This document shows, piece after piece, positions 1-64,000 of a stretch of 64,000 nucleotides of DNA. The position numbers and the translations under genes were made by a program. The DNA is from Microcyclospora pomicola. Its lineage: Eukaryota; Ascomycota; Dothideomycetes; Capnodiales. Numbering within the stretch: position 1 is the stretch's first letter; every line of letters starts with the position of its first letter. The stretch lies in contig NHNY01000029.1 of the NCBI GenBank assembly GCA_002786065.1, forward strand, positions 62,001 to 126,000. The letters are read 5' to 3'. The notes beneath the pieces were generated by a model. It did no database searches. It was not told where the DNA came from and saw nothing but the letters and a program-made list of their open reading frames with translations.

Positions 1-842
1 CGACCTATGTAGAGCTAGACACGTGCGCGGCGCAGCTAGAAGCTGAACCGCAGTTAGCCCCACCACGTAAAGTGCGACAAGCGTGCATCGGTCGTTGCTT
101 GTCTGCAACATCGGGGCTTGGCGGTACTCTACGGCGTACATAGTCTGCCGATCGACCGGGCAAACAAAGCACCGTCACGGCACCGACCTGATCAATCACG
201 GCGAGACACAAACAATAATGCCTCAGAACTCAATCTCAGCCCCGCTGTTGGGGGAACGGCCGCATGATCCTTCGAGTGCCTCCACGGCGTCGCTGACTGC
301 GCCGCATTCGCCTCGACTGATAAGCATCTCGGACACCATTTGCTCGTCCTTGCACCCTTCTCCAACATGGTGGTATTACACGTGAAAGATTGTGGGGGCA
401 AGGCTGGAGCACCAACAACGCTTGGCTGGTATCAAGCTTCGAGGTAAGACTTGGATGCGTCGAGTATGCAGGCGTCTATTGGCTCGCGCTGGCTATCGTT
501 CGCGTCGCACGTTGGTGATCTCTAGCAATGACTCTCCGGCTGGAAGCTTCCAAAGTCGGATTGAGCCATGTGATGGCCAGCTGCTCAGCATGCAGACGCA
601 CGTGGATCGAAAGCGAGAGTGTTCGTAAGTGTAGCTCCGTCTGTCAACTCCCAGACCCCAAAACGTAGTTGGGAATGCGAGGCAGCTTAAATCCCCGCCG
701 TCCGCGCACTTCCTCAGCACCGACTCATCCCTTGCGTCCCTTGTGACCCTACCTGTAGTTCTCGCTCGAGAGTGACGCAACTTCCTTCTAGCATCCTCTT
801 AGCTACACTGACCAGCGACGCGTTACGCCCCCAGCCCTCGCC
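1..842. other. Intergenic, left edge of window
   Basis: No coding region can be supported here. Open frames are short, overlap on both strands and show no recognisable domain. The last 150 bases or so are presumably the promoter and 5' leader of the ammonium transporter that starts at 843. Confidence 0.5.
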
Positions 843-2452
843 ATGGCTACGAACGTGACGGCGGAAATCACCTCGCTCGAGACGCCAGACTGGCTGGACA
901 CGGGCGACAATGCCTGGCAGTTGACGGCCGCGTCGCTGGTCGCGTTGCAATCGGTACCCGGGCTGTGTCTCCTGTACGCTGGCATCGTGAAGAGGAAGTG
1001 GGCGGTGAACTCCATGTTCATGGCCTTTCACGCCTTTGCTGCGGTGCTGATCTGCTGGGGTATGATATCCATATAGCTCGAAGCTGATATGATCGAGGTC
1101 CAGGTCGGAGGTACTGACATCCCGTGACTAGTCATCTGGGCCTACAAGGTCGCGTTCGGCATCTACATGCTTCCCTTTGCTGGCCGTCCAGGACCTGTCC
1201 TCACGTTCTCCATCGTCTTCGCAGCCATTACTGTGATTCTCGTCGCAGGTGCATATCTCGCCCGTATGGACTTCCGTGCCTGGATGATATTCGTCCCGCT
1301 CTGGCTTACATTCAGTTACTGCATCGGGGCATACAGCATCTGGGGCGGGGGCTTTCTTTACAAGCTGGGGGTGATTGACTACTCCGGTGGATATGTCATT
1401 CATCTGAGCTCTGGCACGGCTGGCTTCGTTGGTGCATGGTGGATTGGTCCAAGATTGAAGACAGATCGAGAGAACTTCCAGCCGAACAATGTCCTAGCCA
1501 TGATGACTGGCGCTGGCATCCTATGGATTGGCTGGAACGGGTTCAACGGTGGTGTAAGTGGACATCCTTGGGGACGATCAACAGAGAGCGAGACATGCTG
1601 ACAAAGTTCACAGGATCCATACGCAGCTTCGCCGGACGCCGGTGTTGCGGTATTGAACACCAACATCTGCACAGCAATGTCAATGCTTACCTGGACTTGT
1701 ATGGACATCATCTTCTACAAGAAACCTTCCATCATCGGCGCGATCAATGGCATGATCACTGGTCTTGTAGCCATCACTCCGGCTGCTGGCGTGATCGCAG
1801 GTTGGGCCGCCATCGTCTTTGGTCTGTGTTCTGGGAGTATTCCTTGGTAGGTTGGCGCTAGTACATCATGATATGCCAAGCGTGAGACTAACCTAGCAAC
1901 AGGATCAGCATGAACATCGCCGGCAAGAAATGGAGCGTCTTCACACATCACGTCGACGATTGCCTTGGTATCACGCACACCCACATGGTTGCTGGCGCGC
2001 TCGGCGGTTTTCTGACCGGAATTTTCGCCACCGAAGAGGGTACCTACGCCTTTGGCCTGACCAACCCTGGTGGTGCCATTGACCGCAACGGCCGACAGGT
2101 GTGGGTTCAGATCGTCAGCGCGCTGTTCATCATCGGCTGGAATCTAGTCTGGACGAGTCTGATCATGATGTTCATCAAGTACGTCCTCCGCATCCCGTTG
2201 CGCATGTCCGATGAGGACCTGTTGATTGGCGACGATGCCATTCACGGCGAAGAGGCGTATTACTTCGCCGATGATGTGGTTGGGCGGGAGCCGTCCCCGG
2301 GAGATGAGCTGCATGCCATGGAGCGAATGCAGAAGATCCAGGCCACGCAGAAGGGTCCCACCGTGATTCATGGTCGCGACCTGGAGGAAGGAAACAATCA
2401 TGGTGGAGCAAGCGCGAGTAAGGAGGCAGAGCGAGAAGTCAAGATGGATTGA
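843..2452 (+). CDS. Ammonium transporter, AMT2/MEP-alpha-like
   Basis: Polytopic plasma-membrane ammonium channel/transporter of the Amt/Mep/Rh family, predicted 473 residues. Exons are 843-1059, 1132-1553, 1614-1846 and 1903-2452; all junctions are GT-AG and the frame closes exactly. The N-terminal block resembles plant AMT2 and prokaryotic Amt proteins ([16 protein letters not shown], then [14 protein letters not shown]) rather than the usual fungal Mep1/2/3 pattern. The motifs [17 protein letters not shown] and [14 protein letters not shown] are also AMT2-like. The twin pore histidines are present, near residue 163 (VIHLSSG) and residue 318 ([10 protein letters not shown]). The C-terminal tail is hydrophilic and keeps the HGEEAY element found after the last helix in this clade. 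The first ATG after an in-frame stop-rich leader was chosen as the start. Family assignment is firm; placement in the AMT2/MEP-alpha clade is from remembered sequence likeness. Confidence 0.95.
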
Positions 2453-4398
2453 CGGAGTCTCGAATGAGATGTAATGACAGGAAACTGCCTCCAATTGAGA
2501 TGACAGAGGAAATTTTACGCTGCATCTTCATGTGTGCGGCTTGTACAATCGCTCAGGCTCCTCATGGTGCGTCCAGTCGGTAGTAGATCTTGCAGGTCGC
2601 CTCCGCTAGCCAACAGTGTTACGCAAGAAAGCTGCTCGGCCATCATGTCGCGTGCGGACTCGATCGGCGAGTTGCGGAGGTGCTGCCTGAAGCATTTGAC
2701 GGAGATCCTCCATTCACGGAGCTTTCAGCGTCTCACGCGGGAGTGGCACACACGGCAGGCACCTGTGTCCGTCCACAGGAGAATGTGAACAGAGCCCTTG
2801 CGTCCCGTCACACAATGACACCAGGAATGCGGCATGTGAACCGAGAGGTGCCGCAAAGTAGATTGTACATGATCTCGGGAGACTCCTGCAGCTCCAATCA
2901 GCAGCAATAATAATCACTCCAAGAAGTGGCTGGATGCGCTTGGGACATGTCAGCTGTGTTCTCGGCTAGAGCTGCTTAGCATGCATCCTGTTCTCAATTT
3001 TTCACACGGGTTTTGTAAGACGCCAGCCACGTAGAGGGGATGCTTACGCAGACGGCATGCTAGAACATCAGAACCCACTCGATGCCGAGATGTAGTGCTC
3101 CGAGATCTGCTCGATTTCAAAGTGTGTGGCTGGTTTCGACTCGATGACTTCACGCTGCATGTGTCGAGCCCATGTCGTGCGATCTGCGAGCCGCGTTTCT
3201 GAAAAGCTTGGGTCTGGGGAAGAACTTGACCTCGACTCATCATCACATCGTGACTATAGAACGTGCCGTTATCGATACCTATAGGGCAAGTCTCGATATT
3301 CCTCGACCGTTCCGTTTTCATGTAGAAACATGATGAGTCGGCGTCGCCTTCTTGCCAATTTGCCATGAATGGGAAATCACAGCCGCGAAGGTGGTTATAG
3401 TCGCGGTTGGGACTCTGCTGCGGGTGCATGCATGATGTGCCGTGTCAAACACGATCCTTGCAATTTCGAGGTCTGCTGTGGTCCTCGGTTTGTGTCCCGT
3501 CGCTGGCGGTGAATCGAATCAGATTTGCCGGGGCCGTGATGCATCGTGAAAACAGCAGGGATCATGAGCCGTGATCAAGGGGCGACTCCCATATTTCCGA
3601 CCGTCCAACTGAAGACGAGCATCAGAATGTCTCGTCATACCAGCTTCTGGACCGGCCCATCCGAGACTGGCACTCGCAAGAAATACGGCCTCGAATTCAG
3701 GAAAGCTGGACAGAAACTCCACGCGCGTAGTCTTGCCACTTGCAAAGTCTAAGCCACGAGTGTTGGGCACGTCATGAGGCGGGACGCCGTCGAAGTTTAG
3801 CGGCGGACGTGAACGACACGTCTCGGTGGGATTGAGAGAGGTGAGATGAGATGAGGCGAGACCGTGGAATGCGTCCTCGACGATATGGCGTTGTGGCGGA
3901 GACAGATCATGTCCCTCACAGACGCGTATGTACAGGTCTTGTCGGGCCAATCGAGGTGAATAAAATATCGTCATGGGGTGAACGAGCGGCATGTCGCGCC
4001 CTAATGTACTTCTGGAACACACCCTGGTCCTTCATCACGACTAGCACTGAACCTGACTGCAGCTCCAACTGGAAGTCTAGACAGTGCATGTGATGGGAGC
4101 TTGACCCCGATGACGATGCTGCTGCTTGATGGATCCATTGTGTGATAAGTCAAGGCAAGTACATCACGTTCTAATCTTCACCTCGACATACCTTACTTTA
4201 CGCTTCTACCAACGACTCCGTCTGCTCGCCTCCTGTCCCAGCAACAGCCAATCTCGCCTGTGCTGTCTCAGCCCGCGCGTGAGACTGAGCTCGGTTCTTC
4301 TTCGTTCACCCGTACACATCCCAGCCGAATATTTCACCTGATATCGCCTTCTGCTGTACCACCTCCATTCTAAAACTCCTCCCCATCAGCCCAGCACA
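2453..4398. other. Intergenic; no supported gene
   Basis: About 1.9 kb without a recognisable gene. Two minus-strand frames (2950-3429 and 3519-3992) are open for more than 150 codons but match nothing known to me, lack a clear exon arrangement and are not offered as genes. The final 250 bases are pyrimidine-rich and look like the promoter and 5' leader of the aquaporin gene. Confidence 0.4.
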
Positions 4399-5772
4399 AT
4401 GAATATCAACGTAAGTTTCCAGTCGACAGCACTGTCACAATCCCCAAAACCATGTCTGATGAATCTCTCATCCAGGCCCCCTTGCAAGGCGCGGCCATCG
4501 CGCTGCCCTTCACCAGAGCCGCCAACCCAAACAAACGCGGAGAGCTCGAGAAGGATGACAGTGCTATGCGCCTGCCATTGCTGAAACGATTTCCCGATTC
4601 GGTGCGCAACCATTTTGTTGCCATGTGCGGTGAATACGTCGGAACTGTCTTGTTCCTGTTCTTCGCCCTCGGTGGCACACAGGTCGCCAACAACATTCCT
4701 ACATCTTCTGGAGAGAGCATTACAGAAGTCGGTAGCAATCCGCAGCAGCTACAGTACATCGCTCTGTGCTTCGGCTTCTCTTTGGCCGTCAATGCCTGGG
4801 TTTTCTTCCGCATCAGTGGAGGACTCTTCAACCCCGCGGTCACGTTCGGCATGTGTCTGATCGGTGCGCTGCCATGGCTTCGAGGCGCTTTGTTGTTCTT
4901 TGTGCAGCTCCTCGGAGGCTTGACCGCTGCTGCTCTGGTCGCCTGCATGTTTCCTGGCGGCCTCAACGTTCAGACTACATTGGGAGGTGGGACGACAGTG
5001 GTGCAGGGCTTGTTCATCGAGATGTTCTTGACGGCTGAGCTCGTCTTCACCATCTTCATGCTTGCGGCCGAAAAGCACAAGGGTACTTTCATCGCACCCG
5101 TCGGCATCGGTCTCTCACTCTTCGTCGCCGAGCTGGTTGGTGTATACTTCACCGGTGGTTCGCTGAACCCTGCCCGTTCCTTCGGTCCTGCTGTTGTCAA
5201 CCACAACTTCCACGGCTACCACTGGAGTAAGTTCCACTTTCCCCTCCTCAATAGACATGACAGAATCGCTAACAGTACCTCCAGTCTACTGGCTTGGCCC
5301 GATCCTCGGCTCGCTCGTCGCCGCCGGCTTCTACAAGTTCATCAAGGTCCTGGAATATGAGACCGCCAACCCCGACCAAGACGCGGCCGACGCGGCCGAA
5401 GCGGAAGCGAAAGCCATGAACGCCGAGCTGCACGCTCACCGCGACACCAACTTCGTCCCGCCAGGCACCTCCCACTCCACCGGCTCCAAGAGCGGCATGC
5501 ACAACCCCTTCCACCGCAAGCGCCCCGCCCCCAGCAACACCTACGGCGGATTCGCCGAGCGTCTAGACGGTGCGAGTGCTGCGCCCCCACGCCAGAACAG
5601 TTTCTCACCCGCCATGGCGTCTGCGAACGACCAATTCGCCGGTCTCTCGGAAGGTGGCATGCACGGCGGACAGAACGACGGACACACCGATGCTGTACAC
5701 AGCCCGGCCATGGTGGTCAACGACGAACTAATGGATCGTCGTCTTGGGCGTGGAGCGAGCTATATGGCATAA
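4399..5772 (+). CDS. Aquaporin (MIP family)
   Basis: Membrane water channel of the major intrinsic protein family. The favoured model has exons 4399-4410, 4476-5226 and 5285-5772 (416 residues). The first ATG is followed after four codons by a GTAAGT donor, and the acceptor at 4474-4475 restores the frame. An unspliced start at 4452 would give 420 residues with a different N-terminus. Both half-pore motifs are intact: LFNPAVTFG (Asn about 123) and SLNPARSFGP (Asn about 235, with the filter Arg). The last intron splits the typical HWIYWLGP motif before helix 6. The position that is usually His in water-specific channels, in GLSLFVAELVG, reads Glu here. The roughly 150-residue cytoplasmic tail is hydrophilic and low in complexity. 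Glycerol channels of the GlpF type usually carry an Asp/Gly-rich filter, so water transport is the likelier role, but the substrate is not proven. Confidence 0.93.
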
Positions 5773-7390
5773 ATCACCAATCTCATGATGCCATGAGATC
5801 ACTTCTACCCCATGCGTTCTTCCCGTCGATCGTGAGAACATGGCCCACGATCCTAAGGTTTTCCTTCACGAGCATACATACATACACACCACGGAAGAGC
5901 ATTGGGCGCTACGGAATTGCGATATTAGGGCATGCGAGGTACCTTTGCTTTATGGGTTTTTGCTAGCGAGGCGTTGAGCATACGACATGGAAAATGGGGG
6001 AGGCTGCTGCGGTCTGCTGCGATTTTGTTCCTTGCCTCATCATCAAATGGCTTGCTGGTACTTAAAAAGGGTAGCTTTTGCATAATGTGGAGCTGGAGAA
6101 AACCTGTGTAATGAGACGAAGTTCCACTTACCTTATGATCGAGTCTTGACCGCAAACGGCTGTGTGAACTATCGTAGAACTGGGAAGCCGCCCCAGTCCA
6201 TCCCTTACCTGACACTCAATGTACTTGACGATCACGTTTACAAGTAAGGTAAGGCAGATGACTTCGCTGCTTACCGTACATGTAAGGTATGTTCCATCCG
6301 TGGATATACATAGGTACCTTGGTAGGTAACGACGAATCGAAGCTGAACCTGCTCCGCAAGGTATGCCCTTATTCAACTCCACGTCGACGCTGTTCATAGA
6401 GTAAGTCATCTCGTTTATTAGGTGATCTGATGAAGGCATATATGGCATCGTCTCTATTTACCTACCTACATTTACATCTCAACAACCGCAGTCGCCAGTC
6501 CGTCGCCACAGCACCCTCAGTTCGCCCGTCCAGCATCTTGCTCTTCCTCATGATATCTTGGGACATCCACATCCACATCCACATACACCTCCTCGCCTCA
6601 TCTCATTCTTTCCCTTTCCCTATCCCCTTTCCCTGCTCCGGCATCTGTTCATCCATCCATGATCCATCCATCCATCAACCCACCCCATCCATGCATTCAT
6701 CAATCCGTAGTGAGGTAGGCACAGAACTCGCAGGGCTCATGTAGCCAGCCAGCCAGCAAGCATAAGCCAGCAGCGGAGTAGACAAGTCAGCAGCTGATTG
6801 AACGGGCGGGCTGGATGCGGTACAGGGGTAATTCGTCTTTGAGCGGCATCGTGCTGCGTTCTTGTACCTTGGGGAGATGCAACAGAAATGGAAAATAAGG
6901 GGGAAGCATGCTTCACGGGGCTAGAGGGGGCAATCTGTATCAGCAGAAGAGGCAGGGCTGTATGTTCCCTGCCTTACCTTATGCAAGAGAGGCTGCTGTT
7001 CTGGCGAGACATTGGCCAACCAGGTATTTACTGTACGGCGAGCATTTGTCGAGGGGTAAGGTGGCGGAACGAGGAGCATGACCGGTCGACGCAATCGAAG
7101 GTGTAGGAACTGATACACATGATTGGGGTCATGGAGTACGTTGGGTCTAGTACTCATGCCTGCGGCTCGTTATCGTCCAACCGTACGAAGTCAAGACACA
7201 GCACCGCAATATCAGGATGAGAAGCGAAAGGCCTTGAAGAGATATGCATTTCATCAGCATCTAGCCTACGAGACAGTAGTGAAAGCACAAGCCCGGACTA
7301 CCAGTATACGCCATGATGCTTCCCATGATTCATGTCCTCCACGACCTCGCTGGTTCCTTCGTTGCAGTGCGATACAGACGTGTCGCTCGC
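5773..7390. other. Intergenic with motif-rich and repetitive stretches
   Basis: About 1.6 kb with no supported gene. It contains many copies of TACCTTA/TAAGGTA-like words between 6126 and 6330 and again near 6970, a CATCCA-type tandem region at 6563-6695, and GCCAGCCAGCCAGC just after it. It separates the 3' end of the aquaporin gene from the 3' end of RPL10. Confidence 0.5.
6563..6695. repeat. CATCCA/CATC simple-sequence tract
   Basis: Imperfect tandem copies of CATCCA and CATC, first as about four ACATCC units near 6563-6588, then as CATCCATC runs near 6649-6680. The block is pyrimidine-rich on the plus strand. It lies in intergenic DNA and has no coding context. Confidence 0.7.
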
Positions 7391-8329
7391 TTAAGCCTCA
7401 GCGCTGAACGCATCCGGGAATCGCCTCATGTTGTACTCAAGAGGACCCTTGTTGCGCAAGAACTGAACGTAGGCACCATCGACACGCACGCGACCGGCCT
7501 TGCGCTTCTCGACGTACTCCTCACGGCGGAGGGGGGTGAAGCCCCAGTTCTTGGACACGATGATCTTTTGGCGACCGGGGAACTTGTACTGCGAACGGCG
7601 GAGCGCCTCGATGGCGGTAGCGCGGTCTGCAAGATTGTCAGTCTTCGATCTTGCGGACTGCATCACAAAATGGTTCGACTTACGGGAGTCACGAGTGCGG
7701 ACGGAAAGGAGAATCTGGCCAATGTTGACTCGGGCGACGGAGCCGTTGGGCTTTCCGTAGGCGCCACGCATTCCAGTCTGCAATCTATCGGCACCGGCGC
7801 ACGACAACATCTTGTTGATGCGGACAACGTGGTATGGGTGAGGACGGACGCGCATGTGGAAGGATTCCTTTCCGGCAGTCTTCACGAGGTACCTTTGGCG
7901 GACATGTCAGTCTATGCTCTTGCGATTTCCCATTCCCTTTCTTGCATATCTCCATTCCTCTACTTCTCAGATCGACGTACTTGTTGGCGCAAATGCGGGC
8001 AGCCTCAAGGGCTTCGGAGCTCAGTTGCTCATACTCGTTGGAGACCAAGTGGACGCAGAGGGGGAACTCGTCGACGTTTGCACGCTTGCGACCGAGATCG
8101 AAAATTCGAATCTTGGGGTCTGGCACACCACGGTTGAAGCGGGACTTCGGGTATGGCTGTTCAAGAAATTCTGTCAGTCTTCGTTCGCCATCTCTTGCAT
8201 CTACCTGCTCATCGCCACGATCGCAACGTCTTCCGCTCCGGGCGACGATTCGTGCAGCATTTCCTCCTGGTATCTTTGACATACCTTGTTCTTGCAGTAA
8301 CGGTAGCACCTTGCGGGACGACGAGCCAT
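7391..8329 (-). CDS. RPL10: 60S ribosomal protein L10 (uL16)
   Basis: Large-subunit ribosomal protein uL16, needed for late 60S maturation and subunit joining. Exons on the minus strand are 8329-8285, 8156-7981, 7892-7684 and 7626-7391, giving 221 residues, the length of yeast Rpl10. The start [15 protein letters not shown] and the internal [19 protein letters not shown] and [16 protein letters not shown] are diagnostic. Introns of 127, 88 and 57 bases each carry a CTGAC branch-like site near the acceptor. The upstream in-frame extension to about 8443 lacks family similarity and was not used. The next gene on the same strand upstream is RPL30, another 60S protein, so the two may share regulation, though they are not obviously co-transcribed. 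Confidence 0.97.
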
Positions 8330-8836
8330 TGCAGCGGTGTTTATGGGGGTATTGTTGGTGGTGGGAGTGAGGATAACACCCAGAGTGACGTTCTTCACAT
8401 AAAGAGGTTCGGGGTTGCTTTGAAATCGCAAGTCTTGGCACACGGTTGAATTCGCTTATCAAGCATGTCACGTGCATACAGAATATGAAGGAACATCATG
8501 ATGTGAAGAGTCATTTTGAGTCGAAATGCGTAAACGGTAAAAATTGTGAGTCGAAATAAGTGACCAGTTTCAACTGAAGGACATCACGCTAATGCTGGAA
8601 ATGTCGCTTTGTTCGCCACAAGCCAGTTCTGCAAAGCCGAACACGATGGACGTGACAGCCATTGAGCAAAAGTAGAATTGACAGCTATCAGAGTAGAGCG
8701 CTACAGTGTCGAGTTATTCTCGCACCTCAGATGCATGTTCTCAATTGGTATCCCTGACCATCACGCCGTGAACGCCAGCCTATGCATGAGCTTCATTTCT
8801 CGCCATCCCGCAGGGTCGTCCTAATCTACAGACCAT
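8330..8836. other. Intergenic between RPL30 and RPL10
   Basis: About 500 bases that should hold the RPL10 promoter and 5' leader and the RPL30 3' UTR. No further open frame or RNA gene was recognised. Confidence 0.5.
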
Positions 8837-9434
8837 CTATGCGGCGTTGGTGGACAAGATGTCGGAGTCACCGGCGTCGAGGATGGCCATGGTGGAGCAC
8901 CTGAAGAGCTTACCACAGGCGGTGCCGAGCTCGATCTATATATCACGTCGCACGTCAGCAATTATGTTCCCTCCACAGCTTGCGTGTCTACAAGGCTGCT
9001 TCTCAGGGCTCTTGAAGTTGCCCTCCAGAGCCATGATCGCTCCTTCGCTAGGCATATTGACGACTTTTCACTCGGGTGGGATGCTTACGTTGTTGCCGGA
9101 GAAGTGGTGGACCGTGGTCTTGGCGAGCATGCTGTAGTCTGTGTGCCAATCGAGTCAGTATTGTGGTATGCCTGTCATATATCATGCAGATGCAACTTAC
9201 ACTCGAGCTCAGACTTCCGGAGAGGAGGAGTGTTGCCAGCAATGATGATGAGCTTGGCCTTTCCGAGACGCAACTGCTTGAGAGTCGACTTGTAGCCGAG
9301 TGTGACCTTTCCGGACTGCACGGTATTGTTAGTCCTCGTCGCATTCGAGCTGTGCGCGGCTTGCATACCTTGATAGTCAACGCAAGCTTTGCGTTGATGG
9401 TATCAGAGGTCTTGCTGCTCTTCTTGGGGGCCAT
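8837..9434 (-). CDS. RPL30: 60S ribosomal protein L30 (eL30)
   Basis: Large-subunit ribosomal protein eL30, predicted 109 residues. Exons on the minus strand are 9434-9369, 9315-9201, 9138-9089 and 8935-8837. They read [57 protein letters not shown] and [20 protein letters not shown], all matching the L7Ae/L30e RNA-binding fold of eL30. The frame closes exactly across three introns. The third intron is the longest, at 153 bases. In yeast Rpl30 represses splicing of its own transcript through a kink-turn; whether that holds here cannot be judged from the sequence. Confidence 0.96.
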
Positions 9435-9681
9435 TGCGTCGGTTGGTGAAGTGTTGCACGGGAGGTTGACGATGCGTTGCAATTCTTAAGGAAGTGTCGA
9501 AATGTTCGAGAGGATTTCGAGGTTGTGTGAGAACTCAACGGGTATATCCGAACAACCAATCACATAGACAGATGTAAGGAGAGAGTCATGACTAAGCGAG
9601 GGAACAGATTCAAACACATCAGGCAAGGTAAGGTATGCATGTTGTTCATGTACAGAAAGCCCCCTCATGCATTGCGTTAAC

Positions 9682-10647
9682 TCAAGATGTCGCTGGTAGA
9701 CAGGTAAGGATGGACTGAAGCTTCTTCAACACCACCGCCTGCTCAGCACTGGTCGCATCGGCTTTGGTGTCTGCATGGCCAACACTGATCGATGCATAAC
9801 ACCCTGGCGTATTCACCACATTTGTCTCCGTCGGCAGACGACCTGAGTTGTTGCAGGTTACAACATCGTTACCAGTGACTATTGGCAATGCTGTGTTGAT
9901 CCGGGAGAGGACAAATTTGAACTCTGATGGACTTGAACAGACCGTGTCGTTGGAGGCAGGGTAGTTAACGTTCAGCCAGATGTTGGCTGGCAGGTACGGC
10001 TTGCCCGAAGCGGCCAATGTTTCGGTCACATTCGTCGACAGATCGGCATAGACAACCTCGTACCCCTCCACTGATGCATTCCAAGCAGTCTGAGTACCGG
10101 TAGTGCCGCTGAAGGCAATACCTGGAATGCCCTCCTTTACAGCCTCTGTTGCGGCACCAACTGTTCCTGATAATAAAGTCACAAAGCCAAGATTGGCGCC
10201 TACGTTGGGGCCAGCGACTGCGATGTCGGGAGCTTGCCCAAAGATGCTCATGGAGAGGTTCTGAATGCCGTATCGCATCGCCGTTACTGGGTATGAGTTG
10301 ACGTACTGTGAGAAATCGTCAGTCTCTGTTTGATCTTACAGGAGACAACATAGACACACGTTGAACCGCGGCATTGATGCATTGTTACCGTATGCAGGGC
10401 TGCCTGGCGGACAGGAACCGAACTCGCAACCATCCTTGCCGACTGTCGATGGTGTAGCATCTGATGACCCAGTGCCAGATTCGTTCTCTGCAGGCGCTGA
10501 GATGAATGAGCACAGTCCTGCTCGAGACAAGCTGCTGTAAAATTCTCGAATGTTGATCTCAGCCCATCCATCATCGTTGGATTGCACGACTTTGATGTCT
10601 GCTGCTACAAGAGGCAGCAACGCGAAACCGATCTTTGACCAATGCAT
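9682..10647 (-). CDS. Secreted SurE-like phosphatase/nucleotidase
   Basis: SurE-family survival protein homologue of the fungal secreted acid-phosphatase type, predicted 303 residues. Exons are 10647-10360 and 10305-9682. A short hydrophobic N-terminus (KIGFALLPLVAA) fits a signal peptide. The metal-binding motif VQSNDDGW (Asp25-Asp26) and the second SurE signature PDIAVAGPNVGANLG are present, and the following LLSGTVGAA and GIPGIAFSG complete the fold. Six or more cysteines and several Asn-X-Ser/Thr sites in the C-terminal half agree with secretion. Expected activity is release of phosphate from nucleotides or other phosphomonoesters outside the cell; the exact substrate is unknown. It is divergent from the DUF4267 gene at 11010. 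Confidence 0.92.
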
Positions 10648-11009
10648 TGTAGCGATCTCTTCTTGGTATATGCTGGGAACGTGTCAATGCGTTGCAGTGC
10701 AGAGGAAGAGCAGGTGAATATACTTTATTGTGACCACGAAACAACGGCGACGTGACGATTGGAAAATGTAGATACCTTACCTTTGGCAAGGTAACAATCC
10801 AACCTGTCAAGCCATAGAACGAGGCACGTGGGATGTTCGGCTTGACGCGCTGCGACAGAACCAGGATCCGGGGTCACGGAACTACCTCACGTCGTGCACG
10901 CGCGACCACTGCACAGGATACTACACAGTCACACACCATCCAGCATTCACGATCAACTGCTTAACGCCTTCACAGTTCAGCAAGCGGAACGAAACTCCAC
11001 CGTGTCACC
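10648..11009. promoter_or_regulatory. Shared intergenic promoter, SurE / DUF4267 genes
   Basis: A 362-base spacer between two divergently transcribed genes, so it should hold both promoters. It contains a back-to-back arrangement of the recurrent motif, TACCTTACC followed closely by GGCAAGGTAAC, around 10775-10797. The assignment rests on gene layout only. Confidence 0.45.
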
Positions 11010-11435
11010 ATGGCTTCTAGAATACTGTCTGCTCAATCGGCGGTCTTGCCACGAACTGCTGCGGCCATTGCAGTCGCTCCACTTCTTATGGGCATCATCA
11101 TGATCGCTCGACCTCGTACTGCGCTCGATCTCTTAGAACCCAGGCAAGCAAACAAGCCCAGAACGCCCATGGGACCAGGATCACAGGATGCCCTTCTTCG
11201 ACTGGTTGGCACACGAGATCTATATCTCGCGCTCTCCACTCTTGGCGCGTGGTATTACAGTGATCGCAAAACCTTGGGTTGGCTCCTCCTCCTAGGCTCT
11301 GGTGTTGTTTTTGGTGATGGAGTCGTACAGAGGCAATTCACCGGAGATGGAGAATGGAGGCATTGGAGCTTTGTGCCAGTAATGCTTGGTACCGCTGCCG
11401 GTCTGCTCGGATGGTTAGATGGGCTCGTCGTGTGA
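11010..11435 (+). CDS. DUF4267 family small membrane protein
   Basis: Single-exon gene for 141 residues. Four hydrophobic segments can be seen: about 14-34 (IAVAPLLMGIIMIARP), 67-85 (RDLYLALSTLGAWYY), 90-105 (LGWLLLLGSGVVFGDG) and 118-140. The arrangement, including the central LVGTRDLYLAL and a GDG motif, matches the fungal/bacterial DUF4267 family, whose function is not known. The start is the first ATG in good context (CACCATGG). It sits head to head with the SurE-like gene. Confidence 0.8.
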   Translation: MASRILSAQSAVLPRTAAAIAVAPLLMGIIMIARPRTALDLLEPRQANKPRTPMGPGSQDALLRLVGTRDLYLALSTLGAWYYSDRKTLGWLLLLGSGVVFGDGVVQRQFTGDGEWRHWSFVPVMLGTAAGLLGWLDGLVV

Positions 11436-11869
11436 AAGCACTCCACTCAAGGTTCGCCCTCTTGCGATTTTCAACAGTATCACCAGCTCTCGAGTCAGTC
11501 TGCCAGTCACCGTGATACAGACCACCGAAACGCTTGCCTCGAGTGAACTTAGCATCTTCCCAGCCTCGCCTTGCATCGGAACTCACATTGATTGCTATTG
11601 TGAACAATTCGACAATGGAGTTTATTCCACAACACCTTATCGCTTACCATTCAGATCTAATTAAATTCACAATACGAAAGGTAATTCTTTGTCTCATCAC
11701 TGTCTCATCCCCTGTTGACCATAACGACGCACGATTGTGAGAACAGCTTGTCACCTTCACATCACAGTTGTATGCATTCTTCCATCTCCTTTGTTCCAAG
11801 ACTGGCTGTTGTATATATTTCACGCCCAACATTCACACGGGTGTTTCTTCTTTTGCTAGCATCGATACC
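11436..11869. other. Intergenic, upstream of JmjC-like gene
   Basis: No supported gene. The frame of the next gene stays open back to an ATG at 11768, but those 34 codons read as non-conserved Cys/Phe/Ile-rich sequence overlapping a likely TATA-like TGTATATATT (11809-11818), so this is taken as promoter and leader. Confidence 0.5.
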
Positions 11870-13870
11870 ATGAAGATGAGAGACGAGCTTCAGCACTGGA
11901 ACGACCGCCCGGCGGAGCCAGTGGACTCTCGCTTGAGGAAGAGGGTCGAGCCTGTCAAAGCGGAGAGCAGCAATGCACAGAAGAGAAAGTCCAAAGAGGC
12001 AAAGGGAAAGGCGCCAAAGCCACCGCGCCAAAGGTATGACTTACAAGGAACAATGCCGAGACCCTCATCCACTGACGAAACTACTCGAAGGCCCGGAGAG
12101 GTAGAAGATGACGGGGACACCATCGAGGTTGCCAACAAAAGAAAAGCTGTGGATGGGGAAGACGGCTCGCCAACGAGGAAACGAAGCCGGGCGGAGAGTG
12201 GCTCAGCTGCATCACCACGTTTGACACGTTCGTATCAGCCACGGAACACCCGTGACTTGAGATGGCTACGGACAGCGAAACGACAGCTCGAGAACTCGTC
12301 CCCAATTGCGAAGACTATCCATGCCACAAACATCTCAGGCATGCAGAATTTCTTCAAGATTACCAGAGCACCAGACGAAATCCAGTACGAATACCATAGC
12401 AAAGACCAATCTAGCGGAGATGAAGACTCGCTGGCCGGAGATGAGATCGTCGGACCCCAATGCTCTATCCTGAGTACGTCGGCTGCAAGGCAGCTTCTCA
12501 ACAGTAGCGATGAGATCTCTGGGCCCGTGTTCGTAACGGACACTAGGTCCCTGCTTGTGGATGATGAGATTGACCCTCGCAGACCAATCGACAAGGTCTT
12601 TGATTGGTTCACAGACCGAAATGGAACTTTCGTATGCGTCGACTCGTCCAGAATTTCGACTCCGGAAGAGCATCAAATCCTTCTTAGGGAAGCCAGGACC
12701 CGCTTTACAAGCAACTATGACCCTGCAAAGAGTGTCAAGCATCCATGGAATCTACCGGACATGCCATTTCCCTTCCAGAATAACGGCGCCCCGGCATTCG
12801 TACAGGTGCCAAATTGCAACCTCCTGGTCGATATTATGCGCTGGGAGCTTGACGTGACTTCTGATCAAGTATGTTTCTCGTCTTGCGGCAAACGGAGCTA
12901 CGAGCACACAGCGTGTGGCTACGACCGTAATACCCCGAGTCCTGAGCCTGAAGAGCAACGTCTCAATGAGGTCACATTAGAGGAGACAGCATCAAAGACA
13001 AAGGGCAAAGCAGTGCAGAAAGCCAAAGCAGCGCAGAAAGGCAAAGCAGCGCAGAAAGGCAAAGCAGCGCAGAAAGGCAAAGCAGCGCAGAAAGGCAAAG
13101 CAGCGCAGAAAGGCAAAGCAGCGCCAAAAGACAAAGCAGCACCAAAAGAGAAAGCTGCTCCAAACGCCAAAGCCGCACCAAAGGACAAGGCTGCATCCAA
13201 AGCCAAAGCGGCGGCGAAAGCCAAAGCAGCGCCGGCACACGAAGTAGAACCGGAGGAGATGCAGCACTTCATCACTGACAAAGCACTGGCCAGCTTACAA
13301 GCTGACTGGCGAGCATGGCAAGGCACCGTGATGTTGGCCGAAGCAGGGGCTATTACATTACCGCACGCTGACCGCTGGAGCTTTGCTACCTGGATTCACT
13401 GCCAAGAAGGTGAGTTCGGCCTGGCGTGGCAAGACAAACCTACCAGAAATGAGCGAAGCGAGACCTTGGCGAACGATCACAAAGCTGTTGGCACATGGTT
13501 GCTAAGGATATTGCGCAGAGGGGACGCTGTCTACTTGAGTCCCGGCACGCCACATCTCGTCTTCCGAAGGACCGACAAAGGCCAAACGTTTGCACTTGCT
13601 GGACACGTGCTGCGCCGATGTGATGTGGAGCGCTGGTTGACACTGCTGTACCAGGAAGTCGTGCAGTATGTCCAGAATAAGGAAGATGAGGTACCGCGTG
13701 GCGATACGGTCCGTGGCTTGATCGATGGGACTAGACACATGCTGGAGCAAGCCAAGGAAGATAACACGATCAAGCTTTATGGGGATGAGGCAGCGATAAC
13801 ACGGGTGCACCAATTGATCGTCAAACTTGATGAGAAAGCAAAAGCGCTGGACGCGAACACAGCGCCCTGA
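11870..13870 (+). CDS. JmjC/cupin-like protein with Lys/Ala repeat
   Basis: Single open frame of 666 residues from the ATG at 11870. Residues 1-150 are basic and low in complexity, suggesting a nuclear protein. Residues 378-454 are a run of KGKAAQ-type hexapeptides. The C-terminal third looks like a JmjC-type double-stranded beta-helix: LPHADRWSFATWIHCQEGE supplies an H-x-D pair (His499, Asp501), and GDAVYLSPGTPHLVFR supplies a distal His (562). These would be Fe(II) ligands in a 2-oxoglutarate dioxygenase. Fungal homologues with this last domain are uncharacterised. Whether it is an active demethylase or hydroxylase cannot be told. The repeat is unlike anything else in the window and probably varies between strains. 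Confidence 0.8.
   Translation: MKMRDELQHWNDRPAEPVDSRLRKRVEPVKAESSNAQKRKSKEAKGKAPKPPRQRYDLQGTMPRPSSTDETTRRPGEVEDDGDTIEVANKRKAVDGEDGSPTRKRSRAESGSAASPRLTRSYQPRNTRDLRWLRTAKRQLENSSPIAKTIHATNISGMQNFFKITRAPDEIQYEYHSKDQSSGDEDSLAGDEIVGPQCSILSTSAARQLLNSSDEISGPVFVTDTRSLLVDDEIDPRRPIDKVFDWFTDRNGTFVCVDSSRISTPEEHQILLREARTRFTSNYDPAKSVKHPWNLPDMPFPFQNNGAPAFVQVPNCNLLVDIMRWELDVTSDQVCFSSCGKRSYEHTACGYDRNTPSPEPEEQRLNEVTLEETASKTKGKAVQKAKAAQKGKAAQKGKAAQKGKAAQKGKAAQKGKAAPKDKAAPKEKAAPNAKAAPKDKAASKAKAAAKAKAAPAHEVEPEEMQHFITDKALASLQADWRAWQGTVMLAEAGAITLPHADRWSFATWIHCQEGEFGLAWQDKPTRNERSETLANDHKAVGTWLLRILRRGDAVYLSPGTPHLVFRRTDKGQTFALAGHVLRRCDVERWLTLLYQEVVQYVQNKEDEVPRGDTVRGLIDGTRHMLEQAKEDNTIKLYGDEAAITRVHQLIVKLDEKAKALDANTAP
13003..13236 (+). 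repeat. Coding 18-bp minisatellite (KGKAAQ units)
   Basis: About five nearly identical 18-base units encoding KGKAAQ, flanked on the 3' side by diverged copies (KDKAAP, KEKAAP, NAKAAP, KAKAAA). Unit length is a multiple of three, so gain or loss of copies keeps the frame. It lies inside the JmjC-like gene. Confidence 0.9.
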
Positions 13871-13967
13871 GCGAGCGTAAATCGTGTTGATCATGATTGA
13901 AGGCATTTCAATTCATCTATATCATAGCAAGAGGCATTGTAGCGAATTTGAACCATGCTTTTTGTGC

Positions 13968-15248
13968 TTATTTGTCTTCCACGCTCAGCTTTTTCAATGC
14001 ATCCTCGGCGCTCGTACCGACATTCACTTCCTGTGCACCTTTTCCCTCAACATGCCCATCTGGCTTTGCCTCCACGCTCGAACTTGACTGCTCGCCTGGT
14101 TTGCTGCCTGGAAACCTTGAGCCAAAATTCCTCACCTTCTTCTTCTTCTCTGCGACAGGAGGTGGCGGGTAAGCTCTTTGCTCGATTTCTTGCCAATCCT
14201 TTGTTTCATCGAATGTCTTCTTGATAGGTGCAAGAATCTCCAGCAGTGCGTCGGTCACTGCGGGCTTGAGAGTCTGCGGTTGCAAGACATCCGCAAGGTA
14301 GTCCTTTTGCATTTCTTCAATGTTGCTGTATACCAGTGGTTCTGCATCACGGCGCGGGACTGTAAACTTTGGTGCGCCGTTGTTCTTTAGTGCTGATGCT
14401 GGAAGCAGCACATACTGCACGAACGATAGAACACCGTTGCCTTCGACCTGCTTGAGAGGACAAAATGCCTTCTTCAGCTTCTTCTTCACAATCTCGGGAG
14501 TGTCGAGAAGATCAATCTTGGAGTCGGGGTCACTGCTGCTCATCTTTCCACCCTCCTGGAGACCAGGGATGAGCGGATTCATCAGATGGGCGCGCTTTTG
14601 AAACCCGATACGTGGTAGTGCTTCAACAGCGAGTGTGAAAATCTTACGCTGGTCAACGCCGCCAAACTGGGCATCGACTCCAAGGTACTCCTCGTCAAGA
14701 GCTTGCATCAAAGGGTAGATTTGTGATGACAAAGGCGGTGAATCGACTTGCTTGACAACTTCGGAGCCCGCCTTGCTAGCGTCATGACCACTCACTGATG
14801 TGCTTAGTCGTAGGAGGTCCATGAAGTATTTTGCCCCAGTTGCGCCCGTGGTCTGGTAGTCTGAGCCTGTGACAAATTCGAGTTTCGAGACATCGACTTG
14901 CACTGCTTTCAGAGTTTCGGTTATAGCATAGCGGTAGTATTTTACTCGCTCTGCAACCAACTCGATTGGAGCTTTGAGATTGTCGAGAAAGCCATGAACG
15001 TCTGCTAGTAGCACCTTGACATGGCATCCTGCAGCAAGGAACTCTGCGATCTTCAGCATAGGGACGAAATATCCGCAATGGGGCTTTCCGGTCGTTGCGG
15101 TACCCCAGTAGATGCGCAGTGGCCGCTCATTTTTGTTTAGAATTTCTTCAATGATTTCCGGGTTGAGCACTTCTTGAAGGTTGTTCTTGATCAACTTAAA
15201 CTTTTCGTCCGCTGAACCATTGGACGGAGCATTTGCGTTTGCAGCCAT
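13968..15248 (-). CDS. TYS1: Cytosolic tyrosyl-tRNA synthetase
   Basis: Class I aminoacyl-tRNA synthetase charging tRNA-Tyr in the cytosol, single exon, 426 residues. The HIGH-equivalent motif reads KPHCGYF (residues 55-61). LLADVHGFLDN (80-90) and FGGVDQRKIF (195-204) form the tyrosine/ATP pocket. GGKMSSSDPDSKIDLL carries the KMSKS loop as KMSSS (235-239), typical of eukaryotic and archaeal TyrRS. The C-terminal extension after about 375 is Lys/Ser-rich and not conserved. No mitochondrial presequence is seen. Divergent from the sorting nexin gene 324 bases away. Confidence 0.96.
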   Translation of the reverse strand: MAANANAPSNGSADEKFKLIKNNLQEVLNPEIIEEILNKNERPLRIYWGTATTGKPHCGYFVPMLKIAEFLAAGCHVKVLLADVHGFLDNLKAPIELVAERVKYYRYAITETLKAVQVDVSKLEFVTGSDYQTTGATGAKYFMDLLRLSTSVSGHDASKAGSEVVKQVDSPPLSSQIYPLMQALDEEYLGVDAQFGGVDQRKIFTLAVEALPRIGFQKRAHLMNPLIPGLQEGGKMSSSDPDSKIDLLDTPEIVKKKLKKAFCPLKQVEGNGVLSFVQYVLLPASALKNNGAPKFTVPRRDAEPLVYSNIEEMQKDYLADVLQPQTLKPAVTDALLEILAPIKKTFDETKDWQEIEQRAYPPPPVAEKKKKVRNFGSRFPGSKPGEQSSSSVEAKPDGHVEGKGAQEVNVGTSAEDALKKLSVEDK

Positions 15249-15572
15249 GGTCGTTTGATCTGTACACCTTGTTGTGCGTGCGAGGATCCTGCAGATATAC
15301 CTTATGGTGACACACCCCAGACCTGTTATTGTGAGTCAGCCGGGGGTGGAAATGAAATGTCTCCAGGATGATTTAAGCTTGGGCCAAGACCACCGCAAAG
15401 CCACTGTGGCGGTTCTGATAGGGCTGGGTTGAGTGGCATCATTACAGAACTCCTTTCGCAAGCCCCTCGTTGGCACAGCATCATCCGGTTCTTGAATTCG
15501 CGAATTGCTATCATATGGTTTGCAATGTCTGGCGGCCATATGCAATGACAATAGCCGGACACTGGAGAGACA
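15249..15572. promoter_or_regulatory. Shared promoter, TyrRS / sorting nexin
   Basis: A 324-base spacer separates the two divergent start codons and must contain both promoters. TACCTTATGG, a copy of the recurrent motif, lies at about 15298. Inferred from gene layout. Confidence 0.45.
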
Positions 15573-18500
15573 ATGGCTGAAATGAGATCACAAGAGGGCT
15601 TGGCCGCGACTGGCGACGGTCAACCAGTGCAAGAGGTTCAAGAAGAAGAACTCACGTCGCGAGAATCCGGAACACCCAGTAATCAACCACCTTCCTCCGT
15701 TCCGGCGACACTGAGGAGTTATACAGACCGGGCGTTACATTTCCTGGCTCATGCAAGCAACGAAACTTTAGGCGCATGCTTCATAGGCTTAGGGGCATCA
15801 ACCTATCTCGTGCTTGGAAGAGTCGGACTGGTCATCATTGGAGTTGCAGGAGGTGTGATATTGCATGCCACATGGGATGGAGCTCGAGGCGGATTCCTGG
15901 ACGAGAAGGCAAAACAATTGGAGCAAGAGCGCAAACGAGAGACCGCAATCGATGTCGCGAAGAGACTACTCGATATGAGGAGGGTTGCAGACAGGGAAGT
16001 TGATGATCCATCGAATACAAGGGTCTTCGCCAACCAAACCGACTTGGATTTCAGCAACTTTGGACCGGAAGCCGCTGCGGCGCTGGAGAACTTTACAGGT
16101 GCTGTCATCAAGGACTATGTCTATTACTGGTACGGGCCAACCTTACCAGGTGAAGAGTCATTTCCTGCATCGTGCAAGCGTACGTTCACCGCGTTCTTGC
16201 TGTCGATCTGCGGACATCTACGACAGAAGCGACCGGCCGATGCCTTTCTTGATTTTGTTACCAATGCGAGTAGCATCATTATTGTCTTTCTCAATGAATT
16301 AGCGGCAGCTCTCAACGCATCCCCGAATACGCCTCCGGAGACAGCCATCGCGACCTACCTCAAGCTGAAGCCAGACTGCAGTTTGACATATCTGTTAGAC
16401 GAGAAGTCACAAAGCCGCAAGCTGAATGATATCTCGGAGGATATCCTGCAAGCCTATCTGGATCCAAAATCTTACAACTGTCCGCCTGTACATGTATTTC
16501 TGAAGCAGGTACTGACACAGCTTGTGTTTGGATATACCATCACTCTGTGCTCGAAACCAGAGTGGATAAACGACTGGATAGTGTACGGCTTGGAGGAAAG
16601 TGAGACCGCCAAGGAAGTGATGGAAATGGTCGATGCTGGCGTGGAAGGACGCCCGATTGAGGAACAAGCAAAACAGATCGAAGCGGCTGCGAAAGAATCC
16701 TCCATACAGAGCAAGAAGGAAGCCTTTCCAGCATCGGGCTCGCCGCGGAAATCTAATGGGGAACACAAACGACAGATGAGCAAAGCCGAGGAGGCCATGG
16801 ACGACGCGATGAAAGAAGCACGACGCTTGACGCAATTAATGATCGAAGAGGACGAGAAGAGGGCTAAAGAAGAGCAGGAAAGACAAACTGCCAGAAGTAG
16901 CACTGAAGATGTCTCTGATGGCGTGGCTATTGCGACCCCGACATCCAGCGAAAGCGACAGAGAGCGACGAGACGATGAGTCTACCACTTGGAGCAAGCGG
17001 TCGTCTGTTGTTCCCGATAGTCCACTACACAGTGACTCGCCCAAAGCGGCAGCCTCGCATAGTCAATTTACTAGCTTCGACCAGTTACTGCCAAGTCAAC
17101 AGCCGACCGCACTGGCAGCAAGTCCAGCAAGATCGCCTCAAAAACCCAGCCCGGTCTTGACATTACTTAATGCTACCATTTCCATTTTTGATGATAGCGT
17201 ACCTGGTGAGCGGTCATCCATTAAAGCAAAACCAACGACCGATTATCTGGTTCAGATCGAACCTAGCAACTCAGCATTTGCTGGATGGATGATTGCACGA
17301 AAGTACGCCGATTTTGAGATGTTGCACGAGGTTCTGAGACGCATTTCGGTCATTACTGGTGCTCCTCAATTCACGAACGCGCATGCGGAGCTACCAAAAT
17401 GGAAAGCACACACCAAAGCAAGTCTCAGGCAAGAGCTGGAGCGATATCTTACAGATGCTGTAAGATTTCAATCTTTGGCGGAAAGCGAAGGCATGAAGCG
17501 CTTTCTCGAGAAAGACTTGGGTCTCAGCAAATCACCTAGCGAACGCAAAGGTTTTGGATGGCCGACTCCCGATGCTTTTGGCAAGTTCGGTGGCGAGATG
17601 ATGAATGTGCTTACAAAAGCACCCAAACAAGTAGCCGGTGGTGGCAAGTCCGTTCTTGGTGGAGTCGCTGGCCTTGTGGGTGCACAGAGTAAGAAGGCAA
17701 GCTTATCGCAGACGACCCCTGGGCGAAGTAGTACTCCGGAAAGTCCTGCACATCAAGGGGGAGCCAGCTCGAATCAAGCATTCATACCGGACAGTTATTT
17801 GGGCTCGTTGAGTGCAGGTCCTGACAGACACAGCGAAGACAGCAACAATGCTTCGGTACAGAGTCCACCAGAGCAGAAGCCAACCTTAACGAGATTAGCT
17901 AGTGTCGATGCCGTACCCAAGCTCAGTGTAGCATCGCAGAGAGCGAGTGTAGATTTGACCCGCTCTGTCGATTACGCAGAAAAACCGCTACCACCAATCT
18001 CACAGGAAATAAGCAGCGCTACCGATGCCATGCAAGCTCCGCTGAACTTACCTCCTCCACCTTCAGAAATAGCAGACGATTTCGGGTCTCCGACACAAAT
18101 CGCACGGAAAAGCACTGATACATTCCGATCATCGACCACGAACCCGAGAATGTCGACTTCCGTGGAAGGCCCAGCCACAGACGATTCACCAACACATACT
18201 CGTACGAAGAGTGAATCTAAGCCGAAGGCTCCGTTGACCGAACGAGAAACATCAGTCGCCATTGAATTGATGTTTGCTGTCATCACAGAACTCTACACGC
18301 TCTCCGGAGCCTGGCAGATCCGTCGCACCCTGCTCACGGCCGCCAAGACCTTCCTGCTCAGACCTGGCAATCCACAGTTGATTACCATCCGTGATATGCT
18401 GCAGCAGTCACTGCTTGACGACAATCTCTCCGATACAGGAATTGCTTCCTTGGTTCAGAAGCTTCGTGAGAACGCTTTGCCCACTCAAGAAGAGTTGGAT

Positions 18501-18734
18501 GTGTGGAACAAAGAGTATCCGGAGAAGAACGAAGAGCAGAAAGAGGCGTTGAGGATCAAGGCGAGAAAGCTGCTAGTCACCAAGGGCATGCCGCAAGCTT
18601 TGACCAGCGTCATGGGCGCCGCAGCTAGTGGTGAGGCATTGGGCAAAGTTTTCGACTGCTTACAGATGCCGGAAGTCAGTAAAGGCTTGATCTTCGGTCT
18701 GTTGTTGCAAGTCATGAAAGTGATCACCCATTGA
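15573..18734 (+). CDS. PXA-PX-nexin C sorting nexin (Mdm1/SNX13-14-like)
   Basis: Single-exon gene for 1053 residues. A hydrophobic segment at about 66-95 (LGACFIGLGASTYLVLGRVG) would anchor it in the ER membrane. A PXA domain follows (about 140-335), then a charged linker with predicted helix (MSKAEEAMDDAMKEARRLTQ), a PX phosphoinositide-binding domain (about 550-650, with ARKYADFEMLHEVL and LERYL), a long Ser/Pro-rich region, and the nexin C-terminal domain (about 885-1030, SGAWQIRRTLLTAAKTFLLR). This order matches fungal relatives of yeast Mdm1 and animal SNX13/14/25, which tether the ER to vacuole or lipid droplets. No RGS domain is apparent. Role at ER contact sites is inferred from the family. 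Confidence 0.9.
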   Translation: MAEMRSQEGLAATGDGQPVQEVQEEELTSRESGTPSNQPPSSVPATLRSYTDRALHFLAHASNETLGACFIGLGASTYLVLGRVGLVIIGVAGGVILHATWDGARGGFLDEKAKQLEQERKRETAIDVAKRLLDMRRVADREVDDPSNTRVFANQTDLDFSNFGPEAAAALENFTGAVIKDYVYYWYGPTLPGEESFPASCKRTFTAFLLSICGHLRQKRPADAFLDFVTNASSIIIVFLNELAAALNASPNTPPETAIATYLKLKPDCSLTYLLDEKSQSRKLNDISEDILQAYLDPKSYNCPPVHVFLKQVLTQLVFGYTITLCSKPEWINDWIVYGLEESETAKEVMEMVDAGVEGRPIEEQAKQIEAAAKESSIQSKKEAFPASGSPRKSNGEHKRQMSKAEEAMDDAMKEARRLTQLMIEEDEKRAKEEQERQTARSSTEDVSDGVAIATPTSSESDRERRDDESTTWSKRSSVVPDSPLHSDSPKAAASHSQFTSFDQLLPSQQPTALAASPARSPQKPSPVLTLLNATISIFDDSVPGERSSIKAKPTTDYLVQIEPSNSAFAGWMIARKYADFEMLHEVLRRISVITGAPQFTNAHAELPKWKAHTKASLRQELERYLTDAVRFQSLAESEGMKRFLEKDLGLSKSPSERKGFGWPTPDAFGKFGGEMMNVLTKAPKQVAGGGKSVLGGVAGLVGAQSKKASLSQTTPGRSSTPESPAHQGGASSNQAFIPDSYLGSLSAGPDRHSEDSNNASVQSPPEQKPTLTRLASVDAVPKLSVASQRASVDLTRSVDYAEKPLPPISQEISSATDAMQAPLNLPPPPSEIADDFGSPTQIARKSTDTFRSSTTNPRMSTSVEGPATDDSPTHTRTKSESKPKAPLTERETSVAIELMFAVITELYTLSGAWQIRRTLLTAAKTFLLRPGNPQLITIRDMLQQSLLDDNLSDTGIASLVQKLRENALPTQEELDVWNKEYPEKNEEQKEALRIKARKLLVTKGMPQALTSVMGAAASGEALGKVFDCLQMPEVSKGLIFGLLLQVMKVITH

Positions 18735-19297
18735 TGATACTGTGTATTTTCTATCCTGTCCAATATACACGGGACGGCGTTCAGGGGATGACCACAATGG
18801 GCCTTGAAGTTGGACATGACGACTGTAAAGAACTCGGGTGTCATATTGAACAAGCAGGTAATCAATAATTGATACGTTTATTAGTCTTACGATCACCGAA
18901 ATCATAGTATTCAGGTATGCCTGTATGTAGCTGCACAACTAGCACGTTGACCTCGAGTCTCCGACGTTGATTTCCACTTCATGCAGCTAATCTGAAGCAC
19001 GAGGTGTCAATTCGTCTGAAGAGTCCTGCCACATCACGTTTCGGCTTCCACTGCTAGAAAAACAGTTTGGGCCTCCAGTGAGATCATGTTTTGTTGTTAC
19101 CTCATGTGGTTCTCAGGACAAGGATCCAGAGTCATAGATTGTGGCACAGCCCCCTTCAACAGTACCTTTACAGCAACATAATGTGGGGGTCGCCTGACTC
19201 ACCTCACCACATGCCATAGACTCATCTTCGATCATACCTTAATATCCAACATTCATATTGGGCATGCATTCTCGCCACTGTCATTCAATCCTACACC
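18735..19297. other. Intergenic
   Basis: Contains no open frame worth reporting. It holds the 3' UTR of the sorting nexin and the promoter of the first DUF3632-like gene, including TACCTTAATA near 19236. Confidence 0.5.
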
Positions 19298-20356
19298 ATG
19301 TCAAACATGGAAGCGAAACACTTACATTTCGCGCCTGAAGACCCCGGCGAAGATCCGTTCTGCGACCAGGTGTTCGCCATCCTCGCCGACGCCTTACAGC
19401 CGGATGATCAGTCTCCTCCATCAGTAGAAGTCGCCGTATCGCAGATCATCGCTCTTCTTCCTCAAGGGGAGCCGTGCTCGCGTGAAGTCGACGACTTCAT
19501 GACGACGTGCTACGAAATCAGCGCACAGATCCCGGATGGGCATCCGTCGCTGGCAAAACTCGCGACGATTCTCGATCGTTGCCTGAAATCGCCGTGGTTG
19601 GATGACGCGAAGGTGAATGTTCCAGGTCTGGGGATGTCTGGATACTTGGGCCGGCGGTAGAGGAGGAGCTGATGGCTTCTTCTAGAGACCGGGGCGGCGC
19701 AGCAAGTCAGGCGAGACGATGTACTTTCAGTGGGAGGGTACGTTCTGTTCAATATATCACCGACTCACCCTGATGTCATCATTGACTTTCGTCGACATCA
19801 TGTAGGGGTGGATCCGGACGAATCTCCCGTGAAGTTCATCCGCTACAACGCCTTCATCGTTCAGGTGCTCGAGCACGGTCTGCTTCAGAGCCCCGTGCTT
19901 CCGATCTACACCGTGCAGCTCGCTTTCGTAAGAAGGGAAGGACACACGCCGGCGGGACGTGAAGCCTGGGTGCAAGCGGCGATCCGCTATCTCGTCTACC
20001 GGAGCGACGAGATGTACCGCGACTTTTTCGAGCCTTGTGAGAGACATTTTCAGATTCGGCCGCGGTGGGAGCGGCATATGGATGCTGAGGTTTGGAGGTG
20101 GTATAATTGGCGCGGGTGGTATGAGGAAGTTCGGGCGGTTGCTGCTGGGCGTACTAATGGCAATGGCGACGAGACGACTTGTGTATATAGCGAAACCACG
20201 GTTGAGCTGGCTGGTAAAGCGATGGCGGCAATGGCATGGACGGACGGGTTGAAGACTGCTGGATTAGAGAGGGAAAGGAAGAGGTTCCATCGGATGCAGA
20301 GGTGGACTCGATTGAGGAAGATCTTCTTCAATTGCTGGTCTCGTCCGACCCATTGA
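19298..20356 (+). CDS. DUF3632-like protein A
   Basis: Uncharacterised fungal protein, predicted 305 residues from exons 19298-19612, 19686-19737 and 19806-20356. The short middle exon was set by comparison with the paralogue at 21114-22024: both have a 52-base exon 2 with the same phase, ending in a Trp-containing segment before the donor. Conserved blocks are PGEDPFCDQVFAILADALQP, VMTCYEI-type (MTTCYEISAQIPDGHPSLAK), FIRYNAFIVQVLEHGLL, VLPIYTVQLAF, WVQAAIRYLV and a Trp-rich WYEEVRAVAA followed by ETTVELAGKAMAAM. The overall look fits the DUF3632 family, with moderate certainty. There is no signal peptide, membrane segment or catalytic motif, so no function is proposed. The C-terminal 40 residues are basic and absent from the paralogue. 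Confidence 0.78.
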
Positions 20357-21113
20357 ATGCAAGAGTTGCTCTATCGGATCCGACTAATGCACGCCTCCAA
20401 TGACTGTGATGCCTTTAGAATTGAACCCGAACCACTTCGCAAGGCACACTCGGTAGCCTGCATCAATTGCCAGCAGCAAAGACACATTCTGAGCCTCGCG
20501 ACTCAGCTTCTGTTGAGTAGGGAGGAAGAAGGACATTGTTCAATGCCTGAGCCGATGTTATGGTCCAGTCCTGCCTGGATTTCTGCTTCCACTTCTGACA
20601 CAATGAGTCCTTCGTCAGAATGAAAATGCTTTCAAGAGATTTTCACGTAAAAAGTACAAGGTATTTGACCCTATCGGTCGACGTGATTTCGAACCGCCGC
20701 AGCTCATTCCCAGTGATGTCGGTTCGATCGATGAGTCAACTTACCTACACGTGCAGATGATTGTAACCGGGAGGGAAGAGGCAGGCTGGAAGAAACCTGT
20801 AGTGGTGCACAATGCGCACGAGATTGGCATTCGATTTCGACGGCGCGGTCGTTTTTGAGCGGCCTTCTATGTGAGATTCACTCTTCATGCGCTCATACAA
20901 GAGCTGCGTGTTGCACTGGTTGCTTCGACTCTTGCACATCCACTGGCTTTGGCTCCAAGAGTAGAGCCTCCGGAAACAGACACCTTGGGATCAGGCGGCC
21001 CGTACATGAAAAGGTTGTTGGTCGATGATATTTCACGTAAGGGCACTGCCACGAATGCCGCAAAACATGATTGGCGGTCGGTCAACGATGGATATGGATG
21101 ACGAATATGCAGC
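20357..21113. other. Intergenic between convergent paralogues
   Basis: About 750 bases between the two stop codons of the DUF3632-like pair. Short frames only. No repeat or transposon trace explaining the duplication was found. Confidence 0.45.
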
Positions 21114-22024
21114 TCAGCCGGTCGTGAGCCCCCCTATGCCTTCCATGACCGTCATTGCTTGACCAGCAAGCTCAACTGTTTCCTCACTAAACTCGCTGGT
21201 CTTCTCATCGTCGATGCTATGCTTAGTGGCGATGGCGCGAACCTGCTCGTACCACCGCCGCCACTTGTCATGCTTCCAATCGGCCTCCGAGAGGTGTCGT
21301 TCGTGCTGTGGCCGGTTCGAGAACTGACGAGTATCGTCGCTGGTGAGATCTCGATACATCGCTTCACCTCTGAGTACAAGGAACCGCATCGCAGCTTGTA
21401 CGCATGCGTTGCGTCCATCTGGCGTTTTCCCCTCTGCTTCGTCAAGAGCACATGTGACAGTGAAAATCGGAAGGACTGATCCTTCGATAAGACCACTTTC
21501 GATGACGAGAGCTACAAAGGTCTGGAAGTTGATATACTTGGCTGGGGACTGGTCGGCGTCTCTGGCTGTTGAGATATAAGTAAAGTTATCAACTGGAACA
21601 GTGATCACAGCTGTGCATACTATTCCACCAATCTCGCAACGTCTCTGACAATTTCGAGTATCTAGCCCATTCCTGCAGCAGTCGTCAGTTTTTCCGCATT
21701 ACATGGTGACTTTCTCAACCCACAGCTCACCTCTGCGCCGTCAAATCTAGCCGAGTTGAGGCATAGATCGAGGATGGTGACGAGTTTGGCCATCGAAGGA
21801 TGATTGTGCGGTGTCTGTTCAGCAATCTCGTAGCAAGTCATCACCAACGAAGTCATTTCGTACGAGTATGGGTTTGCTTTCGGAAGAAGCACCGTGATCT
21901 GAGCGGCTGCTTCATCCGCTGACAAGGGGGAGCTTGGTTGTAGGGCATTCGATAAAATGTCGAAGATATTGTCACTTAGCGGGTCATCTCCCGGCTCCTC
22001 GAGCTGAAGAACAAGCGGCTCCAT
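21114..22024 (-). CDS. DUF3632-like protein B
   Basis: Paralogue of the gene at 19298-20356 in opposite orientation, predicted 265 residues. Exons on the minus strand are 22024-21731, 21672-21621 and 21565-21114; all GT-AG, frame closes. The start ATG at 22024 was chosen because MEPLVLQLEEPGDDPLSD lines up with the start of the paralogue. Upstream, the frame stays open only as far as a TTG. Matching blocks include MTCYEIAEQTPHNHPSMAKL, YINFQTFVALVIESGLI, VLPIFTVTCAL, CVQAAMRFLVLRGEAMYRD and RRWYEQVRAIA. By eye the two proteins share roughly 40-45% of residues in the last exon, so the duplication is old. Function unknown. Confidence 0.8.
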
Positions 22025-22927
22025 TGCTTGGGTTGTGAGTGTAACAGTCGAACTCAATGGTATAGAATTCGAACAAAGGTGGAGGCATCGAAGCGGACTC
22101 TATGGACAGAAGTTGAACGGCCCCCACCTTTGCGATGGCAGAATACAGTCATTGTTGCACGACGGTTGGCATTCATATTGCATGTTGGGCTTTGCTATAA
22201 TTGGATGATCGTTCGTTCCCCTGCAGCGTTTGAGGGAGTGATTAAGCGCCCAGCGATAGAGCTATGACTCTTGATCGCCGACTAAGTTAAGTTGCCTTAT
22301 GTGACTGCACATCAAAACGTGCATGGCTGTTCTCCACGCGTGCACAATTTGTTGGATTTATGTCCTTCACAACCTGACGTCCACCACCGCGCCTCCATGA
22401 CGCATCACCAAGGTGTGATGAGTACCTTAGGTTGATGAGTCATGGTCGGGGCATTTGCGTGCTTTACAGTCATGCGGCGCAGGCGGCATTCGGTAAGGAC
22501 ACCTCAGGTATGCGTGTGGTATTGTTGGCTCGGTGGATGAGGCTGGCAAGATGAAATGATCACGAGATGCATGCGGTTGCGGTCGAGCCTGGTGTCGAGG
22601 TGTCATGACAAGCTACAAAGCATCTGAACATCCGACCTGAGGTATGCGGAAGCTTAGAAGACATCTGGAGGGTTGAACGGTAGACGAGCGGATGGAAAAC
22701 ATCTTTGTCATTGCTGGTCGTCCTACATAGTGAAATCCGAATACAATCCGATATACCTAACTCGCGCCTTGAACGACCGGTGCTAAATAGAGCCAGTCGA
22801 GTGAAGCAGACGCTGTCTGATTTCCAATCCTGCCCAATTCCAAGTGTGGACGTTAATGAAGCGCCGTTCGTGGGTATCGTGACACGCCCTGCCCGTTACA
22901 CAGGACGGAAATGGAAAGGAAGAAAGC
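22025..22927. other. Intergenic
   Basis: About 900 bases without a supported gene. It should hold the promoter of the DUF3632-like gene B and the 3' UTR of the hypothetical gene at 22928. Copies of CCTTA-type words occur near 22290 and 22425. Confidence 0.45.
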
Positions 22928-23848
22928 CTACTCTTCTCTCGCCTCGCTCTGCGGGTCCCAACCGGCGGTCGGGCTCGTGTTTCTGCTGTCAGGATCTACC
23001 AGACTACTACCCGGGCTCGTTTCCGGCGACACAATGTATAGCTGCTCGTAGTTGCCGAAGAACAACCGACTCCAATACGCCTGCGAGGGGATCTTGATGG
23101 AGGCCAGCGACGAGTGGAAGTTGGGGTATGTCTCGAACTCGGCTTTTTCTTCTGGGAGAAAGAGATCGTGACGCTTCACTTCGATGTACGAGGTGCCGCG
23201 CGGTATAGGTTTCCGGGTCACGCGACGGCTCCAATCTGGTTGCGCGGTAGGATTAGTAGGACGTACGCAATCTGCTTTGTTCCTTGGGTTGTGGACAGCA
23301 AGCTTACCTTTGTCAAGGCGCGAACATAGTTCTCTTTGTGTGGAAGTCTCCAAGTTGCCCCGGTAGTCATAGAGGAGGATCGGTCGGTCGTCGAACTCGT
23401 CCAGACGATATCGCTCCGCGCTACTGCTGGTGGACGAGGTATGGGTGGAGTCCGTCAGCCCAGTCTGGTTGTTGCGCGACAGCGTCGTGTCGATTTGAGT
23501 CGCGCTCATCGTGCGCCGCGGCGGAGGAGAAACCGACAGAACCGGGTAGCGGGGCTCGTGAGTCTGCGGACGAACGGGGTGCGGTGACTCCTTTGTCGTG
23601 CTGGTGGGTCGGGAGTGATCAGCTGAGTAGGGTGGCCCTGCGATTGCGTGTTTCAGGTGAGTGGAATGGTTGTTATGGGGCAGGAAGGGAGAGGCAGGAC
23701 TGAGACACAAGTAGGCAATGGACTCAGCCTGACCGACGGTAGCCGTAGGTACGGAGTGAAGCTGGCCGTTGATTTCTACTGGGCAGGCGTGATGTTCTGG
23801 TGGTGGACAGAAGGTGCTGGCATCGTCACCGCGTGGCTTGGCATCCAT
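22928..23848 (-). CDS. Hypothetical protein, Ser/Thr/Pro-rich
   Basis: Open frame of 306 codons that I do not recognise. The first half is rich in Pro, Ser, Thr and His (PHPVRPQTHEPRYPVLSVSP). The second half is more ordered, with ERYRLDEFDDRPILLYDYRG, IPRGTSYIEVKRHDLFLPEE and SQAYWSRLFFGNYEQLYIVS. A good intron (donor GTAAGC at 23307, acceptor CAG at 23236, 72 bases) would remove 24 codons while keeping the frame, giving 282 residues. Both forms are possible; the removed stretch is not otherwise distinguished. No signal peptide or membrane segment. Its left neighbour on the same strand is the DUF3632-like gene B; the patatin gene lies divergently about 1 kb away. Confidence 0.6.
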   Translation of the reverse strand: MDAKPRGDDASTFCPPPEHHACPVEINGQLHSVPTATVGQAESIAYLCLSPASPFLPHNNHSTHLKHAIAGPPYSADHSRPTSTTKESPHPVRPQTHEPRYPVLSVSPPPRRTMSATQIDTTLSRNNQTGLTDSTHTSSTSSSAERYRLDEFDDRPILLYDYRGNLETSTQRELCSRLDKGKLAVHNPRNKADCVRPTNPTAQPDWSRRVTRKPIPRGTSYIEVKRHDLFLPEEKAEFETYPNFHSSLASIKIPSQAYWSRLFFGNYEQLYIVSPETSPGSSLVDPDSRNTSPTAGWDPQSEAREE

Positions 23849-24858
23849 GTCTGCAGTGTGGCGCAGTCGCCTCTCCGGATTCCGCTACGGTACAGCCGAG
23901 AATCAGTACGGCATACCTACATGTCTGTTGCATTGATAGCCCGATTTTGATACTGATATGAACGGTGTTACTGTGCATGCGCATGCGTCACTCAATGCCT
24001 GTGATCATAGGTCGATGATTTGTTGCTTTACTGAATGAGACCCTTTGTCACACACTCACTAGTACCTGTCACGAGAACCTGCGCCAGGTTCAACCAAGCT
24101 TTCCGGTGGTACCTAAGGATCTGACTGTACTCCGTGCAAATGGCTGCACTCTTTCTCATCGGGGACCTCAAATTGCTCAGGTATCTGTTCGGTCGCTTCA
24201 AGCCTACAGTCATATCGTTCTTTGCCTCGACGTGGCGCTTGAATCGACATGATGATATGGTTCCACGTGCTTTCTTATGCATTTAGAATATTCATGCGAT
24301 CGTCCGGTACGGGATGGCACGCGCCCAAATCGTAAATAGTGGAGCTGGATGATGCATCAGCTTGTTATTACGGTATGCAGGCAGACGGGATCGACGAAGC
24401 CTACAGTAAGTGACTTGGCCTGGGACTGGCACACGAAGACACGAAGTAGTCAGCAGTCGACTTGATATACACTGGCACTCCGGTTGGGGACGCCCTTTGT
24501 CCTGCCTATCATCGTCTGCTCTCCCACCTTGGCCCTCCGCCGTTGCCATTCTGTCCTCTAGATACTTTTCATTCATTGTCCAGCTGTACAGGGTAGCCTG
24601 ATCTGTCCGCAGCATATAATCTCACTCACCAGACAGATCACCAATCGTCCCTACATCAAAACGCAGTTGTCCTGACCAACACGAACGACACCATTCCACA
24701 TCACTTTAATACAAACGCGTCCTGATTGCAGTAGGAGTGACTTGTGGCTCAGACAAAGAAGTACCCTGTGACCGCCATCTCATCTGCGAGACCCGTACAA
24801 GCTGGATTCGATACCGCAAGATCCTTGGGGCTTTCTAAGCCCCCGACCGCCCCCAGCC
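23849..24858. other. Intergenic, divergent promoter region
   Basis: About 1 kb between the divergent hypothetical gene and the patatin gene. Only short overlapping frames. The last 200 bases have the C/A-rich composition of a fungal 5' leader. Confidence 0.45.
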
Positions 24859-26679
24859 ATGGACTCCAGCTTGCCGCCAGTACTGCAGCATAGCGACGCG
24901 AGTGCAGCAAGTCACTCGAGAACTCCATCGCGTCGGCGGCAAGAAACTGCAGACTCGGCCAAGGCTGGTCGGGTATGGGCACGAGATTCGGAAGATCCTT
25001 GGACGCCCTGTATCCTCACGCTGGACGGAGGAGGGATTCGAGGCTACAGCAGTATGCTAATACTAAAAGAGCTGATGCATGAGGTATGGTTGTGCGAGGA
25101 AAGGCTGGACGACGTAGAGAAGAAGGAGCAGGAAGAAGCGAAGTTAGCGAGATCAGAAATCGAAGAAAGAGGGAACACAGGAAATCTTGGTAGTAACGCC
25201 GCTGCGCAACGGCAGGACAGTCGTTCTGCAGCAGGTGAAAGCGGCGGACTTGGAGATGCGCGGCTGCACGAGAGTCTTTCGAATGACGCAAGGGGTGTCG
25301 AGCAACAATACGGCGTGGAGCTGCCCGCAGGATATCAACACCACATGTCTGGTTCTGGCTCGGGCCTCCTACCTCAATTCGGGGACCTTCAAGCGTCGGA
25401 TATGTCAGAAGCACAGTCTCCCAGGAGACAAGGAGCACCCGCCGAACGTACCATCGGAAAAGACAAGCTTACCAGTAATGTGACGCTCCGCAAGGCCATG
25501 TCCGAGGAAGAACTCCTACCATGCCATTACTTCGACTTCATGTACGGCACATCAACAGGCGGTCTGATTGCAACCATACTAGGTCGTCTCCGCATGACCG
25601 TCTCCGAGGGCTTGGATCTATATCGAGGTGTCGGCGACAACCTCTTTGGCAAGAAACGTAGCAGCGTGCCGCTGATGACCAAATATCACCACGAACCTCT
25701 CGAAAAGGCTGTGCAGGATATCGTCGCAAGTCGCTGCTATGAGCACGTCAATTGTGATGGTAAGAACGACCTGCATCCTTGGGAGGTCGAGACAAACGAT
25801 CCCTTTGACGTAGACGAGCCTCGCGTGTGTCAAAGCTGCTGTCTGACAGCGACTCATGACGAGCAAATCTCAGAGGCCTACCTCCTGCGATCATACGCAC
25901 ACTACTACGCCGACGACGCCCCCAACTGGATTACACGTTACAACGAAGGTGCCGACAAACTCCCGATCTGGAAAGTCACGCGCGCCACCTCAGCTGCGCC
26001 CTTTTATTTTGAGATGGTCAGCCACACACTACCGAATCGTGAGGGGGAGATGGTGGTGAAGAGCTTCAAGGATGGTGGCATTCGAGAGAACAATCCCTCT
26101 GGAGCGGCTCTCAGCGAGTTCCACTCTCTCTACGAAGGTAAAGCTGAGATCCCCGCACTCTTGCTATCCGTAGGTACTGGCCGTCCGAACGAAAAAGCAG
26201 ATGGATTCGCAGATGCGTGGCCTGGGCCTTTCGGCAAGCTGAGCTTCGTGACCAAGATGTTAGAGAAACGCGCCGTCTTCTCCAATGTCCTGATCAAGTA
26301 CACCGAAGGCGAGAAACAGCATCATCTCATGCGCACGTTCGCCCGGGGTGAGAATACGTGGTACAAGCGTCTGAACGTCGCGGACGGTCTGCAGACGTTC
26401 CCTCTGGATGCGTGGGAGAAAGGGGGATGGCGTGGCCAAGCTGATGTGCCTGGAGGCAAGAGTCTGAGCGAGATGGAGCGCGTTACGCAAAATGAATTGG
26501 AACGAGAATTTGACGAGCGCGTGGATAGCTATGCGCCGCCGAAAGTCATGCTGAAACAAGCGGCCGAGAAACTGGTTCGCCAGCGGAGAGCAAGAGAGAG
26601 GATGGGCGGGAGGAGATGGGATGTGTTTGTTGGTGCCGAGTTGAAAGGGCCCAGGCCCGCAGATGCCGTTGACGGATGA
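24859..26679 (+). CDS. Patatin-like phospholipase
   Basis: Serine hydrolase of the patatin/calcium-independent phospholipase A2 type, single exon, 606 residues. The oxyanion-hole motif LDGGGIRGYSS is at about 55-65, the nucleophile elbow YGTSTGG at about 229-235 (Ser232), and the catalytic Asp in FKDGGIRENNPS (Asp405). Between the first two lies a roughly 140-residue hydrophilic insert without conserved motifs. Between nucleophile and Asp is a Cys-containing segment (CYEHVNCDGKNDLHPW, then CQSCC) shared with fungal patatins, possibly a metal or disulfide cluster. No signal peptide or membrane segment, so a cytosolic or lipid-droplet-associated acyl hydrolase acting on glycerolipids is likely. 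The exact lipid substrate is unknown. Confidence 0.92.
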   Translation: MDSSLPPVLQHSDASAASHSRTPSRRRQETADSAKAGRVWARDSEDPWTPCILTLDGGGIRGYSSMLILKELMHEVWLCEERLDDVEKKEQEEAKLARSEIEERGNTGNLGSNAAAQRQDSRSAAGESGGLGDARLHESLSNDARGVEQQYGVELPAGYQHHMSGSGSGLLPQFGDLQASDMSEAQSPRRQGAPAERTIGKDKLTSNVTLRKAMSEEELLPCHYFDFMYGTSTGGLIATILGRLRMTVSEGLDLYRGVGDNLFGKKRSSVPLMTKYHHEPLEKAVQDIVASRCYEHVNCDGKNDLHPWEVETNDPFDVDEPRVCQSCCLTATHDEQISEAYLLRSYAHYYADDAPNWITRYNEGADKLPIWKVTRATSAAPFYFEMVSHTLPNREGEMVVKSFKDGGIRENNPSGAALSEFHSLYEGKAEIPALLLSVGTGRPNEKADGFADAWPGPFGKLSFVTKMLEKRAVFSNVLIKYTEGEKQHHLMRTFARGENTWYKRLNVADGLQTFPLDAWEKGGWRGQADVPGGKSLSEMERVTQNELEREFDERVDSYAPPKVMLKQAAEKLVRQRRARERMGGRRWDVFVGAELKGPRPADAVDG

Positions 26680-27696
26680 ACGATGATGAACGGAACCACG
26701 CACGTCAACAGCTCTTACCGATGGTAATACTGGATTATGGCGCATGCTAAATTCCTCATACGGTTCTGCGAGTTAATGACGCCGAATGCTGGTCGCTCAG
26801 TGGCATTCGACCATCCTAATCACTTTCGCCGTGGCCAGCGAAGAATGCAAACATGCCCTCACTACCTAGAGTAGGCTTCATGAGCGGCAAGAGCTGTTCT
26901 CGCACCATCTCTGTGATCCTCACTCCCAGCCCAACTCCAGATTGCCACTGGAGGGTAGATTCTGCTCCAACGTACCAGGGCGCGATCGAGGCAGCCAAGC
27001 CTACGAAGGTCGATAGAGCCTAATAATGGGAATCAGGCCACAGATCAGATGGAAACCTTGAACCCATGCGCATGACCTAGCAGCAGAGCCGCCGCAGGAA
27101 ACGAAGTGCTTCGTGCTCTGTCTGAGGCTACTACGTAACTCTCGCTTGAACAGCAAAAGCTGACCATGCGCCTACACACAATCCTCAGCTCCATCCGACT
27201 GGTCAGCTCGACCTTCACACTCTGGCGGATCTATGGCGATACACGGACCGTTGTCGTCAGAGGAAGACAGGATATATCAAGTCTTGAGGACCACGAAAGC
27301 ACCCTCTCAAGGGCCAATTGGTTGGCTTCAACAAAGCAAAACGGCGGACGCGGAGCACTGCCGGTCCCTGGAAGTGCTCCTGCTGATGTGGTGATATATC
27401 TGATCATCTCCTGTATATAACGCTTACATATAAATTCCATCTACAGGAAGCCCTCTTTCCAACTTGGTATTGTTCTCGCGTGGTGGGAAGTTTGCATGTG
27501 AAAGTGTTTCGTCAAGGTGAATGTGAAAGTGAGGATTGCGAAGCCCGAAGCCGCCAATGCGGTTCATCTTTCATGGGACTTGTTGCTCGTGCGTTCGCGT
27601 CTTTTTCTTTCTTCTTGCTCTTGTTGAGCTAGTACAGACCACAAGAGCAGCAGCAACAACAGCAACAGTAACAACAACAGCAACACCACCACCGCC
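26680..27696. other. Intergenic with one small uncertain frame
   Basis: A minus-strand stretch at 26816-26998 reads as a compact 60-residue sequence (LAASIAPWYVGAESTLQWQS just upstream and within) but has no convincing start or partner exon, so it is not called. The right end is a CAA/CAG/ACA-rich leader before the gene at 27697. Confidence 0.35.
27642..27690 (+). repeat. CAA/CAG trinucleotide tract in 5' leader
   Basis: Imperfect CAG/CAA/ACA triplets run almost up to the start codon at 27697, followed by ACC triplets. It is probably transcribed as 5' UTR. The tract is likely to vary in length between strains. Confidence 0.75.
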
Positions 27697-28761
27697 ATGT
27701 CCGTCTCCTCTGCCGTCTTCCCCACCACCACCACCATGGCCGCTCCGCTCTCGTCTGGCTTTCCCCCTCCCTCCTCTCCTCCGCCGACTGGTCCCCTCCC
27801 TCCCCTCTCTCCCCTCGCTTCTCGCCGTGGCGGCATCGTCCGTCACAGCATGCCACCACCGGCCGCCGCGCCCCTCCTCCGCCCGTCGGGCGACATCTCC
27901 CGCGCGGCGTCGACCGGACGTCGTGCCCCGGTCATCCGCCGCAAGGAGTCGACCATCAACGGATGGGGAGACGGCCCCGGGAAACCGGAGGGCCTGCCGT
28001 TCGGAGACCCGCCGGAGCCGCTGCCACTGCCAATGCCGCTGACGGCCTTTGCTACCCCTCCCACCTTCCGCAACGTGCCCGAGAACTGCGGCGGCACGTA
28101 CGTTTCTGACATGTCTTCTCCAGCAGCGCGTCGCATCGGCGCCGTCGACCTCAAGCACAGCGTCGGCGTGTACTTCAGTATCGGCGTGAGACGCTGCTTC
28201 GTCGCCCGCATCTCGGCGAAGATCCTCAATCTCCACGGCCCGCCCGAGTTCACTGCCGATGCCATCATGGCGGCGAAGATTCGCCACGAAGTCGTTTCGC
28301 GGCTCGACGAAGAAGCGCGGAGAAGCAAGTGGCCGGAGGCAAACGCACATATGCGTGAGACGGCGTGGTTTGTCTGCTCGAGCGCGTCGGAAAGCGACTG
28401 GGAGCGATCAACGCTGTTTGCGGTCGTGCTGGGCGTTCAAGACTGGTATGTTGCATGTCATCTTTGCGGTTCGATTCCTGCTAACCATTATCCTCGCTTT
28501 AGGCTCGGCTGGAAAGGGAAGTTCAAAGGCGCCCTCTTGCGATTCGGTGGCATGGCAAGACCAGGCACGCTCATGCGCGACAACTTCGTCATGAACAGAA
28601 AGGTTCTGGGAAATGCTGGGCCGAAAGAGCTCGAATCCGCAGAAACGATGAGAGGTGTCGACGATGTCGGGAGCGGACAGATGTGGGATGTCAGTGTTGT
28701 CAGAAGTGTACCACGCATTGGCGAGATCAGTCGGTCAGGAAGTCCAGCTTCGACGGCCTGA
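27697..28761 (+). CDS. Hypothetical protein, Pro-rich N-terminus
   Basis: Not recognised. Exons 27697-28445 and 28503-28761 give about 335 residues; the 57-base intron (GTATGT donor, TTTAG acceptor) is a multiple of three, so reading through it would add 19 residues. Residues 1-135 are Pro/Ser/Arg-rich and probably disordered (PPPSSPPPTGPLPPLSPLAS). From about residue 145 the sequence looks folded: LKHSVGVYFSIGVRRCFVAR, KIRHEVVSRLDEEARRSKWP, ERSTLFAVVLGVQDW, then LGWKGKFKGALLRFGGMARP. No signal peptide, membrane span or catalytic signature was seen. It lies between the patatin and fimbrin genes on the same strand. Confidence 0.72.
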   Translation: MSVSSAVFPTTTTMAAPLSSGFPPPSSPPPTGPLPPLSPLASRRGGIVRHSMPPPAAAPLLRPSGDISRAASTGRRAPVIRRKESTINGWGDGPGKPEGLPFGDPPEPLPLPMPLTAFATPPTFRNVPENCGGTYVSDMSSPAARRIGAVDLKHSVGVYFSIGVRRCFVARISAKILNLHGPPEFTADAIMAAKIRHEVVSRLDEEARRSKWPEANAHMRETAWFVCSSASESDWERSTLFAVVLGVQDWYVACHLCGSIPANHYPRFRLGWKGKFKGALLRFGGMARPGTLMRDNFVMNRKVLGNAGPKELESAETMRGVDDVGSGQMWDVSVVRSVPRIGEISRSGSPASTA

Positions 28762-29335
28762 GAAGACGCAGCATTAAATCGACGTCAAGACTGTATCCAC
28801 CCGCACACAAAGCATTGGGAACAGCAGACCCGACTGGGTATCAGATATGCAGAGGAAGGACGCCTGATCACGCATCATGCTAGCTGGATATCAGCACAGA
28901 AGCATCGAGAGTGCTGAAGTCTTCGGGATAGAAAGCGGATTTGAAGTGATGCTTTGAAGTCAACCCATCTTCTGACAAAAGACTGCTTCAGCAGTTCACA
29001 TACGAGCTTCAGTTATCGTAGAGAGCTCTATCGTATCCACAGCGCACGCTGTCAAGTCTCTTATTGCAATGGCTCATGTTAAATTCGAACATGTCGCCTA
29101 TAAGAGACGTCGGGATGAAGTGAAGTCGGGCTTTGACACAGCCCCATCCGCCACACGTCGCTGCCCCACCAGATCGATGCTGCGCAGCCACTGTTTCGTC
29201 ATGCCTTGAAACATCTCACGCGCACTGCAATCTCATCCTTCTGATTCTTAGGCTCCCGCTTTGCATATCTCTTCTCAATTGTCGTCGCGAGACCAGCAAA
29301 CCTATATCACGCAGAGATCCGATTGATTGCCCGCC
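28762..29335. other. Intergenic, fimbrin promoter
   Basis: No supported gene. Contains the 3' UTR of the preceding hypothetical gene and the promoter and leader of fimbrin. Confidence 0.5.
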
Positions 29336-31475
29336 ATGAATGTCCTGAAATTGCAAAGGTGAGAGATCCGGTACCCCGCTGCCCGCATTGAGCAGCCAGA
29401 AACTGACCGATACCACAGGAAATACCCACAGTTCCAGCAGAGCGACATCTTCGGCCTCACCGATGCGTTCCGCAAGCTCGACGTCGATGATCGAGGATAT
29501 GTCGACGAGGCGACTGCGATCAAGGCCGTCCAGAACACCGAACGGCAACCATACGATGTGGTCCGCCAGGCGCTGAAAGAGGTCGAACTGGACAGCTCGC
29601 GGCGTGTCGAGCTGGACGATTATGTGGATCTCATCGCTCGTCTGAGACAGAGCAGCACCGCTCAGCAACGCGTCAGTGCCGGACCCCAGCGATCGAGAGG
29701 TCTCAGCAGCGCTCAGGCCCCCACTCCATCTGCGCCGCAGCATGGAAGCAAGAGCAGCGTAGGTGGTGGAACAGGAGGTGGACGCATCACGGTTGGGGGG
29801 TCGACGGCTAGCAGCCAGCACACCATCAACGAAGACGAGCGTACTGCTTTCACGTCCCACATCAACGCGGTACTGGCTGGGGATCCTGATATTGGACACC
29901 TCCTGCCTTTCCCTCTGGACACTTTTGAGATGTTCGACGCCTGCAAGGACGGTCTCGTGCTCGCTAAGCTCATCAACGACAGTGTGCCGGATACCATCGA
30001 CGAACGTGTGTTGAACCGAGTTGGCAAGAAGATCAAGACTCTAAACGCGTTCCACATGACTGAGAACAACAACATCGTGATTGAGTCGGCAAAGGGAATT
30101 GGCTGCAGTGTAGTAAACATCGGCAGTGGGGACATCATTGAAGTGCGCGAGCATTTGATTCTGGGTTTGATCTGGCAGGTCATCAGGCGAGGATTGCTGG
30201 GCAAAATCGATATCAAGCTGCATCCCGAGCTGTACCGCTTGCTGGAAGACGGAGAGACACTGGAACAATTCTTGCGCTTGCCGCCAGAACAGATCTTGCT
30301 CAGATGGTTCAACTACCACTTGAAGAACGCTAAGTGGCACAGGAAGTAAGTATAAACGTGTATTGAAGCAGGGCCATCAACATGCTAACCGATGCGACAG
30401 GGTCCAAAACTTCTCAAAGGACGTGCAAGACGGCGAGAACTACACCGTACTACTGAACCAGCTGGCACCTTCCATCTGCTCGCGCGGACCGCTCCAAACA
30501 TCCGACCTCCACCAGCGTGCCGAACAAGTTTTACAGAACGCCGATGCCCTCGACCCGCCATGCCGGAAATTCCTTACTCCCACTTCCTTAGTCGCAGGCA
30601 ATCCAAAACTCAACTTAGCCTTTGTTGCCAACTTGTTCAACAACCACCCTGGCCTTGATCCGATCACGGAGGAAGAGAAGGCAGAAATCGAGGACTTTGA
30701 TGCCGAAGGCGAGCGCGAGGCACGTGTCTTCACGTTGTGGCTCAACAGCTTGGATGTCAAGCCGGCCGTTGTATCGTTCTTCGACGATCTCAAAGATGGC
30801 ACAGTCCTTCTGCAAGCATACGACAAGGTTATTCCTGGATCAGTCAACTGGAGACATACCAACAAACCTCCGGCGAATGCTGTGACGCCAGCGTCCCAAG
30901 ACCCGGACGAGCAATATCTCACCATCAAATCTGGAATGTCTCGATTCAAAGCAGTGGAGAACACAAATTACGCCGTGGAGATTGGCAAGCAGAACCGCTT
31001 CTCGCTTGTTGGCATCCAAGGTGCCGATATCACGGACGGACAACGAACACTCACACTGGGTATGGTGTGGCAGTTGATGCGCAGGGATATCACAAACACC
31101 CTGACATCTCTGGCGCAACGGCTCGGCAAGCGTGAGATCACCGACTCGGACATGGTACAATGGGCGAACGGGCAGGCCGCTAAAGGTGGCAACAAATCCC
31201 AGATTCGCAGCTTCAAGGATTCTAGCTTGGCCACTGCGATTCCATTATTGGACGTCCTGTCCGGGATGAAGAGCTCGTATGTCGACTACGATCTTGTGGC
31301 TGCTGGCCGAACAGATGATGAGAAGTACGCAAATGCTAAGCTGGCCATCTCGATTGCACGAAAGATGGGTGCTACGATCTGGTTGGTTCCGGAGGACATC
31401 ACGGCATTGCGCAGCAGGCTTATCGTGACTTTCATTGGTAGTCTCATGGCTACTGCTGAGAAGCTGGGTGCATGA
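29336..31475 (+). CDS. SAC6: Fimbrin/plastin, actin-bundling protein
   Basis: Actin filament cross-linker of endocytic patches and cables, predicted 674 residues. Exons are 29336-29358, 29419-30345 and 30401-31475. The first exon codes only MNVLKLQ and part of an Arg. An EF-hand-like region (about 8-75, FGLTDAFRKLDVDDRGYVDE) is followed by a low-complexity Ser/Gly linker and two tandem actin-binding domains, that is four calponin-homology repeats: about 147-265, 290-395, 415-525 and 540-650. Typical CH motifs are ILGLIWQVIRRG and LTLGMVWQLMRRD. Length and domain order match fungal Sac6/FimA. The Ser/Gly/Gln linker (about 90-140) between the EF region and CH1 is longer than in yeast. Confidence 0.96.
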
Positions 31476-32255
31476 GCTGCATTGCATGCCAGTGGGTGGA
31501 GACGAGTCCAGCATTTAGCAATGGTGGGAGGCTCACGATGTGACGCAAGGCAGAAAATCACAAAACTACTCCTGATCATCATCGTGAAACTTCAAACTGT
31601 TCCTCATTGCAAAGTTACAACGTGTTGATGGTTCACACATACAATGTCCGCAACCCACTCTACTCCGTCATATGCCGTTGCCAAGCTATAGCTCCATCAT
31701 CAAAGGTACATGTAGCCATCTATAGCTCGACTTGCGAGCCGCCTTTTCTCCCTCCTTCCTCTCACCTGTGGTGAATGGAAACATTGAAATTTGCCTCACT
31801 TAGGTGTCATTCATCCGGCCACCACTTCACTTTACCGCACGCATGTGCTTGTGGTGCGCAGGCAAGTACAATAGGACTGAGCTCATCATGCGCTCCCCCG
31901 CCATCTCTCACTTACCGTCACTTCCACCTTCATCGTTTCCACGAACAAGCACTTCTATTGAGCAACTATTCCTTACCTTTCCATTGTCCTCATACAAACT
32001 TACCATCACACATACATATGCTCAGCCAATGACCCAGCCTGCTCTCAATTGAGGAAAGATACACGCATGTATCCGCGACTGTGACTCGTCACATGGCTTG
32101 TCGTTCGCACCAGACCGCCTGGTCCAATGCCGCGAAAAAAGACGAACGATCATGAGCCGCAACATATGAGACTTCTTGCGTTGGTTCACTGCTGCAGTAT
32201 TTGAGCGAGCGAGCATCCTGAGATTTCTTCGCATTCTACTGGTCAAACGCAAACC
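31476..32255. other. Intergenic, promoter of dim-2-like gene
   Basis: About 780 bases, pyrimidine-rich in the middle (31740-32000). No supported gene. Confidence 0.5.
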
Positions 32256-35200
32256 ATGCCGTACTACGAAATGTATTGTGCGGAGTCGGAAGACGAGGAC
32301 GATGTCCAGGACTGCATAACGGTTGCTACACCGAGATACCCATGGAAATCGAAATCCTCGTCTCAAGACCACAGTGAGGAAGAGGAGCAGGAGGAGGAGA
32401 CCAACGAAGATACGCGACACACGAATTCAAACCAGTCGAAATCAAGAGTTACGAGCCCAGAGTCTGACAATGAGCCGAGTGAAGCCAGGGAGGCGTTCAC
32501 AGAAGGTTCACACGAGGATATTGATGGAGGACGCGTGTCCAAGAGGAGAAAACTCAGCCATGTACGACAGAGCATGCCAGTTTTCCCAAACTCAGCGTAC
32601 GCTGGCTGGGAACCGCCCTTCCCGCGTGTGCCCGAGTCTACGGCGTTGGAGCACCTTCTACGAGCTGCTGATGCTGCTGCTGAAGACAAAGAGCTGGCTG
32701 GTGGCCCAAGGGGGCAAGATTACGAAACCTTCGTGCTTGAAGATTTCAGCATTTACCGAGCTGCGTCGATCCCTAACCCCGATGCCCAGAAGCCTTTGAT
32801 CCGTAGCCAGCAGCTGGTGGCTCTGGATCGATTGCTACAGAATGGATACCCCTGCTTGTTATTCGACGGAGTACTGACATGCGGCTCGACCAGACACTAC
32901 GTCCAGGGATTGTCATTCAAAACCCTTGTTGTAGATGGATACGGCACTGATGAAGTCGTGGATGTGCGTGAGAGGCTGTGCATACAGACGCCTTGTGGCG
33001 CGCGAATGAACGTGTGGTATCAGCTTGGGCGACCCTCAGCCCTGTACGAGAGATTTGACAAACCTTTTCGCTGGGTGGCGCAATTCACAAAGTTCTACAT
33101 TGACTATCTACTCAATCATGATGCCGTAACACTAGAGGACTTCCGACATGCTTTCTACGGGGCAATCTCGACGCAATACGCAGGCACCCTTACCTTGAGG
33201 GTGTGGCTTGAACAGTGTTCCAATGGTGCTTCACACACAATCGACTTTCGCACAGCTGTGAATGCCAACATCGAGTTTTTACACAAGGAATGGTGTGGCA
33301 TACACTCTTCTGACTGCTCAGAAAGTGAGCTGTACGAACATCCGATATGGCAAGAGGTCTTGACTTACCGGTTAACTGCTATACCCACGCAGCCTCAGGT
33401 AGAGCAAAAGACGATTGTCACGCCTTTTGCTGCTAATTGCTTCAAGGATATGTACTTTGCCGACCAGATGGAGGCTAGGCAGATCAGCGACAAGTCTGTG
33501 CTTAAGAGAGTGAGGCAGCTCAAGCGCGAGTTGAAACTCACGCCACAAGGCATCTTGCCTAGATCTATGCAGCCGCCGACACCGACACCGACGCCGACGC
33601 CGGACAGTCTTTCAGAAGCAGCAGGCCAAAGGAAGGTATCAGTGTCAGCCCAAGTCCATGTTGAAGTTGGGGACGTCGTGTGCTACTTAGCTGAGGAGCA
33701 CGGTGCTTGGAAGACAAAGTCACAAGCTGTCTGGTACGCCTATGTGCAGAGCGTCAGATCGGAGCAGGTAAATGACGAGCAGCGGACACTGCTCGATGTT
33801 CTTTGGCTGTACCACCCACATGACACAACCATGGGTACCGACACGTACTATCCCTATGCAAACGAGCTGTTTATGTCGGACAATTGCTCATGTGGTAATG
33901 ATGCCCTTCCGATTGAGGACAGCATTGGGACTGTTAAGGTATCATGGTACGACACTCCAGCCACACCAGGTCTCTTTGTGCGACAGAAGTTCGGCACCGT
34001 CCATCACAACGACGAGCAATACTTCGAATCTCTGAAGCCACAACACTTTTCATGTTGCTGCAACAAGAAGCATGGCGTCTTCGAAGAATGCTGCAGCAGG
34101 TATAAGGTCAACGATACAATTCTTACACGAATGTGGGATGCAGAGACCGCAGAGAATTGGCTCGAGCCAGCACAAATTATCGAATTCAACGTTAAGCAGC
34201 GTACGGTACAGCTTCGACAGCTGCGACGAGCACAGAGGGAGGACGCGTGCGCAGTCGCCAACGAGCTACTTATAACAGACTATACGTTTTCTGCTAGTCC
34301 TTCGAATATCATACGAGAATGCCAAGTGCTGTTCCTGGACCAAAAAGACAAGATTCCAGTCCCGTACGATCGTGGAGGGGCTGGGGATCTCTTCATTGTG
34401 CGGCTGAAGGGAACACAAATCATGGACCATTCTTTACCATTGCCAAAGCAAGGGTGGAAGCCTGACTTCGATCAAAATCCCCCGTTGAGGGGATTAGGAA
34501 TATTCTGCGGCGGAGGCAATCTGGATCGTGGACTCGAAGAAGGTGGAGCGGTCGGTTTCACCCATGCTGTTGATCTCGCACCGATTGCGTTGAACAGCTA
34601 TCGAGCGAATCATATCAAGACGGCCAAGACAAGCTTCTTCCTCGGCTCTGTCAATGACAATCTTGATCAGGCCATTGCTGGACACGAGTTTGCGCAACGA
34701 GGCAAGACCAGAATTGCAAGGCCAGGACAGATTGATGTCTTAGCAGCTGGAAGTCCGTGTCCAGGCTTCTCACCAATGCAGCGTAGCAAGATGAGCGAGA
34801 AGTCGAGGAGAAATGCTTCTATGGTCGCGTCAGTCATTTCCTACGTCGACTTGTACTCTCCAAAGTACCTTTTCCTGGAAAACGTTGTAGAGATGACGTT
34901 TCTTGCAGGCCCAAACAAGGATCAGAATGTCTTCGGCCAAGTAATCGCGAGTCTGGTTGCTCTAGGTTACCAGGTACAGCAGCACCTAATGGACGCGTGG
35001 ACTTTCGGCAGCTCTCAGCATCGGTCTCGAATCTTCATCATTGCGACGGCGCCGAATATGACACCTCTCAACACACCAGCTTATACTCATGCACATCCAA
35101 AAGCGCAACAGCTTAGCCGAAATTTAGGCAAAGGCAGCAATGGGAAGGCTTTCGGCATGCGGCGTGAGGACGATGTTCCTTTTCGACATGTGACTGTTGC

Positions 35201-35909
35201 AGACGCTATCGACGATCTCCCTGACATCGGGAACTCAGCACCACAGATATGCCCATCCTCTCCAGACCATCGTGTCCCGATTTTCCCAGCAGCCCATCAC
35301 GTCGATAGGTTCTCAATGATCCCTACTATCCCAGAGGGATCATCATTAGTGAAAGCGGGCCAACGGATTGCGTGGCTATCGGGTGAACCTCTGAGGTACC
35401 TGCAACGGTTGAATCCCACAAGATCACACCAGAGCAGCACAATGCTGTCTCGCGTGATTCCTTCTGGCTTATTTTCTTGCTTGTTGACTGCACTCAGTAT
35501 AGCGGACGCCCGCGGTGGTCGCACACTACATCACACGCAGCATCGTAGCCTGTCCGTATTGGAGCTCAAACGCGCCCAAGGTGTACTTGATCACGAAGTT
35601 ATTCTCGGCAGTACCTCCGAGCAGGTGCAAGTCCTCGGCAATATGGTAGACCGAAAGGTCTCCCTAGCTCTCGGATTGGCTTTGAGGCGAGCGCAAGAAG
35701 TGCCGCCTGTGGTGGAAGAACCGAAAGTTTCACTCACGGTCAGTCGAGCTGTACGGCTGATGAGCCGTCAGCTGGTCGGCCTTGCTACGCCGTCAACACT
35801 GTCAATCGAGGAGGCGGAGGGCTATCCCAGCAGCACAATCGGAAGCAGTCTGTTGTCGTTGTTGAAGGGCGTGCCCAACATGAATTCGAAACTTCGAGTA
35901 TGCAATTGA
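32256..35909 (+). CDS. dim-2: DNA (cytosine-5) methyltransferase, Dim-2 type
   Basis: Single open frame of 1217 residues. The acidic N-terminus (about 1-110) is followed by a DNMT1-RFD-like segment (about 120-310, ending YERFDKPFRWVAQFTKFYID). Two BAH-like modules come next (about 465-570 from VEVGDVVCYLAEEHGAW, and about 600-730 from YKVNDTILTRMWD), then the C5-MTase domain. Motifs in the last part: I, GIFCGGGNLDRGLEEGGA (from about 747); IV, AAGSPCPGFSPMQ with catalytic Cys835; VI, FLENVVEM (Glu875); VIII, SSQHRSRIF (about 919-927); and a C-terminal LGNMVDRKVS block as motif X. This architecture fits Neurospora DIM-2, the enzyme that methylates repeat-derived DNA and is recruited through HP1 and H3K9 methylation. 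No frame disruption is visible. A TPTPTPTP tract near residue 445 is a simple repeat. Its convergent neighbour is RPN6; DNMT5 follows 3.8 kb on. Confidence 0.93.
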   Translation: MPYYEMYCAESEDEDDVQDCITVATPRYPWKSKSSSQDHSEEEEQEEETNEDTRHTNSNQSKSRVTSPESDNEPSEAREAFTEGSHEDIDGGRVSKRRKLSHVRQSMPVFPNSAYAGWEPPFPRVPESTALEHLLRAADAAAEDKELAGGPRGQDYETFVLEDFSIYRAASIPNPDAQKPLIRSQQLVALDRLLQNGYPCLLFDGVLTCGSTRHYVQGLSFKTLVVDGYGTDEVVDVRERLCIQTPCGARMNVWYQLGRPSALYERFDKPFRWVAQFTKFYIDYLLNHDAVTLEDFRHAFYGAISTQYAGTLTLRVWLEQCSNGASHTIDFRTAVNANIEFLHKEWCGIHSSDCSESELYEHPIWQEVLTYRLTAIPTQPQVEQKTIVTPFAANCFKDMYFADQMEARQISDKSVLKRVRQLKRELKLTPQGILPRSMQPPTPTPTPTPDSLSEAAGQRKVSVSAQVHVEVGDVVCYLAEEHGAWKTKSQAVWYAYVQSVRSEQVNDEQRTLLDVLWLYHPHDTTMGTDTYYPYANELFMSDNCSCGNDALPIEDSIGTVKVSWYDTPATPGLFVRQKFGTVHHNDEQYFESLKPQHFSCCCNKKHGVFEECCSRYKVNDTILTRMWDAETAENWLEPAQIIEFNVKQRTVQLRQLRRAQREDACAVANELLITDYTFSASPSNIIRECQVLFLDQKDKIPVPYDRGGAGDLFIVRLKGTQIMDHSLPLPKQGWKPDFDQNPPLRGLGIFCGGGNLDRGLEEGGAVGFTHAVDLAPIALNSYRANHIKTAKTSFFLGSVNDNLDQAIAGHEFAQRGKTRIARPGQIDVLAAGSPCPGFSPMQRSKMSEKSRRNASMVASVISYVDLYSPKYLFLENVVEMTFLAGPNKDQNVFGQVIASLVALGYQVQQHLMDAWTFGSSQHRSRIFIIATAPNMTPLNTPAYTHAHPKAQQLSRNLGKGSNGKAFGMRREDDVPFRHVTVADAIDDLPDIGNSAPQICPSSPDHRVPIFPAAHHVDRFSMIPTIPEGSSLVKAGQRIAWLSGEPLRYLQRLNPTRSHQSSTMLSRVIPSGLFSCLLTALSIADARGGRTLHHTQHRSLSVLELKRAQGVLDHEVILGSTSEQVQVLGNMVDRKVSLALGLALRRAQEVPPVVEEPKVSLTVSRAVRLMSRQLVGLATPSTLSIEEAEGYPSSTIGSSLLSLLKGVPNMNSKLRVCN

Positions 35910-36461
35910 GCGCCAAGTCTCCGCCGCTTCTGCGTGTCTGTGTCTCCCCGTGACATGGGGCCAGACTGTTTTTGCTTCACACAAGACCATAGATCAAGCC
36001 GCGCTTGTACGCCAAAGATCCAACGCTTCAGCCGCGCACCTCACGACCACCGCATGACCGGCAGCATAGCCGAATTAGCTCACTATTGATACGTAAGAAC
36101 CAAAACCATTCTTGCTTGACATTCAGTCTTGATCATCAATCTATCTTCCTTTTTCCAGTGACTCGCAGTGCAGTCGTGATTCGAGCGCTTTGAGGGTGTT
36201 CGTAAAGTGGTCAAGGTCCACGTGTAGATTGTGGGGGATCTGAAGGCTGTGTGCATTGTCTTCTGATCTCTTCTGCAATCCTGGCATCGATGACTTTGTA
36301 GATCAGTTAGCATCCTCACTCTCGGCACACTCAATAGGCACATCCGGTGATGCACGCTTGGTGACCGACAGAACGGCACTAGTATACATCATGCTACGTT
36401 GGGCTCTATGGCGAGTCTAATGCTTCCGAGTCGTTACAGCTATTCCATGCCCCACGCTGCA
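35910..36461. other. Intergenic between convergent genes
   Basis: About 550 bases between the stops of the dim-2-like gene and RPN6. No gene or repeat recognised. Confidence 0.5.
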
Positions 36462-37789
36462 TTATTCCAGCAAGCTCGCCTGGTTTGTATATAGCACATC
36501 CACCACGTTCGACAGCTTGTCGATGGTGTCGAGGGCCGCATCGTAGCCTTTGTCTCTTTGGCCCTCCTCGTAGACAAGCAGTACGCCAGCACCTTGGTCC
36601 AGCACGCCAACAATGACGCGGTCCAGGATCATCTGACCCAGCTTTCGCTCTACCTGCTGCACGTCCAGTCCGACCATCTCCGCAACATGGCTGATCTCTA
36701 CGCATGAGAATGGCTCAATCACCTTGATTAGGTTCTGCTCCAGCATGCTGTCGTACAGACGACGAAGATGCGATGCGATGAAACGATCAGATCCGAGCTC
36801 GTAGCGGTAGTTGTGGAGCGCCTGCTCGTACTCCTCTAGACTTCGGTTGTTGTGGGCGCGAGCGACGGCTTTCATGGCATCGAGATTCTTGCCGGCATAC
36901 TTCAGTGCTTGCTTAGAGGTCATGAGCTGATCGACATCCTCCTTCAGATTGAGCATGATCTTGCACAGAAGCATGTATTGTAGTGCAGAGGTGGCTTTGA
37001 CTGGGTCGTCCTGAGAATGGTAGCCTTCCATAGCTTCAATGAAATACGAGAAAGCAGTGTTGAAGTCGCTGTCTTCGGCATGCAGCTGGCCTGATTGCAT
37101 GTCGAGGCCGGCTTGAAGAAGTGGAGGGCAGTATACGGATGCTGCGCTTGTCCGTGCAGAAGTCAAGGCAGCGCGACCTTTAGGGACATTGCCTAGCGCA
37201 TGATAGACTCTGCTCTCGAGTAACTGGACCTCTACCAGCACTAATTTATCGTCCAATCGCTTGAGCTCTTTCAGCAGGCCATTGATGAGTGTAAGCGCAT
37301 CGTAGTAGGACTGCTTTTGCATATGGAGGCCGACCAATCGCACCTCCAGACCCTGGCGAAGGAACCCTTGCCGTTGCGAGACGGCCCACTCGATACATGA
37401 CTTGGTGACGGAGATCTGAATGTCGAGGGTGTTTGGGATTGAAGTGAAGAGGTCGAGAAGGTGGCGGACTGGGTGATTGTTAGTTGAGTATGGCTCTTGT
37501 CATGCTCCAGTGCGAGTCACCTACCTAGCTTAGCTGTCTTTGCCCTTGCGAAGCTCGTAAGAACATCTCGTGTTTGTTGGATGAGGTTTTCAAGGTCTTG
37601 GGTTCGTTTGTGGTCTCGATATAGCTCGCCCAGTCCCATCAATGCATTCTCGAACTCCCGCACCGCCTTATCGTTGGTACCTGGCGGTTTTGACAAGATG
37701 CTCTGGTAGATAGCTTCCGCCTTCGCTGGTTGATCTTTCGAGAGTTGTTTCGCCTCCTCCAACCGCTTTACATTATCTTCTGCCGCCAT
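36462..37789 (-). CDS. RPN6: 26S proteasome regulatory subunit Rpn6 (PSMD11)
   Basis: Lid subunit of the 19S regulatory particle, predicted 423 residues from exons 37789-37525 and 37468-36462. TPR-like helical repeats fill the N-terminal two thirds, with family blocks LVEVQLLESRVYHALGN and AALTSARTSAASVYCPP. A PCI domain covers about 290-390 (FSCVEISHVAEMVGLDVQQV, then LGQMILDRVIVGVLDQGAG). Length equals the family norm. An in-frame extension upstream of MAAEDNVKRLEEAKQ was ignored because it is not conserved. It is divergent from SOF1 with 295 bases between start codons. Confidence 0.96.
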
Positions 37790-38084
37790 CTTTATGCTGT
37801 TGCAGTTCGTGTGGAGGTATGACGCGGCGTGAGTTCTTGAGTGCGCAGGTAATATGTCTTGCAAATGACAATCGAACAGCAGATGATGTTGCTTCAAGGT
37901 GTGTTCAGGCAAGTGTCTCGTGCGCGTCGTTTGAGCCTCATGTATTACAAGGCAGGTATAGCGGCGGCGGCAGCGGGCGTCATAGTCAACGGATCAGCGG
38001 ATCTAACCTTATATCTCAAGCCTAACAATTAATTTCTAGAGGACTTCCCGTATCAATCGTTGAAGATATGTCGTTGTCGTCGCA
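37790..38084. promoter_or_regulatory. Shared promoter, RPN6 / SOF1
   Basis: The 295-base interval between divergent start codons of two essential growth genes. It must hold both promoters and leaders, including the SOF1 upstream ORF at its right end. Inferred from layout. Confidence 0.5.
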
Positions 38085-38141
38085 ATGGTATGTATTGGGT
38101 CGTGGATCAGCCAGAACAAATACTCATGATTTGTAATTAGA
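38068..38141 (+). promoter_or_regulatory. SOF1 upstream ORF closed by splicing
   Basis: An ATG at 38068 opens six codons (MSLSSQ). Its seventh codon begins with TG at 38086-38087, directly before the donor at 38088. Joining to the A at 38141 makes TGA, which overlaps the main ATG at 38085 as ATGA. In unspliced RNA the same frame runs on through the intron to a TAA near 38133. This is read directly from the sequence given the inferred intron; a role in translation control is inference. Confidence 0.55.
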
Positions 38142-39478
38142 AAATCAAAGCTCTCTCCCGCTCGACCGCCTCTTATCAGGCGCCAGGTAGCGATGTCGCC
38201 CGTCAACCGCGCAATCTGGATCCTGCCCTCCACCCATTTGAGAGGGCAAGAGAGTATACTCGGGCGCTGAACGCCACCAAGATGGAACGCATGTTCGCCG
38301 CCCCCTTCGTCGCACAACTAGGAAGAGGTCACGTCGACGGTGTATACACGCTTGCGAAGGATCCGAAGTCTCTAGAACGCTTCGCGAGTGGGAGTGGAGA
38401 TGGAGTGCTGAAAGTGTGGGATTTGCCAAGTCAGGACGAAGTATGGCATACACAAGCGCACGAGAATCTTGTGAAGGGCATGTGCTGGACACAAGACCAG
38501 AAGCTGCTGTCGTGTGGTACAGACAGAACTGTGAAGCTCTACGACCCCTACAATTCAGAGCCTGGTTCAGCACCACTTGCAACCTGGATGGGCAACAACG
38601 CCTTTACAGGGATCACTCGTCACCGGACAGAACCTGCATTTGCTGCTTCTTCCTCCGTCATATCGATATATGACCTCTCACGACCCTCATCGACACCCAC
38701 TCAGACTCTCGCATGGCCAACTTCAGTCGACACAATCACGAGCGTTGCATTCAACCAGACCGAGACCTCCCTCCTTGCCTCAACAGCCACCGATCGCTCG
38801 ATCGTACTGTATGATTTGCGTACGTCCTCTCCACTTCATCGATCGATCCTGAACCTTTCCTCCAACGCCATAAGCTGGAACCCCATGGAAGCCTTTAACT
38901 TCGCCGTTGCCAACGAAGACCACAATATTTACCTCTTCGATTCACGCAACCTCAAACGAGCGCTTAACATTTTGAAAGATCACGTCTCGGCAGTGATGGA
39001 TGTGGAATTCTCTCCAACCGGCGAAGAGCTTGTCTCCGCGTCATACGATCGCAGTGTTCGTCTGTGGTCCCGTTCTCTTGGGCACAGCCGAGACGTCTAC
39101 CATACGAAGCGCATGCAACGCGTATTCTCCTGCTGCTGGACACCCGACAACCAATATGTGGTCTCAGGCTCGGACGACGGGAATGTGCGGCTGTGGCGAG
39201 CGAACGCAAGCGCTCGATCAGGGATTAAAAGCGCTGCACAGCGGCAGAAACTGGAGTACGATGAGGCATTGAAGAAGCGATACAGTCACATGCCGGAGAT
39301 CAAGAGAATAGCTCGCCACAGGCATGTGCCCAAGCAAGTCAAGAAGGCTGGCGAGATCAAGCGAGAGGAACTCAACAGCTTGAAGCGGAGAGAAGAGAAC
39401 GAGCGCAAACACAGCCGACTAAAGGAGCAGAAGCGTAAGAGTGATAGGGAGAAAATGGTGCTGGCGACGGAAAAGTAG
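38085..39478 (+). CDS. SOF1: Sof1/DCAF13, U3 snoRNP WD40 protein
   Basis: SSU-processome component for 18S pre-rRNA processing in the nucleolus, predicted 446 residues. Exon 1 contributes only the initiator ATG (38085-38087). A 53-base intron with GTATGT donor and TTAG acceptor follows, and exon 2 runs 38141-39478. This start gives MKIKALSRS and then the conserved PRNLDPALHPFERAREYTRA, which any start inside exon 2 would lose. Seven WD40 repeats (GSGDGVLKVWDLPSQDEVW, CGTDRTVKLYDP, SASYDRSVRLW, SGSDDGNVRLWRA) precede the basic Sof1 C-terminal domain (KRYSHMPEIKRIARHRHVPK). Length is as in animal DCAF13. Confidence 0.95.
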
Positions 39479-39708
39479 GGAAACTCATGTTATGACTGTA
39501 CGTCAGGCGTCTTTGATATGCATAGCACGGCGTTGGCAATGGTGGTATTGGTTTCATCCTGGCGGAATATGTATGAAGAATGCCTCCATAGAATTAGCGT
39601 AAGATATCCTAGTTGTACACGCACAAGAACAACTCTTTCCCCTAATTCTGTGCAGACCGGGCATATTTGACAACACACCACTCCAATCCTCCCTTTTTGT
39701 ATCTATCA

Positions 39709-42700
39709 TCACTCATCCCCATGTTCTGCAAAAGCTTTGGAGAACTTGATCAATGAGGAGAAGTCCTCGTACCCACTCACTCTCACTCGGCCTTGCGTCC
39801 GCTCTACAAGCTCGCCCTCGCTTACGCCATCTTCCCCGCGCCCATGGCCACCGACCAGCCACGAGCGCGGTCTCAAGCTGAAGTGCCCGTTCTCGTCACG
39901 GATTAGCTGTGTGCCTTCCACCTTCAGCTGCTCGGGACCAGGACCAGGGACTGGTAAGACAGACACAGGCGCTCCACGCTCATCAAGCGCTTCGGCTCGG
40001 CGTTCGCGCTGCTCCAGGATATCGACGTCAATCGTATTGAGCGCGACAATGCGGTACACATGAATTGGCTTCTTCTGGCCGTGGCGACGCACACGACCAA
40101 TCATCTGAGCCATCGTACTCTCGTACTCGTACTGGTCGTTGCGCAGCAGAGGTCCGAGGACGATGACATGGTTGGCGTTCTGGAGGTTGGAACCGGCGGC
40201 AGTCTGGTCCGAAGCGTTGAGGACGATTACGGTATCTCTGCTACTCTCGCGGAATGCTTTGATCTGAGCGCCAGCGGTGGCCGGGCTCTTTACGACTATG
40301 GCAGGGATGGCACGCGATAGCAATGCTTCCTCGACCTCATCGACCTGGTTCTCATATTGCACGAAAAGGATCGCTTGGTCACCTTTCGCGCGGATCTCCT
40401 CGAGCAAATTCATTGCTGCTTCTAATTTTGCGCCATAGGGTGTCGAGGTCTGTCCGTTGCCGAGCTGGCTCTTCCACAACAGATTCCACTTGTTCACTGT
40501 GCTCGAGCATCCCGAAGCTGGACACTGATGTATGAGGTTGACATGTTTCCAGCATTCCTTGCAGATAACATGACCACATAACGCGGATGCTGCAAGATCT
40601 GTGCCTGCGCCCGCACTGCAATTGGCACCAGTACAGATCTGCGACGGAACACTGTCTAGCATAAGCTCTTGGACTGCTAACAAGTATCGATGTGATCGCT
40701 GTGCACTTCGTAGCCGCTTCACTAGAGCGTTCGCTTGGGTTGTGATATCTTTCTTGCCACCGGCTTCCGTCTTCTTCATGCCGGGCTCTGGCAGCTTGAT
40801 CTTGAGGTCTTTCAAGATCAGGTCAATATCTGAAATGACTTGACGATCGCCAAGGTGAAGCCGCAGATTGCAGGACCACCGCTCGAATGCAGCTCGCTCG
40901 CCTAAATGAGCAGACTTGATCGCTTTGCGCAGATCAGATAGTAGTCCAGACACCTCATCACGACGGATGTCGGCATAATGTTTCAGCCCAGATAGAGCAT
41001 CTACAGTATTGGCATCACGGCCGAAAAATGCAGCCGTCTTGACGAGTGCATCTTCTGCAGTATACGACATGTTTACCATTCTGTGCACCACCTCTTCACG
41101 ATCCGACGCACTCTTCTTCTTGCCCTTCTTGATCCGCATGTCAAGAGAGTTGAGATGTTGAAGAAGCTCGAAGTTCAGGGCGCGGTGATCAGTATCAAGG
41201 TTGACAGGGACGAGATGGTCAGTGTATTGCAATGCTGTACCGTCCATGATGTTCCGGCGAACGAACGTGTCAAGGAACTCTTGGGCCTGTTCGTGAATGC
41301 GTGACTGCAGGGCTTGTGATGGCGTTGATCGCATGAGGTCGAATTGTTCAAAGCTCGTAAGGTCCTTGTCCCGACGTTCGGCATTCTTCCTTTTCATGAT
41401 GCCGCGAGCACTACTTCCCACACGCATGGGTATGTTCAACAGCTCTCCGATCTTTGCCACGTCATAGCAGTCACCAATGCTAGGAGTACCGGACAAACCC
41501 CAACGCTTATCTGCATGCAGTCCGACAACAGCAGCATACTCTCTTGGCTCGTAGTCGTGGAACTCATCTACAATGATCCGGTTGAAGTGGAACATCTCAA
41601 AGAAGGGCGTGTCGATCAGCTTGGTGTCTACACTAGCAGAAGCTCCTGTGGCTGCTGCACTCTTCGTGGCATTCGCCTTGCCATTTGCATTGCCTCGAAG
41701 TCGTCGAGATGGAACCATGGCCTTGAACTCTTCACTCCGAAGGTTCTCCTTGTATTGCTTCTCGACATGCTGGCGAAGCGCTTTGGTGCCGTTTTCTGTC
41801 AAGATCTTGAGGCTTCGAGGGATCTCTGCGCTGGCAAAGTTGAGCCACTGCGACAGAGCTCTGTCCTTGACGACAGCAGGACCAGGAGCTCCGATGAAGT
41901 TCGCGATCTTCTCCACATATTTCCCTCCCGTGTCCAGCACGGATTTGTTGAGCACGATAATCTTGGCCTGCTTGAACTGCTCAATTGTCTTCGTGTTGAG
42001 TGCTGGTAAGGATGTAATATACAAGACTGAGCTTCCAGAAAAGCCTAGCTTGTCTTGGATTTCGTCCACCCATTGCTGAACCAAAGGTGTTGGACAGATG
42101 ATTAGTGTCGCAGCAATGGGAATGAGACCATCACTTTCAGGTCTGCTCTGCATGCTTGCTGATATCGATCTTGGATCTTTCTCGTCGAGCTCCGACTGAA
42201 CCAATGCGAGACTGGTGATGGTCTTGCCAAACCCAGGATGATCCGCACAGATGCCACCGCGAACCTGTATCTGCGATTGCGCACGAAGCTCCACATGCCA
42301 CCCCAATTGTCGAATTCCGGCCTCCTCAGCCTCTTCGACTGTCCAAGAGACTCCAGCTTCTTGGGCTTTCATCCATGCAAGCGCCGTTCGCTGCTTCGGA
42401 AAGAGACTGGTTTGATTGTTGAGAACGACTTGGACATCATCGTGAACCGCGTCTTCCGTGTCCGCAAGCTTGAACTTAGGTAGAACCCGTCCAAGTGAAG
42501 CGTGGCTGTCTGTGTACAATTTCCATGTCAACTTGGCATCTGCGTCTGATGGAAGACGAGCCATTGCACGATGCGCAAGGGTGCCGAAGTTGATTCCGAA
42601 CTTCACGGAGATCTTGTCTGCTCGCACATCAGTATGCAGCACGATCGGCTCCGGTCTAGCTTTCATTTGCCGCTCGTATGCGGCAGCCATCGTCGGGTCT

Positions 42701-45700
42701 TCGTACGGCTTGATGGTGTTGCTATGGCTGAGCATCTTCCATCTCAGCGCGGGCTTGGTTGGTGTGCAGTTGACATAGCCGTGATCGTGCGCAACAAATT
42801 TCAGGGGCTTCCAGCCTTCGTCTGGCAACTGTCGTCGAATAGCCTCGAACATCCAGGTGTAGGTCAACATGAAATGCGAGTCATCGGTTTTGTTAAGAAG
42901 ATTCTCGCCCCTGTCTAGAGCGGTGATATCCGAAGGGTTCATCCAGTCACACTCCATCAGCGAAGTAGCCTCATTGCAAGGTCTCGAATCACTGTCCTCG
43001 TGCGTCGGCACGCGGATATCCAGCCGAGCGTGTCGTGGACGTAGTGTGACACTCAGTGGTATATTGTGACAACTCGTAGTAACCTTGACAGATGCGGCTT
43101 TCCCTACGAGTGACTTCGTATGCGCTTTGTCAAAGGCATCCCATGGCTTCCACTGGGGCTCAAGACGTGCCACAACACGACGTACTTCCTCGTATTCCAT
43201 TTGGTCGATGTTGTACGAAAAAACAAACTCGTCAGCGGTCTCACTGCCGGTCCGGGTTGGGTCGAGGAACAGATAGAGAGATTGATCGGTATCCCGATTC
43301 ACAAGCTTGTATAAACTGTTACACGCCTTTCCGCAATCTGGCAGATGCTCATATACACCACTGATAGGAGCCTCGAACAGCTTTTCCTCGTCGTCCGAGA
43401 AATGAATTTCCAGTCGATCATGCTGCTGATGATTGTGCAGGTCAAGCATACCATTGCGTGCCCACCAGCTTGGACTTTTCTGTTCGGAAGGTGTTATGAT
43501 TGCTTTGCATGTCTGCTCGGTCGACGATCTACATGACCACTTGCCATCAAACAGTGAGGTGCTAGTGCTGATATCAGACACTGCAACAGCTTGGAGCAGA
43601 GCCTTGCGCAGCCATGAGTTGGTGGGTAATGTCGCTGCTGGCAATGCATACAAACGCCACTCTGCGCGGTCCTGTTCGATGACCAGCTCGAGACGCGCTT
43701 TGGGTGCAGTATAAACGATGGTCCACCCATATGTTCTGCGCACGGCTAGGAAGTTGAAGACGGACGAAACGGCATCACGGACCGCACTCAGATATTCAGG
43801 TTTCGACGACGGGAGCTGTAACAAGTCTTTCAGTCCGTCAAACTCCACCACCAGCGGTAATGATGTCTTGAAGTCACTCAAGAATTGACTCGGCAGTAGA
43901 TGTGCCCTGGTCCTGTCGGCAGCTCCATAGTCATGTTTTGGGTTACCACCACAGGCAGTGCAGGTTGTATGCTTGCACTTACGGCATTGCTGAATAGGTC
44001 TTTCCGCAACACCATGCGAGCCTTCGCAGAAGCATCGACGCAAAGACTGACGAGCAGATACGAACAGAGCTTGAGCGTCGAGCTCCTGTGCGTCTTCCAC
44101 AGTCTTCACGCCTACACTGGTCATCTGTCGTTCACAGAGCCGTGTATTAGTGATCGCGACCGGTTCAGCAATACTGTCACACTCAGGTTGGATCACCTCG
44201 AAACCACTAATCAGCGCGGATAAGATGGCAGAACCAACCACGGTCGTCGACATGGCATTTCCAGCCATATCTTGCACTTGCACGCCAGTCTCTGTGGTGA
44301 AAGAGATCTTGCTCAATGGAAGGCCTTGCAAGACAAGAGTCTCTTCTGCCGTCAGAACACGACATGCATCGGACACGAAGCACATGCCGCTGGGTGTGAT
44401 GCAGCCGATGATCCCGAAAGGCGTGGTGTCTTCGTTACGGTAGACATTCTGGGACAAATCGACGAGGCGCGTTTTGTACCGCGCATCGTAAGCGCCATTC
44501 GATGGTAGAGCTTTGCGAAGGTATAAGCAGTCCACAGTATCCTTCACTCGTTCGACCTGCGAGCGGAACCACTGCGAGTTGCCATTTTCCGGTGGGAGCA
44601 TGGTTCCACTTTCCTGCCAATGCGTGAAAGGTCGAGCAATGCCAAGACCCATGGTAAAACGATAGTCCATCTGTGTCAACTCGCAAGCAGTCCAGTCAAC
44701 ATCTCGTGCGGCATCATCTTCGTGAGCTTGTTGACGGATGACGATCTGGTCGCTGGGTAGCAGATACGACGACACAGGACTACTCGCAGGTCGCTTGAAT
44801 TCTTGCATGAGTTCGATCCATCGCTCGCTAACGCCACGCAGCTTGCTTCCACGAGTCTTATCGAAGCACACCATGTAACCTCGTTGTCGCGTTTGAGGCA
44901 AGTAGTAATGCTTCGTATCGACCAAGATCCCGTGACAGTCGTAATCGAGAGCACGATAGTTCTCAAGCATTTGATCCCAATCTGCCGACCCGACATTCTC
45001 GAAAATCACAATCGCAGGCCGAAATCTTTCGCAATATGCTTTGGCTCCGAGCCACGTCTTCCCAGATTCACCACCATCAGCGATGCCTTTTTGCTTGTTA
45101 TTCAGTCTGGAATAGTCGACACATGAGGTACCTGCTATAAGGATGTGGGCGTCTCCCGGAATCTCGAACTTTCCTCCGTAATTCGTGAATGCCATCGGAA
45201 CGTCTTCCTTGACAGCATCAACAAACTCCGTGATGTCGCGGAAAATGACGGGTGGTGCAAAGTTACGATCAATGTACGCCTGCTTGAACGGCTCAATTTC
45301 CGCCGAGAAAATGTGCTGCACTTGCAGATTTGGTGCTTGCGAGTTCAGAGCTTTGAGAGAATCGCGTATCATTTCTAGGGCGAGAAGAGGGCTCTCCGTT
45401 CCAGAGCACATGGTAGCTATACGCAGAGGTCGCCCATCTAGATGTTTCAAGCACTTCTCAAACCCTCGATCCAACGCTTTTTGGGTAAGATCCGAGAAGA
45501 TCTCATCAATCTTGTGCAGCGGAGGGGCGCTTTCATCGAGACCTTTGATGTTCTTCATCGGGTGATTTAGCGATCGTACCATCTGTTTCGCAGAACCAGC
45601 ACCTTTGACGGCGGTCCCATCGACGACCGCGCTTGGTTTCGCTTTTGCGACTGCTCCCTTCCGTGGCTTAGGCTGATCGACGTCGGAGGCAAAGTCGTCC

Positions 45701-46317
45701 GACCCTGTTGCTGAGCTTGCTTCGTCAAACTCGTCGGCATCGAGAAGTGCCTCATCCTCTGATTCGTGATCAGATTGTTCGTTCTGGCTTCCCACCATGA
45801 AATCCTCATCATCGCTGATCGCCCGGCCAGAGGCATGACGCCCTTTTCGTGGCTTCTCGTCCACATCCGTGTCCGAGTCAACGAGCACATCGACATAAGA
45901 GGGCCGCGAGACTCTCCGTGCGGGTCTGCCGGACTGCGCAGTGGACTTGCTTGCTCTTGGTGTGCTAGTCTTCGTCCAGAAATCTATCGCCGTCGGTCTA
46001 GTCTGTTCGACTGAACTTCTGATCACATCGGAAACCAAAATCGCTTCGACCTCATCGTGATTGATTCTTCTTGTTGGAGCCGCGACAGAGATTGGATCTG
46101 GAGACTCCGAACCCGATTCGATGCGTGTCGTTAAGATCTCATCAGCCTTTGGTTTGGGTATTGCCACGAACAACAATTTGCTCTGCTTCAAACCCTTATT
46201 GTGCGTCTGCACAGCGTCCGCGGTCCGCAGTCCCGTCTTCTGCTTCTTCGGCGTCAACTGAGGACCATCGACTTCCTCCGAACCCTGCCTCTTCAACGAA
46301 GCACGTGAGATGGCCAT
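39709..46317 (-). CDS. DNMT5: DNMT5-type DNA methyltransferase/SNF2 ATPase
   Basis: Single open frame of 2202 residues. Residues 1-260 are acidic, Ser/Lys-rich and without a visible chromodomain. The C5-MTase domain (about 295-700) shows motif I LRIATMCSGTESPLLALEM, motif IV LIAGTSCVDYSRLNN with Ser-Cys in place of the usual Pro-Cys (Cys399), motif VI FENVGSADWDQM and motif VIII LPQTRQRGYMV. A Cys-rich segment follows near residue 760 (CFCEGSHG, CRKCKHTTCTACGG). The SNF2 ATPase has Walker A ADHPGFGKT (about 1358) and Walker B IIVDEFHDYEP (about 1585), split by a RING-like zinc site (about 1893-1940, CGHVICKECWKHVN) from the helicase C lobe (MIGRVRRHGQKKPIHVYR). This order defines DNMT5. The Cryptococcus enzyme is an ATP-dependent maintenance methylase acting on hemimethylated CG. 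SOF1 ends 230 bases away, convergently. Confidence 0.95.
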   Translation of the reverse strand: MAISRASLKRQGSEEVDGPQLTPKKQKTGLRTADAVQTHNKGLKQSKLLFVAIPKPKADEILTTRIESGSESPDPISVAAPTRRINHDEVEAILVSDVIRSSVEQTRPTAIDFWTKTSTPRASKSTAQSGRPARRVSRPSYVDVLVDSDTDVDEKPRKGRHASGRAISDDEDFMVGSQNEQSDHESEDEALLDADEFDEASSATGSDDFASDVDQPKPRKGAVAKAKPSAVVDGTAVKGAGSAKQMVRSLNHPMKNIKGLDESAPPLHKIDEIFSDLTQKALDRGFEKCLKHLDGRPLRIATMCSGTESPLLALEMIRDSLKALNSQAPNLQVQHIFSAEIEPFKQAYIDRNFAPPVIFRDITEFVDAVKEDVPMAFTNYGGKFEIPGDAHILIAGTSCVDYSRLNNKQKGIADGGESGKTWLGAKAYCERFRPAIVIFENVGSADWDQMLENYRALDYDCHGILVDTKHYYLPQTRQRGYMVCFDKTRGSKLRGVSERWIELMQEFKRPASSPVSSYLLPSDQIVIRQQAHEDDAARDVDWTACELTQMDYRFTMGLGIARPFTHWQESGTMLPPENGNSQWFRSQVERVKDTVDCLYLRKALPSNGAYDARYKTRLVDLSQNVYRNEDTTPFGIIGCITPSGMCFVSDACRVLTAEETLVLQGLPLSKISFTTETGVQVQDMAGNAMSTTVVGSAILSALISGFEVIQPECDSIAEPVAITNTRLCERQMTSVGVKTVEDAQELDAQALFVSARQSLRRCFCEGSHGVAERPIQQCRKCKHTTCTACGGNPKHDYGAADRTRAHLLPSQFLSDFKTSLPLVVEFDGLKDLLQLPSSKPEYLSAVRDAVSSVFNFLAVRRTYGWTIVYTAPKARLELVIEQDRAEWRLYALPAATLPTNSWLRKALLQAVAVSDISTSTSLFDGKWSCRSSTEQTCKAIITPSEQKSPSWWARNGMLDLHNHQQHDRLEIHFSDDEEKLFEAPISGVYEHLPDCGKACNSLYKLVNRDTDQSLYLFLDPTRTGSETADEFVFSYNIDQMEYEEVRRVVARLEPQWKPWDAFDKAHTKSLVGKAASVKVTTSCHNIPLSVTLRPRHARLDIRVPTHEDSDSRPCNEATSLMECDWMNPSDITALDRGENLLNKTDDSHFMLTYTWMFEAIRRQLPDEGWKPLKFVAHDHGYVNCTPTKPALRWKMLSHSNTIKPYEDPTMAAAYERQMKARPEPIVLHTDVRADKISVKFGINFGTLAHRAMARLPSDADAKLTWKLYTDSHASLGRVLPKFKLADTEDAVHDDVQVVLNNQTSLFPKQRTALAWMKAQEAGVSWTVEEAEEAGIRQLGWHVELRAQSQIQVRGGICADHPGFGKTITSLALVQSELDEKDPRSISASMQSRPESDGLIPIAATLIICPTPLVQQWVDEIQDKLGFSGSSVLYITSLPALNTKTIEQFKQAKIIVLNKSVLDTGGKYVEKIANFIGAPGPAVVKDRALSQWLNFASAEIPRSLKILTENGTKALRQHVEKQYKENLRSEEFKAMVPSRRLRGNANGKANATKSAAATGASASVDTKLIDTPFFEMFHFNRIIVDEFHDYEPREYAAVVGLHADKRWGLSGTPSIGDCYDVAKIGELLNIPMRVGSSARGIMKRKNAERRDKDLTSFEQFDLMRSTPSQALQSRIHEQAQEFLDTFVRRNIMDGTALQYTDHLVPVNLDTDHRALNFELLQHLNSLDMRIKKGKKKSASDREEVVHRMVNMSYTAEDALVKTAAFFGRDANTVDALSGLKHYADIRRDEVSGLLSDLRKAIKSAHLGERAAFERWSCNLRLHLGDRQVISDIDLILKDLKIKLPEPGMKKTEAGGKKDITTQANALVKRLRSAQRSHRYLLAVQELMLDSVPSQICTGANCSAGAGTDLAASALCGHVICKECWKHVNLIHQCPASGCSSTVNKWNLLWKSQLGNGQTSTPYGAKLEAAMNLLEEIRAKGDQAILFVQYENQVDEVEEALLSRAIPAIVVKSPATAGAQIKAFRESSRDTVIVLNASDQTAAGSNLQNANHVIVLGPLLRNDQYEYESTMAQMIGRVRRHGQKKPIHVYRIVALNTIDVDILEQRERRAEALDERGAPVSVLPVPGPGPEQLKVEGTQLIRDENGHFSLRPRSWLVGGHGRGEDGVSEGELVERTQGRVRVSGYEDFSSLIKFSKAFAEHGDE

Positions 46318-46797
46318 CGGTGCGGTTACGTGGTGGGTTCTTGTAACCTCAAGAAAACCACCGCAAGGTCCAAGTCCAACTGATGTGCATGCTGCTGAGT
46401 CTACCGGCTATATGGCAATCTTTTACCAATGTCCTTAAGGCAAAGTCCGATGTGAATACTGCATGACCCTGAATTGCTGGCGTTTTATCAAGGCGACGCG
46501 TCTGGGGAGACGCGAAGTGGTCGGAAGCACTTCGCGGAACCAAACCTTAAATCCATGCCCAACTCCACCACATCCCATGAATGGCTATACCTTAAGTTAT
46601 CTTAGCGACGCGGGCTTCCAAGCGTGACATACATGTACAAAAGCAACAAAGACGCCATCAGGAATGCTAGGTGATGCTCGTCACCTTCATAGTAGAAGAT
46701 CGTCTCCGTGAGAATTCTGTGCCACGCTCATGAGAGCGTAAGAGCTCCAATGACCCCTCCTGCTCCACTTCACGTTAAATCACCTCTTCCTTCAATA
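46318..46797. promoter_or_regulatory. Shared promoter, DNMT5 / 2H phosphoesterase
   Basis: A 480-base spacer between divergent starts, expected to drive both genes. It includes TACCTTAAGTTATCTTA near 46588, a palindromic-looking form of the recurrent motif. Inferred from layout. Confidence 0.45.
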
Positions 46798-47857
46798 ATG
46801 GCAGCTTTCTACGAAGACCTCTCCGGCAGTGGCACACCCTCCCTCGCCACCGATAATCCCTACTCCGACCTCATCGAATCCTGTCACAATGATCCGGTCA
46901 GCGACTTTTCCCTCTCCCACTGCACCAGGCCCCGTCTCCCTCCCTAACACCACCCCTTATCATCTCAGGCCGAGATCCAAGCCCGCTACGCCACGCACCG
47001 CGTAAACCGCAACGCGCAACAAAAAGCACGCCTGCTTGCCCCCGACTTTGCCGGCGTGACGATCGACGAGATCCTCGCCAAGCTGCACGACCCGAGCCTG
47101 GAGCCGGGCTTCCAGGACTGGCGGCACTGTCTGGTATTCTGGGCGCGGCCGCCCGCGCGTATTCGTACGTTAATCGCGGCGATCCAGGAGAAGTTACGTG
47201 CTGTGGCGCCGCGTAAGGACAAATCCTCTCCTCTTTCGTGAAGAACGACAGAAGTTACTGATCGCTCCCCCCGCCACAGATCTATGGCTCATGCCGCCCA
47301 CCGGCATGCACATGACGGCGCTGGAGATCACGCACTCGCGGCGGGCAGACGAGATCGCGCCGCTGGTGGCGCAGCTGCAGCCGCACCTCGTGGCGATGAC
47401 GGAGCACACGCTGACGCACCGGGCACATCTCGTGCGGCCGCTGCTGAGCTACGACGCGCAGGCGTTGGCGCTCTCGTTCGTGCCAGCTGCGACGACGGGA
47501 GTCGAGAGTGGGGAATCGACTTATACGTACCACCATCTAAGGCAGGATCTGTTCAGCCAGGCCCAGGCGGCGGGAGTGACGGTCGCTAGCCGGTATGTGG
47601 TCCCGTCTGCGCACCTGACGATTGCGCGGTTCGTGACAGGAGCGGATTTTGCTGGGGAGAAGGGGGAGGGAGTCGATCGGGCAAAGATGGAGCGGTACGT
47701 GCGGGTGGTGGAGGAGATCAATGCGTGGCTGGAGCGGGAGTACTGGACAGCGGAGGGGGAATGGGTGATTGGGGAGGAGAAGGGGCTGGAGTGCCGACAG
47801 GGGACGTTGTGGTATGGCGAGGGCGGCGAGACGGTGAGGCTGGGGAAGGGGGTTTGA
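46798..47857 (+). CDS. 2H phosphoesterase (RNA ligase/CPDase-like)
   Basis: Predicted 306 residues from exons 46798-46896, 46969-47212 and 47280-47857. Two His-x-Thr motifs, GMHMTALE (His125) and SAHLTIARF (His226), are the hallmark of the 2H superfamily, which opens or hydrolyses 2',3'-cyclic phosphates or related bonds in RNA or nucleotides. Fungal relatives are annotated as RNA ligase/cyclic nucleotide phosphodiesterase-like; their substrate is unknown. The first donor reads GTCAGC, weaker than others here, but the splice joins NDP to AEIQARYATHR cleanly. An in-frame ATG at 46750 would add 16 residues. No targeting signal. GC is higher than in its neighbours. Confidence 0.85.
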
Positions 47858-50672
47858 TGAGGATCTTGAGTTATCCGGAGTGGTGATGACGAGACGCTGC
47901 ACGTCGTATAGATAGGCATACATTACGAAGATGAAAGGTGCTGCGTGCAGCATGGGAAGGCTAAGCATATCCGTTGTAAAGCGTGAGCCGGAGTAGACTC
48001 CGTGCCCAGCCGTGTAAAGAACAGGCATGTCATCACCACCTCCTCCACCATCTCCCTCACCATGGATGTAAACGAGATGGGCGCGTACAGTCCAACACCA
48101 AGCGCTTGGCTGCTTATCCCCCTTGTCGGTACCGCATGTGGGGAAAAAGCATCACGATCTCCGGCCCTACCATCGTGCCGCAGCAGGTAGAAAAACAAGC
48201 GCAAGCCTACAAGTACCGTACCGTCGCAGACGAGAGGGAAGCACCCCAGACGGCTCGGCATGCCTCTATGTCCCGTGGGGCGGGCCACGTTGTCAGTACC
48301 AGGATTGAGATGCGTGAAGACCAGGGGAGGGAGGGGGAAAGTAGATGCCAGCAACCTCTCGGTTTGCACATTTGGGGGTTGTTAGGTTGGGGATGGGGTG
48401 AGGATGATCGCTGTTGCTCTCGAATCAGTTCATATGCTACCCTTGTCACTTCCTCAGTGGGAGTCGTGCAAGTTGGGCTGATTATTCTGTATTCTGCCAT
48501 CTTGTTCAAAGCGCTTGATGGGCTCTAGATCCAAGCACGATCCGGTTGGACTGGTCAGCCTCCCCGGGGACGGTAGCTGGGATGATACGGGACCCAGCAA
48601 GCGGTGATGAGATAGACGAAACATGTTACGAGCAGGACCAGGGGTCCGCGGAGTTGCAAGGTGGTAGCTACGACGAGCGTATTTGCTTATGTAGGATCAA
48701 TGCGGTGGTGAAGAGCTGGACGGAGAGCGGGGACGCAGTGCAAGCATGCATGCACGACTAGGCATCCATGCGCAAGCGACCGTTGGTATGGTGAAACACG
48801 AGTTCACCTTATCATCTCTTCGCGTTATGAGGATCGTGATCACTGATAGCATGTTTGAGAGTAGGTATGCTATTTCAGCAGCTGGATATTTGACAGGGGT
48901 GTTAGTGATGCCTCGACACTCGAAAGGCCAATGGTTGGAGCATAAGTCACTGTAGAACACGTCGATTGACCTGAACGTAGCGATTGTGCACTGCCATAGA
49001 TGATAGTAGATCGAGATTTATCTCACGCAGGCTGGACACGACTCAAGTTCACATGCAGACGACAAGCAGCCAACTGTCACATGCCAAAACATCCCGGACC
49101 TAAGGCGCGTCGGCAGGTGAGCCGAACCAGAAATAAAAACTTGCTTTCACATGCTGTGGCGCAGTGGAAGGATGTGAGTGGTCAATCGCAGCAAATGCGG
49201 GTCCTTTCGGAGCGACAAACCGCGGATGACGTCGCTGGAGCGAGATTTGCTTCCATCTGATGTGATGGTGGTTTGCGATACGGATCACACTCCAGGTGAT
49301 GGATATACCTTGCTTCATGCAGTATCGTTGGCGATGCAGACAGGGCATAGCAGCTGTGATAGCAGCTGTTGACTGCCAACATACGAGCTTGGTGACACTG
49401 CATGGAGAGTGTCCGTCAGAGCAGGTCTTGACCTCAGGCAGCCAGCCGTGAATCGTGATCGCAGAGTGCATCACCAACAGGGTCGCATATAGGTGGAGTC
49501 GCTATAGCGAGTACATGTATACTTATTTGTCCATGGTGGTGAAATTGCGAGAGGTTCCCATCGCGATGTCACTGCAACGGCATCGGTACCTACTCCGATC
49601 ACGACATCGACATGCCTCCCTGTGGCTTCACCAGCGTCGGCGATTATCTGCTTGATCGAGCACACTCAGCAGGAGAGGCTTGCACTGGCGGATCGACTAC
49701 GGACACACTGCCTGAGCTGTTGGGACGAAAATTGCCTGGAAACCTGGCACTGGATATGCTTGGGTATGGCAGATGAAAGGGTGTGACGATAAGAAAGGTA
49801 GCGCAGGATCCGGGACGATGCTGGTCGCCTGTTTGGAGGAGATGTCGATGCAGGGTGATGCCGAAGCGGATGAAGTACCAGCACGGGTACCGGTAACCTG
49901 TGGCCATGGACTGGACGACTTGACGGATGCCGCATGTCATGTAGATTCTCCTATGCAGCAAACGGTCAGTGAAGGCGGGAGTGCGTGAGGTACTGGATCG
50001 ATGTACAGGATGGGCAGGTGTAGTGAGAAGAACGTTGAGACAGCTGGAGCGTGGGCGAGGTGGATCGGGGGTCGGGGGTCAAGCCACACACATGCGCCTT
50101 TGTCACATGAAGATCGTCCCCAGCTCGCACCTGCCCTCAACATAATAATGATACCAAGACCTCCACCACCGCGTCTCTCTGCACTTTCACCTCCTCACAC
50201 ACACACTCACATCCACCAAATCCTGCTGATCTGCCCACTTCACTCTGACCATTCTGCTTCCCAACTCCCTATCAACCACATTACGGTAATCGTCCGGTAC
50301 GTCCAGTCTGAAACCATGACATGTGCAGCACGTGAAAATGAGCTGCACCGCTGAAACTTGAATGCCACACCACTCATGCACTCCACATCACCCATCCGCT
50401 GCCCTTCACCTCCCCTGCTCACACACGCGGCACAGCTCCCTATCATTCCTCCACCGTGCCCCATCTGACGCCTCACGCAATCCCCTTCACGTTCAGTAAG
50501 TTGGCATGCCTGCTCGACTATCTGCCAACAAATCTCTCCCACATTGCCCCTTCGAGCCCCCTCCCGCAGCCCTACTCATACCCTGCTCGTGTCGAGCTGT
50601 ACCATATTTCCCGACATTCAACTCTTTATCGTTTCCCTCCCTAACCTCGCCACCTCCCAGACTCTCATCTTC
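47858..50672. other. Long intergenic stretch, no supported gene
   Basis: About 2.8 kb, the largest gap in the window. Frames up to 148 codons occur but overlap on several strands and show no domain, codon bias or exon structure. The right end (50150-50670) is strongly C/T-rich, with CACACA and CTCC runs, and is probably the promoter and long pyrimidine-rich leader of the Cap20-like gene. A noncoding transcript or fast-evolving small gene cannot be excluded. Confidence 0.45.
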
Positions 50673-51511
50673 ATGCCTCACGCAACCGACAGCACCATGT
50701 CTTCCATCACCAACGGCGACTCGAGCTCCAAGTTCATCTCCAAAGTCACCTCCTACCCCATCGTCCACGACACCATCGATGGCTTCCAACAAAACCCCTA
50801 CGGCAAGAAGTCGCTCGAGCTGGTAGACGGGGCATACCAGAAGTTCGGCAAGCCCGTCGAGCCTTACCTCGAGGGCCCCTACAACTACGCCAAGCCATAC
50901 GTCGCCAAGGCTGATGAGTTCGCCTCGTCCGGCCTCGACAAGGTCGATGCACACTTCCCGATCGTCAAGGAAGACACCAAGACCATCTTCGAGACCGGCA
51001 AGAGCTACATCTTCTGGCCGTTCGCCGTCGCCAACAACGGCAAGGAGTACGTCTTCAAGACGTGGAATGGTGGGTTTAGACTTCCTCTCTGCCTTCCTGG
51101 ACTATCCTGACTGACCTCTTCGCAGACGAGTACACCAAGACCGCCAACCACAAGGACCGTGGTCAGGGTTTGCAGACCAGCGTCCTCGCTCTTGTCTCGA
51201 CCCAGCTGAAGATCACATCCGACTTCTTCCAGACCGTCGCCGATATCCTTGGCCCCAAGTACGAGGAGGGCAAGAAGCAGGGCTCCTCCCTCATCCAACA
51301 GACTCAAGAAGCTGCTGAGAAGTACAGCAAGATCGGCCAGGACAAGGTCAACGAGACCGCCGATGTGGCACAGGAGAAGGGCCAGCAGGCCAAGAAGGCC
51401 GGCCAGGACACGACCGAGCAGGCCAAGAACACCGCTCAGGAGAAGGGGGACCACGTCAAGCACGAGGCCCACAACGCCAAGAACGAGGCCAACAAGAAGG
51501 CCAACCACTAG
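50673..51511 (+). CDS. Cap20/MPL1-like perilipin, lipid-droplet protein
   Basis: Homologue of Colletotrichum CAP20 and Metarhizium MPL1, which coat lipid droplets and affect appressorium turgor. Exons 50673-51069 and 51126-51511 give 260 residues; an in-frame ATG at 50697 (MSSITNGDS) may be the true start. The perilipin-like core reads SYPIVHDTIDGFQQNPYGKK, FGKPVEPYLEGPYNYAKPYV and GLDKVDAHFPIVKED. The C-terminal 80 residues form an amphipathic, Lys/Gln/Ala-rich helix with repeats of AQEKG and QDTTEQAKN, like LEA or apolipoprotein helices. There is no true membrane segment. It has strong codon bias toward C-ending codons, suggesting high expression. Confidence 0.92.
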
Positions 51512-52706
51512 ACGTGATTGATGTGTCCAGAGGCTGAAGGAGGTGGGATGATGATTGATGTTGCTTGATGAAGTTCTTCCAGGCTGGTGGGGAAGACACG
51601 GGTGGTATGGTTGATGGTACGAATATGTGACGAGCTAAGCAGAGTGGTGGCGTGGTGGGCGATTCGATGCAAGTGGTGCATACCTTATCTGCGTGGTGTC
51701 ATGCACGCCCATACACACACACGCATACATCCTTCTCATCGGCTTGAGGTCGCTGCAGTCACTTTACTCATGACGATCAACGATGTCGTCTCACAAATTT
51801 ACACACACACATACATCATGTCGCAGGTCTCAGTTTACCTTGGCAACATGCACACTGCCTGCACTTCGGGAAAGTCTGAATAGTTTGCGCTTGACGAGCG
51901 TTCTCGCACTCCCTTCCGACTCCTCATTACTTCTATTTCACCATTTAGATCTGTTATTTGCTGCTTTGATACTACAAGATACACATTAGGTTCGATGCTA
52001 TGCTATGGAAGGTTACGATGCTCTCTCTTCAGTCTGTCTTCGTGTTCATCTTCCAGTAATAACATGTAATCCACTCCAGTCCAGCCCAGTCCAGTCCAAC
52101 TTCCACTCCAACTCCAACCCTGACTTCCACTTCCCCTTCCCCCTCCCAAGTTCCGAGATAGAAACGTAAGGCAAGGCACCTCTCCCACAACAAGAAGGCA
52201 ATCAGATATATAGATAGACAGACGATGATTTGTTCTCTCTCTCTGACGAAACCTTAGCATGGATAGATAGATACCTTATGGATCTTACCTTATTGCCGAG
52301 CGTAAGATAAGTATCTCCCTCTCCGAGACCGACCGACTTGATAGATCTACGCGCGAGACCGACGACTTACTTATGGAGCTGAGGAGAGGGGATTACTTCG
52401 AGCTTCGAAATGGAGAGACTCGGTCATTGGTGGAGGAGGATGCAGCAATTCGGAGCAGGAGAGGAACCAAGGCGACGAAGAAATGGGACCCTATAATAGC
52501 TAGGTAATTGAGCAACCTCTGTTGTTGAGCAAATTGGCGGTATAAGTATGGTCGAAGTATGCCTCCATCTCCAACCTAATCAGACGCTTCGCCAGAAACC
52601 AGCCATGTCTATCGCCCGTCCCCGTCGTCGGTCTCTTCTATCATGCCGTTCATCAACCATCACTTCGAAATCCCAGCCTCGGTGTCATGCAGATTTGTCG
52701 CAACAC
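51512..52706. other. Intergenic with simple repeats
   Basis: About 1.2 kb between the Cap20-like gene and the 3' end of the UGM gene. Contains CA-rich runs near 51710 and 51800, a CCAGT/ACTCC tract at 52073-52145, and TACCTTATGGATCTTACCTTA near 52271. No gene supported. Confidence 0.5.
52073..52145. repeat. CCAGT / ACTCC pyrimidine-rich tandem tract
   Basis: Imperfect five- and six-base units, first CCAGT/CCAGC, then ACTCCA and ACTTCC, running into CCCTTCCCC. Intergenic, on the 3' side of the UGM gene. Confidence 0.65.
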
Positions 52707-54557
<1,851 letters not shown>

Positions 54558-56272
54558 GGTGATGTGTGGGAGAGGATGAAGAGATATGGGAAGAGAATGC
54601 AAGACTGCACCAGACAAGAGAGAAAGCAAGAAGGTGGCCAAGTGGTGGGTTGAGGCCGATATGTCGGATATCGATAGAGTAAGTGACCTAGCTGGTGGTG
54701 GGCTGTTCACCGCCCGCCACCAGCACAGCACAGCACAGCACATGCAGCACTACTCGAGTACAGGCCAGGTACACACATCAATCAATCTAATCACCTTTGA
54801 TTCTTCTTGCCCACCGCAGGGTCCACGCTGTCTCATCTCTAGTGCGACTGTGTTCAGTCCAGAGCATTTTAAGGTGATTCTGAAACGCCATCTAAAAAGC
54901 AACGGTCTGCTGGTCGTGCAGAGCCAGCGGCGCCATGTACCGACTGCTGTGAGACGGATGACGCGCTGCACTTGTGACCAATGTCTCTTGGCCGGGAATA
55001 TCTCAGATCAATCGACGTCAAATCCAGGAGAAGACAATGTACAGGGATGATCATCAGTGGGAGGAGTCTTGAGGTCAGAGATACATCGCAGCAGCAGAGT
55101 CAGGGGTCCGAGGCTGATGCTCTATCACATCAGGGGTTTGCTTCAATCCTTTCCTTTTCTCTGTTTCCAGACGGGGAAGGGGCCTATAACAGGGTTCTAT
55201 ACTTTAGCGATGCGATATCCCATGTCAGGGACGTATATCTCATTATATTCGATCATATCATCATCTTAGCACCACGGCCATTGAAATGTCCACTGGATGG
55301 CCAGATCTTGATCTCGGTTCGCCATCCAGCATAAAGTATGTACTCACACACGGCAGAAGTCGGAACGTGGCCACAAATCCAGGATAGTCATGCTAGGACT
55401 ATCTTTCGTCTCATCCTGCCTCGCCGTGGCCGCAACGATGGCAAAGTCTGGGCCGGGCGTGGACGAAAAGCTTAAGCGGAAAATAGACGGGCGAAGGGTC
55501 TAAGGATTGCTTGTTTCATCTGCGTCGGCCGCGTCGCTCTCAACCATAACGTTAGTCGCTTCCGGTTCAAGTCTGCCGACGCCTCAGCGGATGGCGAGGT
55601 GATGAACTGTGCAGTAGCGCTGGCCGTGACGAGTCGCGGGAAGTCAGATCGAGCACGTGGGTCGGTGGTCTTTTATCTATACACAATATCTGGATTGATG
55701 AAGGCGCATCAGTAGGCCAGGTGTGCAAATGGAACAGGATCAACGCAATAGATATCCCTTGCTACTACAGCACCCGACACCTGCGACCGCTCGTCCTCGC
55801 CATAAGCTTAAGTTTAGTCTCATAATAGTCGTAGTAAACTGTGAATGATATGTACCTTATACTTAGCATTCGCCATCTCCCCGAATCGACGTCGCGTCGC
55901 TGTGTCGGTAGTAGTGCCAGCCAGCCTCAGCTTGCGCAACCTCACACCACCCTGCTTCTTCCCGTCGTCTGCTTTCTCGACCACCTCCAGCCGTACCTCT
56001 TACCTCACCTCTTCATCTCCAACCTCTTGGACGTTCACTCGTCCATACCTGGTGTCACTCACTCATTCGCCCACTCTCCCTCCACGCGCAACATCATCCT
56101 TCCTTGCTTGGGAGCATTGCCGATCTGACACGAATCCGCCTTCGCCCACCCATTGACCCTGCTCGACCGAACCCTCCCTACCTGCCACCCACCCTCTCAC
56201 GCTACATCCATCATAAGAGAAGAGCCTGGCAACAAACGCTAGAATCCACATACCTCCATCACCACCGTCACA
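54558..56272. other. Intergenic between UGM and transporter genes
   Basis: About 1.7 kb between divergent starts. GCACA repeats (CAGCACAGCACAGCACA) occur near 54720. TACCTTATAC lies near 55853. The last 300 bases are C/T-rich leader. No gene is supported. Confidence 0.5.
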
Positions 56273-57678
56273 ATGAACGAGAAAGAAAGACAGTCCGGCG
56301 AGCAGGAGCGCTCGCCCGTCGCCGCCGAGCCCGAGACCTTGCCCACCATCAACCCAACCACCGAGAAGCCAGAAGCTCCCAAAGCAGCGCTGCACCCGGC
56401 CTTCTACATCGCGTGAGTCGAGACGACGAGCAATGCCATTCCTCACGTCCAACCACTGACCACTTCCCTCCAGCACATGGATCTCCCTCTCCTCCAGCGT
56501 CATCCTCTTCAACAAATGGATCCTTAGCACCCGCGATTTCCACTTCCCCATCTTCCTCACCACATGGCATCTGCTGTTCGCGACCATCATGACCCAGCTC
56601 ATGGCCCGCTTCACCACCATGCTCGACTCGCGCAAGAACGTCCCCATGACCGGCCGCGTCTACCTGCGCACCATCGTCCCTATCGGTGTCATGTTCTCCC
56701 TCTCGCTCATCTGCGGTAACTTGACCTACCTCTACCTCTCCGTCTCGTTCATCCAGATGCTCAAGGTATGCTCTGATCTGCTCTTCTCTGGCAGTCTCGT
56801 GACATAGCTAACCGAACACCCAGGCTACCATGCCCATCGCCGTCCTGCTCACCTCCTGGACCATGGGAGTCGCTCCCCCCTCCCTCAAGACACTCGGCAA
56901 CGTCTCCCTCATCGTCGTTGGTGTCGTCATTGCATCTCTCGGAGAGATCAAATTCGTCCTCACTGGTTTCCTCTTCCAAGTCGGTGGCATCATCTTCGAA
57001 GCTGTGCGTTTGGTCATGGTCCAGCAGCTGCTCTCCGGTGCCGAGTTCAAGATGGACCCCCTGGTCTCGCTCTACTACTTTGCGCCGGTCTGCGCTGTCA
57101 TGAACGGTGCCATCACCCTGTTCTGGGAAGTCCCAAGCATGACTCTCGGCGATGTCGAGCAGGTTGGATACATCACCCTTCTGGCCAACGCCATGTGCGC
57201 TTTTGCGCTGAATGTCTCGGTCGTGTTCCTTGTGAGTTCTCCCGATGCGCGTGTTGTGTTGATATTTGACCTAACATAACGCTCTCCACAGATCGGCAAG
57301 ACTTCATCCCTCGTCATGACACTCTCCGGCGTGCTCAAAGATATCCTCCTCGTCATGGCCTCCATGTTCATCTTCGGCGACCCCGTTTCCGGTCTCCAGG
57401 CCTTCGGCTACTCCATCGCTCTCTGCGGTCTGGTCTACTACAAGCTCGGTTCTGAGAAGCTGAAGGAGTATCTTGGCCAAGGCCAACGTGCGTGGACCGA
57501 CTACGGTGTCCGCCACCCAGCTCTGCGACGAATCATCATCCTCGGCATTGTCCTAGCCTTCACCGTCCTCCTGTTGGGCGGCATCCTCCAAGCCGGTCTG
57601 GTCTCGATTCCCACCAACTACACCCCGGGCTTCATGGGCACCAAGGCCGCCGAGCTCGCCACCGATACCAGTGCGTAG
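56273..57678 (+). CDS. TPT/nucleotide-sugar transporter family protein
   Basis: Drug/metabolite-superfamily transporter of the triose-phosphate translocator (DUF250) type, predicted 408 residues. Exons are 56273-56412, 56474-56765, 56824-57231 and 57292-57678. About ten hydrophobic spans are visible, beginning with TWISLSSSVILFNKWIL and ending with IIILGIVLAFTVLLLGGILQ. Signature blocks are SLICGNLTYLYLSVSFIQML, GEIKFVLTGFLFQVGGIIFE and KTSSLVMTLSGVLKD, which contains the Lys-Thr pair of the KT/KV group. Such proteins exchange nucleotide sugars or sugar phosphates across the Golgi or another endomembrane. Position beside UGM suggests UDP-galactofuranose as a candidate substrate, which is inference only. 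Confidence 0.88.
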
Positions 57679-58592
57679 AGCAGAAACATCGATGCGTTGC
57701 GGCGCATGTCTCGAATCGACATGTGTAGAAAGAGGTGACAGAACGACACATGTCTGGCATGACGAAAGTGTAAGAGCAAAGACAAAAAAGAAGGCGAGCG
57801 CGCGCACGAACGAGCACGCGCATGAGTGACTTTTGGCAAGGGTTTGTTTTCTGGTATCACGTCGGGGCGTCACACATTAGAAAGCAAGGGGGAATATAAC
57901 ATGAGACGAGGGTATCAACTCGTCGGGCAGAATAGACAGCGTGCGCGTGGACAAGGAATTTTATTTATCTTCATATTTCATATTTCATCACTTTTCGTCC
58001 ACTTGAAATCTCAAAGGATTCGATCTCACCTGGTTACAAGCTAAGGTTTCTTTACTTGTGTCGAGGGCACATGCAGTGGAGAGAGATCGACCTCACTTTA
58101 CGTACGAAATTGGAAGAATCCAATGGTACTACTACACAGGCGGGCCGTTTGGTCGATGAGGTAAGATAGGTATGTACGTATGTCGATGTGGAGACGTGGA
58201 GACGTCCATGCGCCATCCGCGTGCGTAAGGTAGGTACGTACGTGTACGAGGTAAGAAGTACCTTACATACGTCAGGCTACGTAATAACTCAAAGGTAAGA
58301 AAGTTCAAGACCCGACGGCGTTTCATCGTACGCTGACGAGTGGACACGATGTGGACGGCGCATGGTTCAGTTGTGCACAGGGACGTGGACATGGGGCGTA
58401 GGTAGGTAGAGAGGACAGAGGTGGTGAGTCAAGGTGTGGGTATGTGAGCGAGTGAGGGGGTGGGTGGGTGGACAGTAAGACATCGTCCTGGATTGGGAGA
58501 TCGTGGACGAGCGATGCGATGCGATGCGATTCTCTCTTCTCGTCTGTTTCACGAGAAGAGATCTGGTAAATCTACAACATGTGTGCGTTCCA
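57679..58592. other. Intergenic between convergent genes, motif-rich
   Basis: About 900 bases between the transporter stop and the NMA111 stop. No gene. The part at 58135-58300 is dense in GTAC/GGTAAG/ACCTTAC words. Confidence 0.5.
58139..58300. repeat. GTAC- and AGGTA-rich partly palindromic block
   Basis: Repeated short words in both orientations: GGTAAGATAGG, GTATGTACGTATG, GTAAGGTAGGTACGTACG, GAGGTAAGAAGTACCTTAC and AGGTAAGAAAG. Several are self-complementary (GTACGTAC, AAGTACCTT), so the stretch could fold locally or bind a dimeric factor. It has no coding frame. Confidence 0.55.
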
Positions 58593-61500
58593 TCACTTTG
58601 CCTCCATCGCTGCTGGACCTTCAATTTCCAACCCCATGCCCTGATCGACCATCCCGTCGCCGACAGCGAGCTCGTCTTCGCCGGAGCGTGCCTTGCCATC
58701 TGCGCCATTCATGCCCGCTGCAGTTTTCGTTTCCGTGGCGACAGGTTTCGTCGCAGTCGTATCGACAACCCGTCGCCAACCCTCGCGCACGTCCGGGTCC
58801 TTGACGAATTCGACCGTGGGGAAGTAGTGGTCGTTCTTCTTCATCGTCGCAACCCAAGGGACGTTGTCGAACGTCATCACTTTCAGACGGAAATAGGTGT
58901 TGTTCGGGATCTTGCGGGTTTCGCGGATGAACGAGGCCAGGTCGGGAGTGGGAACGGCGTTGACGGCGAGGATAAAGTTGGTCGGCGCGAGGCCATAGGC
59001 GTAGGCGGGGGAGCCGGCGAAGCGCGCGGATACATAGATGTCGCTGTGCACGGTGGAGATCTGCTGGCGGACGGCGTGGTGAGGGCGGTGCAGCGTGGCG
59101 CCACAGAAGATGACTATGTGATCGGTCTCGAGCGCCGACGTCGGCACGGTCGGGACGTCGAGGGTGATTTCTTCTTGATGACGAACGACGCGCGCGGTCA
59201 GATGAGTGTTGGTGTACATGATGTCGAGGTCGGAGATCCGCGTGATGAGGCGGTCGTTGAGGGTGAGCAAAATGTCGGCTTCCTGAAAGCCAGACGTGTT
59301 GTCGGCGTCAACCTTGCGCACCATGAAGAGCTGATGCCGCTCTGGGTCCTCACGCTCAACACGCTGAATCCACGACTCGGACACCCCCATGATGCGGACT
59401 TGGCTCATTTGCACGGTTTGTGTTTCGAGATTGAGGATACGAAGATCAGGCCGGCGCCCGCTTTTCACCTCGTCAAGCACAGGTAGCAGGGCCGGAGTGG
59501 CGAAGCCCAGGTGGTATTCGACATCTTTGTTGGAGCCGCCATGGCCATTGCGCTCGCCCAGGTATGTGAGCCAGAGTGCTTGGACAATGCCTTCTTCCGA
59601 CACGAGCACACCGCTACCGCACTGGCTGCTGAGGGTGGTATCGACGGTGATGGCGTCCAGATTGACGGCTCGATATCGAGGTGTGGATGCTGATGGTGGG
59701 ATCGCAACAGTCGTGATGTCAGTGACTGCAGTCTTCATAACCACAGGACGAAGGTTCTGATTGAAACCGAAGAAGATCGTTTCTTCACCTTGCTTGATTG
59801 GCGTGTCTGCTAACTTCGCCGATTGTACCGGGACGTTGACGAGTGAAGGGTCGTATTTGATAATGGCGTAATTCTGTAAAGGATGCATGAACACCACCTT
59901 GCCGTCCACAATGATCGAGTCCGCAATGGTGACAGTGATGTCGACCATGTCGTACGGTACGATAGCGCGTGAGACGACGACCAAGCCTTGCTCGGCGTCA
60001 ATGACGAGTCCAAATCCAATCTTTCGTGATTTGGGAAAGCCATCGATCTTCAAAGGCATGCTTGTGCTGATCCGTACAAACGAGCGGATGATGTCGACTG
60101 CTTTGGGGTAGCGGCCACCAGCCATCTGGATGAAGTTGGCCTCGCGAGGTACTGGGGCGACTGCAGGAAGTGCATCACTCAGGTCTGTGAAGTCCCACAA
60201 CCCAGTCTCGTCGTTGCGGACCGCGAGTCTCATTTGTTTGTGCCAATGTCGATCTACCGTCATGATACTCGTGTTGAGTGTGTGCATGTCTCGAAGGTGC
60301 TTGTAGGTCACCACCACTCGGCTTCGATCGGGGACTTGCTTCATGACCTCAACAAAGGCATCAAGGTCGGGTGTCGGTTTGTTGTCGACGGTCTGCACCA
60401 GCCAGCCGGATTCAGATCCGTCGAATCGGAATGACCCAGAAGCTTCACAGCAGTATACACCGGCGTCTTTGATGGCAACAGCATAGAGACGGGCTTGCTG
60501 GTAAGAGAGATTGTGGAACGAGGCGCCAGCGACGGAAACAAATCGATCTGGAGTGATGGCATGAAGATCACCAACGTCCAGCTCAACTTCGATATCCTCG
60601 CCTCCTCTTTGGATAAGTAGCTTGACCTTACTGTCCACACTGCCATCAAGTATCGCGTCAAGCTTGACGAATTGTGTTAGGAGCTCGCCGTTCACTTGAA
60701 TTAGAACATCGCCCTCTTCCAAATGTTCATGACCGGGTCCCTTTGGCAGAACCACCTCCGCAACCAACATTCCAGTCTCCTTGGGAAACTTCTCTCGCAT
60801 CTTGCTCTCCCAGTGAGCCGTCAGACCCAGTCTCCGGCACTCATCAAAAGGTTTGATGACCCACTGCGTCTGTATCGTTCCTCTCGTCACCGGCTTGTCT
60901 TCTCTTATGCAGTTCAACGCTCTTAAAGGTCGGTCCAGTGGAAGAAAATAGTCGGTAGCTGCACCGTCCGCTCGTCCGCCGGCCTGTAATGCAATCGCAA
61001 ATCCATCCTTATTGACAACGGGTGATCCAGAGGAACCCCCTGATGCCGCAGCTGCAGCCTGGATGTAATTCGTGTTGAAGTCGCTATACCCTTCACCATA
61101 CTCTGGGGCGTTTCTGTCCAATCTTGATATCACACCTGACAAGATGCTCAGCTTCTCACCAGCATCATTACCAACCACCCTGATCTCCGCGCCAACTTTT
61201 GCCAGATCTGGTCTAAGATCTAGTGCCTCCAACGGCATGTATTTAATAGCCTTGGGGTCGAATCGTAGGATACCAAAATCGTGGACTGGGTCGCGATATA
61301 CAGGTTGAACGTCGCATTCTTCGTGGTTGTCGAATAACGCATATCCCCAGAACGGACCGGGTCCAACCACATGTCTGTTCGTCAAAATATATCCTCGCTC
61401 AGCATCCACCACGAATCCGGTGGCTTCGCTCGAAAGCGCCGGATCGGTATCGAAAGAGCATGTGGCGCTGAAGTGGATGCTCACAACATTGCGCACCACT

Positions 61501-61994
61501 CGCTCGATTGTGGCCTGCCATTCTGCGGTATCTGGTGTTGCTGCATGTATCACACCATTCATCTCATCGTCCACAGGCGAATCGTAGCCGTTCGGGGTCT
61601 CGGTCTGTGATACAGACACGCCGTTGTGTGGAAGTCGCCCATTGATTTCTGCTCCATCAATTTCCATGGTCGCTGAAGGTCTGCGAACCTGTTTCGAAGG
61701 TCGATCGATTGCGGTTGGGGGGTTCTTTCGCTTGGCCGAAGACGTCTCCATGGCACTCTCCGCAGAACGAGTGCTTACGGAAAATGCGCGAGTGGAAGTT
61801 GAAATGCTGCAAACGATGCTGGGTCTATGATATGTATGCCGTGATCGAGATATAGGCGCTACTGTGGTGGTGTTACAATATTGTACAGGACTCGACCGCG
61901 ATGATGTCTGCAGGAGAGTTCGACGCGCAATACGGGAAACAAGTTGATGCGGATGTGCGACACCAACGCTCAAGCAAGTTGTACGGAAAAGCAT
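58593..61994 (-). CDS. NMA111: Nma111-type HtrA serine protease
   Basis: Large tandem HtrA/DegP-like protease linked in yeast to apoptosis and found in the nucleus. The open frame from the ATG at 61994 has 1133 residues; starting at the internal ATG at 61751 (METSSAKRK) would give 1052, nearer the family length. The first trypsin-like domain keeps the triad: His208 (TNRHVVGPG), Asp239 ([10 protein letters not shown]) and Ser322 ([11 protein letters not shown]), in long-form numbering. PDZ domains and a second, degenerate protease half follow, as in the family. KRKNPP and KQVRRP near residues 88-106 could be nuclear signals. The first 81 residues contain about ten Arg, no Lys, no Asp and one Glu and look like a mitochondrial presequence. 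Divergent from the AP-2 sigma gene. Confidence 0.93.
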
Positions 61995-62661
61995 TCAGCA
62001 CACTTGACACCGGGAAAAGAAGCAAGAAGGGAAAGAAGTTAATGTAGCTGTTGGGAATCCATCATTGTGGTACTTGTTACAGGAAAACCTGACGCGAGGT
62101 GGACCTACAAGTCAGGCTGCAGCGGTCCGTGCGCGTCTCTTGTGCATACATTTATGACATCTGCTGCCGCTTTATGTTCTTCTTCAATATATGTCGATTG
62201 TATCACTGCATCATGTGTTCATGTTTGTTCCTATACCCTCGCACTCTTCGCCGGAACTTGATTGACCATGATTCCACATATGAAAGCTGATAGTGTACTC
62301 CATGGACTGGCAACGAACGCCTGGAGCACCATTTGAGTTCCCTCAACGTGAACGCTTAGTGGCCGTACAATAAGCACATTCAATCCAGACCGGGTGAAGA
62401 GCAAAGGTCACCATTGTATTTTGCCACTTCTATCAGACAGGTCGTCGGTTCTGGCCTTTGCCCAGTAGTGTACGTAGAGTTCAAGTGTGCTGATACATAT
62501 GACACTTCCCGAACTCGCAGGTTAGAGTACTTAGCCTTTGCACCACGCGGCACGTCCCTCGTCACATCCGCACCCTGCCTTCCGACCTCATGGCTCTGGA
62601 GGGCAGACGTCTCGGCGGGCATCACACCCGGTCTATAGAATTATTAAGTCGTCTGGCAACA
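61995..62661. promoter_or_regulatory. Divergent promoter region, NMA111 / AP-2 sigma
   Basis: About 670 bases between divergent starts. No further gene is supported. Promoter function is inferred from layout. Confidence 0.4.
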
Positions 62662-63225
62662 TGGTTCTCTCCTTCGTCCTCATTCAGAACAGACAGTAAG
62701 GCAATTCTGTACTCCCTCTTCCTCCCAATAGCTGTTAACGCATACACTCCAGAGGCAAGACTCGCCTGGCGAAATGGTACAATCCATACACAGACGATGA
62801 GAAGATCAAGCTGAAAGGCGAGATCCATCGCCTCGTCGCACCCCGGGACCAGAAACATCAGTCGAACTTCGTCGAGTTCCGCGGCAGCTCTAAGATCGTG
62901 TATCGACGGTACGCCGGGCTGTTCTTTTGCGCGTGCGTGGACGCCAACGACAACGAACTGGCATACCTCGAGGCGATCCATTTCTTCGTCGAGGTCTTGG
63001 ATCAGTTCTTCGGCAATGTCTGCGAGCTCGACTTGGTCTTCAACTTTTACAAGGTTCGTTTTTGCCACCGACATTCAAACTCCTGCATAACCATGAAACC
63101 CTAACGTGGATGATGCGCGCTAGGTCTACGCAATCCTGGACGAAGTGTTCCTCGCGGGAGAGATCCAAGAGACCAGCAAGCAAGTCGTGCTGACGCGGCT
63201 TGAACACCTTGATAAGCTAGAGTAA
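62662..63225 (+). CDS. APS2: AP-2 complex subunit sigma
   Basis: Small subunit of the AP-2 clathrin adaptor at the plasma membrane, predicted 145 residues (family 142-143). Exons 62662-62696, 62753-63053 and 63124-63225 join as [12 protein letters not shown], then [20 protein letters not shown], and after the second intron [20 protein letters not shown]. The longin-like fold is clear, with [17 protein letters not shown] and [20 protein letters not shown]. The second donor is GTTCGT, an unusual but readable site, and the frame closes. The AP-1 sigma alternative is less likely because the [20 protein letters not shown] block and C-terminus match sigma-2. Confidence 0.94.
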
Positions 63226-63368
63226 TCTCGACTGTTCCCCGACAAACCACACATATATATCCTAGCTCCGCCATCTCTACACCTTGATATCTTGGCACAT
63301 GATCCGTCATCATCCGCAATCTTGGAGAACCTTCGCTAAATACACACCGATCTATATTCAGTGACCGT

Positions 63369-63716
63369 ATGCATGGGATGACCCGGTCACAAAGCGAGTC
63401 GAACCTCCACCTGCTCACGGAACGATACATCTGGAGCATTGCGCAAGAAGCGAGAAATGCGTTGATGTTGCGATCGGGCGATCGAGCTGGTATTGGGTGC
63501 TCGCCGCCTCCTCGAGGGTTTGAAGTCCACGTGTCCCATGAAGCGAGAGTCTGGCTTGTGAGGCATCTCGACCAGAATCCGGCGGCTTGGAATCTGGACA
63601 ACGCCGGGGACGACAAGTACCCAGAGCGGAACCAGGGAGGAGAGCGCATACAGTCGCTACGTCAAAGATTTAGCGAACGCCTCGCGCAGTCAAAAAAAGA
63701 CACGAGCAAAGTATGA
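63369..63716 (+). CDS. Small hypothetical protein
   Basis: Open frame of 115 residues starting at ATG, MHGMTRSQSESNLHLLTERY, with a plausible helical middle (YIWSIAQEARNALMLRSGDR) and a basic C-terminus (LRQRFSERLAQSKKDTSKV). I do not recognise it. An overlapping minus-strand frame is of similar length, so the coding strand is not certain. It could also be the 3' UTR of the AP-2 sigma gene. Confidence 0.35.
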   Translation: MHGMTRSQSESNLHLLTERYIWSIAQEARNALMLRSGDRAGIGCSPPPRGFEVHVSHEARVWLVRHLDQNPAAWNLDNAGDDKYPERNQGGERIQSLRQRFSERLAQSKKDTSKV

Positions 63717-64000
63717 GAGTAGTGTCTGCCAAGAGTGGTTGATTTTTATGCAGTAATGATAGACCTATTACTTCATGAGCCCAAGAATGCAGCTTTCAGA
63801 GTCTCCAGACACTCATCACCGAGGTCTCAGTGCAGATGCTGTTTACCGATGCAGGCTGCTTTGCCCAATGATCCTAGACTGGGTCCAGGAGCAGTGTACA
63901 CTCAACCCATAATCCAGACCTGCTCCAAGTCACCCTTCCGCTGGCTCAGCAGCTTCTCATTCTCAGTCAATCTCAACGATGTCAATCACCAGCCCATCTG
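63717..64000. other. Right edge of window
   Basis: No supported gene. An ATG near 63979 (ATGTCAATCACC) runs off the end and could be the start of a further plus-strand gene, but there is too little sequence to judge. Confidence 0.35.

Follow-up and report, generated by a model that had tools for sequence, protein, structure and literature searches.

Dim-2 and DNMT5 methyltransferase genes lie close together in Microcyclospora pomicola, probably through an old chromosomal linkage

We analyzed a 64,000-nucleotide stretch of DNA (the window) from the fungus Microcyclospora pomicola, which lies on a 331-kb contig (C22) of a genome assembled in 58 contigs. Open reading frames (ORFs) and Pfam matches place RPN6 and SOF1 between orthologues of the cytosine methyltransferases Dim-2 and DNMT5, and the two methylase genes are convergent and both intact (Table 1). 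From stop codon to stop codon, they are 3,799 bases apart. The ORF coordinates and Pfam assignments agree with a preliminary description of this DNA, in which the two genes were placed 3.8 kb apart and facing each other across RPN6 and SOF1. The last exon of RPN6 lies within 36462-37499, and its 5' part, with a start codon at about 37789, was inferred by eye from the sequence; the main exon of SOF1 lies within 38141-39478, and its short first exon was likewise placed by eye. Among the matches listed, full-length sof1 proteins from named fungi reach 84 to 85% identity with SOF1 of the window. Between 32 and 47 kb, the GC content is 0.50 to 0.54 in each 1-kb bin, and the composite RIP index does not rise above 0 in any of the window's 1-kb bins.

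Table 1. Genes of the Dim-2/DNMT5 locus, in window coordinates
Feature	Position	Strand	Basis
Dim-2-type cytosine methyltransferase gene	32256..35909	+	Single open frame, 1217 residues; ATG at 32256
RPN6, 26S proteasome lid subunit	36462..37789	-	Pfam PCI, RPN6_N, and RPN6_C_helix on last-exon ORF
SOF1, rRNA-processing WD40 protein	38068..39478	+	Pfam WD40 and Sof1
DNMT5-type methyltransferase gene	39709..46317	-	Single open frame, 2202 residues; ATG at 46317

The plus-strand protein matched the Pfam families DNA_methylase (103 bits) and DUF7893 (80.5 bits), with a BAH match of 29.4 bits, slightly below the cut-off of 30.8. Its best solved relative by phmmer was DIM2 (PDB 9BAP, a structure entry named in PMC11315935), at 458 bits. 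DNMT1 chains scored at most 114 bits, which rules out a DNMT1 identity for this gene. The protein aligns to DIM2 in two pieces, the N-terminal and the BAH-methylase regions, and like DIM2 it retains the catalytic cysteine (motif GSPCPGFS), which is present in 121 of 121 aligned rows, the window counted in, and the BAH1 tryptophan (W581 equivalent), one of the aromatic residues for reading H3K9me3, which is kept in 119 of them, the window included. Among the other such residues, it differs from DIM2 in the RFTS cage, where the equivalent of Y185 is tyrosine and that of Y273 is tryptophan, but cysteine replaces the tryptophan W261; this position, mapped by eye on the 9BAP alignment, is cysteine in 55 of the 121 rows. 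The gene is an intact Dim-2 orthologue.

The minus-strand protein exceeded the Pfam cut-offs for DNA_methylase (PF00145; 63.7 bits), SNF2 (PF00176; 62 bits), and Helicase_C (PF00271; 40.8 bits). A RING finger between the SNF2 halves is a feature of DNMT5, and here the RING signal is weak and below the Pfam cut-off (Prok-RING_4, E 0.0013; zf-C3HC4_2, E 0.093; residues 1941 to 1964). The motifs GTSCVDYS, GFGKT, VDEFH, and QMIGRVRR are present, Walker A, DExH, and helicase VI motifs among them. By phmmer, the best solved relative was 7R76 (835 bits), deposited as DNA repair protein Rad8, which we take to be Cryptococcus neoformans DNMT5. The two proteins share the methylase, a long middle region, and the SNF2 helicase, and residues 182 to 2137 align in two pieces; unlike the 7R76 protein, that of the window has no chromodomain in Pfam at E values up to 1. 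Judged from its sequence, this gene is a DNMT5 orthologue and is likewise intact.

Pfam, the phmmer matches to 9BAP and 7R76, and the single open frames bear out the identities and intactness that had been proposed for both enzymes. The two classes had also been called structurally unrelated, which is wrong, since both have the C5-methylase domain PF00145. Their pairing as a de novo enzyme (Dim-2) and a maintenance enzyme (DNMT5) agrees with the literature on both families. Having both enzymes is normal for an ascomycete, as most species in that group encode the two (PMC8091789).

When the 23.37-Mb genome was searched in six frames, PF00145 matched at three places, namely Dim-2, DNMT5, and one on contig C14. 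Other genes of the pathway encode HP1 (contig C33), KMT1/DIM-5 (C20), an SRA protein (C57), and a RID-like protein (C14), so that none of these four lies in the Dim-2/DNMT5 locus. No clear fungal CDCA7-type activator was found in this genome, where the sole zf-4CXXC_R1 match reported is a JmjC protein. The preliminary description had envisaged a locus for methylation that could be regulated as one unit. That proposal is not supported, because the genes are convergent, two housekeeping genes stand between them, and the other pathway genes are on other contigs. With this arrangement there is no common promoter; gene orientation excludes a shared or divergent promoter and with it operon-like control. 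Beyond the linkage, there is no support for a Dim-2/DNMT5 functional unit.

CpA-directed RIP scars were found in most repeat copies examined, indicating that a RIP-type defense has acted in this genome. The genome also contains a Ty3/Gypsy element that is young and nearly devoid of CpG. A query with a 160-amino-acid RT fragment found no relatives of this element among viral contigs (10 pattern matches), and among the literature matches listed, no abstract described a CpG-depleted fungal retroelement of this kind. CpG-to-TpG hypermutation has been described in Rhizoctonia (PMC4014442).

Linkage in relatives was measured indirectly, from contigs of equal size in base pairs that recurred between the tables of protein searches with Dim-2, DNMT5, and SOF1. 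The two methylase tables hold the best 120 of 229 and the best 120 of 151 hits. The SOF1 table misses many species, because it holds the best 120 of 2759 hits from a search that scored only the 7,996 candidates with the most words in common. Among the matches listed, Dim-2 and DNMT5 were on equal-sized contigs in 7 cases, against a background of about 0.1 coincidences for each length shift. The same was seen for DNMT5 and SOF1 in 10 cases, and for all three genes in 3 (a 21,777-bp metagenome contig, Baudoinia, and Neophaeotheca). The 21,777-bp contig has close relatives of Dim-2, SOF1, and DNMT5, as an equal-size match in which gene order is not seen, and at this retained tight linkage, the protein identity is 59% for Dim-2 and 68% for DNMT5.

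Usable rows in the two methylase tables were available for 14 named species. Of these, 6 had both genes on one scaffold, where 0.31 to 0.62 would be expected for independent draws, which these species, being related, are not. The other 8 had Dim-2 and DNMT5 on different contigs, but in 5 of them one or both contigs are shorter than 130 kb, and these are hence little informative. In Recurvomyces, Elasticomyces, and Pseudocercospora fuligena, the genes are on separate contigs that are both at least 300 kb, which argues against unbroken linkage there. Several sets of rows were left out of the 14: Cercospora beticola (2,637,194 versus 2,636,389 bp) and Fulvia fulva (3,996,973 versus 4,070,492 bp), whose unequal sizes possibly represent the same chromosome in two assemblies; Hortaea werneckii (many strains); 'Quercus suber' rows, which carry no contig; the extra Elasticomyces strains LTR17 and LTR27, with genes on different contigs; metagenome rows, of which the one of 21,777 bp matched; and Zymoseptoria tritici, which has no Dim-2 row among the best 120 and whose linkage comes from the literature only.

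As described in PMC8016269, Z. tritici resembles the window in having both dim2 and dnmt5, and there both are on chromosome 6 (dnmt5 as Zt_chr6_00685; dim2 at its native locus), with a RID homologue on chromosome 5. The shared chromosome is in print but goes unremarked in the excerpted text of that paper. In contrast to the intact Dim-2 of the window, dim2 is inactivated in many Z. tritici strains. Locus tags show that DNMT5 adjoins SOF1 in Oleoguttula (LTR36_009311/009312), with Dim-2 on another contig, and is two apart from SOF1 in Neophaeotheca (g0972/g0974), with Dim-2 (g0858) 114 gene numbers off. The adjacency of DNMT5 and SOF1 is not fixed, since in Acrodontium the two share a contig but are apparently separated by 97 tag steps, and in Polychaeton the Dim-2/DNMT5 pair is on one contig and SOF1 on another. 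Synteny across Dothideomycetes had been proposed as a check. In our comparison by equal-size matches, SOF1, DNMT5, and Dim-2 recur on shared contigs; tight linkage of the methylases is found in one relative (the 21,777-bp contig) and elsewhere is on the scale of scaffolds only. Dim-2/DNMT5 linkage is not unique to this genome. That it had gone undescribed stands, in that full-text literature, among the matches listed, gave no account of it.

The window groups with a protein labelled 'Quercus suber' and with the 21,777-bp contig in a single clade, which has local support of 100 in the DNMT5 tree and in the Dim-2 tree alike. Both trees give the window the same two nearest rows, and hence there is no sign of horizontal acquisition of either gene. 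An artefactual origin of the locus, with genes wrongly joined or drawn from different organisms, is what a genome in 58 contigs might raise; the even GC content, the nearest rows common to both proteins, and an independent contig with all three genes speak against such a join, and the locus is almost certainly not an artefact. When species were labelled by whether the genes share a contig, the DNMT5 tree (9 same, 8 different) required at least 5 changes and the Dim-2 tree (8 same, 8 different) at least 6, with Z. brevis and Oleoguttula CCFEE 5521 labelled 'different' despite contigs under 90 kb.

The genome-wide chance that two of three methylase genes start within 14 kb is about 0.004. For a pair already on one chromosome of 2.5 to 0.5 Mb, as several relatives have it, the same closeness has a chance of about 1 to 6%. 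The genes could have come together twice, once here and once in the 21,777-bp relative, without any earlier linkage, and a chance of that size per genome carries less weight when many windows are read. Such independent meetings are nevertheless unlikely, as both trees unite the window and this relative in one clade and one-contig linkage elsewhere is above chance.

These data are best explained by an old chromosomal linkage in Dothideomycetes that was probably tightened by rearrangement in one clade, the closeness being an accident of descent. Both are ordinary, intact fungal methyltransferases: Dim-2 presumably adds new methyl groups at repeats marked by H3K9me3/HP1, and the presumed role of DNMT5 is to copy CG methylation once DNA has replicated. 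DNMT5 would tend to remain with SOF1, and several lineages would have had Dim-2 on that chromosome as well. A rearrangement within the chromosome may then have brought Dim-2 within two genes of DNMT5 in a common ancestor of M. pomicola and one or more relatives, and the closeness itself would not have been selected. Within-chromosome reshuffling ('mesosynteny') is described in Dothideomycetes (PMC3510045). Across fungi, Dnmt5 loci are mostly conserved and Dim2 loci poorly so, according to PMC12543289. Our data resemble that account in the recurrence of DNMT5-SOF1 matches and in Dim-2 being the more variable partner; they differ in the linkage of Dim2 and Dnmt5 to each other, which the excerpted text of that paper does not mention.

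Tight linkage kept despite such divergence of both proteins could reflect selection instead of accident. On that reading, a strain that received only one of the two genes would lose or mis-set repeat methylation, and the pair would travel as a unit. The complementary activities described in PMC8016269, the one-contig pairs in 6 of 14 species, and the close spacing in two or more diverged members of a single clade are consistent with this. We nonetheless regard selected linkage as quite unlikely, given convergent genes that have two housekeeping genes between them and no common promoter, other pathway genes on other contigs, and linkage that, in the remaining species compared, is loose or was not observed; in Verticillium dahliae, moreover, Dim2 is the main methyltransferase (PMC8091789). 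It is very unlikely that Dim-2, RPN6, SOF1, and DNMT5 form a selected supergene, in which recombination between the establishing and the maintaining methylase would be penalized, the presumably essential RPN6 and SOF1 would guard against deletion, and linkage would have tightened in this clade from an ancestral same-chromosome state.

If the linkage is inherited chromosome history only, it corrects a tempting story of a methylation unit and gives a testable account, in which DNMT5-SOF1 would be the steadier neighborhood and Dim-2 the mover. The very clean CpA-directed RIP scars, together with the nearly CpG-free retroelement, would be useful for separating the effects of RIP from those of CG methylation. 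Many losses of Dim2 are described in ascomycetes (PMC12543289), and a clade that hardly ever could separate the two genes is therefore well suited to the question of whether linkage reduces the rate at which one is lost without the other.

The window spans positions 62001-126000 of a 331-kb contig (C22) of a 23.37-Mb genome in 58 contigs. Both methyltransferase genes were found intact and where the preliminary description had placed them, with RPN6 and SOF1 in between (Pfam); 3,799 bases separate the two stop codons. A six-frame search of the genome returned three PF00145 matches: Dim-2, DNMT5, and a third on contig C14. The third gene consists of two open pieces with a methylase, and no BAH domain was detected in either piece (Pfam, E up to 1). 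BAH is missing from RID/Masc1 proteins (PMC7862722). Because it combines a methylase with the lack of BAH, the C14 gene is taken as RID-like on its domain content.

Features of the locus and of the genome that contains it (G000; C, contigs; L, loci)
Feature	Position	Strand	Remarks
Dim-2	window, ATG 32256 to 35909	+	single open frame
DNMT5	window, ATG 46317 to 39709	-	single open frame
RPN6	between Dim-2 and DNMT5	-	Pfam; 5' part read by eye
SOF1	between Dim-2 and DNMT5	+	Pfam; 5' part read by eye
SRA-domain protein, 486 aa	L026 (G000:C57:352352-355759), ORF 478-1938	+	Pfam
Young Ty3/Gypsy element	contig ends C30, C36, C38, C50 (L028-L031; in L028 about 3145-10000)		intact 1358-aa ORF
Older copy of the CpG-poor Ty3/Gypsy	L048 (G000:C15:145828-149902)		

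The minus-strand protein scored 835 bits against 7R76, in two pieces spanning residues 182 to 2137; this entry was deposited as "DNA repair protein Rad8," and we take it to be Cryptococcus DNMT5. Methylase, Walker A, DExH, and helicase VI motifs are present, and each of the eight motif patterns tried was found in 69 to 119 of the 121 listed rows, window included. The plus-strand protein scored 458 bits against the DIM2 structure 9BAP (PMC11315935) and at most 114 bits against DNMT1 chains. Its catalytic cysteine occurs in all 121 aligned rows, and the BAH1 reader tryptophan is kept, as in 119 of 121. These scores and motifs bear out both gene names. Since both proteins carry PF00145 (Pfam), the two classes had been wrongly called structurally unrelated. 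In DIM2, W261 helps the RFTS domain to read H3K9me3 (PMC11315935). The equivalent of this cage residue, mapped by eye, is a cysteine at residue 259 of the window protein; cysteine is the commonest letter there (55 of 121 aligned rows, window included), so the change is not window specific. Unlike the window, the close relative represented by a 21,777-bp metagenome contig has tryptophan at this position.

Linkage in other fungi was read from tables of the best 120 of 229 (Dim-2), 120 of 151 (DNMT5), and 120 of 2759 (SOF1) matches. Each row gives the size of the longest contig encoding the protein, and equal sizes in two tables were taken to mark the same contig. Between the 120 Dim-2 rows and 120 DNMT5 rows listed, seven sizes were equal, against a coincidence rate of 0.1 per shift when sizes were shifted by 1 to 50 bases. 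These contigs belong to the 21,777-bp relative, Zasmidium cellare, Baudoinia panamericana, Polychaeton citri, Neophaeotheca triangularis, Aureobasidium subglaciale, and Cercospora zeae-maydis. All six named matches bear the same species name in both tables, with one contig behind each row. Of the named species, 14 had usable entries for Dim-2 and DNMT5 alike; the genes share a contig in 6 of these, where random placement predicts 0.31 to 0.62 (genomes of 40 to 20 Mb). When both contigs were required to reach 300 kb, 6 of 9 species were linked, the exceptions being Recurvomyces, Elasticomyces, and Pseudocercospora fuligena. In Zymoseptoria tritici, both genes map to chromosome 6, dnmt5 as Zt_chr6_00685 and dim2 at its native locus (PMC8016269); no remark on this linkage was found in the accessible text of that paper.

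The 21,777-bp contig also encodes SOF1 (94% identity to window SOF1 over 89% of it), which limits the Dim-2-DNMT5 gap there to about 11.5 kb at most if the genes are intronless as in the window. The Zasmidium pair has protein numbers 62071 and 62084, which presumably follow genomic position and suggest that the genes lie close together.

FastTree trees were built from 34 DNMT5 and 24 Dim-2 proteins selected from the tables. In both, the window, the 21,777-bp contig, and a protein labeled Quercus suber formed one clade (local support, 100), which in the DNMT5 tree is nested in a larger group that also contains Teratosphaeria, Piedraia, Hortaea, Baudoinia, and Friedmanniomyces. Most simply, therefore, tight linkage predates the split of the window species from the 21,777-bp relative. 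Across the trees, linkage changed at least 5 (DNMT5) or 6 (Dim-2) times and was thus repeatedly broken, or gained. By identity, the listed matches closest to the window proteins are those labeled Quercus suber (P0003, P0123, P0251, and P0253; Dim-2, 65%; DNMT5, 76%; SOF1, 96 to 97%). They are almost surely fungal contaminants of the cork-oak assembly, and two distinct SOF1 entries suggest two such fungi.

DNMT5 and SOF1 sat on contigs of equal size in 10 cases (best-120 tables). The two genes carry consecutive locus tags in Oleoguttula mirabilis; the tags are two apart in Neophaeotheca and, assuming an increment of 100, 97 steps apart in Acrodontium. In Neophaeotheca, 114 gene numbers separate Dim-2 from DNMT5. 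The SOF1 contig of Polychaeton differs from that of the pair; the Aureobasidium SOF1 row also has another contig size, but possibly comes from another strain. Overall, therefore, DNMT5-SOF1 is the more common neighborhood, and Dim-2 is the likelier mover. This agrees with the report that across fungi Dnmt5 loci are mostly conserved and Dim2 loci poorly so (PMC12543289). Genes of Dothideomycetes are reshuffled inside chromosomes (PMC3510045).

The genome also encodes HP1 (C33; chromo and chromo-shadow exons), a KMT1/DIM-5-type Pre-SET/SET protein (C20), and the SRA-domain protein on C57, in which no RING was found (Pfam) and which is a candidate partner of DNMT5 for reading hemimethyl-CG. At least 68 reverse-transcriptase matches were found. 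Stops lie inside 62 of the 68, all counted ones being TAG or TAA and none TGA; composition was measured at 20. In two repeat families, C-to-T differences affected 23 to 25% of CpA sites, 2 to 4% of CpG, and about 1% of CpC/CpT (11 comparisons). The pattern was blurred in a third family (L010; 2 comparisons at about 76% identity), with CpA at 30%, CpG at 23%, CpT at 15%, and CpC at 12%. The copy with the highest GC served as each family's reference, so the direction of change is assumed; opposite changes were also numerous (243 in one clear family and 439 in the other), which is to be expected if the reference has itself been mutated. Judged from these copies, the pattern is RIP-type. In Neurospora, RIP on repeats needs Rid1 (PMC12543289). 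The scars show that a repeat defense was at work in this genome but not that Dim-2 or DNMT5 was. The window holds no RIP-like bins. CpG observed/expected is 0.56 to 0.58 in one repeat family (L011, L012, L015, and L017), in addition to RIP, and 1.0 to 1.2 in the remaining 12 degraded copies measured.

Against a background CpG observed/expected mean of 0.96 (164 1-kb bins), the 4,077-bp ORF of the young Ty3/Gypsy element has 4 CpG (0.02); 200 random synonymous codings averaged 232, and CGN is used at 0 of 76 Arg codons. Four contig ends carry the element without a single difference over 6,856 bases; two have one flank and two the other, so there are perhaps as few as two copies. Escape from CG methylation and arrival from a CG-methylating host are both possible sources of this CpG poverty. 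The older copy differs from the young element at 579 positions, 565 of them C-to-T or G-to-A and 550 at CpA, with 71% of CpA sites mutated: a nearly pure RIP scar, the cleanest among the comparisons made. As this copy also has only 2 CpG, the CpG-poor state most simply preceded its scarring.

Among the full-text matches listed, with subscription journals mostly outside their scope, no description of Dim-2-DNMT5 linkage was found, and linkage terms retrieved no such statement from the accessible text of two reviews (PMC13297926, 2026; PMC7862722, 2021). Of the proposed methylation locus acting as a unit, the linkage holds, while the functional unit, though possible, has no positive support beyond it. 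The linkage is real and common to the window and its close relative, and the closeness of Dim-2 and DNMT5 is probably a tightened remnant of an old chromosomal linkage.
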